Source: a virus. From it: a stretch of 62,933 bases of DNA. The translations under genes and the position numbers were made by a program. Location of the stretch: positions 1 through 62,933 of the IMG/VR virus record IMGVR_UViG_3300032282_004841; one strand, 5' to 3'. Positions 1 through 62,933 of the stretch are shown piece after piece. The notes below the pieces were generated by a model. That model searched no databases. It was not told the origin of the DNA and saw only the letters and a program-made list of their open reading frames with translations. Every line of letters begins with the position of its first letter. The stretch's first letter is position 1.

Positions 1-93
1 AAGACAGAAACAACTAGAGATAAAATTATTTTAAAATTAAAAGCGATAACCGAATCCATTAATCACTGGGAAGAAGAAAGAGTTAAAAAATGA
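1..93 (+). CDS. 3' end of an unknown gene (partial)
   Basis: The window opens inside a reading frame that ends at a TGA at 91-93. The 30 visible codons encode a lysine- and glutamate-rich helical tail ending in WEEERVKK. The stop overlaps the ATG of the next gene (ATGA), the same translational coupling seen throughout this operon, which supports it as a real gene end. There is too little sequence to assign a function. Confidence 0.6.
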   Translation, partial: KTETTRDKIILKLKAITESINHWEEERVKK

Positions 94-1214
94 ATCTTTT
101 ATACATAAGTGATTATAATTCTGAAACTGGATATGGAAAAGCTGCTATTGAATTTATTAGAAGTTTAAACACTTCTGGAATAAATGTATTTTGTAGACCT
201 ATAGTTTTTAATAATTCTACTTTAGAAAATCCGCCAAGCGACATATTAGAAATACAAAAAAAGAAAATAAAAGACATAGATGTAGTAATACAGCATACTC
301 TTCCTAATCATATGCAGTATATGTCTAAGTATTGTAACATAGGTATGTTTGCTTATGAAGCAGATAGATATGTTGGTTCTGGATGGAAAAATCAACTCAA
401 CTGTATGGATGAAGTATTTGTATTTAATAAGCAGATGATTGAATCTGCAAAAAAAAGCGGAGTTAAAAAAGAGTGCAAAATAATACCTCATGCTACAAAT
501 GTGGATAAATATTTTACTAAATATAATATTCCAAGTTTTATGAAACCTTTAAAAAAAGATAATCGTTTTATTTTTTATACAATAGGTGAGTTTAATAGAA
601 GAAAGAACTTAGCTTCTTTGCTGATGTCATTTTTTTTAGAATTTGGAAGAGATGAAAATGTTTGTCTATTAATAAAGACATCATGCGATGAAAGAGAGTT
701 CTTTTCATTCTGTGATCAAATATCTTCTTCTTTAAAATATAACATACTTCCTCAAGTAGCATTAGTCAATCAAAGGCTTTCAGAAGAAGAAATATGTGCC
801 ATTCATTATCATTCTGATTGCTTCGTACAGACATCTCATGGGGAGGCTTGGTCTATTCCAGCCTTTGAAGCAATGTGTTTTGGCAAAACCCCTATCGTTC
901 CTGCCTCTTCGGGGTATTTAGAGTACATGGATGAAGATTGCGGTTGGCTTATACCAGTAAGCGAATCACAAGTCTTTGGAATGCATAAAAACAACATTGA
1001 TTTATGCAGGGGAGATGAAATATGGTGGCAAGTAGATGTTTCTAAAACTCGTCAATTTATGAGGGAGGCATATACGAATGAAGATGTTAGAATTAAAAAG
1101 AGCGAAGTCGGTATAAATAAGTCATTTGCTTTTTCTCACGCCGAAATCGGCAAAATACTTTTAGAGAATATAAAATGGGCAATAGAAAGAAAGTTATCAA
1201 GTGGCAAGAAATAG
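90..1214 (+). CDS. GT4-family glycosyltransferase (GT-B fold)
   Basis: A 374-residue protein with the layout of a retaining GT4 glycosyltransferase, which moves a sugar from a nucleotide-sugar donor to an acceptor. The N-terminal Rossmann half carries a glycine loop (TGYGKAA, residues 13-19). The C-terminal half starts with GEFNRRKN (166-173), whose Arg and Lys normally contact the donor phosphates. It continues to the EX7E signature: E252 and E260 within HGEAWSIPAFEAMCFGKTPI. All expected catalytic positions are present, so it should be active. The start overlaps the previous stop, and the 3' end overlaps the PhoH-like gene by 40 nt. The acceptor is unknown; a host or virion surface glycan is an inference from the cassette that follows. 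Confidence 0.85.
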   Translation: MNLLYISDYNSETGYGKAAIEFIRSLNTSGINVFCRPIVFNNSTLENPPSDILEIQKKKIKDIDVVIQHTLPNHMQYMSKYCNIGMFAYEADRYVGSGWKNQLNCMDEVFVFNKQMIESAKKSGVKKECKIIPHATNVDKYFTKYNIPSFMKPLKKDNRFIFYTIGEFNRRKNLASLLMSFFLEFGRDENVCLLIKTSCDEREFFSFCDQISSSLKYNILPQVALVNQRLSEEEICAIHYHSDCFVQTSHGEAWSIPAFEAMCFGKTPIVPASSGYLEYMDEDCGWLIPVSESQVFGMHKNNIDLCRGDEIWWQVDVSKTRQFMREAYTNEDVRIKKSEVGINKSFAFSHAEIGKILLENIKWAIERKLSSGKK

Positions 1215-1918
1215 TAGAACAAGAAAAAAGTGAAAAACAAAAAGAGATTGTTAGTTGGTCGGAAGAAAGAGATAAGTCAGTCGCTAGTATTAATAAGAAA
1301 AGAATAAAGCCTAAAACACCAAATCAAAGCATATTTTTTGATGCTATAAACAAAGCTACATTAACTATATGTACAGGTCCAGCAGGAACAGGTAAAAGTT
1401 ATCTTTCCTGTGGTGTTGCTATAGGCTTATTGCTTGATGGTAAGATAGATAAGATTATCATATCAAGACCTATTGTTGAATGCGGTGACGGTCTTGGGTT
1501 CTTACCAGGCGACATAGAACAAAAAACTGATCCGTTTATGGTTCCTATCTTTGAAGCTTTTGCCGATTTTATCAGTAGGCATGAGCTTAAAAAGTTTAAA
1601 GAAGATAAGGTAATTGAAGTTTGCCCATTGGAAACAATGAGAGGTAGAACTTTTAATAATTCTTTTGTTATTTTAGATGAAGCTCAAAACGCAACAAAAA
1701 AACAAATAAAAATGTTTTTAACCAGATTAGGAATGAATTCTAAAATGGTTGTTTGCGGAGATAAAAGCCAGAGCGATCTTCCTCACCAAGACGGAAACCC
1801 TTTGGACTGGATTCTTAAAATGCTTGACCATCCCGAAATAGCAAAAGTCTTTTTAACTTCAGAAGATGTTCAAAGACATGGATTAGTTCGATATATTATA
1901 GAAAAAATCGGAGAATGA
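1175..1918 (+). CDS. phoH: PhoH-like P-loop ATPase
   Basis: A 247-residue protein with a charged, helical N-terminal extension of about 45 residues and then a PhoH-type ATPase core. Walker A is GPAGTGKS (residues 68-75). The family motif SRPIVECGDGLGFLPGD follows at about 97-113, Walker B FVILDEAQN at 164-172, and a sensor-like CGDKSQSDLP at 194-203. PhoH-like ATPases are frequent in marine and freshwater phages; in cells some are linked to phosphate starvation and RNA metabolism, but their phage role is unsettled. The ATG lies 40 nt inside the upstream gene. A later start cannot be excluded because the first 45 residues are outside the conserved core. Confidence 0.9.
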   Translation: MGNRKKVIKWQEIVEQEKSEKQKEIVSWSEERDKSVASINKKRIKPKTPNQSIFFDAINKATLTICTGPAGTGKSYLSCGVAIGLLLDGKIDKIIISRPIVECGDGLGFLPGDIEQKTDPFMVPIFEAFADFISRHELKKFKEDKVIEVCPLETMRGRTFNNSFVILDEAQNATKKQIKMFLTRLGMNSKMVVCGDKSQSDLPHQDGNPLDWILKMLDHPEIAKVFLTSEDVQRHGLVRYIIEKIGE

Positions 1919-1924
1919 TTTGAT

Positions 1925-2806
1925 TTGAGTAAGACACTTGTTACAATGCTAAAATATTGTAACGAGGTGCAAATGTCTAATCAAATAAATTCTATTTTCT
2001 GGAAGTTAAGAGAAAATAAACAAACTCTTAATATACTTTGCGATTTTTATAATGAAAAAGTTTTATATGACTTGTCTAAGACAGGTCATAATTTCTTTGT
2101 TTTGCCACCAAATAGCAAATACGAATGGAATAATCTATACAGAAAAAAACCTGATAATATTTGCTTATTAAAAAAAACTGAAGAACTATTTTTTAATTTT
2201 ACGGAATACGCATTTGATCTTTTTATAAATTTCACTAGTAAAAATAACAATCTTTTTTTTCATCTTGGAATACCGAAGCTAGACAATAAAGATTTTATAG
2301 GCATAGATACTGATTTATTTTCTCTTTCAGAAGATAAAAATGATTTATGCATATATGTTAATGGAGAATTTAAATTTGATGTAGAAGAATTTGATTTAGT
2401 ATCAGAACAACTAGAACTTGTAGTTATAGATGATAATACAAGATTAAGTTTTAATAAGCTTTTAAATCTTTATAAAACATCAAGCATCTATCTAAATTTT
2501 TCAAAAAAAGAAAAGATTTCAGTTTCTATGTTAGAAGCTATGTCATGCGGTTGTGTTCCTATAGCTTACGAAACAAAAGAAAATCAAAAAATAATTACTC
2601 ATGGTGAAAATGGATTTCTTTATACTTCAGTTGTTGATATGGTAAACATAGGAAAAAGAGTGCTAGGCTCAAAAGACTTTTTAAAAAGAATATCTATTAA
2701 TTCTAGAAATTCAATTATTAAAAGTTTTTCTTTGGAAAGCTATAAAAAAAATTGGAATGAATGTATTTATTCAACAATAGAAATGAATTGGTGGGAACAG
2801 ATATGA
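1925..2806 (+). CDS. GT4-like glycosyltransferase with TTG start
   Basis: A 293-residue protein whose C-terminal half matches GT4 glycosyltransferases. EX7E glutamates E196 and E204 lie in KEKISVSMLEAMSCGCVPIA, followed by a HGENGFLY donor-loop motif (226-233). The N-terminal half is short and lacks a clear glycine-rich loop, so the GT-B fold may be minimal and the acceptor domain divergent. The start is a TTG six bases after the PhoH stop, chosen because GGAG lies about 11 bases upstream and because an ATG start would delete part of the first helix. The 3' end is coupled (ATGA) to the next gene. Likely works with the other cassette enzymes on one glycan. Confidence 0.65.
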   Translation: MSKTLVTMLKYCNEVQMSNQINSIFWKLRENKQTLNILCDFYNEKVLYDLSKTGHNFFVLPPNSKYEWNNLYRKKPDNICLLKKTEELFFNFTEYAFDLFINFTSKNNNLFFHLGIPKLDNKDFIGIDTDLFSLSEDKNDLCIYVNGEFKFDVEEFDLVSEQLELVVIDDNTRLSFNKLLNLYKTSSIYLNFSKKEKISVSMLEAMSCGCVPIAYETKENQKIITHGENGFLYTSVVDMVNIGKRVLGSKDFLKRISINSRNSIIKSFSLESYKKNWNECIYSTIEMNWWEQI

Positions 2807-3282
2807 AAGTAAATTTGTTAATCAATGAAAAGCATTTAGCAAAAGCAGGATATTTAAATATAGATCCTTATGCAAAAAAAGAAGATGAACCTTTGATTGT
2901 TGAAGGAAATCCAACGGTTTTAGAAAACCTTGTAGAAGACGGAGAAGCAGAAGAAATAATAGCTATTAATATAATAGATTATGTTTCTCATCCAAAAGTT
3001 AATATGATCTTAAAACAATTCTTTGGAAAACTATCTCATAAAGGTATTCTAAGAATAGGATTTACTGATATATTAGCTACTGCTAGAAGATATTATATTG
3101 GACAAATAGAAGAATCAAAAATAGCAGAAATGCTTTATGGTAAGTGTGTAGATAGTTGGGATACAAAAAAGGCTGCTTTGACATTAGATTCGATGAAAAC
3201 AAAAATGGAAGAAATTGGATTTGTAATAAAAAGCGTTAAATTCATAGAACACTTTATAGTTATAGAGGGAGAAAGACCTTGA
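2803..3282 (+). CDS. Degenerate class I SAM-methyltransferase-like protein
   Basis: A 159-residue product. The ATG at 2803 overlaps the upstream stop as ATGA and is preferred over the in-frame ATG at 2761, which lies deep in the previous gene. The body follows the plan of Methyltransf_11-type proteins: GYLNIDP, where these enzymes have an acidic loop contacting SAM ribose; a helix then IIAINIIDYVSHPKV, in the place of the usual 'hVLEH' motif; then LSHKGILRIGFTD, in the place of 'LKPGGxLxI'. The glycine-rich motif I (LNLGCG-type) at the N terminus is replaced by VNLLINEKHLAKAG, so SAM binding is doubtful. It may be a scaffold or a relic. Family assignment rests on motif order only. Confidence 0.45.
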   Translation: MKVNLLINEKHLAKAGYLNIDPYAKKEDEPLIVEGNPTVLENLVEDGEAEEIIAINIIDYVSHPKVNMILKQFFGKLSHKGILRIGFTDILATARRYYIGQIEESKIAEMLYGKCVDSWDTKKAALTLDSMKTKMEEIGFVIKSVKFIEHFIVIEGERP

Positions 3283-4109
3283 GCGAAAATGATAAGTTTA
3301 TGGACACGGCGTGTAAAAATTGTATTTTTTCTGAAAAAGTTGGAAATACTCAGATGGGTTGTAGCTATGGAAACATAGAACGATTTAAAAAAGTTAATTG
3401 TGAAATCATAGAAGCAGAAGACGAAGCAGATAATTTTTTTGTTATTAAAAATAGACTTTGCATGGCTCTTAGAGTTGGTGCTTGGGGTTCTGATCTTACG
3501 CAAGAAGAAAAGATTCTAAAAGTAAGAAAAGACATTACTACAAAAATAACATGTATTTTAATTATAAAAAAAGAAACATCAAACATAGATGATGTTTTAG
3601 ACACTTTTAAAAGTGCGATATCACAAAAAACCAGTTTTGATTCTATACATTTCATTATTGAGAAGGGAGGATCTATTAAGATCGGCTCTTTAATGAATAG
3701 TATTAAAAAAATTGACTGTAATGTAAAATGGTTTGTCAAACAGCTTGTGCATGATGATTTTTCATACAGGCATGGTATAGATGAAATTGTAGAAAAGCTT
3801 AAGTCTGTTTTTTCTGCCGTATTTGTTTGTGGTTTTAAGATACCTGACGATTTTGTTCATTGTATAGACACAAGCATTAATGAAGAACTAAATAGATTTA
3901 TAATACTTAAGCCAGTTGATGAAAACGGAATGGTTGTGCAAAACAAAAGCTTTAATTTATTTGGCGGTAACAGGGAAGCAATTAATGATTTAGACAATAA
4001 TAAATTTATGTCTATTTCTGAAAAAATAGATTATATAGCAAAAGATCAAAACCTGAATCATTTAATACAGGATATCGTTTCTATATGTCCATCAATGAAT
4101 CAAAAATAG
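3279..4109 (+). CDS. Four-cysteine domain fused to GT-A-like protein
   Basis: A 276-residue protein starting at a TTG that overlaps the upstream TGA, with GAGGGAGAAAG just upstream as ribosome binding site. Residues 12-61 hold a conserved-looking cysteine pattern (C12-x2-C15-x12-C28, then C61; C41 is extra) with TQMGCSYG and FFVIKNRLC, which could bind zinc or an iron-sulfur cluster. From about residue 85 alternating strands and helices resemble a nucleotide-sugar-binding GT-A half-domain (TKITCILIIKKE, then SIHFIIEKGG), but no DxD motif is visible. It sits between methyltransferase-like and GT-like genes. Function unknown; a regulatory or scaffold subunit of the glycan cassette is a guess. 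Confidence 0.6.
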   Translation: MSENDKFMDTACKNCIFSEKVGNTQMGCSYGNIERFKKVNCEIIEAEDEADNFFVIKNRLCMALRVGAWGSDLTQEEKILKVRKDITTKITCILIIKKETSNIDDVLDTFKSAISQKTSFDSIHFIIEKGGSIKIGSLMNSIKKIDCNVKWFVKQLVHDDFSYRHGIDEIVEKLKSVFSAVFVCGFKIPDDFVHCIDTSINEELNRFIILKPVDENGMVVQNKSFNLFGGNREAINDLDNNKFMSISEKIDYIAKDQNLNHLIQDIVSICPSMNQK

Positions 4110-4738
4110 CGATTATGGTTTTTTTTGATAAGTATTCTTCTACTATTAAAGATTTAATACAAAGCATTTCTTTGTGTTCTTCTTTTGATATTTGTTTGTA
4201 TTTATTAGATAACGAGTTATCTTCTGATATTAGTGATGAGATATTGGGGATGATGGGCGAATTAACTATAGAAGAAAAAAAAGACAACATAGTTTTTACC
4301 AAGGGTCGTTATAAAAATTTAGAGATTATACTTACAAAAGTGTGTGAGTTTGATAGAGAAACGGTATTGAATTATTTTACATATGAATATATGACTTCCT
4401 ATGACATCGTTGGAGTGTTTAATAAGAATGTTGTTTTTTATCCTCATATTATAGATTCAGTTTCTTCTGTTCTTAAGAAAGATAGCTTTATTACTGGTTG
4501 TTGTTATTCTAATTGCGATGTGCTTACAAAAAATGGTTATAGATATTCTGATTATAAAAAATCTTTTTCTTGCAATAAAGAAAACTCAAATAGTTATAAT
4601 TTTTTTATTAGTAAGCTAGCAATAGAAACAACCAAACCTAAAAACATTTTTACAAAAAACAAAAATCCAACTTTGATTATTGGAGAAAACTTTCTTTGCC
4701 AAAGAATTAACGAAAAACTATACATGGTGAAAGAATGA
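4085..4738 (+). CDS. GT-A-like protein, probable degenerate GT2
   Basis: A 217-residue protein overlapping the upstream gene by 25 nt and the next by an ATGA. The N terminus (SKIAIMVFFDKYSSTIKDLI) and the middle segment YDIVGVFNKNVVFYPHII resemble a GT2 fold. In active GT2 enzymes the middle position is usually a metal-binding DxD, here FNKNV, so metal-dependent catalysis seems lost or altered. TGCCYSNCDVL has three cysteines close together (about residues 139-145). It is similar in plan to the C-terminal part of the preceding protein, so both may come from duplication. Assignment is by fold impression, not by a diagnostic motif. Confidence 0.5.
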   Translation: MSINESKIAIMVFFDKYSSTIKDLIQSISLCSSFDICLYLLDNELSSDISDEILGMMGELTIEEKKDNIVFTKGRYKNLEIILTKVCEFDRETVLNYFTYEYMTSYDIVGVFNKNVVFYPHIIDSVSSVLKKDSFITGCCYSNCDVLTKNGYRYSDYKKSFSCNKENSNSYNFFISKLAIETTKPKNIFTKNKNPTLIIGENFLCQRINEKLYMVKE

Positions 4739-5418
4739 TAAATGCTTGCGTTATAATACCAGCTGCTGGAATTGGTAAAAGAATGAAGTCTCACGGTCCT
4801 AAAGCCAATATTAAAATAGATAATAAAAACACGGTTATAAATAGGGCCGTTTCTATATTAAACAAAAGCTTTGGAAAAATTCAAATAAATGTCATTCTTG
4901 GTTTTCAAAAAGAAAAAATTGACATGTCTAATAATAATTTAAATTTTATAGTCAATGAAGATTTTGAGACAACAAATGTTTCTAAGTCTATAAACATAGG
5001 AATTAAAAGTTCAAAAAGAAAAGACTGTTTAATTATATATGGAGATCTAGTATTTAAAAAAGACATATTTAAAAATTTTAATTTTGAAAATAGTTGTATA
5101 TGGGTTGAAAAAAGCGATAAAAGAAATTCTGAAATAGGCGTTAACATAATAGATGGAGCAGTAGAGCATTTTAGTTATGGGATTTTTCCTAAATGGGCGC
5201 AGATTGTATTCTTAAAGGAAAAAGATAAAAAGATATTTCTTGAGATATCCAATAACAAAAAAACAAACAAATGGTTTGGTTATGAGATTTTAAATAAAAT
5301 GATAGATAAAGGTATAATCTTTTCTGTCAACTACATAGATGAAATAGTTGAGATAGATACATATTTAGACATAATAAAGGCTAAGAAGTTTGTGAGGAAA
5401 AATGAAAATATTATGTAG
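4735..5418 (+). CDS. Sugar-phosphate nucleotidyltransferase
   Basis: A 227-residue NTP-transferase-family protein. It would couple a sugar-1-phosphate to NTP, releasing pyrophosphate and an activated nucleotide-sugar for the glycosyltransferases beside it. The N-terminal signature IIPAAGIGKRM (7-17) with K23 in GPKANIKI is the nucleotide-binding loop. TNVSKSINIGI (80-90) matches the N-x-x-x-S-L helix start of this family, and IIYGDLVF (100-107) supplies the metal-binding aspartate. The family normally ends with an acidic 'D..eD' segment; here VEIDTYLD near the C terminus fits. Which sugar and NTP are used cannot be read. Together with the GHMP kinase at 7104 it could form a GDP-heptose-type route. 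Confidence 0.8.
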   Translation: MINACVIIPAAGIGKRMKSHGPKANIKIDNKNTVINRAVSILNKSFGKIQINVILGFQKEKIDMSNNNLNFIVNEDFETTNVSKSINIGIKSSKRKDCLIIYGDLVFKKDIFKNFNFENSCIWVEKSDKRNSEIGVNIIDGAVEHFSYGIFPKWAQIVFLKEKDKKIFLEISNNKKTNKWFGYEILNKMIDKGIIFSVNYIDEIVEIDTYLDIIKAKKFVRKNENIM

Positions 5419-6415
5419 GCAAGATTCAGGAAAAAGATTTAGACAACTTTCTGGTTTTGGAAAAGTCTTTTCAGACATTGGATGCGATTTTATTTTCTGG
5501 AACGGAGAAAAGAAATCAACATTTGATGCGTTCTACGAACAAAATCCAGATATCTATATATGCAGCACTTCAGATGTAGATACCGCTTTAATAAAATGCT
5601 TAAAAAAACACAGCAATACAAAAGTAATACTTATCGCTTCGTTATCACACGAAGAAGTTTCTAATAATAAATTTGCTAAAATAAATGAAATTGAAAATGT
5701 AAAAACTATGTTTAATGAGATAGGCAAGCCAAATTTAATTATTGGTAATTGTTCTTCTTTTACTTTTGATAAGTGCATGTCTGTTTGGAAAAAATTAGGA
5801 TGCAATACGATAGCATCTCCAGTAGCTTCTGATTTCTATCTTTCTGTAAACCCATTGGCTGTTGAAAAATTTGTATCAGATGTTGTTCATGTTGGAAATT
5901 TTACTGATTACAAATCGAAAGACTTAGAAGAGATATTATTTCCTTTGCATTATGATGACTCTATAAATTTAAAAATATTTGGCAAAAAAGAATGGCCCTT
6001 AACAAGTTATGTTGGGTTTATAAACAACTACGATTTAAAGAATGTTATAAAATCATCTAAAATATGTGCTGTTATATCAAAGCCTCATACTAAAAAGTTT
6101 GGATTTGATGCTCCCCAGTTTCTTTTTGATGTTCTATCATCGGGTGGATTCCCCATTTGTGATTATTCTGAAGATGTCAATTTCTTACTTGGCGATTATC
6201 TTTTGCTTGCTAAAAATAAAGATGAATATTTAAATATGGTTCACGATATGTTAAAGCGAGATGTCAAAAGAGATGAGATGTCATCAATTGCTCGCTCGTT
6301 CATTCTCAACAATCATACATATCATCATAGATTGATAGACATATTAATAAATATTAACATGGAAGATCTTGCTATTAAGATATCTGATAATTTCTTAAAA
6401 AGAAAAGGTGACTAA
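5402..6415 (+). CDS. CgeB-like GT-B glycosyltransferase
   Basis: A 337-residue protein overlapping the nucleotidyltransferase gene by 17 nt. The C-terminal half has the pattern of CgeB/Glyco_trans_1_2 proteins: FGFDAPQFLFDVLSSGGFPI (about 233-252), then SEDVNFLLGDYLLLAKNKDEY, and a terminal helix ending NNHTYHHRL (about 304-312). The last motif is the typical H-T-Y-x-x-R found at the end of these enzymes. The N-terminal half (ILCRQDSGKRFRQLSGFGKVF) would hold the acceptor site. Expected role: one glycosyl transfer step in the cassette. The acceptor is unknown. Confidence 0.7.
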   Translation: MKILCRQDSGKRFRQLSGFGKVFSDIGCDFIFWNGEKKSTFDAFYEQNPDIYICSTSDVDTALIKCLKKHSNTKVILIASLSHEEVSNNKFAKINEIENVKTMFNEIGKPNLIIGNCSSFTFDKCMSVWKKLGCNTIASPVASDFYLSVNPLAVEKFVSDVVHVGNFTDYKSKDLEEILFPLHYDDSINLKIFGKKEWPLTSYVGFINNYDLKNVIKSSKICAVISKPHTKKFGFDAPQFLFDVLSSGGFPICDYSEDVNFLLGDYLLLAKNKDEYLNMVHDMLKRDVKRDEMSSIARSFILNNHTYHHRLIDILININMEDLAIKISDNFLKRKGD

Positions 6416-7107
6416 TGAGTTTATCTATATTACTAACTCCTGATAATAATTTAGTTTATTTCAGAAGATGTCTTTATCACATATCTAGATTTACTAAAAC
6501 ACTTCTTGAAAAGAATGAGAAGTTTGAACTAGTAGTAATTGACGATGGAAGTTTTGACATTTATCCAGAAGTAGAAGCATTTGGTATAAACTTTTTTTGG
6601 AAAATAGTAAGGCCACATTACAATTCTTTAGAAAAAGTTGGAATAGACAAGCTCTATAAATTTCCAAATTACTCAGAACGGCTAGCGTTTGACAATTGCG
6701 CTTATGATAAAATAATTAAAATATCTGCGAATGTAATACCTGTACAAGATTCTTTGCCAAAGCTTTATTCGTCTGAGGTTTTAAACGGATGGAATTTGTC
6801 AAATGTTTTTGGAATAGATCCATCTATAGAAGACAGAATTGATACATACGGAGTTTTCTTTCCTAAGAATGTTAAAGAACTTTCTGATCCGAATCCTATT
6901 CAAACAGATTTATATATAAAATACAAAAGACCTGTATTTGGAATTACAAAAAAAGAATTTTATTGGTCAGACGATTTTAATGTTTTGTATGATGCATACG
7001 CACTCTCTTTTATGCAAGACGATTCGCTGTTTAAAAATGATGGCGTTGAAGATTCTAAACTTATAGATTTAAAAGAAAATATCGAAGTAATTACTAATAT
7101 ACTATGA
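6415..7107 (+). CDS. GT2-like glycosyltransferase, DxD lost
   Basis: A 230-residue GT-A/GT2-like protein starting in an overlap with the previous stop (TAATG). The first conserved block is present: ELVVIDDGSFD (38-48), the VIDDGS that binds the uracil or guanine nucleotide. The second block, normally a DxD in 'xxLDaDD', reads YDKIIKISANVIP here, without an acidic pair. Either the acidic residues have moved or the enzyme is inactive. The C terminus has ITKKEFYWSDDFNVLYDAYALSFMQDD, resembling the GT2 'f.e.f...gyEDyDl' segment. ATGA coupling joins it to the GHMP kinase gene. Confidence 0.65.
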   Translation: MSLSILLTPDNNLVYFRRCLYHISRFTKTLLEKNEKFELVVIDDGSFDIYPEVEAFGINFFWKIVRPHYNSLEKVGIDKLYKFPNYSERLAFDNCAYDKIIKISANVIPVQDSLPKLYSSEVLNGWNLSNVFGIDPSIEDRIDTYGVFFPKNVKELSDPNPIQTDLYIKYKRPVFGITKKEFYWSDDFNVLYDAYALSFMQDDSLFKNDGVEDSKLIDLKENIEVITNIL

Positions 7108-8039
7108 TCATAACAAAAACCCCATTACGAATAACCTTTTTAGGTTCCCTTACGGATAATCCTAAATGGCATTCCGAAAACAAAGGAATGGTCATAGGAT
7201 CATCTATAAATAAATATGTTTATTGCTTTGTAAGAAAGCTGAGTGCTTATGAGAAGCAAAAAGAAATAACTTGTCCTTATATAAAAAATGTTTTAAATTA
7301 TTTTAAAGAAAAATCAATAGATTGTTCTAATTTTGAGATAACTCATTTTTGTGACTTGCCTTCAAATTCTGGACTTGGTTATCAATCTGCACTAACTGTC
7401 GGATTACTTCAAGCAATACATGCAATTAGTAACATATACATATCAAAAAAAGACATTGCTAATTTATGTAACTGCATACTACAAAAGAACTTATGTAATT
7501 TTATATCATCGGCGGATGCTTTTTTATCTGTTTACGGAGGACAAAACATTGTTAAGTTCAATAAAAGCGATGATGTTTTAATGATCCCCTTAAAGATAAA
7601 GCATGATAATCTACAAGCCCTTTTAGACCGCATAGGACTGTATTATTTAAACTCTTTTGACCAAATAGACTCTCAGCCCAATGAAATGCCAGAAATTGAT
7701 TTTAAACGCAATATGTGGCCATTGGTTAAAATTACTGAAGATGGTGCTGAGGTATTGTTATCATCTTTTGATCTTGAAGAGTTTTTTAGACTGATAAAAA
7801 GCTCTTTTAAGGCAAGGGCGTTGTTCTTCTTTAGAATGTTTACGAAGTATTCATCTGATTTCTTTGACAGGTGTGTATTTTCTAAGCTATTAGGGTTTGA
7901 TTTGATGAACGACAATGGCTCTGGATGCGGTATTATTTATACAGATAAGCCTATTAGTGAAATTCATTTAGAGCTTTTAAAAGACTACGAGAGAGTTCCA
8001 TTTAATTTTGAAAGTAATGGGAGTAGCATAATATTATGA
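7104..8039 (+). CDS. GHMP-family sugar kinase, heptose-kinase-like
   Basis: A 311-residue GHMP kinase resembling HddA-type D-glycero-D-manno-heptose-7-phosphate 1-kinases. The opening KTPLRITFLGSLTDNPKW matches the family start 'R-x-P-L-R-I-S-F-x-G-G-G-T-D', and NKGMVIGSSINKYVY matches 'GGaVlstaIdky'. The ATP-binding motif LPSNSGLGYQSALTVGLL (85-102) aligns with 'LPxxSGLGSSSxFTVGLL', but two serines of the phosphate loop are replaced by Tyr and Gln. SADAFLSVYGGQN aligns with the catalytic 'QDqYAaafGG' region. The late GSGCGII loop stands where 'GAGGGG' is usual. It may make a sugar-1-phosphate for the nucleotidyltransferase at 4735, unless the altered loops mean reduced activity. Overlaps neighbours at both ends. 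Confidence 0.7.
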   Translation: MIITKTPLRITFLGSLTDNPKWHSENKGMVIGSSINKYVYCFVRKLSAYEKQKEITCPYIKNVLNYFKEKSIDCSNFEITHFCDLPSNSGLGYQSALTVGLLQAIHAISNIYISKKDIANLCNCILQKNLCNFISSADAFLSVYGGQNIVKFNKSDDVLMIPLKIKHDNLQALLDRIGLYYLNSFDQIDSQPNEMPEIDFKRNMWPLVKITEDGAEVLLSSFDLEEFFRLIKSSFKARALFFFRMFTKYSSDFFDRCVFSKLLGFDLMNDNGSGCGIIYTDKPISEIHLELLKDYERVPFNFESNGSSIIL

Positions 8040-8506
8040 GAATAGGATTTGCGATAGATAGTGATTGTAACTCACAATTTATGTATTCTGTTTTTGAACA
8101 AACTAAATATTTTATAGGCGATGTACTATTCTTTTGCGAAAGAAAAGGCAACTCTCTATTAAACTATAATATTTGTAGTTTTCCAATTGAAGATTCTTTT
8201 TACTTTACTCAATCCCCATTGATTGCCACTAGTATAAATACTGCTAAGAGTATTTTAAACAATTACTCAAACACTAAGAAGTATCTATATCTATATGACT
8301 TGGAGTGGTATCAAAAAATAAGTAGGTTTAACTACGATCATTTTGAACAAATATATAGAAATAAAGACTTAGAAATCATTGCAGAAAACGAAGATTTTGC
8401 TAAAATATTTACTAGGTGTTGGAATAGAAAACCATGTGCTGTAATACCAAAAACTAATCTCAACGAAATATATAGGTTATATTATGGACATTCAAAAAGT
8501 AATTGA
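8036..8506 (+). CDS. Unknown cassette protein, GT-B-fragment-like
   Basis: A 156-residue protein of unknown function, ATGA-coupled to the GHMP kinase and overlapping the next gene by 23 nt. It reads as an alpha/beta half-domain: MRIGFAIDSDCNS, a central YLYLYDLEWYQKI strand-helix, and a last segment IIAENEDFAKIFTRCWNRKP. This order resembles the acceptor half of GT-B enzymes or a truncated glycosyltransferase, but no donor half is present. The Trp- and Tyr-rich centre may bind a sugar. I do not recognise the family with confidence. Confidence 0.5.
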   Translation: MRIGFAIDSDCNSQFMYSVFEQTKYFIGDVLFFCERKGNSLLNYNICSFPIEDSFYFTQSPLIATSINTAKSILNNYSNTKKYLYLYDLEWYQKISRFNYDHFEQIYRNKDLEIIAENEDFAKIFTRCWNRKPCAVIPKTNLNEIYRLYYGHSKSN

Positions 8507-9254
8507 CTGTTATGTTAATGAGAATATGTCAACCTATCAAATAGCTAGGAAATTTAAAACATATCCTAATAAAGTTAGGCGTGAATTAATTAAAAGCGGA
8601 ATTACAATCAGAGATCATTCTGAAGCACAGGCAAAAGCTTTAGAAACAGGAATTGCCAAACACCCCACAAAAGGCAAAAAAGTTAATCAAGAAACCAAAG
8701 AAAAAATTGGCGAGTCTATGCTTAACTCTTGGAAACAAATGGATGCTACCGAAAGAAAACGCCGTTCTGATATATCGAAAAAGAATTGGGAATCAATGTC
8801 AAATTCAAAGATAGAAGAGATGAGGTCTGAGAGCGCATTAGCAGTTAGAAAAGCTAGTAGAGAAGGAAGCAAGCTTGAAAAATATTTAATGGCTGGATTA
8901 CTGTCTATGGGATATTCAGCTTCTATGCACTATCTTTTTGCTCAAAAACAACATATAGATATTTTTGTTTCTTCTCCCGATGATAAGAATAAAGGTATAG
9001 CAATAGAAGTTGATGGGCCTACTCATTTTAAACCAATTTGGGGAAATGAAAGCCTACATAAGCAAAAGAAAAGCGATAATAAAAAAACTGGATTGCTTTT
9101 GGCAGGAGGATATATATTAATAAGAGTTGTGACCAACGGAGAAGATTCTGATATTCGTATGAAAAAGACCTTGACCAAGATAGATCAGACGATACAATGT
9201 ACTAAGTTGGAAAGCGATAAAAATTATTTCGAGATCTTCACAGAGGAATTTTAA
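8484..9254 (+). CDS. Putative homing endonuclease (HTH, NUMOD3, PD-(D/E)XK-like)
   Basis: A 256-residue protein with three parts. Residues 8-43 form a helix-turn-helix (MSTYQIARKFKTYPNKVRRE). Residues 60-105 look like NUMOD3 DNA-binding helices (KGKKVNQETKEKIGESM, then RRSDISKKNWESMS). Residues 130-215 form a Vsr/DUF559-like nuclease domain with E132, the IDIF strand (D159), IAIEVDGPTHF (E175, D177) and KKSDNKKTGLLLAGGYILIRV. NUMOD3 modules are typical of phage homing endonucleases, which usually carry GIY-YIG or HNH domains, so the nuclease type is less common. It lies between the glycan cassette and the recombination genes and overlaps both neighbours. It is free-standing; no intron is visible nearby. 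Confidence 0.7.
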   Translation: MDIQKVIDCYVNENMSTYQIARKFKTYPNKVRRELIKSGITIRDHSEAQAKALETGIAKHPTKGKKVNQETKEKIGESMLNSWKQMDATERKRRSDISKKNWESMSNSKIEEMRSESALAVRKASREGSKLEKYLMAGLLSMGYSASMHYLFAQKQHIDIFVSSPDDKNKGIAIEVDGPTHFKPIWGNESLHKQKKSDNKKTGLLLAGGYILIRVVTNGEDSDIRMKKTLTKIDQTIQCTKLESDKNYFEIFTEEF

Positions 9255-9922
9255 TGCCAGAAAATGAAAAGCCTAGTTTTAACTCTCCAGAGTGGAACGA
9301 TTATGTTCTTTCTCTATTTACCAACGAAGAACTTGTAGACGGCAATCCAACCGTTGATGGGCTTCGCAGGGTGACAGAATTAGTTCTTGGAAAAATAATT
9401 TCTACATCTGTAGATATTGTTCAAGCCCCAAGTATGTCTAATGGGAATTGTTGTGTTCTAAAATATAGAATCAATATAGTTCCAGATAATATAGACATTA
9501 AAGAAACTCTTTCTTATGAAGCTGCTGCTGATTGCAGTTCAAACAATTGTGATGCAAGGTTTGCTGTTTTTGCTACTGCTGTAGCAGAGACAAGGGCTGA
9601 AGGTCGTGTTCTTAGGAAGGCGCTTAGATTAAGGAAAGTTATAGCTGCTGAAGAAGCAGTTGCTGTTCCTCATGAAGATTCGCTTTCTGATGGAAGAATT
9701 ACACAGACTCAGATAAAGTTTATTGAGGTTCTTTCGCAAAGAAATGACATCAATATAGTTAAGTATCTTTCCGCTGCTAAAGATTTTAAATTTACTGGAA
9801 GACTAGAAGATATTCCTTATAAAAGTGCTGTTACTGTAATAGCTCATTTAAGCGAAATGCAAAGGAACAATGCTTCTATTTCCCCCAAGTTCAAGGGCTT
9901 TGAACAAGACTGGAGAAAGTAA
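9254..9922 (+). CDS. Putative Rad52-like single-strand annealing protein
   Basis: A 222-residue protein. VDGNPTVDGLRRVTELVLG (about 28-46) is followed by a beta-rich stretch and then ETRAEGRVLRKALRLRKV (about 112-129). The latter resembles the end of the Rad52/RedF-type annealing fold ('A.AeTrA.kRALr...'). The C-terminal half (ITQTQIKFIEVLSQRNDINI) resembles the helical tail that in many phage recombinases contacts SSB or DNA. The expected role is annealing of complementary single strands during phage recombination and replication. A zinc-finger gene that is probably its partner follows directly (TAATG). Family placement is by motif only. Confidence 0.5.
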   Translation: MPENEKPSFNSPEWNDYVLSLFTNEELVDGNPTVDGLRRVTELVLGKIISTSVDIVQAPSMSNGNCCVLKYRINIVPDNIDIKETLSYEAAADCSSNNCDARFAVFATAVAETRAEGRVLRKALRLRKVIAAEEAVAVPHEDSLSDGRITQTQIKFIEVLSQRNDINIVKYLSAAKDFKFTGRLEDIPYKSAVTVIAHLSEMQRNNASISPKFKGFEQDWRK

Positions 9923-10290
9923 TGAAGGCTAATGTAAAAGTTCATTTCGGAACAATCGAAATCGATGGCGAAAGTGTTAAAGACATTTTTAGAGAGATGT
10001 CGAATGTTCATGAGATTTTTAACGAATCTAAATGCGGGTGCTGTGGCGGAACTGATATTAGGCCAAGTACTAGAAGCGTAGAGAAGAATAAAAAGAACTA
10101 TGAATACTTTGAGTTTGCATGTAATAGTCCAAAATGTAGGGCCAGATTGAATTTTGGCCAAAGGCAAGACGGCGGTGGTCTTTTCCCAATTAGGCGATTA
10201 GATGAAAATGGAAAACCAGATCGAGAAAACGGACAGTACGGACCACACAATGGTTGGTCAAAGTACCGTGGAGAAGCAAAAGAAGAGTAA
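9922..10290 (+). CDS. Zinc-finger protein, likely DNA-binding
   Basis: A 122-residue protein with a zinc-ribbon-like cysteine set: C38-x2-C41 (CGCCGGTDIRPSTR) and C67-x4-C72 (CNSPKCRARLNFGQ). After it come RQDGGGLFPIRR and a Gly/Pro-rich, basic tail. The pattern 'CGCCG ... YEYFEFAC ... L.FGQ..DGG.LFP.R' is one I associate with small phage zinc-finger proteins encoded beside annealing recombinases. Role inferred as single-stranded DNA or partner-protein binding. The start overlaps the upstream stop, and the C terminus overlaps the next gene. Confidence 0.6.
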   Translation: MKANVKVHFGTIEIDGESVKDIFREMSNVHEIFNESKCGCCGGTDIRPSTRSVEKNKKNYEYFEFACNSPKCRARLNFGQRQDGGGLFPIRRLDENGKPDRENGQYGPHNGWSKYRGEAKEE

Positions 10291-10495
10291 TTTCATCTCT
10301 ACTATTTTGCTAACTAATAGTTCTATTGCTAATAGCCTTAGATCTATGACCGTAGATGATTTAATTGGGGAGATAGAGTGGTTTAAGAAAACCGATCTCC
10401 CTTTTTCTTCTGAAGTTAAAGTGTTATTTGAGAGCGAGCTTGATAATAGGTTTAAAGATACTCAAGACTTACATAAAGTCCATACTGAGTCTTAG
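10250..10495 (+). CDS. Small protein of unknown function, last gene of plus-strand operon
   Basis: About 81 residues. The true start is uncertain: an ATG at 10250 is used here, a GTG at 10268 is also possible, and neither has a strong ribosome binding site. All candidate starts lie inside the upstream gene. The recognisable body is NSSIANSLRSMTVDDLIGEI followed by an acidic amphipathic helix (SSEVKVLFESELDNRF), suggesting a small helical protein. Its last 44 nt run antisense to the 3' end of the minus-strand gene at 10452, so mRNA ends of the two operons overlap. No function can be assigned. Confidence 0.45.
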   Translation: MVGQSTVEKQKKSNFISTILLTNSSIANSLRSMTVDDLIGEIEWFKKTDLPFSSEVKVLFESELDNRFKDTQDLHKVHTES

Positions 10496-11114
10496 AACCA
10501 ATACCTGTTGGCGATGCAGTCAACCCTAAATACCAATCATGTCTTAGTCCTGATCCTGTGGTATTTCCAACAGCATTAAGACCGCTTGTACCAGGAGAAT
10601 TTCTTAAAGGAAGGAAGTTTGCTACTTCGGTAACATCTTTCCATGTTCCAGAACCAGAACCAACAACTAACTGAGATGGGTCTGGATGAACTACTTCATA
10701 TGCAAATGTGCTAACACCACTTGCTTTGCTTGCAATACTACTTCTATCATAAATTATTACTTTTGCATTTTGTGTTCTAACATTTGTAGTTGGGTGTGTA
10801 AATCTAATGTTTAAAGTAGACAGATAATTAGGAATTTTATTAACAGCTATTGAAGTCGAACTTCCTGGGGTTTCTTGCCCAAGAATAGCAGATGCTGCTG
10901 CTGTCCACTTTACATTCCTAGCTTCTAACCCTTGTGTAACTCCAGAGCCATCTGTGATAAATGTTCTCTCTTGAAAACTATTTACCTGTACAGATGTTCC
11001 AAATCCATTGCCGTAAAAACCCAATCCGCTTCCTGCCGGAGCATTTATATTATGCTCTCCAGAAACGCCATTTGTCAGTGGATTAACATAGAAAGATATA
11101 CTTGGGGTAGCCAT
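10452..11114 (-). CDS. Putative virion structural protein, last gene of minus-strand operon
   Basis: A 220-residue protein rich in Ser, Gly, Thr and Asn. A beta-sandwich-like middle contains STLNIRFTHPTTNVRTQNAK and VIIYDRSSIASKASGVSTFA. The C terminus TQYGLYVSLEYL looks like a strand packing at a subunit interface. It has the composition of a virion protein and lies at the end of the tail operon, so a decoration or tail-tip role is likely. AGGAGAAAATTCA precedes the ATG. Its 3' end overlaps the convergent plus-strand operon by 44 nt. I do not recognise the family. Confidence 0.65.
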   Translation of the reverse strand: MATPSISFYVNPLTNGVSGEHNINAPAGSGLGFYGNGFGTSVQVNSFQERTFITDGSGVTQGLEARNVKWTAAASAILGQETPGSSTSIAVNKIPNYLSTLNIRFTHPTTNVRTQNAKVIIYDRSSIASKASGVSTFAYEVVHPDPSQLVVGSGSGTWKDVTEVANFLPLRNSPGTSGLNAVGNTTGSGLRHDWYLGLTASPTGIGSKTQYGLYVSLEYL

Positions 11115-11143
11115 TGAATTTTCTCCTGGTTATTCAGTAATAA

Positions 11144-11956
11144 TTACACCATTTTTGAATCTTCGAACCTTTTAATAGAAGTTAAAAGTTCTTCAGGGGT
11201 TATTTGTTTGCTAAAATGCTCTATTACTTCCCCTATGTCTAAGCCTAGCTCATGCCATCCTATTAGATAATTAACTATCCTGTCAACTAAAGAAAGTCTA
11301 TAAGGAACACCATTAGGGCGACCAAATCTATGAACCCACTTTAAAAATGGAAGGCATAGTGTTCTACCCCCATTTTGTCTAACCTTTTCTTGCATATAAC
11401 CTTCTTCTCCACCAAATCCCTTAAACTTTCTATTGAACGAAGGCCAGTTAGCCTTTTTCATGCAGAACAAGCCCATTCCTTGCATTGTTATGTCAAAAGG
11501 ATCACCTCTATGCACCAATGGGTCTAAGCCCCAAACACCGTACATGTGGCCTGACCATACAGGTGTAAAGTGAGTCGCCATGTTTTTCATATCGTCATAT
11601 AGTAATGGCCCTTGGAGAAGGTCTTTTTCAAGTCCTTTAATGGCTATATAATCTTTTAAATTTCTTATTACATTAGGGGCGAGCAATATGTGTGAGTCTA
11701 GGCAAAGCACATAGTCTTTAGTAGCCCTTTCAAATACGAAGTTTTTAGCTTCTGAAGGAGTATTAGCAGCACTAGGTTCATGAAAGTATTTAGTGTCTGT
11801 TAAATTACAAACTTTTTTAAGCTCTGAACAACCATTTTCTTCAGTATCTATGACTAAAATTTCGCAGTCTTGTACATCTTGATAAAGGCGAAGCGCCTGT
11901 ATTGTAAAGTAGCATCCATCAAAGTCTTTATAGGTTGGCATTCCTATTGTTATCAT
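11144..11956 (-). CDS. GT2/GT27-like glycosyltransferase (polypeptide GalNAc-transferase-like)
   Basis: A 270-residue GT-A enzyme with intact motifs: ITIGMPTYKDFDG (2-14), ILVIDTEENG (33-42), LCLDSHILLAP (84-94), GFGGEEGYMQEKV (180-192) and KWVHRFGRP (206-214). The D87-S88-H89 triad with a late His (H209) is the metal site used by polypeptide GalNAc-transferases in place of DxD. GEEGYMQEKVRQNGGRTL matches their acceptor-side helix. It should move a sugar, possibly onto Ser or Thr of a protein. Unlike the glycan cassette on the other strand, it sits inside the virion operon, beside proteins with poly-threonine tracts that would be plausible substrates. The enzyme lacks the lectin domain of eukaryotic GalNAc-transferases. 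Confidence 0.75.
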   Translation of the reverse strand: MITIGMPTYKDFDGCYFTIQALRLYQDVQDCEILVIDTEENGCSELKKVCNLTDTKYFHEPSAANTPSEAKNFVFERATKDYVLCLDSHILLAPNVIRNLKDYIAIKGLEKDLLQGPLLYDDMKNMATHFTPVWSGHMYGVWGLDPLVHRGDPFDITMQGMGLFCMKKANWPSFNRKFKGFGGEEGYMQEKVRQNGGRTLCLPFLKWVHRFGRPNGVPYRLSLVDRIVNYLIGWHELGLDIGEVIEHFSKQITPEELLTSIKRFEDSKMV

Positions 11957-11971
11957 AAGTATAATCCTTTG

Positions 11972-12508
11972 CTACTGTTGAATATTTTCTATTTTTTGAT
12001 ACGGTATATACCATTGTATAGAAGCGCTCAGGTTTTCAAAAGTAATAGTGGCTTTTTTAGGACTATTAGTAGCACAACCACCTTGATGATCGTGTGTTTC
12101 AACGCTATATCTTTCATAGGTTAAGTATGTAACCATTTTAGTTCCATCTGCAATAGATGGCAGTTTTATATTTCCAGAACCCCAATCAAGCGTTATTAAT
12201 AAAAATAATTCTCCAGAAGCACTTTGAGTTAACGCATAGGAAACAATAATAGTGCCTTCTGGATTAGTATTATACCATCCAAAATACAAATCAAATTTTT
12301 CTTGTGCTGACGAACTTAAATTTCTAACATAAAATGTTTCACTTCCACCAGAAGATGTATTATCTCCACTCCATATAACTCGATTAGGACTAGGACCCGC
12401 CACGCAAGAGTATCCATTTCTCCATTCCTTATATACTAAAGCTGTGTCTAAGTCTCTACCTGTAAATTGTTGACAGCATCCACACCCTTGTATTATTTCT
12501 GTTATCAT
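11972..12508 (-). CDS. Unknown small virion-associated protein
   Basis: A 178-residue protein with a cysteine-rich start (QGCGCCQQFTGRDLD, residues 8-22) followed by beta-strand-rich sequence (GTIIVSYALT, GELFLLITLDWG) and a C-terminal ITFENLSASIQWYIPY. It follows the large hub-like gene after two bases, with AGGATATTAAAA as ribosome binding site, and precedes the GT2 gene, so it is co-translated with tail-tip components. Likely a tail-tip or fibre accessory; the family is not recognised. Confidence 0.55.
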   Translation of the reverse strand: MITEIIQGCGCCQQFTGRDLDTALVYKEWRNGYSCVAGPSPNRVIWSGDNTSSGGSETFYVRNLSSSAQEKFDLYFGWYNTNPEGTIIVSYALTQSASGELFLLITLDWGSGNIKLPSIADGTKMVTYLTYERYSVETHDHQGGCATNSPKKATITFENLSASIQWYIPYQKIENIQQ

Positions 12509-12510
12509 TT

Positions 12511-15500
12511 TTAATATCCTGGAGTCGTAGTAGTAGGAGTTAAAGTAGTAGTCGTAGTTCCAGTACCGCTACCACTAGCCACAACTTCTTTTAATAGCCC
12601 ATTTTTAAATTTCATCACTTTCTTTTCTATCACTAAACTTGACCCACTACAAGTAACGCTGTGTATATATGGCACATCTTCTGTTTGTCCACTAGCCGAT
12701 AATTCTATAGGAACTCCAAACCATGTATTTAAATTAGCATCAAAAAGACCCATTACAGTTTTGATTGGATTTATTCCAGTTCCACTCCAATCTTTTCCAG
12801 ACCCATTAAATATCTTTACTACTACAGGAGTACCTAACTTAGTTAATTTGCTTCCATTAAAATTACTATAAATATAACCGCTTCCAAACTCTCCTGTCTT
12901 TACTAATCCTGTTCCTTCCACAGAAAAAGTAGCTACACTATTATTAGTCCAAACGCCCCTACCTTCATCCCAAACTAAATCTACAGGGCCTGTTTTAAAC
13001 GAATTTGTTTGCTGTACTATTAGTTCTTTATTATCTTGCGATGATGGATAAGGCTCGCTAATTCTGTCTTTTCCTACCTTTGGAACTGCCTGTAAAGTAT
13101 ATCGATCAAATCCCCATCCAGACAACATTAATGGACCTCTAAGAGCAAACGGTTTTAAGTTTACAAGATCTAAAGTTTCGTTCTCTTTGTTTTGACCCTC
13201 ATTAAATGTATTTGCATAGATACACGCAACATCTGAAAGCGTTCCAAACGGATTTAAACTTCTAGTATTTAAATAAGATCCAGTATTTTGAGGGTCTGTT
13301 AATGCGGGTAAGTATTCGCCCACATTTTCTAACTCTTTTGGAATTTCCCCTACAGATCCATAATAATTATAATAAGGTCTTATTAATCCATCTAAGGACA
13401 TTGCTGCTGTATTTACTGTTGGTCCAAGTCTTCCATATAAAAATCTTTCTGCATCATCTGAATCCCCAGTTTGTATTTTTGTTATAATAGTAGGATTGCC
13501 ATTATCTGTTTGCGTTATATCCGTAGCAGACATAAACCATATATGAGGACTATTAAGTTTTAAATTTCTTTGTTTTCTTTTAACTCTATTCAAAGCATCC
13601 AGTCCAATTCTTGCAGATAATCTTAATTGAGCTATGTCATAGTCTGTTGCAGAAACAGTTTCTAAAATTCTAGACTTTACATCTTTAACCGTATCGCTAA
13701 AGTTTTTTATTTGATTTATTCTTGTTTGATTAAAAGTTCCAAACTTTGGAGAAAATCTTCTAAATCTATATGTGGTACTATATCCAGATTTTGAATCTAT
13801 AGTAATACTTATAGCGCTTATAGAGACTCCTACAAACTGCATTATATTTCCAAACTCAGTAGTTGGCAGTCCTGTTATAGTTAGATCGCCCTCTTCATTT
13901 AATTGTGATTTACTTAGACTATTAGCTACTGTTTGTCTTGCATAATCATTCATTATCCTTGTGCTTCCCCAATTCCAAGGGGTTAGCTGACTATCTAAAT
14001 CTACTTGTGTCTTTCCAACATTTCCAACCGCTGCCCAAGGTCCATAACTTTGTGTTAAATCTTTTACTGGTATTCCAGCACCCAATGGATTGTTTGGAGC
14101 ATCTTGAATTGTAGGAGGTTTAAATTTAGTTCCAAACCCCGGCCTACCCATAGACACTAATTTATTTTGTTGATCTATAGTATCCGATTTTAATACCGCC
14201 ATTGGCGTATTCCAAACTGGATATGGAAATTTTTTCATCGATGTATCGTATCTATATATGCAACCTTCATTAGTTATAAAGCTTTGTCCATCCATATAAG
14301 GATATCCAAAATCTGCTTGATTAGCTGGATTACCCAAAATCATTTCCGCCCCGCCATCCGAAGGAACTACATATCCTCCAGCACTCCATCCAATAGACTT
14401 ATCAACTTTTACTCCAGAAATTAAAAATGGCTTAAATCTCATGTCGCTAGAAATTAATTGATTTATATTGTATCCATCGTTAAAAGTAACAAGTCCGGCT
14501 TCCCATTCTGGAAACCAAGCAGATCCAACCGCTTCTCTACTAAATTGGAGTTTGCCATATTCCTGTCTTACAAGAATTTCATCTCCTACAGGATAAGCAA
14601 ATCCCATATGTCCATATGTTTCAGCCAGAGCATCAATAAAAAGTTTAATATTGTCTTCTAAGTCATCTCCTTGTATTAATCCTCTCCTTTCTTTTTGTAA
14701 CAAAAATGCAAATCCATCATCTCTTGCAACTTCTCTTCTTCCGTCTGATCCGCCAAGAGCGACATAAACTGAATATCTATATTTTTTTAAGTATTCTCCA
14801 AGATCTCCATCTCCATCTCCTTTGCCTGATTTAATCTCATTCGCAAATTCTAGTTCATATAATGTAGCGGTAAATATATTTGTTCCTAGCAATCTGGCTA
14901 AGGTATTGTCTTTTATTAAAACAGGAACTATTTCAGTTAAAATTCCATAGCTTTTTTGAGTTGGTTTTTCACCTCCTTGAGTAACTTTCCAATCAACATC
15001 GTTATCACTAGTCGTAGGTAATGGTTTATCATTTAAAGAACTCATAAACAATGTAATTAATGCTGGCTGTCCAAATATTGGCAGTCCATTAAAATCTTTT
15101 CCATAATACCTAGATCCTATTTTTGGAAAATACATAAACTCTTGATTTGGACCAACAATCATTCTTGAAGTCGTAGCATCTTTTGCGATGCTTATTCCTC
15201 TGCTAAAACTAGAAACATTATTTCCAGATCCATTGACAATAAAATCTTGCAAAGCAGAAGTTGAGACTTGATCATATATAGAAACTGTCCTTATTTTTAT
15301 GACATATCCATTTAGCTCTACAAAAAAGTCTAAACCTAATTGGGTACACACACTAGAAACCATAGATAATAAATCTTGTTGAAAATCATTTATAGTTATA
15401 TAAGAGTTTGGTATTTCGCTTAGATCAACAGCATACCTAACGCCAGCAAACATCATAGCACCGCCAAAAATAACATTAGCCCCAGGATTGTTTGTGTATT

Positions 15501-15942
15501 GAGATATGCCAAGTCTGATAATGTCAAAATACATTCCGCTTGGAGTAATCGAAGATCCGGTATAACCAAGCGCACCATAAACATTAAAGACATTTGGGGC
15601 AGTAACAACACCTAAATAATCCTTGCATATAATTGTATAGTTAGAAAGTATAAATCTTGGATCTACTAATTTAGCATCATATAACGGTAGTCCACTTTGA
15701 CTTCCGTTTTGAGAAAAGTTTTCTAATATGCCCTGAAAAGAAAAACCGCTAGACATCGCAAATGTTGCAGGAAGGCCGATCATCAATGATAAATCAGGGC
15801 CAGCATCTGCGCTTACTCCAAAGGCTATATTACCAGGATCTACAACCAAGCCTAAGCTTAATGAAGACTCAGAACTTCCCCATCCGCAATCGGATTTTAT
15901 GCTAGTTACAGAATATCCAGCAAATTGAATAGATCCTGACAT
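12511..15942 (-). CDS. Large tail hub/tip-like protein with poly-Thr C terminus
   Basis: A 1143-residue protein, third gene after the tape measure, where tail hub or tip proteins are usual. The N-terminal 350 residues read like a hub domain: GFSFQGILENFSQ and YDAKLVDPRFILSNYTI (about 85-130), then VRYAVDLSEIPNSYITIND and LDFFVELNGYVIKIRTV (about 172-240). The rest is a long mixed beta region with glycine linkers. The extreme C terminus is a mucin-like tail (GTTTTTLTPTTTTPGY). The predicted role is to cap the tail tube and connect to receptor-binding proteins. The hub assignment rests on position and a loose pattern, not on a definite motif. AGGGGCGCTAA precedes the ATG. Confidence 0.55.
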   Translation of the reverse strand: MSGSIQFAGYSVTSIKSDCGWGSSESSLSLGLVVDPGNIAFGVSADAGPDLSLMIGLPATFAMSSGFSFQGILENFSQNGSQSGLPLYDAKLVDPRFILSNYTIICKDYLGVVTAPNVFNVYGALGYTGSSITPSGMYFDIIRLGISQYTNNPGANVIFGGAMMFAGVRYAVDLSEIPNSYITINDFQQDLLSMVSSVCTQLGLDFFVELNGYVIKIRTVSIYDQVSTSALQDFIVNGSGNNVSSFSRGISIAKDATTSRMIVGPNQEFMYFPKIGSRYYGKDFNGLPIFGQPALITLFMSSLNDKPLPTTSDNDVDWKVTQGGEKPTQKSYGILTEIVPVLIKDNTLARLLGTNIFTATLYELEFANEIKSGKGDGDGDLGEYLKKYRYSVYVALGGSDGRREVARDDGFAFLLQKERRGLIQGDDLEDNIKLFIDALAETYGHMGFAYPVGDEILVRQEYGKLQFSREAVGSAWFPEWEAGLVTFNDGYNINQLISSDMRFKPFLISGVKVDKSIGWSAGGYVVPSDGGAEMILGNPANQADFGYPYMDGQSFITNEGCIYRYDTSMKKFPYPVWNTPMAVLKSDTIDQQNKLVSMGRPGFGTKFKPPTIQDAPNNPLGAGIPVKDLTQSYGPWAAVGNVGKTQVDLDSQLTPWNWGSTRIMNDYARQTVANSLSKSQLNEEGDLTITGLPTTEFGNIMQFVGVSISAISITIDSKSGYSTTYRFRRFSPKFGTFNQTRINQIKNFSDTVKDVKSRILETVSATDYDIAQLRLSARIGLDALNRVKRKQRNLKLNSPHIWFMSATDITQTDNGNPTIITKIQTGDSDDAERFLYGRLGPTVNTAAMSLDGLIRPYYNYYGSVGEIPKELENVGEYLPALTDPQNTGSYLNTRSLNPFGTLSDVACIYANTFNEGQNKENETLDLVNLKPFALRGPLMLSGWGFDRYTLQAVPKVGKDRISEPYPSSQDNKELIVQQTNSFKTGPVDLVWDEGRGVWTNNSVATFSVEGTGLVKTGEFGSGYIYSNFNGSKLTKLGTPVVVKIFNGSGKDWSGTGINPIKTVMGLFDANLNTWFGVPIELSASGQTEDVPYIHSVTCSGSSLVIEKKVMKFKNGLLKEVVASGSGTGTTTTTLTPTTTTPGY
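12524..12559 (-). repeat. Poly-threonine tract at C terminus of hub-like protein
   Basis: Two threonine runs (five and four Thr, separated by Leu-Thr-Pro-like spacer residues) end the 1143-residue protein just before a final PGY. On the plus strand the DNA reads as GTA/GTC/GTT triplets. Part of a set of seven such tracts in this operon. Confidence 0.75.
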
Positions 15943-15951
15943 TTAGCGCCC

Positions 15952-17430
15952 CTATATTGCTATTATATACTTTGCCGTAGCTGTATATTTTCCACTTGTA
16001 TAGTTAAACGAATCTTCAAAAGAAGTTAATGTATTAAGATTAACTGTGCTTTGCATCAATGAGTATATTTGATTTATGTCTGGAACAGTATATCTATTTG
16101 GTGGCTTTCTAACAAAATTTAAAGTTACTGTTACGCCTCTTTCTGGTGCAGAATTTAAAGGTTGCACAACTGGCCCTGCTGCTCTTCCAAGAACTGGGAT
16201 TACAGCATATTGTCTTGGCGATCCGATATCTACCGGATTGGTTCTTGCTACATTGAAATCAAAAGATATAAAATCATCTACTAAAAATCCATCTGGCAAA
16301 ACTCTATCTTGATATTCATAGCTATAAGTAATCACACCGTTATTAAAATTAACACCAACGCTTGAACTGGTAGAAGCCCTATCAACATCACTTCCTGGCA
16401 TAGTAGGAAAATAAACTTTTATCCTATTTAAAACTTCTGGCTTTACGCTTGCCCATTTAGCCAAGGCATTTGTATATCTGCTGTTTGCATCTGTGGTTTT
16501 TAAACCTTTAATTGTTCCACTTATTTTTGCAGTAAATAAACTCTCTCCGCTATTTGATGCTTCTATAGAATATTCTTCTGTTGCTGGAGCAGTTCCTATA
16601 GGACTAGTCGTGTTTTCAATATCATATAAAATCCATGTTTCTGATGCATTTACTTTTCCTGCTCCTTCATCAGATGTAAGACTAACATTGTAGTCATATA
16701 GTTTTGCGTTTGCTCCAAATAAATTGCCTTGAAAATAGGTATCTAAATTTTCATTTTTTTCAGGTCCTAAGTCCGTGATCTCTTCTACTTTTCCCCTTAA
16801 CTTTTTTTTAATAGCTTTTTTACATTGATCGTATGCTTCTTTCCATTCTGTTGTATTGTAAAACCTTTTAGATCCAACGCTTAATGTATGAGTTAGTTTA
16901 AAAGACCTTCCAGATTCATCAGATTGATCAACTTGCCAGCTTTCTTGTACTTGTTTTTCAAGGGCGTTTTCATCTTGTGCCTCTCCTATTATGGTACTAC
17001 CAATCGTCATAGTATCTGTTTCTAACTGTATCGTATATTCTACATAATCAGTCCAAGGCCCTTCTTTAAAATCAATAGATTTAATTCTAGGATTAAACTT
17101 AATAATTGAAGCACCGCCATCCCAACCATCGATTTCTATCCAATCAGGATCTTCGGTTGTTTTTCCTTCTTTCAGTTTGAAATGCTGTAGTAGCGCTTCT
17201 TGTTTTTCCTGTATTTTATTTTGTCTTTGTAATGGTGTGACAGCAAGATCTGGCGTATGACCCTCAGTGCCACTAGCCATCAGCCCGCCCATATACGAAA
17301 ACAATTTTCCATTTAGCGTTACTACAAAAGAAGTCTTTAACAGCGTTCCATCTTCTCCATAGTCTTTATTCGTTGTAATATTTACATATGGAGCAGGAAC
17401 AAGAGCTTTACCTTTATAAATAACTGGCAT
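15952..17430 (-). CDS. Putative distal tail structural protein
   Basis: A 492-residue protein starting MPVIYKGKALVPAPYVNITT, a start I associate with tail-end proteins of uncultivated phages. It continues with LLKTSFVVTLNGKLFSYMGG and IRKSID-like beta blocks. YVEYTIQLETDTMTIGS (about 128-144), two similar beta halves after residue 270 and a C-terminal SFNYTSGKYTATAKYIIAI suggest a multi-domain beta protein. It lies between the LamG protein and the hub-like protein, with GAGG upstream of the ATG and only 9 nt before the next gene. Probable distal tail or baseplate ring component; exact role unknown. Confidence 0.55.
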   Translation of the reverse strand: MPVIYKGKALVPAPYVNITTNKDYGEDGTLLKTSFVVTLNGKLFSYMGGLMASGTEGHTPDLAVTPLQRQNKIQEKQEALLQHFKLKEGKTTEDPDWIEIDGWDGGASIIKFNPRIKSIDFKEGPWTDYVEYTIQLETDTMTIGSTIIGEAQDENALEKQVQESWQVDQSDESGRSFKLTHTLSVGSKRFYNTTEWKEAYDQCKKAIKKKLRGKVEEITDLGPEKNENLDTYFQGNLFGANAKLYDYNVSLTSDEGAGKVNASETWILYDIENTTSPIGTAPATEEYSIEASNSGESLFTAKISGTIKGLKTTDANSRYTNALAKWASVKPEVLNRIKVYFPTMPGSDVDRASTSSSVGVNFNNGVITYSYEYQDRVLPDGFLVDDFISFDFNVARTNPVDIGSPRQYAVIPVLGRAAGPVVQPLNSAPERGVTVTLNFVRKPPNRYTVPDINQIYSLMQSTVNLNTLTSFEDSFNYTSGKYTATAKYIIAI

Positions 17431-17431
17431 G

Positions 17432-20392
17432 TTAGAAACCTCTTATATACATAGTTGTATTATTAATAATCAAACCTTTAGTTAATGGCATAGCTAAACT
17501 AGTAGAGTTGCTAAATGTTAAGTTGTTAGATATGTACATCGTAAAACTTTCTGGCAAATAAAACGATGAATATCCATTTATATACATAGACATAGTATTA
17601 CTTGTACTAGGAGTTCTTTCAATGTACATATTTAAACTTTGATTAAATGGCAAAGCCCCATTGCTTGTTTCTTCTGTTTTTATAGTTAAAATAAAAGTGT
17701 TTGATTTAATTCTAGTGTCATTTTGCAAAAACAATGTGCTTGAATTAGTACTGTATGAAAGTTCTGATCGTATAAACATATTAACATTTGCAATAAATTT
17801 AAAACTTTCTTGAGCTAGCATAAACAAGTTCATCGTAGAGCTAAATACTTGTCCTTCTATGTATAAAGATCTTCCTGCTATTATCTGTGTAAGACTGTCT
17901 ATGCCTAATGAATTTATATACAACGGCGTTGAATTAGTTACTTGTACAGGTTCTACAACTTTTATAAATAACGGAATTTTTTCATTTTTAGGATCTGCAC
18001 CAATATACAAGTTTGTCGTATTTGAGTATTCATTAAAACCTTTTATAAACAATGTTCTTATTGGACTTGAAGATGGATCTAATTGAGTTGAATGTCCATT
18101 TATAAACAATGTGGTTGATATGCTTTGTTCGCCATAAATAAATAATGTTGTGTTGCTATTTAAATCGGGCGATAATTGTAATACTAAAGGCAATCCAGGA
18201 TTCGTAGTTTCATAAGTATTTGCTGCGATTGTATACAATGTTGTTTTATTATTTAAGTTTGGCGATAGCTGCAATACTAATGGTAATCCTGGATTTGAAG
18301 TTTTATAAGTATCTATACCGCTTATAAATAATGTTTTAGATTCTAATATTCTAGCATCTGCTCTTAAAGTAATAGGTTCTGAAAAAAAAGTAGGAAGATA
18401 ACTAGTAGATGGTATATCAGAAACGCTTGTCGCTATGTTATTCCAGTTTATATTATCTTGTACTGGCGCTCCCAAAGAAAAAAATGTAAATTTAGCATTT
18501 CCAGAACCTGTAGATGTTATATTGTTTTCTGTTCCGTTATATTTTCCAAATTTTACTTTTGGCAATCCATAACTTCCAACCCCATAACTACCAACTATAA
18601 ATTTGTATATTCCTTCTATCCAATAGTTTGCAGTTTGTGAATAATATGAAAAGAATGGAGGTGGATCGGCTAACGGATTTTTATTTGTGTTTGCAACTAA
18701 ACATGTAAAATAAATTCCATCTATTAATACTATATCAAATACTATATAGCCAGAAGAAGAGTTCCAATTAGAACTATTGATTAATCCAATCGGTAAATCA
18801 TCACCTTCTATTTTTACAAAAGTATTATTAGTACTACTTAAATAAGATGTTAATTTAAATCTTTCATCTGAAAATTCAAATGTATTTTGTAATACATCAA
18901 CAGTAGAAGAGTTTAAAGTTAAATCAACCGAAAAATTCATAGGTTCTTTTAAAGATACATTTTTTTTAGCTTGTACTATAGATGTGCGTTCTTCACTTTC
19001 TTTGAACAAACTTATTGAATATGGAGGATAAGGAAGACTAACATATTGAGAAGAAATTGTTTTGTATTTATAAGAAATTATATCATTAGTAGAATAAGAA
19101 CCGTTTATGTCGTACTCGCCTAAATAATTAGGTCTTAATGCATAGTCAGGATTGGTATTTTTTCCTATCGTACTATTAAGAATAGGATATGAATAAATAA
19201 AATATTTAAATCTAAAGTCTATGCTTTCGCCTTCTAGCAAATTTCCAGTAAAATAAGCATCTATTGTAGCCTTTCCTTTTATAAATTTGGTATTTCCTCT
19301 AGGACCTACAAGACTCATATTTGCGACCTTGGTAGTAATATTTTTATTTACTATTTCTACCTCGAAATTATAAGTAGTATAACCAGTACTATAATTGTAA
19401 TAAGATCCATTTACTGTTTGTGTCCAATCAAATGACTGTATTCCATTTCCATCTAATATTGTTATTTCTATGGGTGGCTCTAAATAATTTTGCTGCTGAA
19501 AGCTTTTGTATAAATACGCAAAAGAAGGAACATTATCAAATTTTATAAAACATGGATAAGAATATTTTCTGCCATTACCATCAAAATAAATTTTTTGTAT
19601 TTCTTCTATTGGTATTGTTTCATTATAAAATCTTAAATCGTCTATGTTTAAATTTATTGGATTGGTATTGTCATACCCGCCCATATAGAATCTATTCATA
19701 GAAGTACCAAGAATTTGAGCTAGACTAAAGTAATTATTGTCAATTAATGTTGTGTATCTATATAAATCTACCATTCTTTGCAATTGATAATTGTATGTTT
19801 CTCCGTACTTATATTTCAAAGGATTAAAAACTTCTATTAGATTTGCATCTATGTAAAAACTAATTGGTTGATAGGAAACAGCTGCGCTTGCATCATATAT
19901 TGTATCTTGCGTTATTGTTATTAAATGCCAAGTGTCTGGCGAAAAGGTATTGGTTGCGCTTTGTATAAGCTTTACATATTTTGTAAGATCCCAAAGACTT
20001 CCGTTCTGAAGATATTGGTAATGCTGTAAGTAAAGTTTTAATGAATTGTTTTCTTGGTCAATGTCTATTTGTAATGCGTAATCAAAACCAGCGCTATCAT
20101 TCGTAGAATACATTCTTGCTATAGTCCCAGGATCTCCGCCATCTGTAGTTATAAACTTTACCCAAAAAGATATAGAAAATGTACTATTACTAGACACGCC
20201 ATAAGTTGATGGATCAAAATAAAATCCTAGAGCAGAAAGATCAAATCTAGATCTATAGCATCTCCCTAAATTTGTTAGTCCGTCTTCATAAGCTGCTAAA
20301 GGGGCAACAAAACCTCCGTTATATTGCAACGCTGTTTGGTTAAGATCGTCATATAAAGTATCTTCAAAAGAAAATATTCTGGAAATTGCCAT
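17432..20392 (-). CDS. LamG/concanavalin-like tail protein with LFIxG repeats
   Basis: A 986-residue protein whose start overlaps the tape measure stop (TAATG). Residues 1-275 form a LamG/concanavalin A-like jelly roll: FEDTLYDDLNQTAL, FSISFWVKFITTDGG, DTWHLITITQD, ISFYIDANLIEVF and LNIDDLRFYNETIPIEEIQ, a typical order for this carbohydrate-binding fold. The centre contains further beta domains. Residues about 690-986 are a ladder of short repeats with consensus x-T-L-F/Y-I-x-G (TLFISG, TLFIYG, TLFINGHS, TLFIKGFN, SLYIEG, SMYING, TMYIRGF). Two of these also share a duplicated SNPGLPLVLQLSP block. Likely a glycan-binding tail-tip protein whose repeats form an extended beta rod. Confidence 0.65.
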   Translation of the reverse strand: MAISRIFSFEDTLYDDLNQTALQYNGGFVAPLAAYEDGLTNLGRCYRSRFDLSALGFYFDPSTYGVSSNSTFSISFWVKFITTDGGDPGTIARMYSTNDSAGFDYALQIDIDQENNSLKLYLQHYQYLQNGSLWDLTKYVKLIQSATNTFSPDTWHLITITQDTIYDASAAVSYQPISFYIDANLIEVFNPLKYKYGETYNYQLQRMVDLYRYTTLIDNNYFSLAQILGTSMNRFYMGGYDNTNPINLNIDDLRFYNETIPIEEIQKIYFDGNGRKYSYPCFIKFDNVPSFAYLYKSFQQQNYLEPPIEITILDGNGIQSFDWTQTVNGSYYNYSTGYTTYNFEVEIVNKNITTKVANMSLVGPRGNTKFIKGKATIDAYFTGNLLEGESIDFRFKYFIYSYPILNSTIGKNTNPDYALRPNYLGEYDINGSYSTNDIISYKYKTISSQYVSLPYPPYSISLFKESEERTSIVQAKKNVSLKEPMNFSVDLTLNSSTVDVLQNTFEFSDERFKLTSYLSSTNNTFVKIEGDDLPIGLINSSNWNSSSGYIVFDIVLIDGIYFTCLVANTNKNPLADPPPFFSYYSQTANYWIEGIYKFIVGSYGVGSYGLPKVKFGKYNGTENNITSTGSGNAKFTFFSLGAPVQDNINWNNIATSVSDIPSTSYLPTFFSEPITLRADARILESKTLFISGIDTYKTSNPGLPLVLQLSPNLNNKTTLYTIAANTYETTNPGLPLVLQLSPDLNSNTTLFIYGEQSISTTLFINGHSTQLDPSSSPIRTLFIKGFNEYSNTTNLYIGADPKNEKIPLFIKVVEPVQVTNSTPLYINSLGIDSLTQIIAGRSLYIEGQVFSSTMNLFMLAQESFKFIANVNMFIRSELSYSTNSSTLFLQNDTRIKSNTFILTIKTEETSNGALPFNQSLNMYIERTPSTSNTMSMYINGYSSFYLPESFTMYISNNLTFSNSTSLAMPLTKGLIINNTTMYIRGF
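17435..18345 (-). repeat. LFIxG repeat ladder in LamG-domain protein
   Basis: Roughly fifteen irregularly spaced copies of a short beta motif ([L/M]-[F/Y]-I-x-G) cover the last 300 residues. Within 18130-18330 a 26-residue block containing NPGLPLVLQLSP is directly duplicated with most substitutions conservative, evidence of recent tandem duplication. Confidence 0.6.
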
Positions 20393-23300
20393 TATGCGTT
20401 CCTTATATCTCGTATGTCTAGTTTTCCTTCACTAACATCATTTAGTCTTCCTGTTATATCACTTACGGCTTTTCCAACTGCGGTAGTAATATCTTTTGCA
20501 AAATCAGGAGAATCTATTGTAACGGTTGCCTGATTATTTACAGTTATATTTCCTGTTATATTGTCAGGTATATTTACCTTAGATAATTTATCCATCGTTC
20601 CTTCTAATTTATTTACAGACTTCTCCATTTTTGCCATACTTGTTTCAAATGATTTTGCTGCTTTATTAAATTCTCTAGCAGCATTATTAAGGCTGTCAAC
20701 ATCCATGCTGTTAGCGCTTTGACTATTTGCAACATTGTTCATTTTATCAAATACGCTTGCTCTAGGACTACCAACTGCGCCACCGTCATAAAACCTTTGT
20801 GGTTTTCTCATCTTTTCAAGATTGCCAAGACCAATCCTGTTTACTGCATGTCTCGGCATTACAAATTCACCAGCAGACAAGAAAGCTGGAATTGTATCTC
20901 CGTCTGAAGCTCCGTTTACATGTCCACCTTGTTCAAACCTTCTTGGTCTTCCTATCATATCCGCTATCGTATGCTCTATTAGTTTTGGATTTTCACCTTC
21001 TTTTGGCTTAAATCTTAAATCAAGATAATCTTTTTCTTTAATATTTGGATTAAAATATTCAGCCCTTGCAGTTATAGCTGTATGAACTGGGCTTCCGTCT
21101 TCGTCTTTTGTTCCGTACTCTTTCATAAAATCACCCGCATTTAACATTGGTTTGATTGTAGCTTTTGGATTTTTTATTTGTTTTAAAGGATCATTAATTT
21201 GCTGTTTATTTTTTTGTCTTATGACTTGCCCATTTATCGATGAACCAAGCGCACCTCTATCTTTGTTTAATTGGTCTAAAGACTCTTGTATATTTGTAAC
21301 ATCTTGATTTCTTAAAAAAGTATCTTGTTGATTAAAAATTTTACCTATTTCTCCAAAATAATTTGCATTATTAAAATCTTCATTTGGTCCAGAAAATCCT
21401 TTTATTTTTTGATTTTTTAATTTGTCCATAAATTCTTTTGCTATGTCTGAATCTAAAGTATTGTTAAAACCTTTTTTAAAATGTTTCATTCCAGTCAAAT
21501 AAGTTTTGTCAATTTCTTTATTATCTTTTAATAATTTTGGTATTTCATTAGGGCTAAATATTTTACCTTTTGCGCTTTTTTCAAATTCTTCACCTCTTTG
21601 ACCAAGTTTTTTTTGGCCTTTTCTTTTTATAGTGTCTAATTTATTTGCGATTTCATTGACCCTATCACCAGCTGCATAATATCCAACGGCTCCGCCATCT
21701 GCATAACCCTTTGGAGCAACAGACTTAACTTTCTGCAATTCTTCTGGAGCCTCAAACATTTTTAATATTTCTGGAGAAAAAGTCTCTGTTCTTTTTTGAA
21801 AATCTGTTACCGCACTTAATTTTTTCGTCATCATTTCTGGTAACGCTGTTTGCAATTTTTGCATTTCATTTGGATCTTGATATTTGCGTTTTTTTAAAGC
21901 TTTTTGCACTTTTTGCATATCGTTAGGATTTGGCATAGCCGTTTTAAGTTTTTGTATTTTGCTAAAATCTATTTCCCCTCCATCAGCATAATAACCAACC
22001 GAACCGCCAGAAGCGAGATGTTGCAAAAGAGAAGCATTTTCTGTTGATGATTTAGCATTAACTACGAAAGAACCTGTTTCCAATCGTGCGTAAACAGTAT
22101 CTGTATTTGCAGAAGGAATTCCTTTTGGATTTGGAGCATGATCAGGAACTGTAAATGATGCTTGACCCCCAAGACTAAGATGTTTTACTTTTCCACCGCT
22201 ATTTATATGACTTAAAAGACCTGGACTTCTGCTTTCTATTTGTGCAACTTTTCTTGGAGAAAAAACCTTTTCTTTTGGAGTTAACATAGTATCTATACTG
22301 CCACCACCATTACGATAAGCTACTGGACCGCCAGAGCTAGCATTAATAGGAATCCATTCAAAATCGCCCATTCCGCCATTACCTTGTTTTCTTACTGGCT
22401 TATGAGTAAATTCTTTTGGAGGAACAATGCTTAATGCTTCTTTTCCCCCTAATGGGAATCCCGATCTTGACCAACCATCTGGAAGTTTAATATCATAACC
22501 AATCTTATTAGAAACCATTTTTCTAAATGCTGTCCGTGTCTCTACATATTCAAAAGCACTATTAAGATCTGGCTCTTCTGCGTTCACTCTTTTTGCAGCA
22601 TCTTTAATTGATTTATCTGCTGATACACTAACTTTTGATCGATAATCATAAATTTGTTGATATATTGATTTTAAATCTTCTACTTGTTTTTCTTTTCCCG
22701 CTGCCATCAAACCAGGATTTTCTACGCCATTTTTATCTGTAACAGTACCATTGCCATATTGACCAAAGAAATCCATTTCAATATCACGCTGCGAAATATC
22801 CCACCAGCTTGTAGCATTATAACCCTTGGGAGTATCGCCTAAATATTTTTTTCCGCTAAAAGCTCCGGTTTTTGTCGGCCATATGACTGTATCTGGATCA
22901 AAATTAAGAGCCACGGGCTTGGCTTCTTCCGCTGGAATTGGAATCACAGGAGGCTTCGCCTGTTCCGCTGGCACTGCAACTACAGGCTTCGCTTTTTCCT
23001 CTGCTATTACTTTTGCTGCCTCCGCAGGTTTTTCTTTTTTATTTCTCTCTAAAAAGTCTTGTACCGCTATATTCTTAGATCCTTGTGGAGCTTTTTGTAT
23101 TTTATCCCTTATAAAGCTTTCTAATACTGCCTGATCTCTTTTAACCTTCTCGTAAACTGGAATAGAGAATTCGTTTCTATATGATAAATTTTTGCCTATA
23201 TAATCCATGTCATTTGCAATAATATCAATTTGATCATAGATATTATGATAATCTTTATTTTTTGATTGATAGTCATGCTTGCCCATTGATTGATCAATCA

Positions 23301-26300
23301 TTCGTTTGTTAGGTGGATCTCCAGCATGTATAAGATCGTCATCAGCGCCTTGCCATTTTATTCCAACAGCTTGATTATAAGTTTTATATAACTTCATCAA
23401 TCGATTCATATCTTTGCTAGGTTCGGTATAAATTTCTGGACTTTCTTTTTTTACTTCTCCCCTAACTTTTCTAGCTATAAGCATTGCTGCTTCACGATCC
23501 ATCTTAGCAGCTAGTTCAATATTTTTATTTTGTATAGTCCTAGCGAAATCTTCTGTGTCATTAAAACCAAATCTTCTTTCGTTTACAGAATCGTAATATT
23601 CCTGTAATGCCATAATAGCTGGATTTAAAACAGGTATGTTTTCATCGGCATATGCTTTTAAAGATACAGATGATAGCTTTTTTACATCGCCAAGTTTTGA
23701 TATGTCAACTTGTTTAAGAAAATCGCTATAAACTAATGGATCGTTAAAATCCATTTCTGGTTTTTTATGAGAAGCTATTGTTTTTGCTATTTGAGTGTGC
23801 AGTCTTTGTGCAATAGGATCAGTATCACCACTTTGAACTTGAGCTTTTTTGAACGCCATCATTTTTTTAATATCGTTTTCTTTTCCGCCAAATGCCTTAA
23901 CATTTTCATAATCAAGTTTTTTTCCTTGTAAATCTTTTGGATTAGTATGTCTAATAGCTTCAGAAAAAAGATCTTCTTTTAAACGACCAGCCTCGTCTAT
24001 TCTATTCTTTCTATTTAGCGCTGTTTGGTTTTCCATTTCTACATTTTTTATAGCTTGCGCTTCTTGCATAGCAATAGTAGGTCTAGCTATAGGCGCTGCT
24101 TCTGCTTCTGGTGTAAATTCTCCTTTAAATCCTTGCACTGGGAATGGAAGTTTATCATCTGGCAATCTTGGATTTTTTATTCTTGCGTATAAATTTTCAT
24201 TACTTTTTGCTAGTTTTGCATCAACACCCTTTAGAGGTATACCTTTTTCCAAGCTTGATTCTGCTTCTATTTCTGCGCTTACCTTCTTTTTTATATTCTC
24301 TATATTTTGTGCTAGTGCTTTGTTTTTTTGTTCTCTAGCTTGTTTTATCAAGTCTATTAATATGTCGGATTCTTGTTGGTTTGTATTTGTTTCTCCTGAA
24401 ATTTCTGTTCCTGTTAATGGATCTATTGAAGGTAATTTAAAGCCACCCATTCCGGCTCTGTGTCTAAGTTCATTTATTTTAAGGTTATTTATTAAATGAT
24501 CAGCGCCTTCTTCTGATAGTCCTCCTAATCCAACTTGACCAGCCGAACTAACTTCAAATCCTTGATTTTTAGTACTTGAAATTATATTAGGAGCGCTACC
24601 ATAACTACCTCCAACTTTTCTCCAAGTATCTCTTAAGCCATATACGCCCATGCCTTTTATATCATTGCTAACCGATTCATCTATTTCATTACCATAAGAG
24701 AATGGATATCGTGGAGTAATATCTTTTAAGTGATGAAAAAATTCATCTTCATAATCAAATTTATTTGCATCTTCTGTTATCTGTTTTAATGATGCTGCCG
24801 GAGCGCTAATATCTTTCCATGTATCTTTAGAATAAGTAAGTTTTCCTACTATATCTTGAGCCATACTTTCATTCTTACTTAATTTTCGACCTTCTGCATT
24901 TACATAAGCTAAATCACTAACAGCCCTTTCAAACTCAAGCCTTATGTCTGCAATAGTGTATTTTACATCATTTATGTCATCTACTTCTGATCTTCCTTCT
25001 TTATTATTTTTTCTGTCTGGCCTAATTTTATTTAAATGTTTTTCGTAGCCTTCAAATTGAAAACCTTCTGGCATCTTAAGATCTGTAAGATTATATTTTT
25101 CTTTTATTTTTGATTTTTTTTCTTTGTATTCTTTTGATTCTTCCATCTTTTTTATGTTTGCCAAGAGAAGATCTTTTTTATCCTGTATATTTTTTGGGCT
25201 AGATGGTTTCATCATCAAATCAATATCTTCTTTGCTAATCGGATTTACGCCTTCTGATACTGATACAAAATTTCTAGGAAACTTTATTGGTTGATTTGTA
25301 CCAGACTCAAACTTTTTAAAAGCTTCCCAAGCAATATCTTCTGCATCGTTTGAATAGTCTGCGTTTTTTTCTCCAAATGTGTCTATAAAATCTTTTCTAT
25401 TAAAAATACCATCTCTATCTTTATATGGATATGAACTATATTGCGTTATTACGCTTTGTTTTTTTACAGAAGAACCAGTCATAGATGCTCTATTATTAGC
25501 AATTCTCGCTCTTTCTTCTAAGGTTTCACGCCTACTTTTATCTATGTCTGCTTGAGTTAGTCTGCCTCCTACATCAAAATAGCCAACCTTATGGCCCTTA
25601 TTCATAGCTTCCAATTCTGGTCTATTATTTCTAGCAGCCCCCTCATTCATCACAAACTCGCCCTTACTAAGCAAGGTTGGATACTTATCCCTTTGGGCGA
25701 TATCTTTAGTTGGATTGTTATATATAGAACCACCCATTGATCTTCCGATAAAACCGCCATTTGCTTTTTCTTCTGGTTTTTTTAATCTTTTTTGTAAATC
25801 TTCAATGGCTTTTGTTAACAGATCTATTGCTTTTGGCAATTTATCTATTGATGTATTTGCATTTCTTAATTTTTCAGCTACTAAAAGAAGACCAACAAGT
25901 TCATCACCTCTTTGAATACCATTCAATCCACCTGGCATTTGCCTGTTTTCAACATCTTTAGTTGATGCGGGTTGAAATTGACCAACTTGTTCAGGTGAAA
26001 AAGGACCTGAAGCTACTTTTATTTTAAGCTCTAAAGCCTTTATTTTATCTTCAACATCTTTTCTTGCAGCAAAAACAGAACCTCTATTTTTAGGGTCGTT
26101 TAAAACCGGAGTTGAAAGTCCGCCAAAACTAGTTGCAAATCCTTTTTTTTGTTCGTTTAAATCTGTAGATAAAGCATCTCTTGAATTTGTTTTGTTTTCT
26201 GCTCTTTGAAGAAAAGGTAAAAATTCTTTATAGTTTTTTAATTTTGCGTTATCATCTGCTATATTTTGTAAATTTTCTTGTGCGAATACTTTAGGAAATT

Positions 26301-29300
26301 CTTTTTCTCTGTTTTGTTTGTTTTCACCTTTTCCGATTATTTCTGTGTAGTTTTTAAAATTTGGATCTTTTTCAATCGCTTTTAAATTATCTTGTGCAAT
26401 TTTATCTACGCCAATTTGCCCAGTAACACCTCTATTAAATTCTGTTATTAATAAATTTTTAAGTTCTTTTATAAAATCATTATTTACACCTTTTAATTTG
26501 TCAATCTGTAAAGCATTTTCCGTTTTAATTAATTTGGCATATAATTCCGCTGCTTCTTTTTGTTTTATAGTTATCTCTTTAATGTCCTGTAAAGCCTGAT
26601 CTATTTTTTTATTCTCTTCTCCAACTGGTACTCCTTGTCCTCCAGCTGCCCTTTCTAGCGCCACTTGTCTTACCTGTTCACCTGTTTTTCCACCAAGTTC
26701 AGGGAGTTTTATATTTCCATACAATTTTGTGTATTCAAAAAAAGCTTTTCTCTGTTTAAGAGACATGTCTTCTAAATTTGCACCACCAGCAACTTGTTCA
26801 GCAGCTTCTTTTCCTCTTCGTAAATTCCTTTTTCCGGCCCTATCCATAGTTAATAGATTTTCAGTTACTGATAATTTATTTTCTCTGTCTTTTTCAGCTT
26901 TGGTAAGTCTAGATTCAGCTTCTGCCAATGTAACCGTTTCATCTCTAAGATTTCTTAGTGCATCACCAAGCGAAGACACTACATTTCTAAGATTGTCATT
27001 TTTTTCTGCTATGCCTCTAGCTTTTTCTCTAGCATCAACATTAGAACTTGCTAAATCAGCATTGCTAGCTTGTAATTCTTTATCGGATTCTTCTAATGCT
27101 TCAGCTGCTTTTTTAATATTGTCAAATATGGTTTTAGGATCTTGTATACCTCCTACTTCCATTTTTCCAGCAGTAATATTTTGCTGTCTTTCAACAAAAG
27201 GAGCTATTCTTTGTTCTTTGGTTAGAAAATCTTCTGGATTTCCCCTTACTGCTCTTGCTTGTATAGCAGCATTAGCCTTGTTTACAGATAAAGATTTGTC
27301 AGATATTTTATCAAATTCTTGTATGTATTTTTTTTGTTCTTCTGATATTCTTCTGAGTCCAGATATATATGATTGTGTAACCTGATTAAGCGCTTGGGAA
27401 TTTGATTGCAATAAACCTTCGTACTCAGCTATTGTTTGCCCTAAAGCTTCCTTTGTTATTTTATCTCCGGTAACGCCACCTTTTTTAATATCTGTTTCTT
27501 TAGTTTCTAATACATTCTTAAATAAATCAAATAAATCTTGTTGAGTAGAAGTAAACTTTCCTCCCTGTGGTTTTAGTTTTTCTTTTAAGTTTTGTTCTGT
27601 TAAATTAGCTAAATTTCCGCCAAGATTATCTTTATTTTTTTCTTTTGCAGCATCAAACGCTGATGGTAATTCTAACACAAATGCGTTTAATTCTTTGGCT
27701 TGATTTTTTACTGAATCTCCTAATTCTCCAAAAGAAATAAAAACTTTATCTGCTTCTTTATTAAATAATTCGGAATCTGTTCCTATTTTTAACCTACTAG
27801 TATTTTGCTGTACTTTAAATTCAGATCTTCCTTCTAATTTATCACTAAAATTACCCATTGATTCGGAAATGTTTTTAAATGATTCAGATGCTAAATTTAC
27901 AGAATTAGACAATGTATTTATTCTTAGTGTTATTTTTTCATGAACTATAACCAAATTCTTTTGAGCTTCTTCTAATTTTTTTGCAGTAATAGCAGAACTT
28001 GCCAATGTTAATGCGTGTTTTTGAACTTCTATTGCTGATTTCCCACTCGCTACCCCAAGACTTTCTATCGCTAATTGTCCATATGTAGTTTGTTTGAATT
28101 CATTAAATATATCAGAACTTTTTCTTTGATCATCGGGCTTAACCATATTGGCAATTGCATTAGACAATTCTTCTGATATTGCTCCTAAATTAGATCCGAA
28201 TTTTTCAAGAGATTTAGCCCTTACTTCTTCCTCTAGTTTTGCTCCTGAAAATCCTTCTGAGGCTGCTGTTTTTCTAATGTCAAAAACAGTTGCTCTAACA
28301 TCGGTAAATGCAGCAGTACCCTTTTGTTCTCTTTCTAATCCTGAAAAATTCTTTAGTTCAACTAATTTTTCACTAGTAGATTTTGCTTGTTTATCAACTT
28401 GAAGTTTTAATAATTCTAATTGTGCTTTCTTTACAGCGCTTCCAAATCCTAGTAAGAAAGCTGTCGCACCACCAATAACAGCGAGAAAAGGTCCAGCAAC
28501 AGGAATCATACTTAAGGCTATTGCAGTTGTTGCTGCTTGATTTATTCCCTCTCCAACACCAGATGAATAAATATTTCTATTTGCACTTACTAATCCTTTA
28601 TCAACATCTTCAGCTGTTCCTGCGGTGCTTGCTATGTATTGTCCTCCTATAGCCAATCCAGCACCAGCAACACCAGCACCTATTCTTCCTAATCTGCTAT
28701 TTCTTAAGGCAGCAAAAGTTCCTGTTATTCCACCACCACCTCTACGCATTTCTTCTGCGAATTCATTTCCGGCACTTACTAAAGTATCCTCAATACTTCT
28801 AATAGTTAATTTTAATTTTCCAATTGCTGTTGATCCAACTTTTAACTCTTGCGACACGCCTCTCATTGATTGATCTACATTTTTTCCGCTGTCTACTATG
28901 TCTTGTTCTAATGACACTAATCCAAGTAATTTTCCTTCGCTATCTTTCGCTAATTTTGCATTCTGTTGCATCGCTACAGTAAATTTTTCAACAGCCATTT
29001 CCGCAAGAACTTCTTGATCTGTTATGCCTGTCGTTATTCGAAGTTGTTCTCCTATAGCTAATATAAGTTGTTTTCTTAATTTAGATTCTTCTTCAGCAGC
29101 CAATCTTATTTTTGTAACAGATGCAATATTCTCTCCATCTCCACTCGGAGAAATCTTGACAGCTTTTTCTCTTGCTCTATTTCTTATTTCGTCAGATATG
29201 TTTATTTTTTCATTTTTTGCATAGTCATAATCTTTGCCCTTTCCTACTTCTATCGTTGAGCCAGTTCCTATTTTTGTTCTGCTCTGTATATCCCCTGTAG

Positions 29301-32127
29301 GTAAACCCACATTGGTTAATCCCACTTCCTTAGACAGTTTACCTCTTTGTTGTTTTAAATATTTTAATTCTGCTGCATCTGCCTCTATTTCAGGCTGAGT
29401 TGCTGTGCTACTACGATTGGCGATTACTGCTTCTTGTGCTTTTATAGCATTGTCTATATCTTCATATCTTCGCATTATATCAGTTGCTATTCTAGAAGCC
29501 TCTGCAAGCTTTTGAGTTTCGCTTAAATTTGCTCTAAAAGCCTTGACCTCTTCAAGAATTATTGCTTCAAGAGAAGCTTGGGCTGCTGTAAGATCTGGAA
29601 AACCTTGTACAAATTCTTGTATCTTTTGAAATTTTGGAACTTGTACTTGTGTTTGAGAAGCAACAGTATAAGCTTCTTCGCCTATTGGATTTCCGCCAGC
29701 AGCAAGACCTACTCTACCTCCAGCAGCAAACTTAGCATGTTTGTTCATTCTTTCTAAATTTGCAGATCCTATAGATTTTGCAGAAGAAGGCGAAAATACA
29801 AACTCACCTGGCATTAACATGGCAGGAACTTTTCCGCCCTCAGCATATCCTTTTCTAGAAATACTGCTTAAATTTTCAGCGCCAAGTTTAGCAACAGAAG
29901 ATTTTCTAACTACAAAAGATCCTTCGTCTAGATCCATAGGAACACTATCCGTATTCCCAGTTCCTGGAATCATAAATCCGCCAGCTGCCTTTTTTGTTGC
30001 TAATCTATTTTTAGCTTCTTGAGTACTTAATGTTACATTGCTTATGCCTTCAGATGTTTCTGTTGCATATGTTTTTCTTCTGTAGTTTTCTTGTCCAGCA
30101 GTTATTGTTTCTGTATCTTTAAATGCATCATTGCCTGTTATTTTTGCAGTGTTATAAACAAGTCCTATTTGTCCTAAATCTATAGTCTCTTCTCCCTTGG
30201 AAGAGTTTTTAAAGATATTATCTCCAAACTTTTGAAATCTATATCTAGCTAACTTATCAACTATAGAAGCATCACTAACAGGACTAGCTACATTTTTTAC
30301 CTCGTAAGGGAAACCATTCTTTTCTAAATCTACAGGACTGTTAGATCCTCTATCATCTGATTTTGCTATTCGAATAGCTCCTAGTTGTTTTTCTGCTTCT
30401 TTTTCAAAAAACTCACCTTGCTTTTTATAGTCACCTTTTAAAGATTCTTTTCCTCCGTCAACTTTTATAGTAACTATTTCATATTTAAAATTATCATTTT
30501 TATTTATAGTTTTTCCTGTTTTATAATCCTCTTCTTTAATAAGAGGGTCATTTAATTTACGCTGAATTGCCAAAGAAGACATTTCGTTAACAGAAACAGT
30601 GCCACCACCAGCGTATTTTTTAGGTATTACTAATTCGCCTGGTTCTAACAATGCTTTAACTTTATCTCCACTCCCACTACCAGGAACCACACCACCGTTT
30701 TTCATTTTTATATAACCACCTTCGGCAACCCTATTTTGATTAAATATTTTAGGGTTTGGAGAAGCGGTAACACCAGTAGCAAAACCTTTAACAAACTGTC
30801 CAAAAGAAGTGGCTAGCTTTACAGCAGCAATAGCAGTTATTAAAGGAAGAAGAAATTTTAGAGCATCTGCTAGTTGAATAGCTGCACTTGCTCCAGAAAT
30901 AAAAGTATCAAAGATTTTTTGAAAGCCAGACGATTGAGTAACAGATCGTATAAGAGCATTAAACTCTTCTTTAATTTTTTGTATTTTTATAATGTAAGCA
31001 TTTTGTGCTTGGGCAGCATTAGCAGCCAAAGAAGAAGATCCGCCCAAAGCTACATTGAGCGCCCCTTGACTTACTGAGAATTCTTGCAAAAGAGGTATAA
31101 CTTTTGAGATCTGTCTATAACCACCAAGCTCTTCTACTATAGCTGAGTATTTTCCCGATGTAGTAGGAATGCCAGCCAACGCTTCTGACAATCTCCTTAC
31201 TGCCTCATAAGGGCCTACAAATTGATCTGCTAATTTTGTATTTCCTAAAGCAGTAGCTTCTTGTGATGTATATCTAAGATTTATACCTAACTCTTTAAGA
31301 GACTCTATGGTTTGCCCACGCTGTATTCTTGTAAATATAGTTCTCAACCCAGTACTAATTGTTTCGGCGCTCTCTCTAGTTGTCTGTCTTACAGATGTAA
31401 ATAACGCTAGCAATTCATTTAGATCACCACCAGCAGATTTAAAAGCACCACCAGTTTTTCTAATAACTTCAACTAAGTCAGATGCTTCAACTGCATACTC
31501 GCCAGCAACTGCATTTACGGAACCTAAAGCAGCTTCTAGTCCTGCTGCCCCAATCTTAAATTGGTTTAAAACCGCAATAGCACCTTGAGTTGTATTTGCA
31601 AAGTTTTCAAAGTTAGGAGCTAAAGCAGCTTTTGCTAATGCTTCAAGAGCTATTTTAGTATCATCGATTGATAAGTTAGCTTGTTTTAATGTTACAGCAG
31701 CGCCGATTAAATCCTTACTAGAAACGCCAAGAGCAACGGACAGTCTAGTTACTTCATTTCCAACCGCTTGTATAGATGCAACGCTATCATTTGAAACCTG
31801 TCCTAATCGAACCATTTCCCTATCAAAAGAAATAGCTTCGGCAGTAGACGATTTTATAGCACTTACTAAAGTAATCATTGAACCAGCAGCCAAACTAAAA
31901 GCACCAAACCTTTTTGCTGCTAAACCAGCTTGTCTACCAAAACTTTCTACAGAAGTAATAGCCCCTTCTATGTCCGCCTTTATTCTTTTTATTGAATCAG
32001 GATTAGCAAGAGAAAGGTCAACCGTCACTCTTTTGTTTTGAAGTGCTTTGTTGATATCTCTTGATATTTTTGTGGCTGCTCCAGATGCGAGAGCGACATT
32101 CATGATTGCGGTAATATTGAAAGCCAT
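20392..32127 (-). CDS. Tail tape measure protein, giant (3911 aa)
   Basis: The tape measure sets tail length and is ejected through the tube at infection. Residues 1-450 follow a TP901-type tape measure start: helical, Ala-rich, with KTGGAFKSAGGDLNELLALF, LRTIFTRIQRGQTIE and VEELGGYRQISKVIPLLQ. Hydrophobic segments lie near 415-440, 1146-1170 and 1190-1235 (SMIPVAGPFLAVIGGATAFL). Residues 820-2110 are coiled-coil-like. Seven Gly-rich 'GG..P..DTVPA.L.PGEFV' motifs lie near 477, 716, 764, 2150, 3266, 3320 and 3740. Between the first two sits a PD-(D/E)XK-like domain. Residues 2190-3260 are polar, insertion-like, with an Ala/Pro linker (PAEQAKPPVIPIPAEEAKP). AGGAAGG precedes the ATG, just after a terminator. 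At 0.15 nm per residue the full length would imply a tail near 590 nm, or about 315 nm for the first 2110 residues. Confidence 0.9.
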   Translation of the reverse strand: MAFNITAIMNVALASGAATKISRDINKALQNKRVTVDLSLANPDSIKRIKADIEGAITSVESFGRQAGLAAKRFGAFSLAAGSMITLVSAIKSSTAEAISFDREMVRLGQVSNDSVASIQAVGNEVTRLSVALGVSSKDLIGAAVTLKQANLSIDDTKIALEALAKAALAPNFENFANTTQGAIAVLNQFKIGAAGLEAALGSVNAVAGEYAVEASDLVEVIRKTGGAFKSAGGDLNELLALFTSVRQTTRESAETISTGLRTIFTRIQRGQTIESLKELGINLRYTSQEATALGNTKLADQFVGPYEAVRRLSEALAGIPTTSGKYSAIVEELGGYRQISKVIPLLQEFSVSQGALNVALGGSSSLAANAAQAQNAYIIKIQKIKEEFNALIRSVTQSSGFQKIFDTFISGASAAIQLADALKFLLPLITAIAAVKLATSFGQFVKGFATGVTASPNPKIFNQNRVAEGGYIKMKNGGVVPGSGSGDKVKALLEPGELVIPKKYAGGGTVSVNEMSSLAIQRKLNDPLIKEEDYKTGKTINKNDNFKYEIVTIKVDGGKESLKGDYKKQGEFFEKEAEKQLGAIRIAKSDDRGSNSPVDLEKNGFPYEVKNVASPVSDASIVDKLARYRFQKFGDNIFKNSSKGEETIDLGQIGLVYNTAKITGNDAFKDTETITAGQENYRRKTYATETSEGISNVTLSTQEAKNRLATKKAAGGFMIPGTGNTDSVPMDLDEGSFVVRKSSVAKLGAENLSSISRKGYAEGGKVPAMLMPGEFVFSPSSAKSIGSANLERMNKHAKFAAGGRVGLAAGGNPIGEEAYTVASQTQVQVPKFQKIQEFVQGFPDLTAAQASLEAIILEEVKAFRANLSETQKLAEASRIATDIMRRYEDIDNAIKAQEAVIANRSSTATQPEIEADAAELKYLKQQRGKLSKEVGLTNVGLPTGDIQSRTKIGTGSTIEVGKGKDYDYAKNEKINISDEIRNRAREKAVKISPSGDGENIASVTKIRLAAEEESKLRKQLILAIGEQLRITTGITDQEVLAEMAVEKFTVAMQQNAKLAKDSEGKLLGLVSLEQDIVDSGKNVDQSMRGVSQELKVGSTAIGKLKLTIRSIEDTLVSAGNEFAEEMRRGGGGITGTFAALRNSRLGRIGAGVAGAGLAIGGQYIASTAGTAEDVDKGLVSANRNIYSSGVGEGINQAATTAIALSMIPVAGPFLAVIGGATAFLLGFGSAVKKAQLELLKLQVDKQAKSTSEKLVELKNFSGLEREQKGTAAFTDVRATVFDIRKTAASEGFSGAKLEEEVRAKSLEKFGSNLGAISEELSNAIANMVKPDDQRKSSDIFNEFKQTTYGQLAIESLGVASGKSAIEVQKHALTLASSAITAKKLEEAQKNLVIVHEKITLRINTLSNSVNLASESFKNISESMGNFSDKLEGRSEFKVQQNTSRLKIGTDSELFNKEADKVFISFGELGDSVKNQAKELNAFVLELPSAFDAAKEKNKDNLGGNLANLTEQNLKEKLKPQGGKFTSTQQDLFDLFKNVLETKETDIKKGGVTGDKITKEALGQTIAEYEGLLQSNSQALNQVTQSYISGLRRISEEQKKYIQEFDKISDKSLSVNKANAAIQARAVRGNPEDFLTKEQRIAPFVERQQNITAGKMEVGGIQDPKTIFDNIKKAAEALEESDKELQASNADLASSNVDAREKARGIAEKNDNLRNVVSSLGDALRNLRDETVTLAEAESRLTKAEKDRENKLSVTENLLTMDRAGKRNLRRGKEAAEQVAGGANLEDMSLKQRKAFFEYTKLYGNIKLPELGGKTGEQVRQVALERAAGGQGVPVGEENKKIDQALQDIKEITIKQKEAAELYAKLIKTENALQIDKLKGVNNDFIKELKNLLITEFNRGVTGQIGVDKIAQDNLKAIEKDPNFKNYTEIIGKGENKQNREKEFPKVFAQENLQNIADDNAKLKNYKEFLPFLQRAENKTNSRDALSTDLNEQKKGFATSFGGLSTPVLNDPKNRGSVFAARKDVEDKIKALELKIKVASGPFSPEQVGQFQPASTKDVENRQMPGGLNGIQRGDELVGLLLVAEKLRNANTSIDKLPKAIDLLTKAIEDLQKRLKKPEEKANGGFIGRSMGGSIYNNPTKDIAQRDKYPTLLSKGEFVMNEGAARNNRPELEAMNKGHKVGYFDVGGRLTQADIDKSRRETLEERARIANNRASMTGSSVKKQSVITQYSSYPYKDRDGIFNRKDFIDTFGEKNADYSNDAEDIAWEAFKKFESGTNQPIKFPRNFVSVSEGVNPISKEDIDLMMKPSSPKNIQDKKDLLLANIKKMEESKEYKEKKSKIKEKYNLTDLKMPEGFQFEGYEKHLNKIRPDRKNNKEGRSEVDDINDVKYTIADIRLEFERAVSDLAYVNAEGRKLSKNESMAQDIVGKLTYSKDTWKDISAPAASLKQITEDANKFDYEDEFFHHLKDITPRYPFSYGNEIDESVSNDIKGMGVYGLRDTWRKVGGSYGSAPNIISSTKNQGFEVSSAGQVGLGGLSEEGADHLINNLKINELRHRAGMGGFKLPSIDPLTGTEISGETNTNQQESDILIDLIKQAREQKNKALAQNIENIKKKVSAEIEAESSLEKGIPLKGVDAKLAKSNENLYARIKNPRLPDDKLPFPVQGFKGEFTPEAEAAPIARPTIAMQEAQAIKNVEMENQTALNRKNRIDEAGRLKEDLFSEAIRHTNPKDLQGKKLDYENVKAFGGKENDIKKMMAFKKAQVQSGDTDPIAQRLHTQIAKTIASHKKPEMDFNDPLVYSDFLKQVDISKLGDVKKLSSVSLKAYADENIPVLNPAIMALQEYYDSVNERRFGFNDTEDFARTIQNKNIELAAKMDREAAMLIARKVRGEVKKESPEIYTEPSKDMNRLMKLYKTYNQAVGIKWQGADDDLIHAGDPPNKRMIDQSMGKHDYQSKNKDYHNIYDQIDIIANDMDYIGKNLSYRNEFSIPVYEKVKRDQAVLESFIRDKIQKAPQGSKNIAVQDFLERNKKEKPAEAAKVIAEEKAKPVVAVPAEQAKPPVIPIPAEEAKPVALNFDPDTVIWPTKTGAFSGKKYLGDTPKGYNATSWWDISQRDIEMDFFGQYGNGTVTDKNGVENPGLMAAGKEKQVEDLKSIYQQIYDYRSKVSVSADKSIKDAAKRVNAEEPDLNSAFEYVETRTAFRKMVSNKIGYDIKLPDGWSRSGFPLGGKEALSIVPPKEFTHKPVRKQGNGGMGDFEWIPINASSGGPVAYRNGGGSIDTMLTPKEKVFSPRKVAQIESRSPGLLSHINSGGKVKHLSLGGQASFTVPDHAPNPKGIPSANTDTVYARLETGSFVVNAKSSTENASLLQHLASGGSVGYYADGGEIDFSKIQKLKTAMPNPNDMQKVQKALKKRKYQDPNEMQKLQTALPEMMTKKLSAVTDFQKRTETFSPEILKMFEAPEELQKVKSVAPKGYADGGAVGYYAAGDRVNEIANKLDTIKRKGQKKLGQRGEEFEKSAKGKIFSPNEIPKLLKDNKEIDKTYLTGMKHFKKGFNNTLDSDIAKEFMDKLKNQKIKGFSGPNEDFNNANYFGEIGKIFNQQDTFLRNQDVTNIQESLDQLNKDRGALGSSINGQVIRQKNKQQINDPLKQIKNPKATIKPMLNAGDFMKEYGTKDEDGSPVHTAITARAEYFNPNIKEKDYLDLRFKPKEGENPKLIEHTIADMIGRPRRFEQGGHVNGASDGDTIPAFLSAGEFVMPRHAVNRIGLGNLEKMRKPQRFYDGGAVGSPRASVFDKMNNVANSQSANSMDVDSLNNAAREFNKAAKSFETSMAKMEKSVNKLEGTMDKLSKVNIPDNITGNITVNNQATVTIDSPDFAKDITTAVGKAVSDITGRLNDVSEGKLDIRDIRNA
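30148..30435 (-). other. PD-(D/E)XK nuclease-like domain inside tape measure protein
   Basis: Residues about 565-660 of the tape measure protein read QGEFFEKEAEKQLGAIRIAK, then SDDRGSNSPVDLEKNGFPYE and VKNV, then KLARYRFQKFG. This follows the order of PD-(D/E)XK folds: a helix glutamate (E572 or E575), an aspartate at the end of the first core strand (D600 in SPVD), a hairpin to E609-x-K611 (YEVKN), then a helix with Lys and Arg. The flanks are the glycine-rich motifs at 477-507 and 716-755, so the domain is inserted between disordered linkers. Nuclease assignment is from motif spacing only. Confidence 0.55.
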
Positions 32128-32140
32128 AGACCTTCCTCAG

Positions 32141-32184
32141 AAAAAGAAAAGGAGCAATCTCTTATTTGAAAAAAGACTGCCCCC
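32141..32184 (-). terminator. Rho-independent terminator between chaperone block and tape measure gene
   Basis: Read on the minus strand, GGGGCAGTCTTTT pairs with AAGAGATTGCTCC (13 pairs, three of them G-U) around a short loop, and the stem is followed by TTTTCTTTTT. The hairpin stands 14 nt before the tape measure ATG and just before its AGGAAGG ribosome binding site. It would reduce read-through into the 11.7-kb gene. The interrupted T-run suggests partial termination. Confidence 0.75.
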
Positions 32185-32217
32185 ATTAGACTATCCTACT
32201 TAATATTACACCAATTA

Positions 32218-33024
32218 CTACTCGACAATAGGCTTGCCTGTATCGTCTAAGAATGGAGTAAAATCTACAATGTAATTACCTTCTTCGTCTACCTTATTGC
32301 CATCCATATCAATGAATTCGCCCTGTTCATTAATATAACGACCTTCAGCATTAAGAAGACGGCCCTCAGAGTCAATCCTTCGACCTTGAGCATCAATTAG
32401 ATTTAACTTGTCATCAATAAATTTGTATTTTTTTAGAAATTCATTTTCTGGCAATTTATCTTCATAGTCTTGGTTAATGCCGTAAAGCATCATAGCCAAG
32501 TTAGAAGCTGCTGGCCCAATTGCTGGATCAACATCTTTTGCAAGAAATTCCTCATGGGATTTGAAGTAGGACTTGCCAGTGTCATTATACAAAGTACAGC
32601 TAGACACAAAGAAGTTAAACTGGGCATTATCGGCTTGGCCCTCAGCGGTATTATTATCCAAACCAATCCGGTCTGAATTTAAATTCCTGAGTTCCGCCCT
32701 GTACTTCTTCATCTGAAGAGCTACTTCTTTAGCTTCTGTCAGTTTAATACCACCAGATTTGATCTTCCGTTCAGCTTCAGAGAGCTTGTCTTGAATTTCA
32801 CGAAGTTGTTTCTGTTTGTTGTCATCCCAAAGCTTTTGATCACGCATAACGCTTTCAACTTTGGCACGAAGAATACCACCAGATTCGACTGCATCACGAA
32901 AGGCTTTATTATAAACCTTCTGTCCTTCTTGCTTTTGCTTTACAGTAGGTCGTTGAACTGCGAGTTCAATTTCCTTATCGTCAAGCTTTACCTTAAAAAC
33001 CCTTTTGTTATCAGGCGCACTCAT
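32218..33024 (-). CDS. Tail assembly chaperone-like protein with heptad repeat tail
   Basis: A 268-residue protein just upstream of the tape measure gene, the usual place of tail assembly chaperones, which coat the tape measure before the tube polymerises. Residues 8-180 share a plan with the protein at 33402: a beta start (RVFKVKLDDKEIELAV), KVYNKAFRDAVES, then KLWDDNKQKQLREIQDKL, matching IWNDEKEERLNKISKEI in the paralog. The C terminus (211-252) consists of six perfect 7-residue repeats. Acidic and helical overall. No slippery frameshift site is obvious, unlike the lambda gpG/gpGT pair. AGGAGG lies before the ATG. Arginine codons here include many CGN, unlike the AGA-rich neighbours, which hints at high expression. 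Confidence 0.6.
   Translation of the reverse strand: MSAPDNKRVFKVKLDDKEIELAVQRPTVKQKQEGQKVYNKAFRDAVESGGILRAKVESVMRDQKLWDDNKQKQLREIQDKLSEAERKIKSGGIKLTEAKEVALQMKKYRAELRNLNSDRIGLDNNTAEGQADNAQFNFFVSSCTLYNDTGKSYFKSHEEFLAKDVDPAIGPAASNLAMMLYGINQDYEDKLPENEFLKKYKFIDDKLNLIDAQGRRIDSEGRLLNAEGRYINEQGEFIDMDGNKVDEEGNYIVDFTPFLDDTGKPIVE
32269..32394 (-). repeat. Six tandem heptapeptide repeats
   Basis: Residues 211-252 of the chaperone-like protein are DAQGRRI, DSEGRLL, NAEGRYI, NEQGEFI, DMDGNKV and DEEGNYI: six contiguous units of the form [D/N]-x-x-G-x-x-[I/L/V]. The regular Gly and aliphatic spacing suggests a beta-hairpin ladder or coil. The paralog at 33402 lacks it. Confidence 0.85.
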
Positions 33025-33026
33025 AA

Positions 33027-33392
33027 CTATCCTCCTATAGAATAATTTCTAACATGACCGTTCCAAGAAACCGAATATTGATCTATCTCAGATTCTACAG
33101 ACCTTAGCTGATTATTTCCATTATTAAGTATTTCAGATCTGCATTTTTCCCAAACATTTTTCCAATATTGCTTTTCTTTTATATCGTAATCGTCATCACT
33201 TGGGTTTATTTTCCACAGTTCTTCAAAAGATAACTCTACGGCAGAGAGAGCGCCTATAAAAGAAGTCTTCATTTTAGTTTTAATTACTTTTTGTAGTTTG
33301 TCTTTTGATAGTAAATCGTGCTTTTCTAATAGTCTTTTTTCGTCTTCTCTATTTATTTTAGAAGCTCTTTCAAAGTTCTCATGAATTCCCAT
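33027..33392 (-). CDS. Small protein between two tail chaperone-like proteins
   Basis: A 121-residue, strongly charged protein with a helical first half (FERASKINREDEKRLLEKHD), a central MKTSFIGALSAVELSFEELW (about 41-60) and YWKNVWEKCRSEILNNGN. It has perfect AGGAGG ribosome binding sites before it and before its downstream neighbour, whose SD overlaps this gene's last codons, so translation is coupled. Position between two paralogous chaperone-like genes suggests a tail assembly role. Family not recognised. Confidence 0.55.
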   Translation of the reverse strand: MGIHENFERASKINREDEKRLLEKHDLLSKDKLQKVIKTKMKTSFIGALSAVELSFEELWKINPSDDDYDIKEKQYWKNVWEKCRSEILNNGNNQLRSVESEIDQYSVSWNGHVRNYSIGG

Positions 33393-33401
33393 GTCATCCT
33401 C

Positions 33402-34427
33402 CTACATAGAGTTCTTTTTCATCTGTATGTCACGCTTTACATCGGAAAAATCTAGATCGCTAACTTCGCCCTTTTCCTGTATGATTTTCTGTCTAGATCG
33501 TTTGATAGCCTGAACTTCTGGACTATTCATGGATTCTACCATGTCCTTCTCTTTTTGTGAATGGGCTACTACGAAAATTTCAGAAGAATTCTTAACTTTA
33601 TCTGATAATTTAGAATCTATAGTGTTTTGATTCTTTTTAGTTTCCGATTCTTCTCGCTGAGAAATCATCCACCCATCTAAAGCATCGTCATCATTTATAA
33701 TATCATCAGGGGGGCATTCCATGTGTTCTGCTATGTTTTCATATAACTGACTCCATGTTATCAATGATCTTCTTTCATCGTCTAAATCAACGACAGGAAC
33801 GCCAAAGATAGAACCCTCTGACTTTTTAGCAGACCAAAAGCTTCTCCAGTTATTGTTTTTAGACAACTGTCTTATTTTTTCATCATTCATCTTGTTTTGA
33901 TTATAAAAGACAACAGCCTCATCAAGAAGAGAACTTCTATTCTTCCAAAAGGCCGAATCGTTAAATACCTTATCCCCATTCTCGTAATGTAGACTTGAGC
34001 CAATTAAATACTTGGCCTTAGTTGTATAGGCATACCCACTTGCTGTTAGATATGAATAGGCATACTTCTCTGAGTTTAGATCATTTCTCTCTGACTTAGC
34101 GACTTCTATGACCTTCCTTATTGCTAAACTTTCTTTGTCTTTAAAAAAGTTTTTAAATAGACTTACTTTTAATTTTTCTATTTCTTTAGATATTTTATTG
34201 AGCCGTTCTTCTTTTTCGTCATTCCATATACCATGATCTACCATCATGTCATTTATTTCTGTATCTTTATAAAATCCCTCTACTGAAGCTTCTAGTAGGG
34301 CCTCGTTATATATTTCTTCTGCTACATACCTTTGATATCTATCTGGATGCTTTATTAGATATGTCTTATCTTTGTACTTAAACCTTATTAGTCCAGCTAT
34401 TATTCTAGCTATTAATAAATCTTCCAA
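33402..34427 (-). CDS. Tail assembly chaperone-like protein (paralog), TTG start
   Basis: A 341-residue protein starting at TTG, chosen because AAGGAG lies five or six bases upstream and follows the terminator hairpin. It shares with the protein at 32218 an early beta hairpin (IRFKYKDKTYLIKHPD), a helix EEIYNEALLEASVEGFYKD, the IWNDEKEERLNKISKEI motif and a helix pair ending in an aromatic-rich segment (SYLTASGYAYTTKAKYL). This indicates old duplication. Its C-terminal half differs: WSQLYENIAEHMECPPDDII is like the helices of gpG-T-type or 'DUF' tail chaperones. The tail is basic and disordered. Role inferred from location between tail tube and tape measure genes. Confidence 0.6.
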   Translation of the reverse strand: MEDLLIARIIAGLIRFKYKDKTYLIKHPDRYQRYVAEEIYNEALLEASVEGFYKDTEINDMMVDHGIWNDEKEERLNKISKEIEKLKVSLFKNFFKDKESLAIRKVIEVAKSERNDLNSEKYAYSYLTASGYAYTTKAKYLIGSSLHYENGDKVFNDSAFWKNRSSLLDEAVVFYNQNKMNDEKIRQLSKNNNWRSFWSAKKSEGSIFGVPVVDLDDERRSLITWSQLYENIAEHMECPPDDIINDDDALDGWMISQREESETKKNQNTIDSKLSDKVKNSSEIFVVAHSQKEKDMVESMNSPEVQAIKRSRQKIIQEKGEVSDLDFSDVKRDIQMKKNSM

Positions 34428-34440
34428 AGACGCTCCTTAA

Positions 34441-34474
34441 ATAAAAAATACCAAGGAGAAAAATCCCCTTGGCA
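34441..34474 (-). terminator. Rho-independent terminator after the tail tube gene
   Basis: On the minus strand GCCAAGGGGA and TCTCCTTGG form a perfect stem with a short T-rich loop, followed by TATTTTTTATTT. It lies 35 nt after the stop of the tail tube gene and 14 nt before the chaperone gene. It should make tube-protein mRNA more abundant than the downstream genes, as expected for a protein needed in hundreds of copies. Confidence 0.85.
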
Positions 34475-34508
34475 TTATTATAAGTTTTTAAACTTAATTT
34501 ATCAACTA

Positions 34509-35564
34509 TTAACCTGGGTCATTAGGATGAGTAACATCAAAGTCATTATAAGTTCTGTAGCTATAAGTGACTGTTCCGTTACCACCATCAGCACCACCGC
34601 CAGCGTTATTTACAGAAGTCAGCTTGCAACTAGTACCAAGATCAATAGAAAGACCTTCTTCAAATACTAGTTTGATAGCCTGATCGCTAACATTATCAGT
34701 TAGTTCGTCAGCTTCTACTAAATCGCCAACCTTGTTCATTACTTCAAATTCAGCACTAACTTCAACTGGGAATTTGACATAACGGAAGTAAGGAGCTTTT
34801 CGGCCCAATTCAAGCATCTGTTCACGACCAAGATTAGCGCTAACGCTAACTGATTGAACACTAGCCCTGAAACAACCAAGAGTATCATCAAGTACATTTA
34901 CGCCAGAGGCATTAATACCAGGAATACCGCCCTTTTTAGTGCTTCCGTCATTACAAGGTAACAAGCTAGAAGCAAAAATAATGTGCTGTCTGCGATTAAC
35001 ACCAGATGGGTTGTTGTCGGTAGCTTTTTCAGAAGCAGCAATACCTTCGCCATCAGCAGAACCTTGAGTATATCCAGCGAAATAATCAGCATCGCCAGAA
35101 GTTACTCTCTGCCATTTCTTGTTATTAGCAACCATAGTTACGCTTTCTGTAGCGTTGCCTTCAGTAGCCAATTTATAAGAAATCTGACTAACAAAAGCGC
35201 CAGAAACGACAACTTCTGAGAGAGGACTACCGCTAGCAAGAGCTTGATTGTCATTATAAAATTGCATTGCGACTGAACACTTTGCATTAGACCTACCAAC
35301 CAAACTTGTATCTACCCTACCTTGAGTGGCAAGAGTATAGATAGGAGCAGTTCCGTCAAGAACACGCTCAATGGTGATTTCAACATCTGGAACATTTTCA
35401 ACAATCTGATAAAGAGAAAGTTGACCAAGTTCAAATACATTTTCAAGATTGAAAGTAGTATTCATACCAACGGTTTGAACACCGTGTACAAAAGTAAAAG
35501 CGGAGGTTGCATCAGCTGCAATACTCAGTGCTTCTACAGCATAAAACATTCTTCGATTTGCCAT
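34509..35564 (-). CDS. Major tail tube protein (putative)
   Basis: A 351-residue protein with the size and position of a tail tube subunit: followed by a strong terminator, two chaperone-like genes and the tape measure. The start MANRRMFYAVEALSIAAD is followed by VGMNTTFNLENVFELGQLSL, VENVPDVEITIERVLDG and a late RASVQSVSVSANLGREQMLE, FRYVKFPVEVSAEFEV. These alternating strands are the tube-protein beta-barrel pattern 'v.dvevt.er.ldG'. The C terminus is Gly/Asn-rich. The codons look less AT-extreme than those of the neighbours, in line with high expression. AGGAGAATAATA precedes the ATG. Not tied to a named family by a diagnostic motif. Confidence 0.7.
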   Translation of the reverse strand: MANRRMFYAVEALSIAADATSAFTFVHGVQTVGMNTTFNLENVFELGQLSLYQIVENVPDVEITIERVLDGTAPIYTLATQGRVDTSLVGRSNAKCSVAMQFYNDNQALASGSPLSEVVVSGAFVSQISYKLATEGNATESVTMVANNKKWQRVTSGDADYFAGYTQGSADGEGIAASEKATDNNPSGVNRRQHIIFASSLLPCNDGSTKKGGIPGINASGVNVLDDTLGCFRASVQSVSVSANLGREQMLELGRKAPYFRYVKFPVEVSAEFEVMNKVGDLVEADELTDNVSDQAIKLVFEEGLSIDLGTSCKLTSVNNAGGGADGGNGTVTYSYRTYNDFDVTHPNDPG

Positions 35565-35626
35565 TATTATTCTCCTATTGACAATTCAGGTAACTACCTA
35601 TTAAAACTTACACCAAAAAAGATTTT

Positions 35627-36589
35627 TTAAGGCAAATCACTTTCACATGTTAGCCTTATTTCACAACCATACAATGGATTTGGAACTTCTATTTCTCTAG
35701 ACTTAAGATTTTCAAACCTTATTTGTTGCCAAGCATAGTTTCCATTAACCATTTGCGGGTATTGTATTCCACTGGCAGATACAGATCCATCATAGTTTAA
35801 GGGGTATTTCCTGTCTTCTGTTAGTTTCCTTCTGTCAACTCCCATTATTCTTTTCTGCCATTGATAAGCCACAATATCATGTATTTGATTTCTGTCGTAA
35901 GATGTTTCTGCTAATATAGTTATGACTACTTCTTGTTGATGTTTTCTGCTTAAATTACCAAGTTCTAGAGGGTAAAAATTTACTTTTGGTATAGCCTCTA
36001 TGATCATGGCTGGTAATTGAATTCTGTTCTTAGATAGTACATCCCAAGTTCCAGATGCACTTTGCATAAAATGAGGGTCAGCAGAGTTATAACTATTGAT
36101 AATCAACTGGTTAAACCAAGACTGAGAGCCGTTAATAATCTTTACACTTCTATTGGAATATTCACATTGAACTTTACTTCCAGAAGCTATTGGCGAATTA
36201 AATACTATTTTTCCTTCTGGATAAGAAATTACATAGCCAGAAGGTCCAGTTTGCTCTTTAGGAATAAAGTTGTTATTTACATAAACACCGCTTATTGAAA
36301 TAGGCTGGTTTGGATATTCAACGCCTGTTTCCCAAACCCAATCAGATCTCGCCCCTTCCCATACCCTTCCAGATACATATCTTGGATCTCTAACAAGTCT
36401 TAGTCTTGAAGGATCTGCTGAGTGAGAAGCTATTCCGCTAGGAGCGTTATTTATTCTAACATTAGAAAAAGCCCCAATTCCAAGCATGGCCCATTGACTG
36501 AACAATAGAAGAGAAGTTTCAAAATTTTCAGAAGCTAAAGGTTGTCCGTAATGATCAACCCCATTAAATTTTGTAATCGCTGTTGTCAT
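35627..36589 (-). CDS. Neck or tail-completion structural protein (putative)
   Basis: A 320-residue beta-rich protein, ATGA-coupled to the gene upstream, placed just before the tail tube gene where neck and tail terminator proteins lie. Visible segments include FSQWAMLGIGAFSNVRINN, WEGARSDWVWETGVEYPN, ISISGVYVNNNFIPKE, YVISYPEGKIVFNSPIASGS and QQEVVITILAETSYDRNQIH. The C terminus LYGCEIRLTCESDLP resembles an exposed strand. Predicted to join the head-tail interface; family not recognised. Confidence 0.55.
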   Translation of the reverse strand: MTTAITKFNGVDHYGQPLASENFETSLLLFSQWAMLGIGAFSNVRINNAPSGIASHSADPSRLRLVRDPRYVSGRVWEGARSDWVWETGVEYPNQPISISGVYVNNNFIPKEQTGPSGYVISYPEGKIVFNSPIASGSKVQCEYSNRSVKIINGSQSWFNQLIINSYNSADPHFMQSASGTWDVLSKNRIQLPAMIIEAIPKVNFYPLELGNLSRKHQQEVVITILAETSYDRNQIHDIVAYQWQKRIMGVDRRKLTEDRKYPLNYDGSVSASGIQYPQMVNGNYAWQQIRFENLKSREIEVPNPLYGCEIRLTCESDLP

Positions 36590-37287
36590 TGTTCTGCTTC
36601 CCTATTTATAATATCTGTTATGCTTGGTATAGCCCTATTAAAAGATCTCGTTATCCAGTTGTCATCTTCTGTTCCTGCAAACTCTGAATCTATACTAAAG
36701 CCAGTCACGCCTAAAAAGTTACCATTAGAATTAAAAAACTTAGAAGATTTTGTTCTGGCAGCTATTTTAGTCGGTTGTACCATTAAAGCGAATTTACTTC
36801 TTGAGTTTTTTTGAGGTCTATCATAATACCTTACTTCATAATCTTGAATTATAGTAGAACTTCCTTCTGTTAACAGCCATTTTAACCAAGGTATTTCGCC
36901 AGCCTTAGACTGATAAGATGCTAGTGGACTACTTATTAAACCTTCAAGACCTTCTCTTTTTAGCAAATAAAGGGCCATTCCCCCCAAAGAATTTGCATTT
37001 CCATCCTTCTTTACAAAACTAATCTGATTAGCTATATATTCTATCAACTGATATAAAACCACTTCTGCGTTTTCAATACCCAAATCCATCCTTAGCTTTC
37101 CTCTTAACTCAGTCATTGATTCATATTCTGGAGAATTTTTAATGTGGTATATAACTGCTGCTTTTACGGCTGGCCTAGTTTTTTTAATCAAAGCGCTTAT
37201 ATATGTAGATACTATCTTTCTTAACTCTAGTTTTATTGAATCTTCAAATTCTCTATTGTTAAAATCGATAGACCATCTATATTCCAT
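36586..37287 (-). CDS. Neck/head-tail joining protein (putative)
   Basis: About 233 residues from the ATG at 37287. A TTG at 37299 is also in frame but overlaps the upstream stop by more and lacks spacing for a ribosome binding site. The N-terminal helices (EDSIKLELRKIVSTYISALI) and IPWLKWLLTEGSSTIIQDYE, with VRYYDRP and SKFALM, fit the HK97-gp10-like or tail completion type protein of the neck. C-terminal SRFNRAIPSITD-like helix closes it. It overlaps the next gene by 4 nt. Function by analogy and context. Confidence 0.55.
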   Translation of the reverse strand: MEYRWSIDFNNREFEDSIKLELRKIVSTYISALIKKTRPAVKAAVIYHIKNSPEYESMTELRGKLRMDLGIENAEVVLYQLIEYIANQISFVKKDGNANSLGGMALYLLKREGLEGLISSPLASYQSKAGEIPWLKWLLTEGSSTIIQDYEVRYYDRPQKNSRSKFALMVQPTKIAARTKSSKFFNSNGNFLGVTGFSIDSEFAGTEDDNWITRSFNRAIPSITDIINREAEQ

Positions 37288-37288
37288 A

Positions 37289-37810
37289 TTATCCACCAAC
37301 CCTTGACCAGTTAGCCACCCAATATTTTCCCTGCACGATATTCCCTTGATCTATTGGCTCTCCAGCTAGTTCATAGGTATATCTTATTAGCCCCTGTATA
37401 TCTAATTGTACTACCATCTTTCTTGTCTGCAATACATCTGGCAAATCTATCATATAGCCTTTTGTTTGAATAGACCCATAAGGCAATTGAACATTAGCTG
37501 GAAGTTTTTGAAAAAAATCTTTAGGAGAGTTAGCTATTAAAAGTTTAACACCCTTGGTTAATGAAGTAAAGTGTAAGCCCTCGCCATTACAAGAAGGGCA
37601 ATTAGACCCATTCTCAAAAGGAATTGGTCCTCCATTAATCCAAGTATTCGAAGACTTATTTCCGATAGGATCAAAAACACAGTTTGGGCAAGGAGATGGA
37701 GTAGGTGCGTAAATTAATTGGCATGTTTTTCCAAGCTGATCAATAAGATCATCTATGGCATATTCTGCTATTAACTTAATATCATCAGAGAGCGTAAATA
37801 TTTTTGCCAT
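37289..37810 (-). CDS. Zinc-binding neck/connector protein (putative)
   Basis: A 173-residue protein with two CxxC pairs, C41-x2-C44 (PCPNCVFDPIG) and C71-x2-C74 (NCPSCNGEGLHF), spaced 26 residues apart. This gives a zinc-ribbon-like insertion followed by a beta-sheet core (YGSIQTKGYMIDLPD, MVVQLDIQGLIRYTYELAG). Small head-closure proteins of uncultivated phages often have such a metal knuckle. Start ATG follows the stop of the upstream gene after one base. Its end overlaps the next gene. Role as head-tail connector inferred from neighbours. Confidence 0.55.
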   Translation of the reverse strand: MAKIFTLSDDIKLIAEYAIDDLIDQLGKTCQLIYAPTPSPCPNCVFDPIGNKSSNTWINGGPIPFENGSNCPSCNGEGLHFTSLTKGVKLLIANSPKDFFQKLPANVQLPYGSIQTKGYMIDLPDVLQTRKMVVQLDIQGLIRYTYELAGEPIDQGNIVQGKYWVANWSRVGG

Positions 37811-37811
37811 G

Positions 37812-39077
37812 TTATATCCAGTTTACTACTATGGTTTTTGAAGCTACGCTCGTATCGCTGCATGTAAATTCAAGAACCATATAAGGAGTTTCTGATGTTA
37901 AAGAAAAATTACTAACTGTAAATCCTAAATCTTCAAATACAACCATGCCATTAGTAAGACTCTTATGTTGCGCCCCAGTCAATGAATAAGTAGGAGTTCC
38001 AGAAACGCCCCCTATAGATTTTATAGAAACATCTACAAACCTAACCGTGTCATTATTAGTATATGTAGTTTCTGCAATACCATTAGAAGGAACAGGAACT
38101 GATTTGTTAGTAAAGTTCGCATTAGAATCAAATATATTAGTGTGACCAGTCGTTAAAGCTATCGTAATAGGAACCGTAAATGTAGAATTGTTTTTTTGAA
38201 TTTGATGGAACTGTGGGTAATAAAGAAATTTCATATAAGGTTTTATATATTCATTTCTAATTTGACCAGCAGAACCAGTAACAGCTTTAAAATCATAATG
38301 AGCGCTTGCTATGGTATTAGTTGCTATTAAACTATAATTAGTTGCTAGGAATTCAACATTTAAACAAGTATTAGAATTATAATTCATTGTACTTGATTGA
38401 ACAGTATTAAATTCATAACCATATGAAGATGTGTCTACTTTAAGTTTTATTCCGTAAGCATATGAATACCAATTTTTTGAATCCGATTTTTGAAATTTTG
38501 GATTGTCAGTAGCTTTATAAACAGTTGTTGATAATACAGGACTTTTTGTAAGGGGATTTGTTTTGCTCCAACTGGCTGTTATAGCAGGAATACTAGGAAG
38601 CAAAATTGGATTACCATATGCATCTAAAAATAATACAAAATAATTTATTTCGGTAATGCTTGGATCAGGAGATGGACCATTAATTTGAATATCATAATCA
38701 GATGGTATTCTAGAATTTACAATGTTCTTTCCTGAAAGCCAGCTTGTATTACTAATAACGAGAGGGTCTTTAAGAATACCTTGTATATCTGGAGGACAAT
38801 AAAAAACCATAGACTTTGGGGTATTTGGTATTTTTACAGAACATGTACTTTTTGCAATTGTCCAACCATCAGTAGCATTCCAAAAATTAAATGTGTTTGT
38901 AGAAGTATCTTGCCATACGGAATTTCTCCCTTTTAAATCTTGTACTGTTGGTTGTGTAGACTGTTTAAAGAATACATCTGGTTCTAATCTAGTCCAGCCC
39001 TTACCAGTTTTAAAAACAAAGTAATTATTTCCAGCTATATATACTTGCAAGTCTACAGGATTTTTTGGAAATGGCAT
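37812..39077 (-). CDS. Virion protein with Trp-rich N-terminal module
   Basis: A 421-residue protein. The ATG at 39077 is preferred to the longer reading frame (39143) because GAGGTTAAT stands right before it, partly within the upstream stop, and because its first residues MPFPKNP mirror MPFPVNP of the upstream neighbour. Residues 1-72 form the module 'Y..GN.YF.F....GW...EP...F.Q...PT.......VW.....F.FW...DGW'. The rest is beta-rich, with several Ig-like stretches (STFTVPITIALTTGHTNIF, TPYMVLEFTCSD). Likely a fibre or neck-whisker-like structural protein, perhaps recognising surface structures. Function not proven. Confidence 0.6.
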   Translation of the reverse strand: MPFPKNPVDLQVYIAGNNYFVFKTGKGWTRLEPDVFFKQSTQPTVQDLKGRNSVWQDTSTNTFNFWNATDGWTIAKSTCSVKIPNTPKSMVFYCPPDIQGILKDPLVISNTSWLSGKNIVNSRIPSDYDIQINGPSPDPSITEINYFVLFLDAYGNPILLPSIPAITASWSKTNPLTKSPVLSTTVYKATDNPKFQKSDSKNWYSYAYGIKLKVDTSSYGYEFNTVQSSTMNYNSNTCLNVEFLATNYSLIATNTIASAHYDFKAVTGSAGQIRNEYIKPYMKFLYYPQFHQIQKNNSTFTVPITIALTTGHTNIFDSNANFTNKSVPVPSNGIAETTYTNNDTVRFVDVSIKSIGGVSGTPTYSLTGAQHKSLTNGMVVFEDLGFTVSNFSLTSETPYMVLEFTCSDTSVASKTIVVNWI

Positions 39078-39084
39078 ATTAACC

Positions 39085-39324
39085 TCATGAACAAATTGTA
39101 AAATAAGACTTCCAGTCACCGTCTTGCCATAAATAAATAACACCTTCTAATGGATTGTGCCAAACTGCCACTCTTGAAGGTTCTATTGATATTGTAGGCT
39201 TAGTGTTTTGCACAAAATAGCTGGTCGGTTCTTGTTGTACCCATCCAGTTTTTGAATTATAAATAAAATATTTATTTCCAAGCTTATAAACAAAACCATC
39301 TGCTGGATTTACTGGAAATGGCAT
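39085..39324 (-). CDS. 79-aa stand-alone Trp-rich module protein
   Basis: A complete mini-protein (MPFPVNPADGFVYKLGNKYF at its start) that matches the N-terminal module of the next gene along its whole length: VY..GN.YFIY.SKTGW, then QNTKPT, then VWHNP and YLWQDGDW. It ends in TICS with TGA overlapping the next gene's ribosome binding site. It looks like a tandem duplicate that lacks the C-terminal domain. It may act as a separate small subunit or as a remnant of module shuffling. Confidence 0.65.
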   Translation of the reverse strand: MPFPVNPADGFVYKLGNKYFIYNSKTGWVQQEPTSYFVQNTKPTISIEPSRVAVWHNPLEGVIYLWQDGDWKSYFTICS

Positions 39325-39325
39325 T

Positions 39326-40132
39326 TTATATTCCTTTCATGCTAGCTATAACACCAGGTGGTTCATAATTTACAATAACATAAAAATATCTAGGGCCTGT
39401 TTCTTGCCAAGAATATTCATTGTTTGTAGTTCCTAAATTTGAAAAATTAGGAAAATCAATGTCTGAAAAGTTCTGTAGCTTTGCCCCATTTCTTAATCCG
39501 TTATAAATAGCAGAATTAAAATTAACAGGATTTTTGATAGCAAAACTTTCGTCTTTTAACTTTCCAGAAGCACAATTATATCCACCTATTGTATACCCCT
39601 GATCAAGATTAAATCTATAATAAGTACAACCTTTCATATTCTGATAGCTTTTCCAGCGATCAAAAGGTCTATCTAATTGATTGTTATCTGTGCTTACATT
39701 AATGAAGTCTGGATTGTCTAAAGTGTGCCTGTATATTTTTTCTTCTATAATGCCACTACTATTACATTGATAAGTAAATCTTAAATGCAAGTTTGGCAAA
39801 GAATCATAAAAGTGAAAGTTGAAATATATCTTTGTTTTAAGACCCGCTTCTTTTACTAAGTCATTTGGAGCGCATCCCGCAGGATGACCAAGTGTAAAAT
39901 ATGGGTCATATCTAAGCCTTACTAATTCACCATCTCCAGAATTAGACATTTTTAAATATTGTTTTTTCTGCTCAAACTCATAGTAGTATTCACTCTCTAC
40001 ATCTTGAGGCCAATAACTAGTAAAGTCATTTTTTAAAAAAAGCCACGAAGGACTTTCTGCTTTCCAGTTAAATCTAGAATCAGAAAAGAAAAATCCAGCA
40101 TAAACTTTATAAACTTTTTTTTGCGGTAGCAT
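39326..40132 (-). CDS. Unknown virion protein, aromatic-rich
   Basis: A 268-residue protein, rich in Tyr, Phe, Asn and Asp. It opens with KKVYKVYAGFFFSDSRFNWK, has four cysteines (about C92, C122, C168, C200) and a C-terminal GPRYFYVIVNYEPPGVIASM. It lies between the giant 3351-residue adhesin and the Trp-module genes, so a fibre or neck-fibre accessory role is likely. AAGGATATATAAAC precedes the ATG. No family recognised. Confidence 0.55.
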   Translation of the reverse strand: MLPQKKVYKVYAGFFFSDSRFNWKAESPSWLFLKNDFTSYWPQDVESEYYYEFEQKKQYLKMSNSGDGELVRLRYDPYFTLGHPAGCAPNDLVKEAGLKTKIYFNFHFYDSLPNLHLRFTYQCNSSGIIEEKIYRHTLDNPDFINVSTDNNQLDRPFDRWKSYQNMKGCTYYRFNLDQGYTIGGYNCASGKLKDESFAIKNPVNFNSAIYNGLRNGAKLQNFSDIDFPNFSNLGTTNNEYSWQETGPRYFYVIVNYEPPGVIASMKGI

Positions 40133-40144
40133 GTTTATATATCC

Positions 40145-50200
<10,056 letters not shown>

Positions 50201-50214
50201 ATAATTTTCCTATC

Positions 50215-53200
50215 TTAAACATACTGTGTTAATGTTGCAATATAACCAGAACTCAAAATTTGTGTTCCATCAGTAAAACTATTTACTTTAATTTCAAAAG
50301 TCAAAACAACTTCTACCGGATTGGAACCTGTGAAAATAGAAGGATCTGATCCTATCCAATGAACGCAATAAAAAATAGATTCGAACCATCCTGGAGCGAC
50401 ATAAGAAATACCACAATCTGGATATGAAAGATTTTTTACTTGATTAGATTTTGAGATACCATTAGTTACAATAAAATCGGGATGAGAAGTTTTTACAGTT
50501 ACTGACTGTATATCAACACGAACAGATTTTGTTGCACAGTTATAACCTCTCCATAAAGTTCCTAAATCGTTTTCAGTATGATAAAAATCAAACTTTATTT
50601 TTCCCAATGGAAAATATCCATCCGAATTTAATTCCATTTCAGGAAAAGTAGAACTTGATACATTAGTAGAAGAAATGAAAGAAATAGCAAATGAACTTGC
50701 TGGAACTTGGCAAGTAGCAAGCGGAAAATTAGGATCAAGAGTTGTTGTTGTTGTTGTTGTTGTAGTTGTAGGACAAGGAATGCAAGTATAAGAAGCAGGA
50801 CATATGCCAGAATAATTATAATTTGTTTGAAGACAATTACGCCCTGGAGGACAAGTTGGAATTGGAATCTTTGGACACTCAGGACAAATTGAATTAGAAG
50901 CCATAATAACAGGTCGTGATGTATATCCACTACCTTGATTTGTTATATTTATACGAGCAATCACACCGTTATAAACTTCTGCGGTTGCTTGTGCGCCATC
51001 GCCATCGCCTCCAACTATCCTAATCTCTGGAACGGATTCATATCCAAAACCGCCATTTGAAACAGGTGCATAAATTAATTTTCCATCAACAACGACTCCT
51101 GAAATACACTCCATAGGTTCTGTGTATTGTACTATCATGGGCAATCCGATAGTGTTAAAATTAACATTCACACTACCATTAGAAGGACTAATTCTATAAC
51201 TAGTATAAAAAGGATAGATACCTTCTTTTCCATTGACAACACTTTTTTGAGCAAGTACTTTTCTCCAAGAACCTTCTCTATACTGCGAACTTAAACCTAT
51301 TGTAAATGGAGCTATCGTTCCCTTTCCATTAACTATCGGTATTCTTATTCCAGCAGAAGAAGAATAATTATTTGGGGCTATAGTTGCTTCTGGAACAGCC
51401 CACCATACACTATTACCAATATTAAGTTCAAAATAAGAACTTGAATTTTCATTAATATTAAAGTTATTAGCTACTATTGCATTTTTATCAACAATAAATA
51501 TATTTATAGGACTTGTTGTAACTGCATACTTATTAGCTTCTATTGTTAATATTGGATTGTTTACACTTTCCGCCGTTTGGGAAGGCATAGATGGTATTAT
51601 ATTATCCCATGTAGCTGGATCGCTATAACTAGACATAACTTGATAAGCAACACTAGCATCTCTTTTAAGATTTACTATTCCTGTAGTCGTTATAGTAGTT
51701 CCATTTGCCAAAAGAACAGAAAATGTAAGTATTATTTGATGAGTAGCATTATTATTAAATACAGAAGGGTTATTTCCTGTCCAGTATACCACTAATTGTA
51801 AATCTCTATAATCATTAGTAGAAAATGAATAAGCTCCATATCCAGATGTCCAACTTATATTTGGAGACTTAGAAGTTTTTGACCAATAAGATTGATCTTT
51901 TACACCTACATAAAATTCTGGATCTGAAGTGGTTATAGATAATGTGCCATTTGTTTCTATATTGCTAGAACTACCTAAATAAGTAAATCCAAGTCTTATG
52001 TCTGTTAATGGAGCCTGTGTATTTTGATCAAATTTAGATAAATAAGGAAGTCCAAATAAAACAGAAACTGCATCTGGAGCATTTTTAGTTGGAGCTAAAG
52101 TGGTAGTCGTAGGAGCAGAAGTAGTAGTAGTAGTAGTAGTGGTCGTAGTTGGTGTAGTCGAACAAGCTCCAGAAGTTAATGTTGGTGCTGGATCAATTCC
52201 CCATGAAGGTACTTTTTCCCAAGTAGATGGAGGAACAGTATAACTTTGAAATCCTGTTCCTATGTAATAGGCTTGTGTCAGACTAGTTATAATCCATTTA
52301 GCGCCAGTGTAACTATATCGAAGAAATCGACCCTTACCATTTGGGCTATCCAAATCAGGACCATTAAATGTATATGTTCCGTTTATTTCGCTTAAATATG
52401 CACCAGAGACACAATAGTAAGTTGGAGGATTAGGGTAAGGACATGGTGGAGTTCTTTGGCTATACAAAGATTGTTGACATTCTAGAAGAGTAGCAAATTC
52501 TCCAGTCGATCCACCACAAACACATTGCAGACAATCAATTCTTGCACAGTCATAAGCAGTAGTATAAGTATTGCAAAGAATAGGTTCTGGTATTGATTCA
52601 AATAAACAATCTGATACTTTCCACATCACTTTATCAGGGTACACACTCGAAATAAATAACTTAGAAGAAAAAACAACTCCATACCAATCACCACTATCAA
52701 CTACATTTCTTTCTTGCCAAGAATTTTCTTGAAGAGTTTTTGAAATATAAATAGATTTTCCAAGACCAACCAATATAAAATATCCATTTAAATACAATAG
52801 ATTATTCCATTTTCCAGCAGGAATAGCTTTAGTTGTCCAGTGTAAAGCATTCTCAGAATAAGAAATCGTATTGTTTTTATAAAGAACTACATAATTTCCA
52901 TTTCCAGAGATTATTATTTCCGAATCCATAGGAGGTCGTTCTATGTATTGATTCGAAACAAAAGCAGAGCTACCAGCACTTTCAATATCAGTAATGGTTC
53001 CCATTAGAAACGAACTATCTACTACAACTGATTTTTCTGCACCAATAAGAAAACCGCCTTGCACATCACATAGTGAAATCTTATTATCGTGCCAGTTATC
53101 TTTTGGAGTTTTATTTTGAAATTGTAAAGGTATAAATGCGGAAAATTTATATCTATTCGCAGTAATTACCCCCGTAGCATTAGCATTATTATATGCGAAT

Positions 53201-54900
53201 TCAGTAAGAAAATTATAATTTGGCTCTATTATAAAAATTCTATTGTTTTTTCCAACTGCAAAAGCTCCAGATACAGATGCAAATATATTTACAACTTCCA
53301 CTCTGGTACTTCTATACAAAGTACTTTTGTAATGTACATATCCAGCATCATAAACAGAGAATGAAATTATTGGTCCGCCTACACCCGATATTTTGCTTTC
53401 AAAAATTTCATTTTTATCGCCAAGTATAAAAACATTATATCCAGATGCTACCACTTTTACTATGTTTGCAGATTTACAAGTAGTACTACAAGCTATTGTT
53501 TTAGCGGACCACTTAATTCCATCAACAGACTGAGACATAAATAACAATCCGCTGTCAATAGAAAATAAATACAAAGCCCTATTAAAGTTTACAATTTGAT
53601 TCCAACTCGCCTTTAAATTTAAAGATGTAGAGCTAGGAATCCAATCAGATCCACAAGGGGGCAAGGTTGTAGTAGTAGTAGTTACAGCGGGAACACAAGA
53701 ACTACGAGCTATGATATAACCATCAGATGTTTTTGCCTGTAAAAAAATATCATAAGAACTAAGCGCAATAACTCTTTCCCAATTAGCACTAAGACCTATA
53801 TCTCTAGGAGTCCAAACAAATTGACCATTAACAACTTGTAATTGATAAAGATACTGACCGTTTGCAGAAAGAATAATATCTGTATTATCTGTTGAAGTAC
53901 CATCGGATGCAGGAGTAGCGGATGTGGCGAATTCTTTCCAATCAGATGTTTTTCCACTACTTACTATATTAGGATTTGAAACTATTGATCTATTCATTTT
54001 GTAAAGAATACTAGTGCCATTACCAAGAATTTTTGTAGGGCCAATTTGTGGTGATGAATAACCACCAACTGACTTTATGGTATAACCATTTTCATATACC
54101 CCTCTTTTTAATTCGTAAAATGTAAAATACATAGGCTGTATATGAAGTATAGAAATACTGCCATTGCCACCATTAAATATCATAGAGTCCACAGATGGAT
54201 TAAATGTAAAAAGAGGCATATATTGTTGACTTGGATCATTTTCAACAGCTATGAATTTGTTCGCACTCGTTCGATCAGAAGACATGTTTCCAGATCTATC
54301 CCAAATATACAAAGAATTATTTTCGTCAAAACCTAGATTTATTATAGGACTTTGTGAATTGGAATATATTGTTTTTATTTTTTGACCATTTTTTTCTAAA
54401 TTATTATTAAATGAATTAAACCAGCAATTAAGTTGTTCGGCAGTATAGCCATTTATATAGGGCTGGCCATTGTAAAATCCGTAAACAGCACCCTCCGGCA
54501 TAATAGTAATATCTTCCCATAATTTTGTAAGACTATTATAAAAAGATGTGTAAAAACGAGAATCTATTCCTTTGAAATAAGCTAGGTAGCCATAATTAGC
54601 ATTAACAACTGTTATAAATTCATAACTAGGAGAAGCAACAAGGGGAGTTGTAATATCCCATTTAGTAAGACATGTATCTAAAGGCGAAGCCGTAGTAGTA
54701 GTTGTAGTAGTAGTGCCAAAGGCACTAACAGGAACCCAATCGTTTAATTTAGTATCCCAAAAATATGTTCCAGAATTTGAAGTGTTGTACCAAAATGCAG
54801 GGCGAGTCCTTTCTACTGCTGTAGGTCTTTCGCTTTGCCTAAAAACTACTATGTCTTTAGATGGGTTCGATATTCCTGGAACAATATTTGAATTAGGCAT
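50215..54900 (-). CDS. Large poly-Thr-linked virion protein (1561 aa)
   Basis: Start at the ATG 54900, overlapping the upstream stop by 8 nt and preceded by AGGAAACGCTT; a TTG or GTG start 36 nt upstream would give 12 extra residues. The N terminus is the Trp-rich module (FRQSERPTA, then FWYNTSN and YFWDTKLNDW). Poly-Thr linkers follow at about 75, 410, 920-950 and 1380, separating independent domains. Domains between them include repeats of a beta-propeller-like nature (ISLCDVQGGFLIG; SENALHWTTKAIPAGKWN; NNLLYLNGYFILVGLGKSIY; SWQERNVVDSG) that resemble sialidase/BNR 'S..g..W' repeats. A Cys-rich segment (YDCARIDCLQCVCGG) and one GGxGY repeat (about 1265-1330) follow. Likely a receptor-binding or tail-appendage protein with a glycan-binding propeller. 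The propeller is an inference. Confidence 0.65.
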   Translation of the reverse strand: MPNSNIVPGISNPSKDIVVFRQSERPTAVERTRPAFWYNTSNSGTYFWDTKLNDWVPVSAFGTTTTTTTTASPLDTCLTKWDITTPLVASPSYEFITVVNANYGYLAYFKGIDSRFYTSFYNSLTKLWEDITIMPEGAVYGFYNGQPYINGYTAEQLNCWFNSFNNNLEKNGQKIKTIYSNSQSPIINLGFDENNSLYIWDRSGNMSSDRTSANKFIAVENDPSQQYMPLFTFNPSVDSMIFNGGNGSISILHIQPMYFTFYELKRGVYENGYTIKSVGGYSSPQIGPTKILGNGTSILYKMNRSIVSNPNIVSSGKTSDWKEFATSATPASDGTSTDNTDIILSANGQYLYQLQVVNGQFVWTPRDIGLSANWERVIALSSYDIFLQAKTSDGYIIARSSCVPAVTTTTTTLPPCGSDWIPSSTSLNLKASWNQIVNFNRALYLFSIDSGLLFMSQSVDGIKWSAKTIACSTTCKSANIVKVVASGYNVFILGDKNEIFESKISGVGGPIISFSVYDAGYVHYKSTLYRSTRVEVVNIFASVSGAFAVGKNNRIFIIEPNYNFLTEFAYNNANATGVITANRYKFSAFIPLQFQNKTPKDNWHDNKISLCDVQGGFLIGAEKSVVVDSSFLMGTITDIESAGSSAFVSNQYIERPPMDSEIIISGNGNYVVLYKNNTISYSENALHWTTKAIPAGKWNNLLYLNGYFILVGLGKSIYISKTLQENSWQERNVVDSGDWYGVVFSSKLFISSVYPDKVMWKVSDCLFESIPEPILCNTYTTAYDCARIDCLQCVCGGSTGEFATLLECQQSLYSQRTPPCPYPNPPTYYCVSGAYLSEINGTYTFNGPDLDSPNGKGRFLRYSYTGAKWIITSLTQAYYIGTGFQSYTVPPSTWEKVPSWGIDPAPTLTSGACSTTPTTTTTTTTTTSAPTTTTLAPTKNAPDAVSVLFGLPYLSKFDQNTQAPLTDIRLGFTYLGSSSNIETNGTLSITTSDPEFYVGVKDQSYWSKTSKSPNISWTSGYGAYSFSTNDYRDLQLVVYWTGNNPSVFNNNATHQIILTFSVLLANGTTITTTGIVNLKRDASVAYQVMSSYSDPATWDNIIPSMPSQTAESVNNPILTIEANKYAVTTSPINIFIVDKNAIVANNFNINENSSSYFELNIGNSVWWAVPEATIAPNNYSSSAGIRIPIVNGKGTIAPFTIGLSSQYREGSWRKVLAQKSVVNGKEGIYPFYTSYRISPSNGSVNVNFNTIGLPMIVQYTEPMECISGVVVDGKLIYAPVSNGGFGYESVPEIRIVGGDGDGAQATAEVYNGVIARINITNQGSGYTSRPVIMASNSICPECPKIPIPTCPPGRNCLQTNYNYSGICPASYTCIPCPTTTTTTTTTTLDPNFPLATCQVPASSFAISFISSTNVSSSTFPEMELNSDGYFPLGKIKFDFYHTENDLGTLWRGYNCATKSVRVDIQSVTVKTSHPDFIVTNGISKSNQVKNLSYPDCGISYVAPGWFESIFYCVHWIGSDPSIFTGSNPVEVVLTFEIKVNSFTDGTQILSSGYIATLTQYV
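50741..50770 (-). repeat. Poly-threonine tract (10 Thr), (GTT)n microsatellite
   Basis: Ten threonine codons, of which eight are the same ACA codon, giving a GTT-triplet microsatellite on the plus strand. Preceded by CIPCP and followed by LDPNF. The pure repeat could change length by slippage without frameshift. Confidence 0.9.
52101..52150 (-). repeat. Double poly-threonine tract (10 and 4 Thr)
   Basis: Ten threonines then SAP then four more, ending LAPTKNAPD, at about residues 920-945 of the 1561-residue protein. The plus strand is mostly GTA triplets. A PT lead-in (TTP) extends the mucin-like character. Confidence 0.9.
53665..53682 (-). repeat. Poly-threonine tract (6 Thr)
   Basis: Six threonine codons between CVPAV and LPPCG, so the tract is bracketed by cysteine- and proline-bearing segments, like a hinge between two domains. 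Confidence 0.8.
54691..54714 (-). repeat. Poly-threonine tract (8 Thr) after Trp module
   Basis: Eight threonine codons directly after the N-terminal Trp-rich module (SAFG then Thr run then ASPLDTC) of the 1561-residue protein. Marks the boundary between the shared module and the rest of the protein. Confidence 0.85.
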
Positions 54901-57112
54901 AAGCGTTTCCTGAAAACGAAATCCAATTCGAACCATTGATATCAGTTACCCAAAAATAGATAACTGCATTTTCTGTATCATACCAAACCGCAAAGGAATT
55001 ATCACTAGGATTAACTGTTGGTCTTGTAGATTGTTGATAAAAATTAACTATTCCAGAACCTATCAAGCCTTGATATCCCTGTGGTCCAGTCGGGCCAGTT
55101 ATTCCAGCAGGACCTTCAGGGCCTCTAGGTCCAGTAATTCCTATGTCACCTCTAGGACCAGCAGCACCATTTGTTCCGTTGGTTCCGTTGGTTCCGTTAG
55201 CGCCAGCAGCACCGTCAGAACCTCGTAAATCAGCAAGCAAAAATGTTCTGGTCTTTGCAGATTGGGTAGACTGAATTAATAAAGTAGAGGAAGATTCATT
55301 TATAGGAATATCCCAAGTAACAACATTTTTAGTACCAAGTAATGTGTCATTATTTAAAGTTGTTGCAACAACAGCGTTAGATCCAGAAGTAGTTCTTATT
55401 GCTAAAAGTTCTGGAGAAGCCGTAAAGTCGAAATAATATCTCTGCCCCCTGATTATTGGAATAGCAGCAGTATTTGCGATTCCGCTTATTTCTATAACGC
55501 TAGAATTGTTTGTAACGGTATATAGTGTTCCACCTCTTTGTCCATAATCACCTTGATATCCTTGACTACCCCTGAGTCCTTGCGACCCAGTAAGCCCCTG
55601 TCTTCCTTGAGCGCCTTGAGATCCAGATAAACCAGTCAAACCTTGACGGCCTTGCGGACCTGTAGGACCACCAGCACCACCAATAGCACCAGCTTGAGCT
55701 AAAGTAGACCAATATGTTGGATTTGCATCTGGAATTTTAGAAGCAGTACTAGTACTTGCAAGTATAGCTATATAACTAGTTCCAAGATAATATACTACAT
55801 CACTAACAGAATAGTTATTTGCTGCTGACCAATCACCTCTCCAAGCTATGCCAGCACCAACTGTTCCTTGAAAACCTTGATATCCCTGTGCGCCAGCAGA
55901 GCCAGAAGTACCATTGGTTCCAGCAGAACCTTGATCTCCTTGACTACCAATAGGCCCAGTAGAGCCAACAAAACCCTGATAACCTTGAAAACCTTGATAG
56001 CCACGACCACCTTGATCACCTTGATTTCCATCATTACCAGCCAAGCCTTGTCTTCCTTGATAACCTTGCAAACCTTGTTCTCCAACGCTGCCTTGGCGAC
56101 CTTGAAATCCTTGACTACCTGACCCATCTCTTCCTTGATAACCTTGAACACCAACAGATCCTTGATTTCCCTGAACGCCCTGTTCACCTTGACTACCTTG
56201 AGCGCCAATATAATCAACGCAATTGATAGATCTTGCAATAGAAGTGTTAGTAATTGATTGTAGTACAATACCTGAAGACGGAGCATCTAAAGGAACATCG
56301 TATGTTATGATTTCACCAACAGAACCAGTCGTTTCTATATTATTAGCACTAGTTCCAACCACATTAGTAGTTACGCCACCGCCATTTCTTATAGCTGCAT
56401 AATGAGTAACAGCAGAAAGATCAAATATAAATCTTTGTCCACGAACTAATTCTATTGCAGTGTCATTACTAGCTATGCCATCAACTGCAAATTTTAAAGA
56501 AGAAATACTTACGGCAAAAGAAGTTCCACCTTTAGATCCAATATCTCCTTGATACCCCTTAGAACCTTGAGTACCAGCACTTCCAGTAAAACCTTGTCTA
56601 CCTTGTGCGCCTTGAAAACCTTGGGAACCCTGTCCGCCTTGCAAGCCTTGTCTTCCTTGATTTCCTTGCGATCCCTGATCGCCTTGATCGCCTTGATCTC
56701 CTTTATAACCCTGATAACCAACAGAACCCTGACTACCACGACTACCTTGATCTCCTTGATCTCCTTGAGATCCAACCACACCTTGACTGCCTTGTAAACC
56801 CTGTAATCCAATCGATCCTTTTTCACCTTGCAAGCCTTGTAAACCTTGCAATCCTTGATTTCCATTAGTTCCTGCTAGGCCCTGTCTTCCCTGCGAACCT
56901 TGGGAACCCTGACTTCCAATAGAGCCATCTCCAAAAGAAGCCCAGTATGTAGTAGCCGTAGATGGATTTTCATTTACAGAACCAAGTATCGATATATATG
57001 AACTTAATTCATGGATTACTATATCATTTATTGCGTAAGTATCAGCGGAAGACCAAACGCCTTTATATAGAGTTCCTATAGTAGATGTTCCACCAGTATT
57101 AATTAAAGGCAT
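54893..57112 (-). CDS. Collagen-like tail fibre protein
   Basis: A 739-residue protein with four collagen-like Gly-x-Gln-rich triplet blocks (about 59-197, 297-417, 474-522, 626-687; GSQGYQGRQG type). It starts with a CBM5/12-like module (YKGVWSSADTYAINDIVIHE, about 15-65). A second copy (WRGDWSAANNYSVSDVVYYL, about 425-470) stands between blocks. Two cupredoxin-like or beta modules (FAVDGIASNDTAIELVRGQR near 210; EISGIANTAAIPIIRGQRYY near 535) lie between triplet blocks. The C terminus is the Trp-rich module (FYQQSTRPTVN ... WISFSGNAYA). Collagen-like triplets form trimeric, flexible fibres, and the CBM-like modules could bind chitin or other glycans. The whole layout is a duplicated set CBM - collagen - cupredoxin - collagen. 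Confidence 0.85.
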   Translation of the reverse strand: MPLINTGGTSTIGTLYKGVWSSADTYAINDIVIHELSSYISILGSVNENPSTATTYWASFGDGSIGSQGSQGSQGRQGLAGTNGNQGLQGLQGLQGEKGSIGLQGLQGSQGVVGSQGDQGDQGSRGSQGSVGYQGYKGDQGDQGDQGSQGNQGRQGLQGGQGSQGFQGAQGRQGFTGSAGTQGSKGYQGDIGSKGGTSFAVSISSLKFAVDGIASNDTAIELVRGQRFIFDLSAVTHYAAIRNGGGVTTNVVGTSANNIETTGSVGEIITYDVPLDAPSSGIVLQSITNTSIARSINCVDYIGAQGSQGEQGVQGNQGSVGVQGYQGRDGSGSQGFQGRQGSVGEQGLQGYQGRQGLAGNDGNQGDQGGRGYQGFQGYQGFVGSTGPIGSQGDQGSAGTNGTSGSAGAQGYQGFQGTVGAGIAWRGDWSAANNYSVSDVVYYLGTSYIAILASTSTASKIPDANPTYWSTLAQAGAIGGAGGPTGPQGRQGLTGLSGSQGAQGRQGLTGSQGLRGSQGYQGDYGQRGGTLYTVTNNSSVIEISGIANTAAIPIIRGQRYYFDFTASPELLAIRTTSGSNAVVATTLNNDTLLGTKNVVTWDIPINESSSTLLIQSTQSAKTRTFLLADLRGSDGAAGANGTNGTNGTNGAAGPRGDIGITGPRGPEGPAGITGPTGPQGYQGLIGSGIVNFYQQSTRPTVNPSDNSFAVWYDTENAVIYFWVTDINGSNWISFSGNAYA

Positions 57113-57115
57113 TTT

Positions 57116-57571
57116 TTAACCCTCTTTTGCAATAAAAGATTTACCAGAAGCTGCACAAATTGCTGTAACCCTGCCGTCAGGAATGAATCCACCCTCAAAA
57201 CTTAACTGTCCGTTTGGAGAGACAGGATAAGAATTAGATGTTGTAGCATCACCATTTATATTTACATAAATCAAAGTATTTGAATTGTTAATAAACAAAA
57301 GATAATTTCTTTGTAATCTCTCAGGAAAAACAACTTGAGAAACATTGGCTTCTTCTATTGTTCCAGATCCATCTAACAATAAACCAGTAGTAGAACTATC
57401 AACAGGCAAAACGCCAAAATTGTGTGCTACTCTAGGTTGTGGTAGAGTGTCATAAAAAACAGTACGACTAGTCAATGTTCCATTAGCTATGTTATTAATG
57501 CCTGGTGGCATTTGGCAAAAAGAAGATCCATATGCAAAAGCTCCAGATTCAATAGTATTAATGTCAGACAT
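57116..57571 (-). CDS. Small virion protein (fibre or baseplate accessory)
   Basis: A 151-residue protein with a beta-sandwich-like core: VSQVVFPERLQRNYLLFINN (about 78-97), LIYVNINGDATTS, LSFEGGFIPDGRVTAICAAS, and the ending GKSFIAKEG. This order is familiar to me from small virion proteins of phages that form a jelly-roll with a trailing KEG motif. It ends 3 nt before the collagen-fibre gene. AGGAGAAGAG precedes the ATG. No function assigned beyond virion association. Confidence 0.55.
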   Translation of the reverse strand: MSDINTIESGAFAYGSSFCQMPPGINNIANGTLTSRTVFYDTLPQPRVAHNFGVLPVDSSTTGLLLDGSGTIEEANVSQVVFPERLQRNYLLFINNSNTLIYVNINGDATTSNSYPVSPNGQLSFEGGFIPDGRVTAICAASGKSFIAKEG

Positions 57572-57579
57572 CTCTTCTC

Positions 57580-58116
57580 CTATCTAAAATAAGAATTACC
57601 ACCCTGATTATTCGGATAAAAGGCCGATACACTATAACCAGCAAATACCCTGAAAGCACCAACAATTGCTGCTCCGCAAACAGCCCCTGATCTTCCTGAT
57701 TCATAAGTCATTTTTGACTCATCGTAAACAGAACACCAGCCTTTTTCTATTAATTTTAATCTTCCATCCATAGACCCACGAAGATCTATAGAGGAACTAC
57801 CATCTCTAATAGCAATACCTTGACGAACACTTGTTCTTGCTTCAGATCTTTCAATTACACAAGCAGCTTTAAAACAAACTAAGTTTATAAAACTATCATC
57901 TCTATTTGGACCATTGCGATCTGTAGGATCTGGATCTATTGACATTGCCTGAATATTGATTTCAAAATGTTTATTAAAGTATGCAATGTCATGAATTACT
58001 ATTTGGGCAGCAACAGCTAATGTCTGTATAAGTCTGCCATCACTATAGTTTGGCGTAGGTGATAGATCATCTATCAAGACCCGCAGCAAAGTTGTCATTT
58101 CTGACTGCCACAACAT
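57580..58116 (-). CDS. Neck/adaptor-like structural protein (putative)
   Basis: About 178 residues from the ATG at 58116, which has GAGG six bases upstream; a TTG at 58128 is also in frame but lacks a ribosome binding site. Helix-rich: MTTLLRVLIDDLSPTPNYSD, AVAAQIVIHDIAYFNKHFEI, then IDPDPTDRNGP and FINLVCFKAACVIERSEAR. This fits head-tail adaptor proteins (gp6-like connector). A C-terminal segment with SGAVCGAAIVGAFRVFAGYS is hydrophobic. Its overlap with the preceding gene shows coupled translation. Adaptor assignment is tentative. Confidence 0.45.
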   Translation of the reverse strand: MLWQSEMTTLLRVLIDDLSPTPNYSDGRLIQTLAVAAQIVIHDIAYFNKHFEINIQAMSIDPDPTDRNGPNRDDSFINLVCFKAACVIERSEARTSVRQGIAIRDGSSSIDLRGSMDGRLKLIEKGWCSVYDESKMTYESGRSGAVCGAAIVGAFRVFAGYSVSAFYPNNQGGNSYFR

Positions 58117-58124
58117 AGAAGACC

Positions 58125-58445
58125 TCAAGCTATTGGTGCTATTTTAAAACTTCCGGTAATTAATGTGGATTTATGATTGTTGGGGAATACTGCCCTTATT
58201 TCATAAAACCATGTTCCATAACCTATTGCTCGTAAAGTACTTGCATCAAAAAGTATGGAAAATTTATTGCCAAATACAAAATCCATACTAAACGAGAAGT
58301 TCTTTACATTAAATATTACACCAGCATTAGTTATATATGTGTCTTGATCTATCTCAAAAAAATCTAATGAGGGAATATAACTATCATTTAAAATTTTTAA
58401 AAAAAATTGACTTTTTACTTTCGATTTTTCTAATTTTATTGGCAT
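58125..58445 (-). CDS. Small beta-sandwich protein, paralog of next gene's C-terminal domain
   Basis: A 106-residue protein starting right after the previous stop. Its last part, NKFSILFDASTLRAIGYGTW and FYEIRAVF followed by TLITGSFKIAPIA, matches NGNMLRIELSAEDLAIIGAG, RWSYELRSTL and TLIKGNLIIVPPFG of the gene at 58446. The fold resembles the BppU/Ig-like N-terminal domain of baseplate and fibre proteins. Tandem paralogs of this kind often decorate the tail. Confidence 0.6.
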   Translation of the reverse strand: MPIKLEKSKVKSQFFLKILNDSYIPSLDFFEIDQDTYITNAGVIFNVKNFSFSMDFVFGNKFSILFDASTLRAIGYGTWFYEIRAVFPNNHKSTLITGSFKIAPIA

Positions 58446-59090
58446 TTAATCCCCAAACGGAGGAACAATTATTAGGTTTCCCTTTATCAAAGTAACAGTA
58501 CTTGTATTAGATAGCGTAGATCTTAACTCATACGACCATCTTCCAGCACCAATAATTGCTAAATCCTCAGCGCTTAATTCAATTCTTAGCATGTTACCGT
58601 TGATTAATATTGGAGTTTTTTCAAAAGAAACTTGTCCATCTACCAAAAATCTATTAGTAGAACCGTCTAAGGAAGGCCAAGTATCATTACTAATATCAAT
58701 AGACCTACCTTCTGTTGCAAAATAATCATCCGTAAGTCTTAACTCTATGGTTCCTTTATCACTAGGAATATTATTTACAAAAAGCGAAGATGTAAGACCT
58801 GTTCCTGTACATCTAGTAGTAATTGGAGTATCTACATATTCTAATTCTTCTGGATTTATAGCAAAAAATCCTAAAAGATCATTTCCTTTTTTAAATTTTA
58901 TACCGCCCCTAAAATTAGAAGGAAAACTATAGTAAGTCCATAAATAATTACCTAATCCAATTTCTACAAAACCTAAATAAATAGGAGAGGTTATTTCAAC
59001 TCCCTCTACATTTACTAAAATGGCATTTAAATTAGTCAAACCAGCATATCTAATACCAAAATCTAATGATATAGAAGCTTTATAAGGCAT
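58446..59090 (-). CDS. Two-domain beta-sandwich tail protein
   Basis: A 214-residue protein with an N-terminal domain (DFGIRYAGLTNLNAILVNVE, FVEIGLGNYLWTYYSF, FRGGIKFKKGN, LLGFFAINPEELEY) and a C-terminal domain (from about 125) that is paralogous to the 106-residue neighbour. The N-terminal pattern 'DLGIRYAGLT ... GF.EIG.G.YLW.Y ... FRGG ... INPEE' is one I know from virion proteins of uncultivated phages. GGTGAAAA is a weak ribosome binding site. Likely part of a baseplate or fibre base. Confidence 0.6.
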   Translation of the reverse strand: MPYKASISLDFGIRYAGLTNLNAILVNVEGVEITSPIYLGFVEIGLGNYLWTYYSFPSNFRGGIKFKKGNDLLGFFAINPEELEYVDTPITTRCTGTGLTSSLFVNNIPSDKGTIELRLTDDYFATEGRSIDISNDTWPSLDGSTNRFLVDGQVSFEKTPILINGNMLRIELSAEDLAIIGAGRWSYELRSTLSNTSTVTLIKGNLIIVPPFGD

Positions 59091-59101
59091 TTTTCACCGT
59101 A

Positions 59102-60706
59102 TTAAATAAGTGTAAATGTCGGCCTTGGAACATAAGGAGTTAAAGATGAGAACATGTTCAAAGGAGATTCAAATGGATTATTAATATCTTCACAACCTAA
59201 ATAGTTTTGTAACACTTCTTCTTCGACTAATTGACCAGTCCTATTATAAGATCCATCAACATATGGCATTCCAGTAGAAGGATCTATATCTATAAGACCA
59301 GTATTATGATTAAAATTAGAAGATGTAGTGCAAGCCCCCTTAGAAAACATAAGAGGATCTTTTTTTGTTGGGTTATTATCCCAGTATTGTTGTATTACAT
59401 CATTTGTTATTGCAGGAAGAGCCTTTAAAGAAATTACAAGCTCTTTCCATTGATCTGGAGTAATTACTAATCCAGATTCTTCATTTATTACATCTCCAGA
59501 ATTATTGTTATAGCCTATTAAATTTTCACCACACGGTCCATTTAAATAAAGTATTTGTTTCTTTGTATTTTCATTCATATTTACAGAGTCATATATCCCA
59601 ACATTAGGAATATAATCTCCATTGTTGTAAATCTGACTTGGATCATCTATCGAAAAATATTTTTTAGGATCTTTTTGTTTGCCACGAAAATAAGTAGAGC
59701 AAGATAAGTCTATATACTCACTCGCTTTTTTACCAAAATTAGTTAAGATATTTTTATCTGCAAAAAGACCTTTTAATAAACATGGACCAAAACCAAAATT
59801 AACAGAAGAATTAGTGCCATCAAGCATTTCTTCTATAGATATTGTATTTTGATTAAGCATAATAGCTGTAGTTCCGCCATCATATCTAGCCGTTTGAACG
59901 CCAGCATCCGCAGCTGCTGGAATAGAGCATCTAGGATTACAAATAGCCCCATGAAATAAATAAGGAACATGTCCAGTATCACGACTTATATTTGCATAAA
60001 AAGGTTCGGAAGATACAGAATCAATAGTATCCCAAATATCAGAAAGGTATCCTTCTCCTGTAATATAATGATGTTTATAACCATCTTCTTTATTTCCTGT
60101 CGTTATGTATGATGGATAAAAAATCGAAGAAGCTGACTGTTTAGGGAAAGTAAATCCTTGTTGAGTTTTATTTTTTGATAAATTAGAACCAGAAAGTATA
60201 TAATCGCTATAAGATTCTTTTTCTTGATCGGTAATATTAAATACGACATCCCCAGTCGCATTTTGATTTGATATGGCAACAGGAAAAATTCTAGAGTTAG
60301 CAACAACACCAGTAATTGAATAAAAATTTCTATTAGATTCAATGGCTGTCCATTCGGAAGAATTGAATCCGTCTAAATCAACATTATAACTAGAATCTTT
60401 TTGCGAGAAAAAATTACCACAAGATTTAAATGGCTTAGTTATGGTATCTGAATGAGTATCCTTTGGATTTGGATAATGAACACTATGGGCTAATTGTATA
60501 GATCTAAAAAAAGTTCTTCCAATACTTCCATTTTTTTTATTGGAGTGCGCCCAATAGCATGTATTACTAACTGTTTTTGCACCACCAGCATTATTCAATG
60601 GATCGATAACATCATTATCGATGATCATTTTAAGCTTTCCATCAACCGCTATAAATATTTTGCCATTTCTAAATGTAATGCCATCATAAAAAGGTATATC
60701 ATTCAT
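59102..60706 (-). CDS. Large virion protein of unknown function
   Basis: A 534-residue protein with an early strand (ITFRNGKIFIAVDGKLKMII), many Asn, Ser and Gly, nine or so scattered cysteines (e.g. NPRCSIP, LSCSTYF, LYLNGPCGENLIG), and a basic or Asn-rich middle. SFRGKQ/SIDDPSQIYNNGDYIP resembles loops of a trimeric virion protein. It lies between a holin-like gene and beta-sandwich baseplate genes. No family recognised; a tail fibre or baseplate protein is likely. AGGATTAATAT precedes the ATG. Confidence 0.5.
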   Translation of the reverse strand: MNDIPFYDGITFRNGKIFIAVDGKLKMIIDNDVIDPLNNAGGAKTVSNTCYWAHSNKKNGSIGRTFFRSIQLAHSVHYPNPKDTHSDTITKPFKSCGNFFSQKDSSYNVDLDGFNSSEWTAIESNRNFYSITGVVANSRIFPVAISNQNATGDVVFNITDQEKESYSDYILSGSNLSKNKTQQGFTFPKQSASSIFYPSYITTGNKEDGYKHHYITGEGYLSDIWDTIDSVSSEPFYANISRDTGHVPYLFHGAICNPRCSIPAAADAGVQTARYDGGTTAIMLNQNTISIEEMLDGTNSSVNFGFGPCLLKGLFADKNILTNFGKKASEYIDLSCSTYFRGKQKDPKKYFSIDDPSQIYNNGDYIPNVGIYDSVNMNENTKKQILYLNGPCGENLIGYNNNSGDVINEESGLVITPDQWKELVISLKALPAITNDVIQQYWDNNPTKKDPLMFSKGACTTSSNFNHNTGLIDIDPSTGMPYVDGSYNRTGQLVEEEVLQNYLGCEDINNPFESPLNMFSSLTPYVPRPTFTLI

Positions 60707-60715
60707 ATATTAATC

Positions 60716-61012
60716 CTAGTTTTTATTTACTGGGTCGTGGATTTCTTTTTTATTTCTTTTGAGTTCTTGCAATTCTCTAGTGTTCAATAGTATCTGATTA
60801 AGTATACCCATAGTATTTTCTTGGCTCTTAACCACATTCTCTAGTCCAACTTCTAGCCTGTCTATAAACTTGATATGTCTATCGTGCAAAGGAAGAATGA
60901 TCTTTTCTCCCAACCAATTTGCTGCTTTATATGCTGTCCAGACAAAAAACATTAAGAATGTACAAGAAACACCTAATCGTTCAACTAATAGGACAATTTC
61001 TTTTTCATCCAT
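60716..61012 (-). CDS. Holin-like membrane protein, single TM
   Basis: A 98-residue protein. ATG at 61012 is chosen because GGGAG lies 8-9 bases upstream; a TTG at 61027 is in frame but overlaps that site. After KEI, residues 7-31 are hydrophobic (LVERLGVSCTFLMFFVWTAY), followed by a short amphipathic segment, then a coiled-coil-like helix (FIDRLEVGLENVVKSQENTM). This topology fits small phage membrane proteins of holin or XkdF/BhlA-like type. No lysin gene is next to it, so it may equally be a superinfection or packaging-related membrane protein. Confidence 0.5.
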   Translation of the reverse strand: MDEKEIVLLVERLGVSCTFLMFFVWTAYKAANWLGEKIILPLHDRHIKFIDRLEVGLENVVKSQENTMGILNQILLNTRELQELKRNKKEIHDPVNKN

Positions 61013-61028
61013 TGTTCTAACTCCCAAA

Positions 61029-61050
61029 TAATGTAGTTGTGCCTACATTA
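61029..61050 (-). promoter_or_regulatory. Perfect 8-bp hairpin before the holin-like gene
   Basis: TAATGTAG and CTACATTA form a perfect 8-bp stem with a 6-nt loop. It overlaps the stop of the DUF4376-like gene and lies 17 nt before the holin-like ATG. There is no T-run long enough for a terminator, so an RNA structure influencing processing or translation of the next gene is possible. Confidence 0.4.
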
Positions 61051-61608
61051 AATTACACCTAGCTCTTCAATTGTGGTAGCATCTGCGACAGCTTTTCGTC
61101 TGGCAGCAAATGAACTAGCCATATTGGAGCGAGCTTGGCCATATTGGAGAAGTAGAAGGGTCATTTCTTGTATGGTGGAGAAGCTAATGGGTGTATTAGC
61201 CATACTGATTAGGTGAGGAAGTTCTAAGCTCAATGCTGCTGCCTCTTTTGCAAGAGAGAACACACCTACGAGAAGTGCTACATCAGAAGGAGTAATGCCA
61301 AGATAATAGCCTTGACCAGAATCCCAACCTGTTTTTTCTAGGGCAATCCATTCATTATTTATAACTTGTATTTTTCTTGCTTTAGCTTGAGATAACTCAT
61401 CTGGTGCAGCATCTGGAATATAATCCCATGCTTTTGCTACTAGTGATTTTATAAATATTCCATCATCCGAGGATAATTCTATTGGAATATTAACATTTCT
61501 TGTAACGCCTTCATCATTAATTTTAGATAAAGATACGCTGTAAAAATCTTCTAGAATATTAAGATCTACATTTACTTTTTGCGTAAGAATTATGCTTAAA
61601 CTTTCCAT
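61048..61608 (-). CDS. DUF4376-like tail fibre accessory protein
   Basis: A 186-residue protein. The second half (about 75-186) matches the layout of DUF4376 proteins: KARKIQVINNEWIALEKTGW, DSGQGYYLGITPSDVALLVG, a helix ending in PHLISMANT, then PISFSTIQEMTLLLLQYGQA and an RKAVADATTIEEL tail. DUF4376 is common in tail fibre assembly or tail spike-adjacent proteins. The N-terminal 75 residues are beta-rich. AGGAGATAAG precedes the ATG, and it lies directly after the tail collar gene, in line with a fibre assembly or adapter role. Confidence 0.6.
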   Translation of the reverse strand: MESLSIILTQKVNVDLNILEDFYSVSLSKINDEGVTRNVNIPIELSSDDGIFIKSLVAKAWDYIPDAAPDELSQAKARKIQVINNEWIALEKTGWDSGQGYYLGITPSDVALLVGVFSLAKEAAALSLELPHLISMANTPISFSTIQEMTLLLLQYGQARSNMASSFAARRKAVADATTIEELGVI

Positions 61609-61616
61609 CTTATCTC

Positions 61617-62312
61617 CTATGTTTTTATGATAAAGTTAATGGCTATTGAAGGCTGCATATTATTATGAGCAGAACCAGATCCATTGTTTCCGATGCTAAC
61701 ATTAGATGTTCCACTATTAACAGTAACGGCATGTTGATGAACTGCACTTCTACCACCAGTAGTAGTCTGACTACCTGAGTCATTTCCTCTTATGATTAAA
61801 ATACCAGCATATCCACCACCAACAGCACTAAAACCAGATGCTGCTCTGCCTAAGTTTGTTCCATCAACACTAGGAATATGAGTATGATCGGCAGTTTCGT
61901 TACCTACTGTTGTTGTATGACTATGTCCAGAGTCGGTAGCGGTATGATTATGAGATGCTAATTCCGCAGTAGATAACGCAACAGTTTCCACCCCAGTAGT
62001 TGCAGCCAATGTTCTAGCTGTTAAACCAGAACCAGTTCCAACACCAATTGGGGTTCTTCCCCTCATATCTGGTAAAGTAAATGTATCATTAGAATTGCCA
62101 GCACCATAAGTAACACCAATTACTTTAAATAGATCGCTATAAGTCTTTCTGCTGACAGTACTTCCGTCACAAACTAGCCATCCATTAGGGGCGGTAGAAC
62201 CAGCAAACATTTCAATAACACCAACAGGAATTACAGAAGGCTGAACTGCTTGAAAGGCAGAACCCTTTGGAGAATTAGTCGGTGTCATTCCATAACTAAA
62301 TGCTCCTGGCAT
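61617..62312 (-). CDS. Tail collar domain protein (microcystin-dependent-like)
   Basis: A 231-residue protein with a clear phage Tail Collar domain. VIPVGVIEMFAGSTAPNGWL and CDGSTVSRKTYSDLF (about 27-63) are followed by FTLPDMRGRTPIGV (about 80-93), then LSTAELASHNHTATDSGHSH (about 113-132) and a C-terminal AHNNMQPSIAINFIIKT. The His-rich HNHTATDSGHSHTTT, DHTHIP and VHQHAV stretches are typical of the family and may bind metal in the trimer. The domain is found in short tail fibres. The ATG overlaps the upstream stop (TAATG), with GGGAGG as ribosome binding site. Confidence 0.92.
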   Translation of the reverse strand: MPGAFSYGMTPTNSPKGSAFQAVQPSVIPVGVIEMFAGSTAPNGWLVCDGSTVSRKTYSDLFKVIGVTYGAGNSNDTFTLPDMRGRTPIGVGTGSGLTARTLAATTGVETVALSTAELASHNHTATDSGHSHTTTVGNETADHTHIPSVDGTNLGRAASGFSAVGGGYAGILIIRGNDSGSQTTTGGRSAVHQHAVTVNSGTSNVSIGNNGSGSAHNNMQPSIAINFIIKT

Positions 62313-62758
62313 TAGTAACTACCTCCCATTACACAAACTTGCAATGCAGTAGTACTAGCAGTAGTAGTAACACTAACAGATGCATAAAGTTTGAATGTAG
62401 ATGGTAAAACAAGAGGATTGGCAAAAGTCAAAGTGCTAGTAAATCCAGCAGCAGTAGTTGAAGGAGTTACAGCAGTCACAAGTATTTCTGTAAACAAATA
62501 AGCTGTAGTACCATCCCATACCCATATGCCTACAATATTACCAGCGGTAGGTGCGGTAAAAGAGGTGGAGCAAGCATTGACTTGAATAGCATCAATTCTT
62601 AGTCCATTAGTAGAAGTTGGTACAATCTCTATAATATTTGCTGCTGCAAGACTAGCTGTTACTGTTGGGCCTCTAGTTGTACAAGCTGTTTGTGCTGCAA
62701 GAGTTTTTGCAACAAAGTATGGGGCTTGAGGAAAGATAGGTGTAGATGTTACTGCCAT
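62312..62758 (-). CDS. Small virion protein, Thr/Ala-rich jelly-roll-like
   Basis: A 148-residue protein with Thr, Ala, Ser and Val making most of its residues. Beta-strand order: NIIEIVPTSTNGLRIDAIQV, GIWVWDGTTAYLFTEILVTA, LTFANPLVLPSTFKLYASVS. The C terminus TALQVCVMGGSY is short. Such proteins lie next to tail fibre genes in many uncultivated phages. GGAGGT in the end of the previous mini-gene serves as its ribosome binding site. Function unknown beyond virion association. Confidence 0.55.
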   Translation of the reverse strand: MAVTSTPIFPQAPYFVAKTLAAQTACTTRGPTVTASLAAANIIEIVPTSTNGLRIDAIQVNACSTSFTAPTAGNIVGIWVWDGTTAYLFTEILVTAVTPSTTAAGFTSTLTFANPLVLPSTFKLYASVSVTTTASTTALQVCVMGGSY

Positions 62759-62760
62759 AG

Positions 62761-62910
62761 TTATAAACCTCCAAAGTTGTTAGCTAGGTAAATTGTATTG
62801 GATGCATCATTTGGCATTTTTTTCCAACCAGTACCATTGTAAATCCAAATGTATCCACCATAGGAGTAAGTTTGACCAGTAGTAGGAGATGCTGGAAAAT
62901 CTATCGCCAT
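62761..62910 (-). CDS. 49-aa Trp-rich module mini-gene
   Basis: A short complete frame from the ATG at 62910 to TAA. It encodes MAIDFPASPTTGQTYSYGGY, then IWIYNGTGWKKMPNDAS and a final NNFGGL. This is the core of the module found at 37812, 39085, 50215 and 54893 (P.NP..G..Y..G...Y...GW). It has a GGAGGG ribosome binding site and its end provides the site for the next gene. The upstream fragment ends with the same NYGGL/NFGGL motif, so it is one of at least two tandem copies. Confidence 0.7.
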   Translation of the reverse strand: MAIDFPASPTTGQTYSYGGYIWIYNGTGWKKMPNDASNTIYLANNFGGL

Positions 62911-62933
62911 TATAACCCTCCATAGTTACTAGA
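62910..62933 (-). CDS. 3' end of a tandem copy of the mini-gene (partial)
   Basis: Eight codons ending SSNYGGL and a TAA that overlaps the next ATG (TAATG). The C terminus matches NNFGGL of the following gene, which indicates a second tandem copy reaching beyond the window. Confidence 0.5.
   Translation of the reverse strand, partial: SSNYGGL

Follow-up and report, generated by a model that had tools for sequence, protein, structure and literature searches.

Tape-measure proteins with enzymatic domains

Phage tape-measure proteins (TMPs) set the length of the tail, and some have an enzymatic domain built in. Mycobacteriophage TM4 is an example, its TMP reportedly containing a peptidoglycan hydrolase motif (as Piuri and Hatfull are said to have described in 2006). 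The known enzyme-bearing TMPs target the cell wall. In other phages, the TMP is packed inside the tail tube and is ejected on infection, and TMPs get as far as the inner membrane while the genome enters (PMC13190303). Two further systems are comparable. The Sle1/Tme effectors of contractile injection systems have a TMP-like coiled coil, bear exchangeable functional domains and are ejected by a tail-like machine (PMC13277306). The polyvalent proteins of phages and conjugative elements are multidomain effectors predicted to enter alongside DNA, and their metallopeptidases are thought to split the domains apart (PMC5512222).

We analyzed a DNA stretch of 62,933 nucleotides (the window; IMG/VR record IMGVR_UViG_3300032282_004841). 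It belongs to a large uncultivated phage, whose TMP includes an apparent nuclease domain, for DNA or RNA, that seems intact. A predicted enzymatic domain is built in as in TM4-type TMPs, but the predicted active sites are of the nucleic-acid type, and the domain resides in an exchangeable slot. Sle1/Tme effectors belong to bacterial injection systems and have C-terminal functional domains, whereas the protein described here is the TMP of an infectious phage and has internal slots; the text of the Sle1/Tme paper (PMC13277306) never uses the word nuclease. The likeness to polyvalent proteins would be that of multidomain effectors predicted to enter with DNA, and TMPs are not mentioned in PMC5512222. 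No polyvalent domain family was confidently detected in the TMPs examined, the LPD14 match in the related TMP L005 being weak (E 0.002). Searches of the open-access literature turned up no TMP with a nuclease in it.

A cassette slot in the tape-measure protein

The 3911-aa protein is a phage TMP. It is very long and matches PF10145 in a Pfam profile search (E=7.7e-20, residues 125-335) as well as PHROG tape-measure families (best 9e-16). Coordinates of all features are listed in Table 1.

Table 1. The TMP, its variable slot and the nuclease-like domain, with positions in the window
Feature	Position	Strand	Basis
Tape-measure protein (TMP), 3911 aa	20392..32127	-	PF10145 and PHROG tape-measure families
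Upstream glycine-rich flank, residues 478-503, GGVVPGSGSGDKVKALLEPGELVIPK	30619..30696	-	Conserved in relatives
Variable slot 1, TMP residues 507-715, housing the nuclease-like domain	29983..30609	-	Conserved flanks around inserts that relatives exchange
Folded core of the PD-(D/E)XK-like domain, TMP residues 546-662	30142..30492	-	AlphaFold2 model m2491e5c32219, VIA-align, alignment A8
E575, candidate motif-I glutamate, helix 1	30403..30405	-	Invariant in A7 and A8; matching column E in 68/69
D600, candidate motif-II aspartate	30328..30330	-	Invariant in A7 and A8; matching column D in 67/69
E609-V-K611, candidate motif III (D/E)xK	30295..30303	-	Invariant in A7 and A8; D/E in 69/69, K in 65/69
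K625, helix 2, conserved lysine beyond the classical motifs	30253..30255	-	Invariant in A7; hhalign-aligned K kept in 61/69
Downstream glycine-rich flank, residues 716-744, GGFMIPGTGNTDSVPMDLDEGSFVVRKSS	29896..29982	-	Conserved in relatives

The two glycine-rich motifs bracket the domain about 240 residues apart, as the earlier note had described. The note further proposed checking in homologs whether the domain is variably present between these motifs; it is, through cassette exchange. The TMPs L024 and L026 are 96% identical upstream of the slot, which holds a PD-(D/E)XK-like domain in L024 and an SNase-like domain in L026. The latter matches PHROG 452 ("endonuclease", 2.4e-9). It represents the staphylococcal nuclease family (PF00565, PHROG 452), which uses the same slot but has a different fold and is absent from the slot of the phage analyzed here. 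A second pair, L040 and L051, is 96% identical with differing inserts, and the boundaries are sharp at the DNA level. Slot contents among relatives include SNase-like, THFTH, zincin-like and J-domain inserts. Relatives' TMPs contain HExxH and SNase-like segments and a J-domain (PF00226, 3.4e-5, below its cut-off). In this phage's TMP, the nuclease-like domain is the sole effector-type domain identified. On these comparisons, the slot is evidently a cassette, with inserts swapped between near-identical TMPs.

A PD-(D/E)XK-like domain and its predicted active site

The earlier note placed a PD-(D/E)XK nuclease-like domain at TMP residues 565-660, which correspond exactly to positions 30148-30435 on the minus strand. 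This assignment is supported by conserved catalytic residues, a weak structural match and a fitting order of secondary-structure elements. D600 (in SPVD) and E609 and K611 (in YEVKN) are present as described and are conserved in four direct homologs, in nine slot domains and in a family of 69 domains; non-conservation of these residues, one of the outcomes by which the earlier note would have been refuted, did not occur. The proposed motif-I glutamate, E572, had to be replaced. The residue exists, but it is K or N in homologs, and the invariant E575 in G571-x-x-F574-E575 takes its role.

The AlphaFold2 model, computed from an alignment of four sequences, has a mean pLDDT of 64.7 and a pTM of 0.66, with a core at pLDDT 70-86. 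It consists of a strand (546-556), a helix (567-582), two strands (601-603 and 606-611), a helix (619-639) and a final strand (648-659). The order helix (with E575), strand, strand (with EVK), helix, strand fits the alpha-beta-beta-beta-alpha-beta arrangement of PD-(D/E)XK enzymes, with one classical strand unresolved. For a related domain, from L009, the AlphaFold model (nine sequences) had a pLDDT of 38.9 and was set aside.

The structural match that the earlier note called for was obtained in part. Foldseek alone gave no significant match, neither in the PDB (best E 0.59) nor in BFVD (best E 0.03, a VRR-NUC protein). A structural second look with VIA-align was topped by Holliday-junction resolvases, together with other restriction-endonuclease-like folds, at weak scores (Z at most 4.5). 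Judged by reading the rows, about 47 of the 50 matches listed are restriction-endonuclease-like proteins. They include the Hjc structures 1ob8 (Z 4.5) and 1gef (Z 4.4, model 61-160 on chain 1-105) and, further, FAN1, CdiA-CT, VRR_NUC, Cas4 and BamHI. Archaeal Hjc and VRR_NUC/FAN1, members of the PD-(D/E)XK superfamily that provide the best rows, share with this domain the order of its predicted core elements and the layout of the motifs (G-x-x-x-E, VDL, EVK).

The resolvases in the top rows could indicate a resolvase-like role at the site of entry, in which the domain would act on the phage DNA as it comes in and trim or resolve its ends or branched intermediates; the host would then not be its target. 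The motif layout, which we take to be like that of Hjc, would fit such a role. So would the proximity of the TMP to DNA during entry (PMC13190303). We nevertheless consider this unlikely: quick replacement by unrelated domains (SNase-like, THFTH, zincin-like, J-domain) is unexpected for a core step of genome processing, and the Pfam Hjc match is absent. PF01870 was found in none of nine records (threshold E<=10), whereas the control gave hits in 11 of 14 genomes, and membership in Hjc was rejected for lack of this profile match. Hjc is, moreover, a stand-alone resolvase, while the domain here is embedded in a TMP and reaches a Z of at most 4.5.

Searches for nuclease families in Pfam, NCBIfam, PHROGs and PDB sequences gave no significant match for this phage's domain. 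The 69-domain family yielded nothing informative in Pfam, PHROGs and PDB sequences, and a 33-row family profile retrieved only calmodulin-like and transporter noise from the PDB (E>=0.18). A PF09588 (YqaJ) match on the L024 slot (0.0053, below cut-off) was dismissed as too weak. Many true members of the PD-(D/E)XK superfamily likewise have no significant profile match, and the missing match therefore limits the assignment without excluding it. Among isolate phages, relatives of the slot domains were absent, with matches at chance level only, and HMM searches did not find the domain in four of the closest isolate TMPs (SPbeta, Enterocloster CB473P3, Gordonia GordTnk2 and Geobacillus E3). The genome collection contained a single relative, on a contig of a gammaproteobacterial MAG.

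Conservation centers on the predicted active site. G571-x-x-F574-E575, D600, E609-x-K611 and K625 are invariant in the four direct homologs (34-44% identity, alignment A7). In an alignment of nine divergent slot domains, mostly 15-42% identical, no column is invariant except those of G, F, E, D and K. An iterated HMM search found related domains, 69 in all, spread over 65 of 103 TMPs, with G in 69, E in 68, D in 67, D/E in 69 and K in 65 of the 69. When this phage's domain group was compared with that family by hhalign (pairwise E 0.0006, probability only 29%), GxxFE was aligned on GxxFE, VDL on FDF, EVK on DAK, and K625 on a conserved K. The pattern GxxFE-(12-45)-D-(6-55)-(D/E)xK occurs in all 13 slot domains from three sequence groups versus 1.9% of shuffles, a test that was not blind, as these domains had been chosen partly by eye on the GxxFE-D-(D/E)xK motif; the alignments carry more weight. 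Values of dN/dS between 0.33 and 0.41 indicate that the nuclease-like domain is under purifying selection. The nuclease-like feature evidently recurs across the TMP group and is not a one-off, and the full PD-(D/E)XK catalytic set appears to be in place (helix-borne Glu, Asp, (D/E)xK). Support for both the active site and the fold is fairly good.

We also considered that the domain derives from this fold but has lost catalysis or plays a structural part; it would then only bind DNA and might, for example, hold the genome end at the tail. The weak structural similarity is compatible with this, as is the loss of the motif-III lysine in four of the 69 family members (e.g. DATRT). It is quite unlikely, however, because conservation in the family is highest at the catalytic quartet, which mere binding would not need. 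Very improbable is a selfish or recombination-promoting nuclease that cleaves cassette-less TMP genes and drives its own spread in the fashion of a homing endonuclease. The sharp boundaries of cassette exchange would fit, and phage nuclease genes are reported to sit at exchange boundaries (PMC10448857), but the domain is in-frame within a structural protein, and the slot also hosts domains unlike nucleases. That charged residues of a variable linker mimic the motif by chance, in keeping with its lack of recognition by any curated family, is hardly credible and was rejected, because the catalytic residues are kept across very divergent relatives and are near-invariant in the 69 domains, and the predicted core is ordered.

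Proposed delivery of exchangeable effectors

We thus predict that residues ~546-662 form a PD-(D/E)XK domain with a complete predicted metal-binding site (E575, D600, E609, K611), probably a catalytically competent cargo of the ejected TMP. The TMP would be packed in the tail tube with the nuclease-like domain riding as a passenger. On infection, the TMP would be ejected through the cell envelope before the DNA, presumably with its nuclease-like part. The domain would fold, or be freed, on the cytoplasmic side, and may then cut nucleic acid early in infection, most likely DNA of the host or a competitor, or RNA. A nuclease made late could damage the phage's own DNA. Avoidance of such self-damage needs an explanation: the DNA might be modified, the substrate specificity might spare it, or the domain might stay inactive until it is ejected.

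In related phages, the slot holds other such domains, and TMPs may therefore deliver swappable enzymes into bacteria. It is tempting to speculate, if only tentatively, that in a large group of uncultivated phages the TMP serves, through its cassette slot, as an all-purpose delivery platform similar to polymorphic toxins. Its commonest passenger would be a previously undescribed PD-(D/E)XK family (65 of 103 TMPs surveyed), and the passengers (nucleases of two folds, domains of zincin-like and J-domain type, and unknown domains) would be exchanged for use against hosts or competitors at entry.

A survey suspected domain mosaicism in TMPs but could not confirm it (PMC10684548); the slot inserts are clear-looking cases. 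Annotation would overlook such effectors because the family is not recognized by Pfam, NCBIfam or, as a nuclease, by PHROGs. TMP-derived effectors with exchangeable functional domains in contractile injection systems (PMC13277306) provide a testable parallel. Few phage proteins reach the cytoplasm as early as TMPs do, and interchangeable TMP nucleases, if confirmed, would constitute a phage delivery system for first-strike effectors.

A nuclease-like domain in a variable slot of the tape-measure protein

The window (62,933 bases) is a virus record from IMG/VR and codes for a long tape-measure protein (TMP), listed with other features below.

Annotated features of the window
Feature	Coordinates	Strand	Remarks
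Tape-measure protein, 3911 aa	ORF 20392-32127	minus	PF10145 E=7.7e-20; PHROG tape-measure families
Weak SNase match	34179-34373	minus	PF00565, 14.4 bits, below cut-off, in ORF 33402-34427; probably a chance match
3351-aa protein	40145-50200	minus	sole recognised part: FN3-like stretch, PF16656 2e-7
739-aa protein	54893-57112	minus	collagen repeats PF01391 2e-48, CBM_5_12 matched weakly; likely tail fibre or adhesin
Glycosyltransferase group 1 genes	90-1214 and 1925-2806	plus	strand opposite to TMP; possibly for virion or DNA glycosylation

Between two glycine-rich flanks, the TMP has a variable slot (residues 507-715). The slot itself is unrecognised by every domain library searched (Pfam, PHROGs), and a search against PDB sequences gave no recognised relative. 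The residues from which an earlier note had read a PD-(D/E)XK motif set are all present at the coordinates that it gave. Its glutamate E572 needs correction to E575 as motif I, because E572 is replaced by K or N in homologs. Three direct homologs (L042, L050 and L051) occupy the equivalent slot of other TMPs, with 34-44% identity to the slot of the window's TMP. F574, E575, D600, E609 and K611 are retained in all three, as are Q570-G571, P607-Y608, N612, D624-K625-L626 and a YNTAK stretch. The closest TMPs, those of L002, L009 and L005 (the last being one TMP with L007 and L011; contigs of 221 kb for L005 and 206 kb for L007) are 78-80% identical to the window TMP across the first ~490 residues. 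Their slots share only 26-32% identity with that of the window in an alignment that left the motifs out of register, but they too contain GYxFE ... FP(V/I)D ... VE-x-K.

An AlphaFold2 model of the window slot, built from four sequences, has a pTM of 0.66, core blocks mostly at pLDDT 70-86, and a disordered tail beyond about residue 662. In this model, E575 is on the first core helix, D600 immediately precedes a short strand, E609 and K611 are on the next strand, and K625 is on the second helix. For the L009 slot domain, AlphaFold2 gave no usable model (pLDDT 38.9). Foldseek gave no significant match for the window model in PDB or in BFVD, where the top match was a VRR-NUC protein (0.03) and many of the non-significant matches bearing names were nucleases. 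In a second look with VIA-align, the ranked structures included Hjc 1ob8 (Z 4.5, rmsd 3.6, 89 aligned), Hjc 1gef (Z 4.4 at rmsd 3.4 with 75 aligned, 61-160 of the model falling on 1-105 of the chain), FAN1, CdiA-CT, VRR_NUC, Cas4, DpnI, NaeI and TnsA; about 47 of 50 rows are restriction-endonuclease-like, as classified by our reading. This uniform list, with Z values that are low in absolute terms, and the catalytic conservation argue for a restriction-endonuclease-like fold.

A wider domain family

When nine slot domains, including those of more distant TMPs, were aligned, G, F, E, D and K were the sole invariant columns. A survey with an alignment N-terminal to the slot as query matched 426 loci, 80 of which were retained; dereplication together with the earlier loci left 103 TMPs. 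An iterated, motif-seeded HMM found 69 domains in 65 of these; of the 91 TMPs with more than 900 aa, 63 had at least one. Among the conserved columns, G is kept in all 69 domains, E in 68, D in 67, the D or E of motif III in all 69 and its K in 65, a conservation partly built in, as the 62 HMM seeds were picked by motif. A further lysine downstream is kept in 61 of the 69 domains. Identity between members is as low as ~13-20%, and the remaining positions are less conserved than the motif columns. The HMM matches sit in long ORFs, the sole exception being a short ORF in L137, and 33 diverse members gave no informative match in Pfam or PHROG.

The family HMM does not retrieve the window group (the window domain and its three direct homologs). 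With hhalign, all motifs of the two sets are in register (pairwise E 0.0006, probability only 29%). Common ancestry is likely, though not proven.

Four surveyed TMPs carry two family copies; in L082, a contig in a gammaproteobacterial MAG, these are at residues 650-752 and 946-1053. Motif III is degenerate (DAR, DATRT, DVTRT) in the slot domains of L105, L146, L156 and L157, which are probably inactive copies.

Exchange of slot content

The suggestion that the domain comes and goes between TMP motifs is borne out. Across related TMPs, what the slot holds does not follow the identity of the sequence upstream. L051 and L040 are 96% identical upstream and have different inserts; along the gene, their DNA identity goes from 84-91% to 27-45% in the slot and back to 90-95%. 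The L040 insert carries its own motif series (GxxxE ... MDF ... IETK). L024 and L026, also 96% identical upstream, differ as well. The L024 insert reads GKKFE ... YPVD ... DIKFK, whereas that of L026 (locus ~10895-11280) is SNase-like, another nuclease fold (TVDGDSLNVG ... RLEGVDAYEL ... KYGRPMF). It matches PHROG 452 "endonuclease" (2.4e-9), more weakly a phage "thermonuclease family protein" (0.03), and Pfam SNase below the cut-off (0.039). The window slot type is common to TMPs that are 57-59% identical upstream and absent from the window's 80% relatives; thus, it probably moved between lineages. Judged from these comparisons, the slot is a cassette.

Other slot contents among related TMPs are a shared domain, a J-domain segment and HExxH segments. 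The first (THFTH..GY..SNxGxDLP..W..DW..VFKTL) is common to L023, L025/L027, L028, L030 and L069, which represent different TMP lineages. The J-domain-like segment, with HPD (HSD in L026), lies between this slot and the next motifs in L023, L024, L026 and L029 (in L029, PF00226 3.4e-5 at residues 882-935, below cut-off). Zincin-like HExxH segments, such as VVHEMAHVAD and LGHEVGHAVD, occur inside the TMPs of L009 (residue ~2230), L028, L056/L057/L072, L071 and L073, and could be proteases separating the domains.

Proposed role

Enzyme-bearing TMPs and TMP-like effectors are already known; the open-access papers searched yielded no account of a TMP that contains a nuclease, and no cultured phage carrying the domain was found in searches of isolate phages. 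The exchange of one nuclease type for another within this slot favours a nuclease role over a structural one. The main rival for its function is genome-end processing. The preferred target is host or competitor nucleic acid. TMPs end up at the inner membrane while the genome enters (PMC13190303), and TMP-like effectors of contractile systems bear exchangeable functional domains (PMC13277306); a nuclease in a TMP would therefore arrive in the cytoplasm together with or ahead of the DNA. The dN/dS of the nuclease-like domain is 0.33-0.41, compared to 0.11-0.16 for the TMP N-terminus. The domain is thus constrained yet evolves faster than the N-terminus, a pattern as in conflict proteins.
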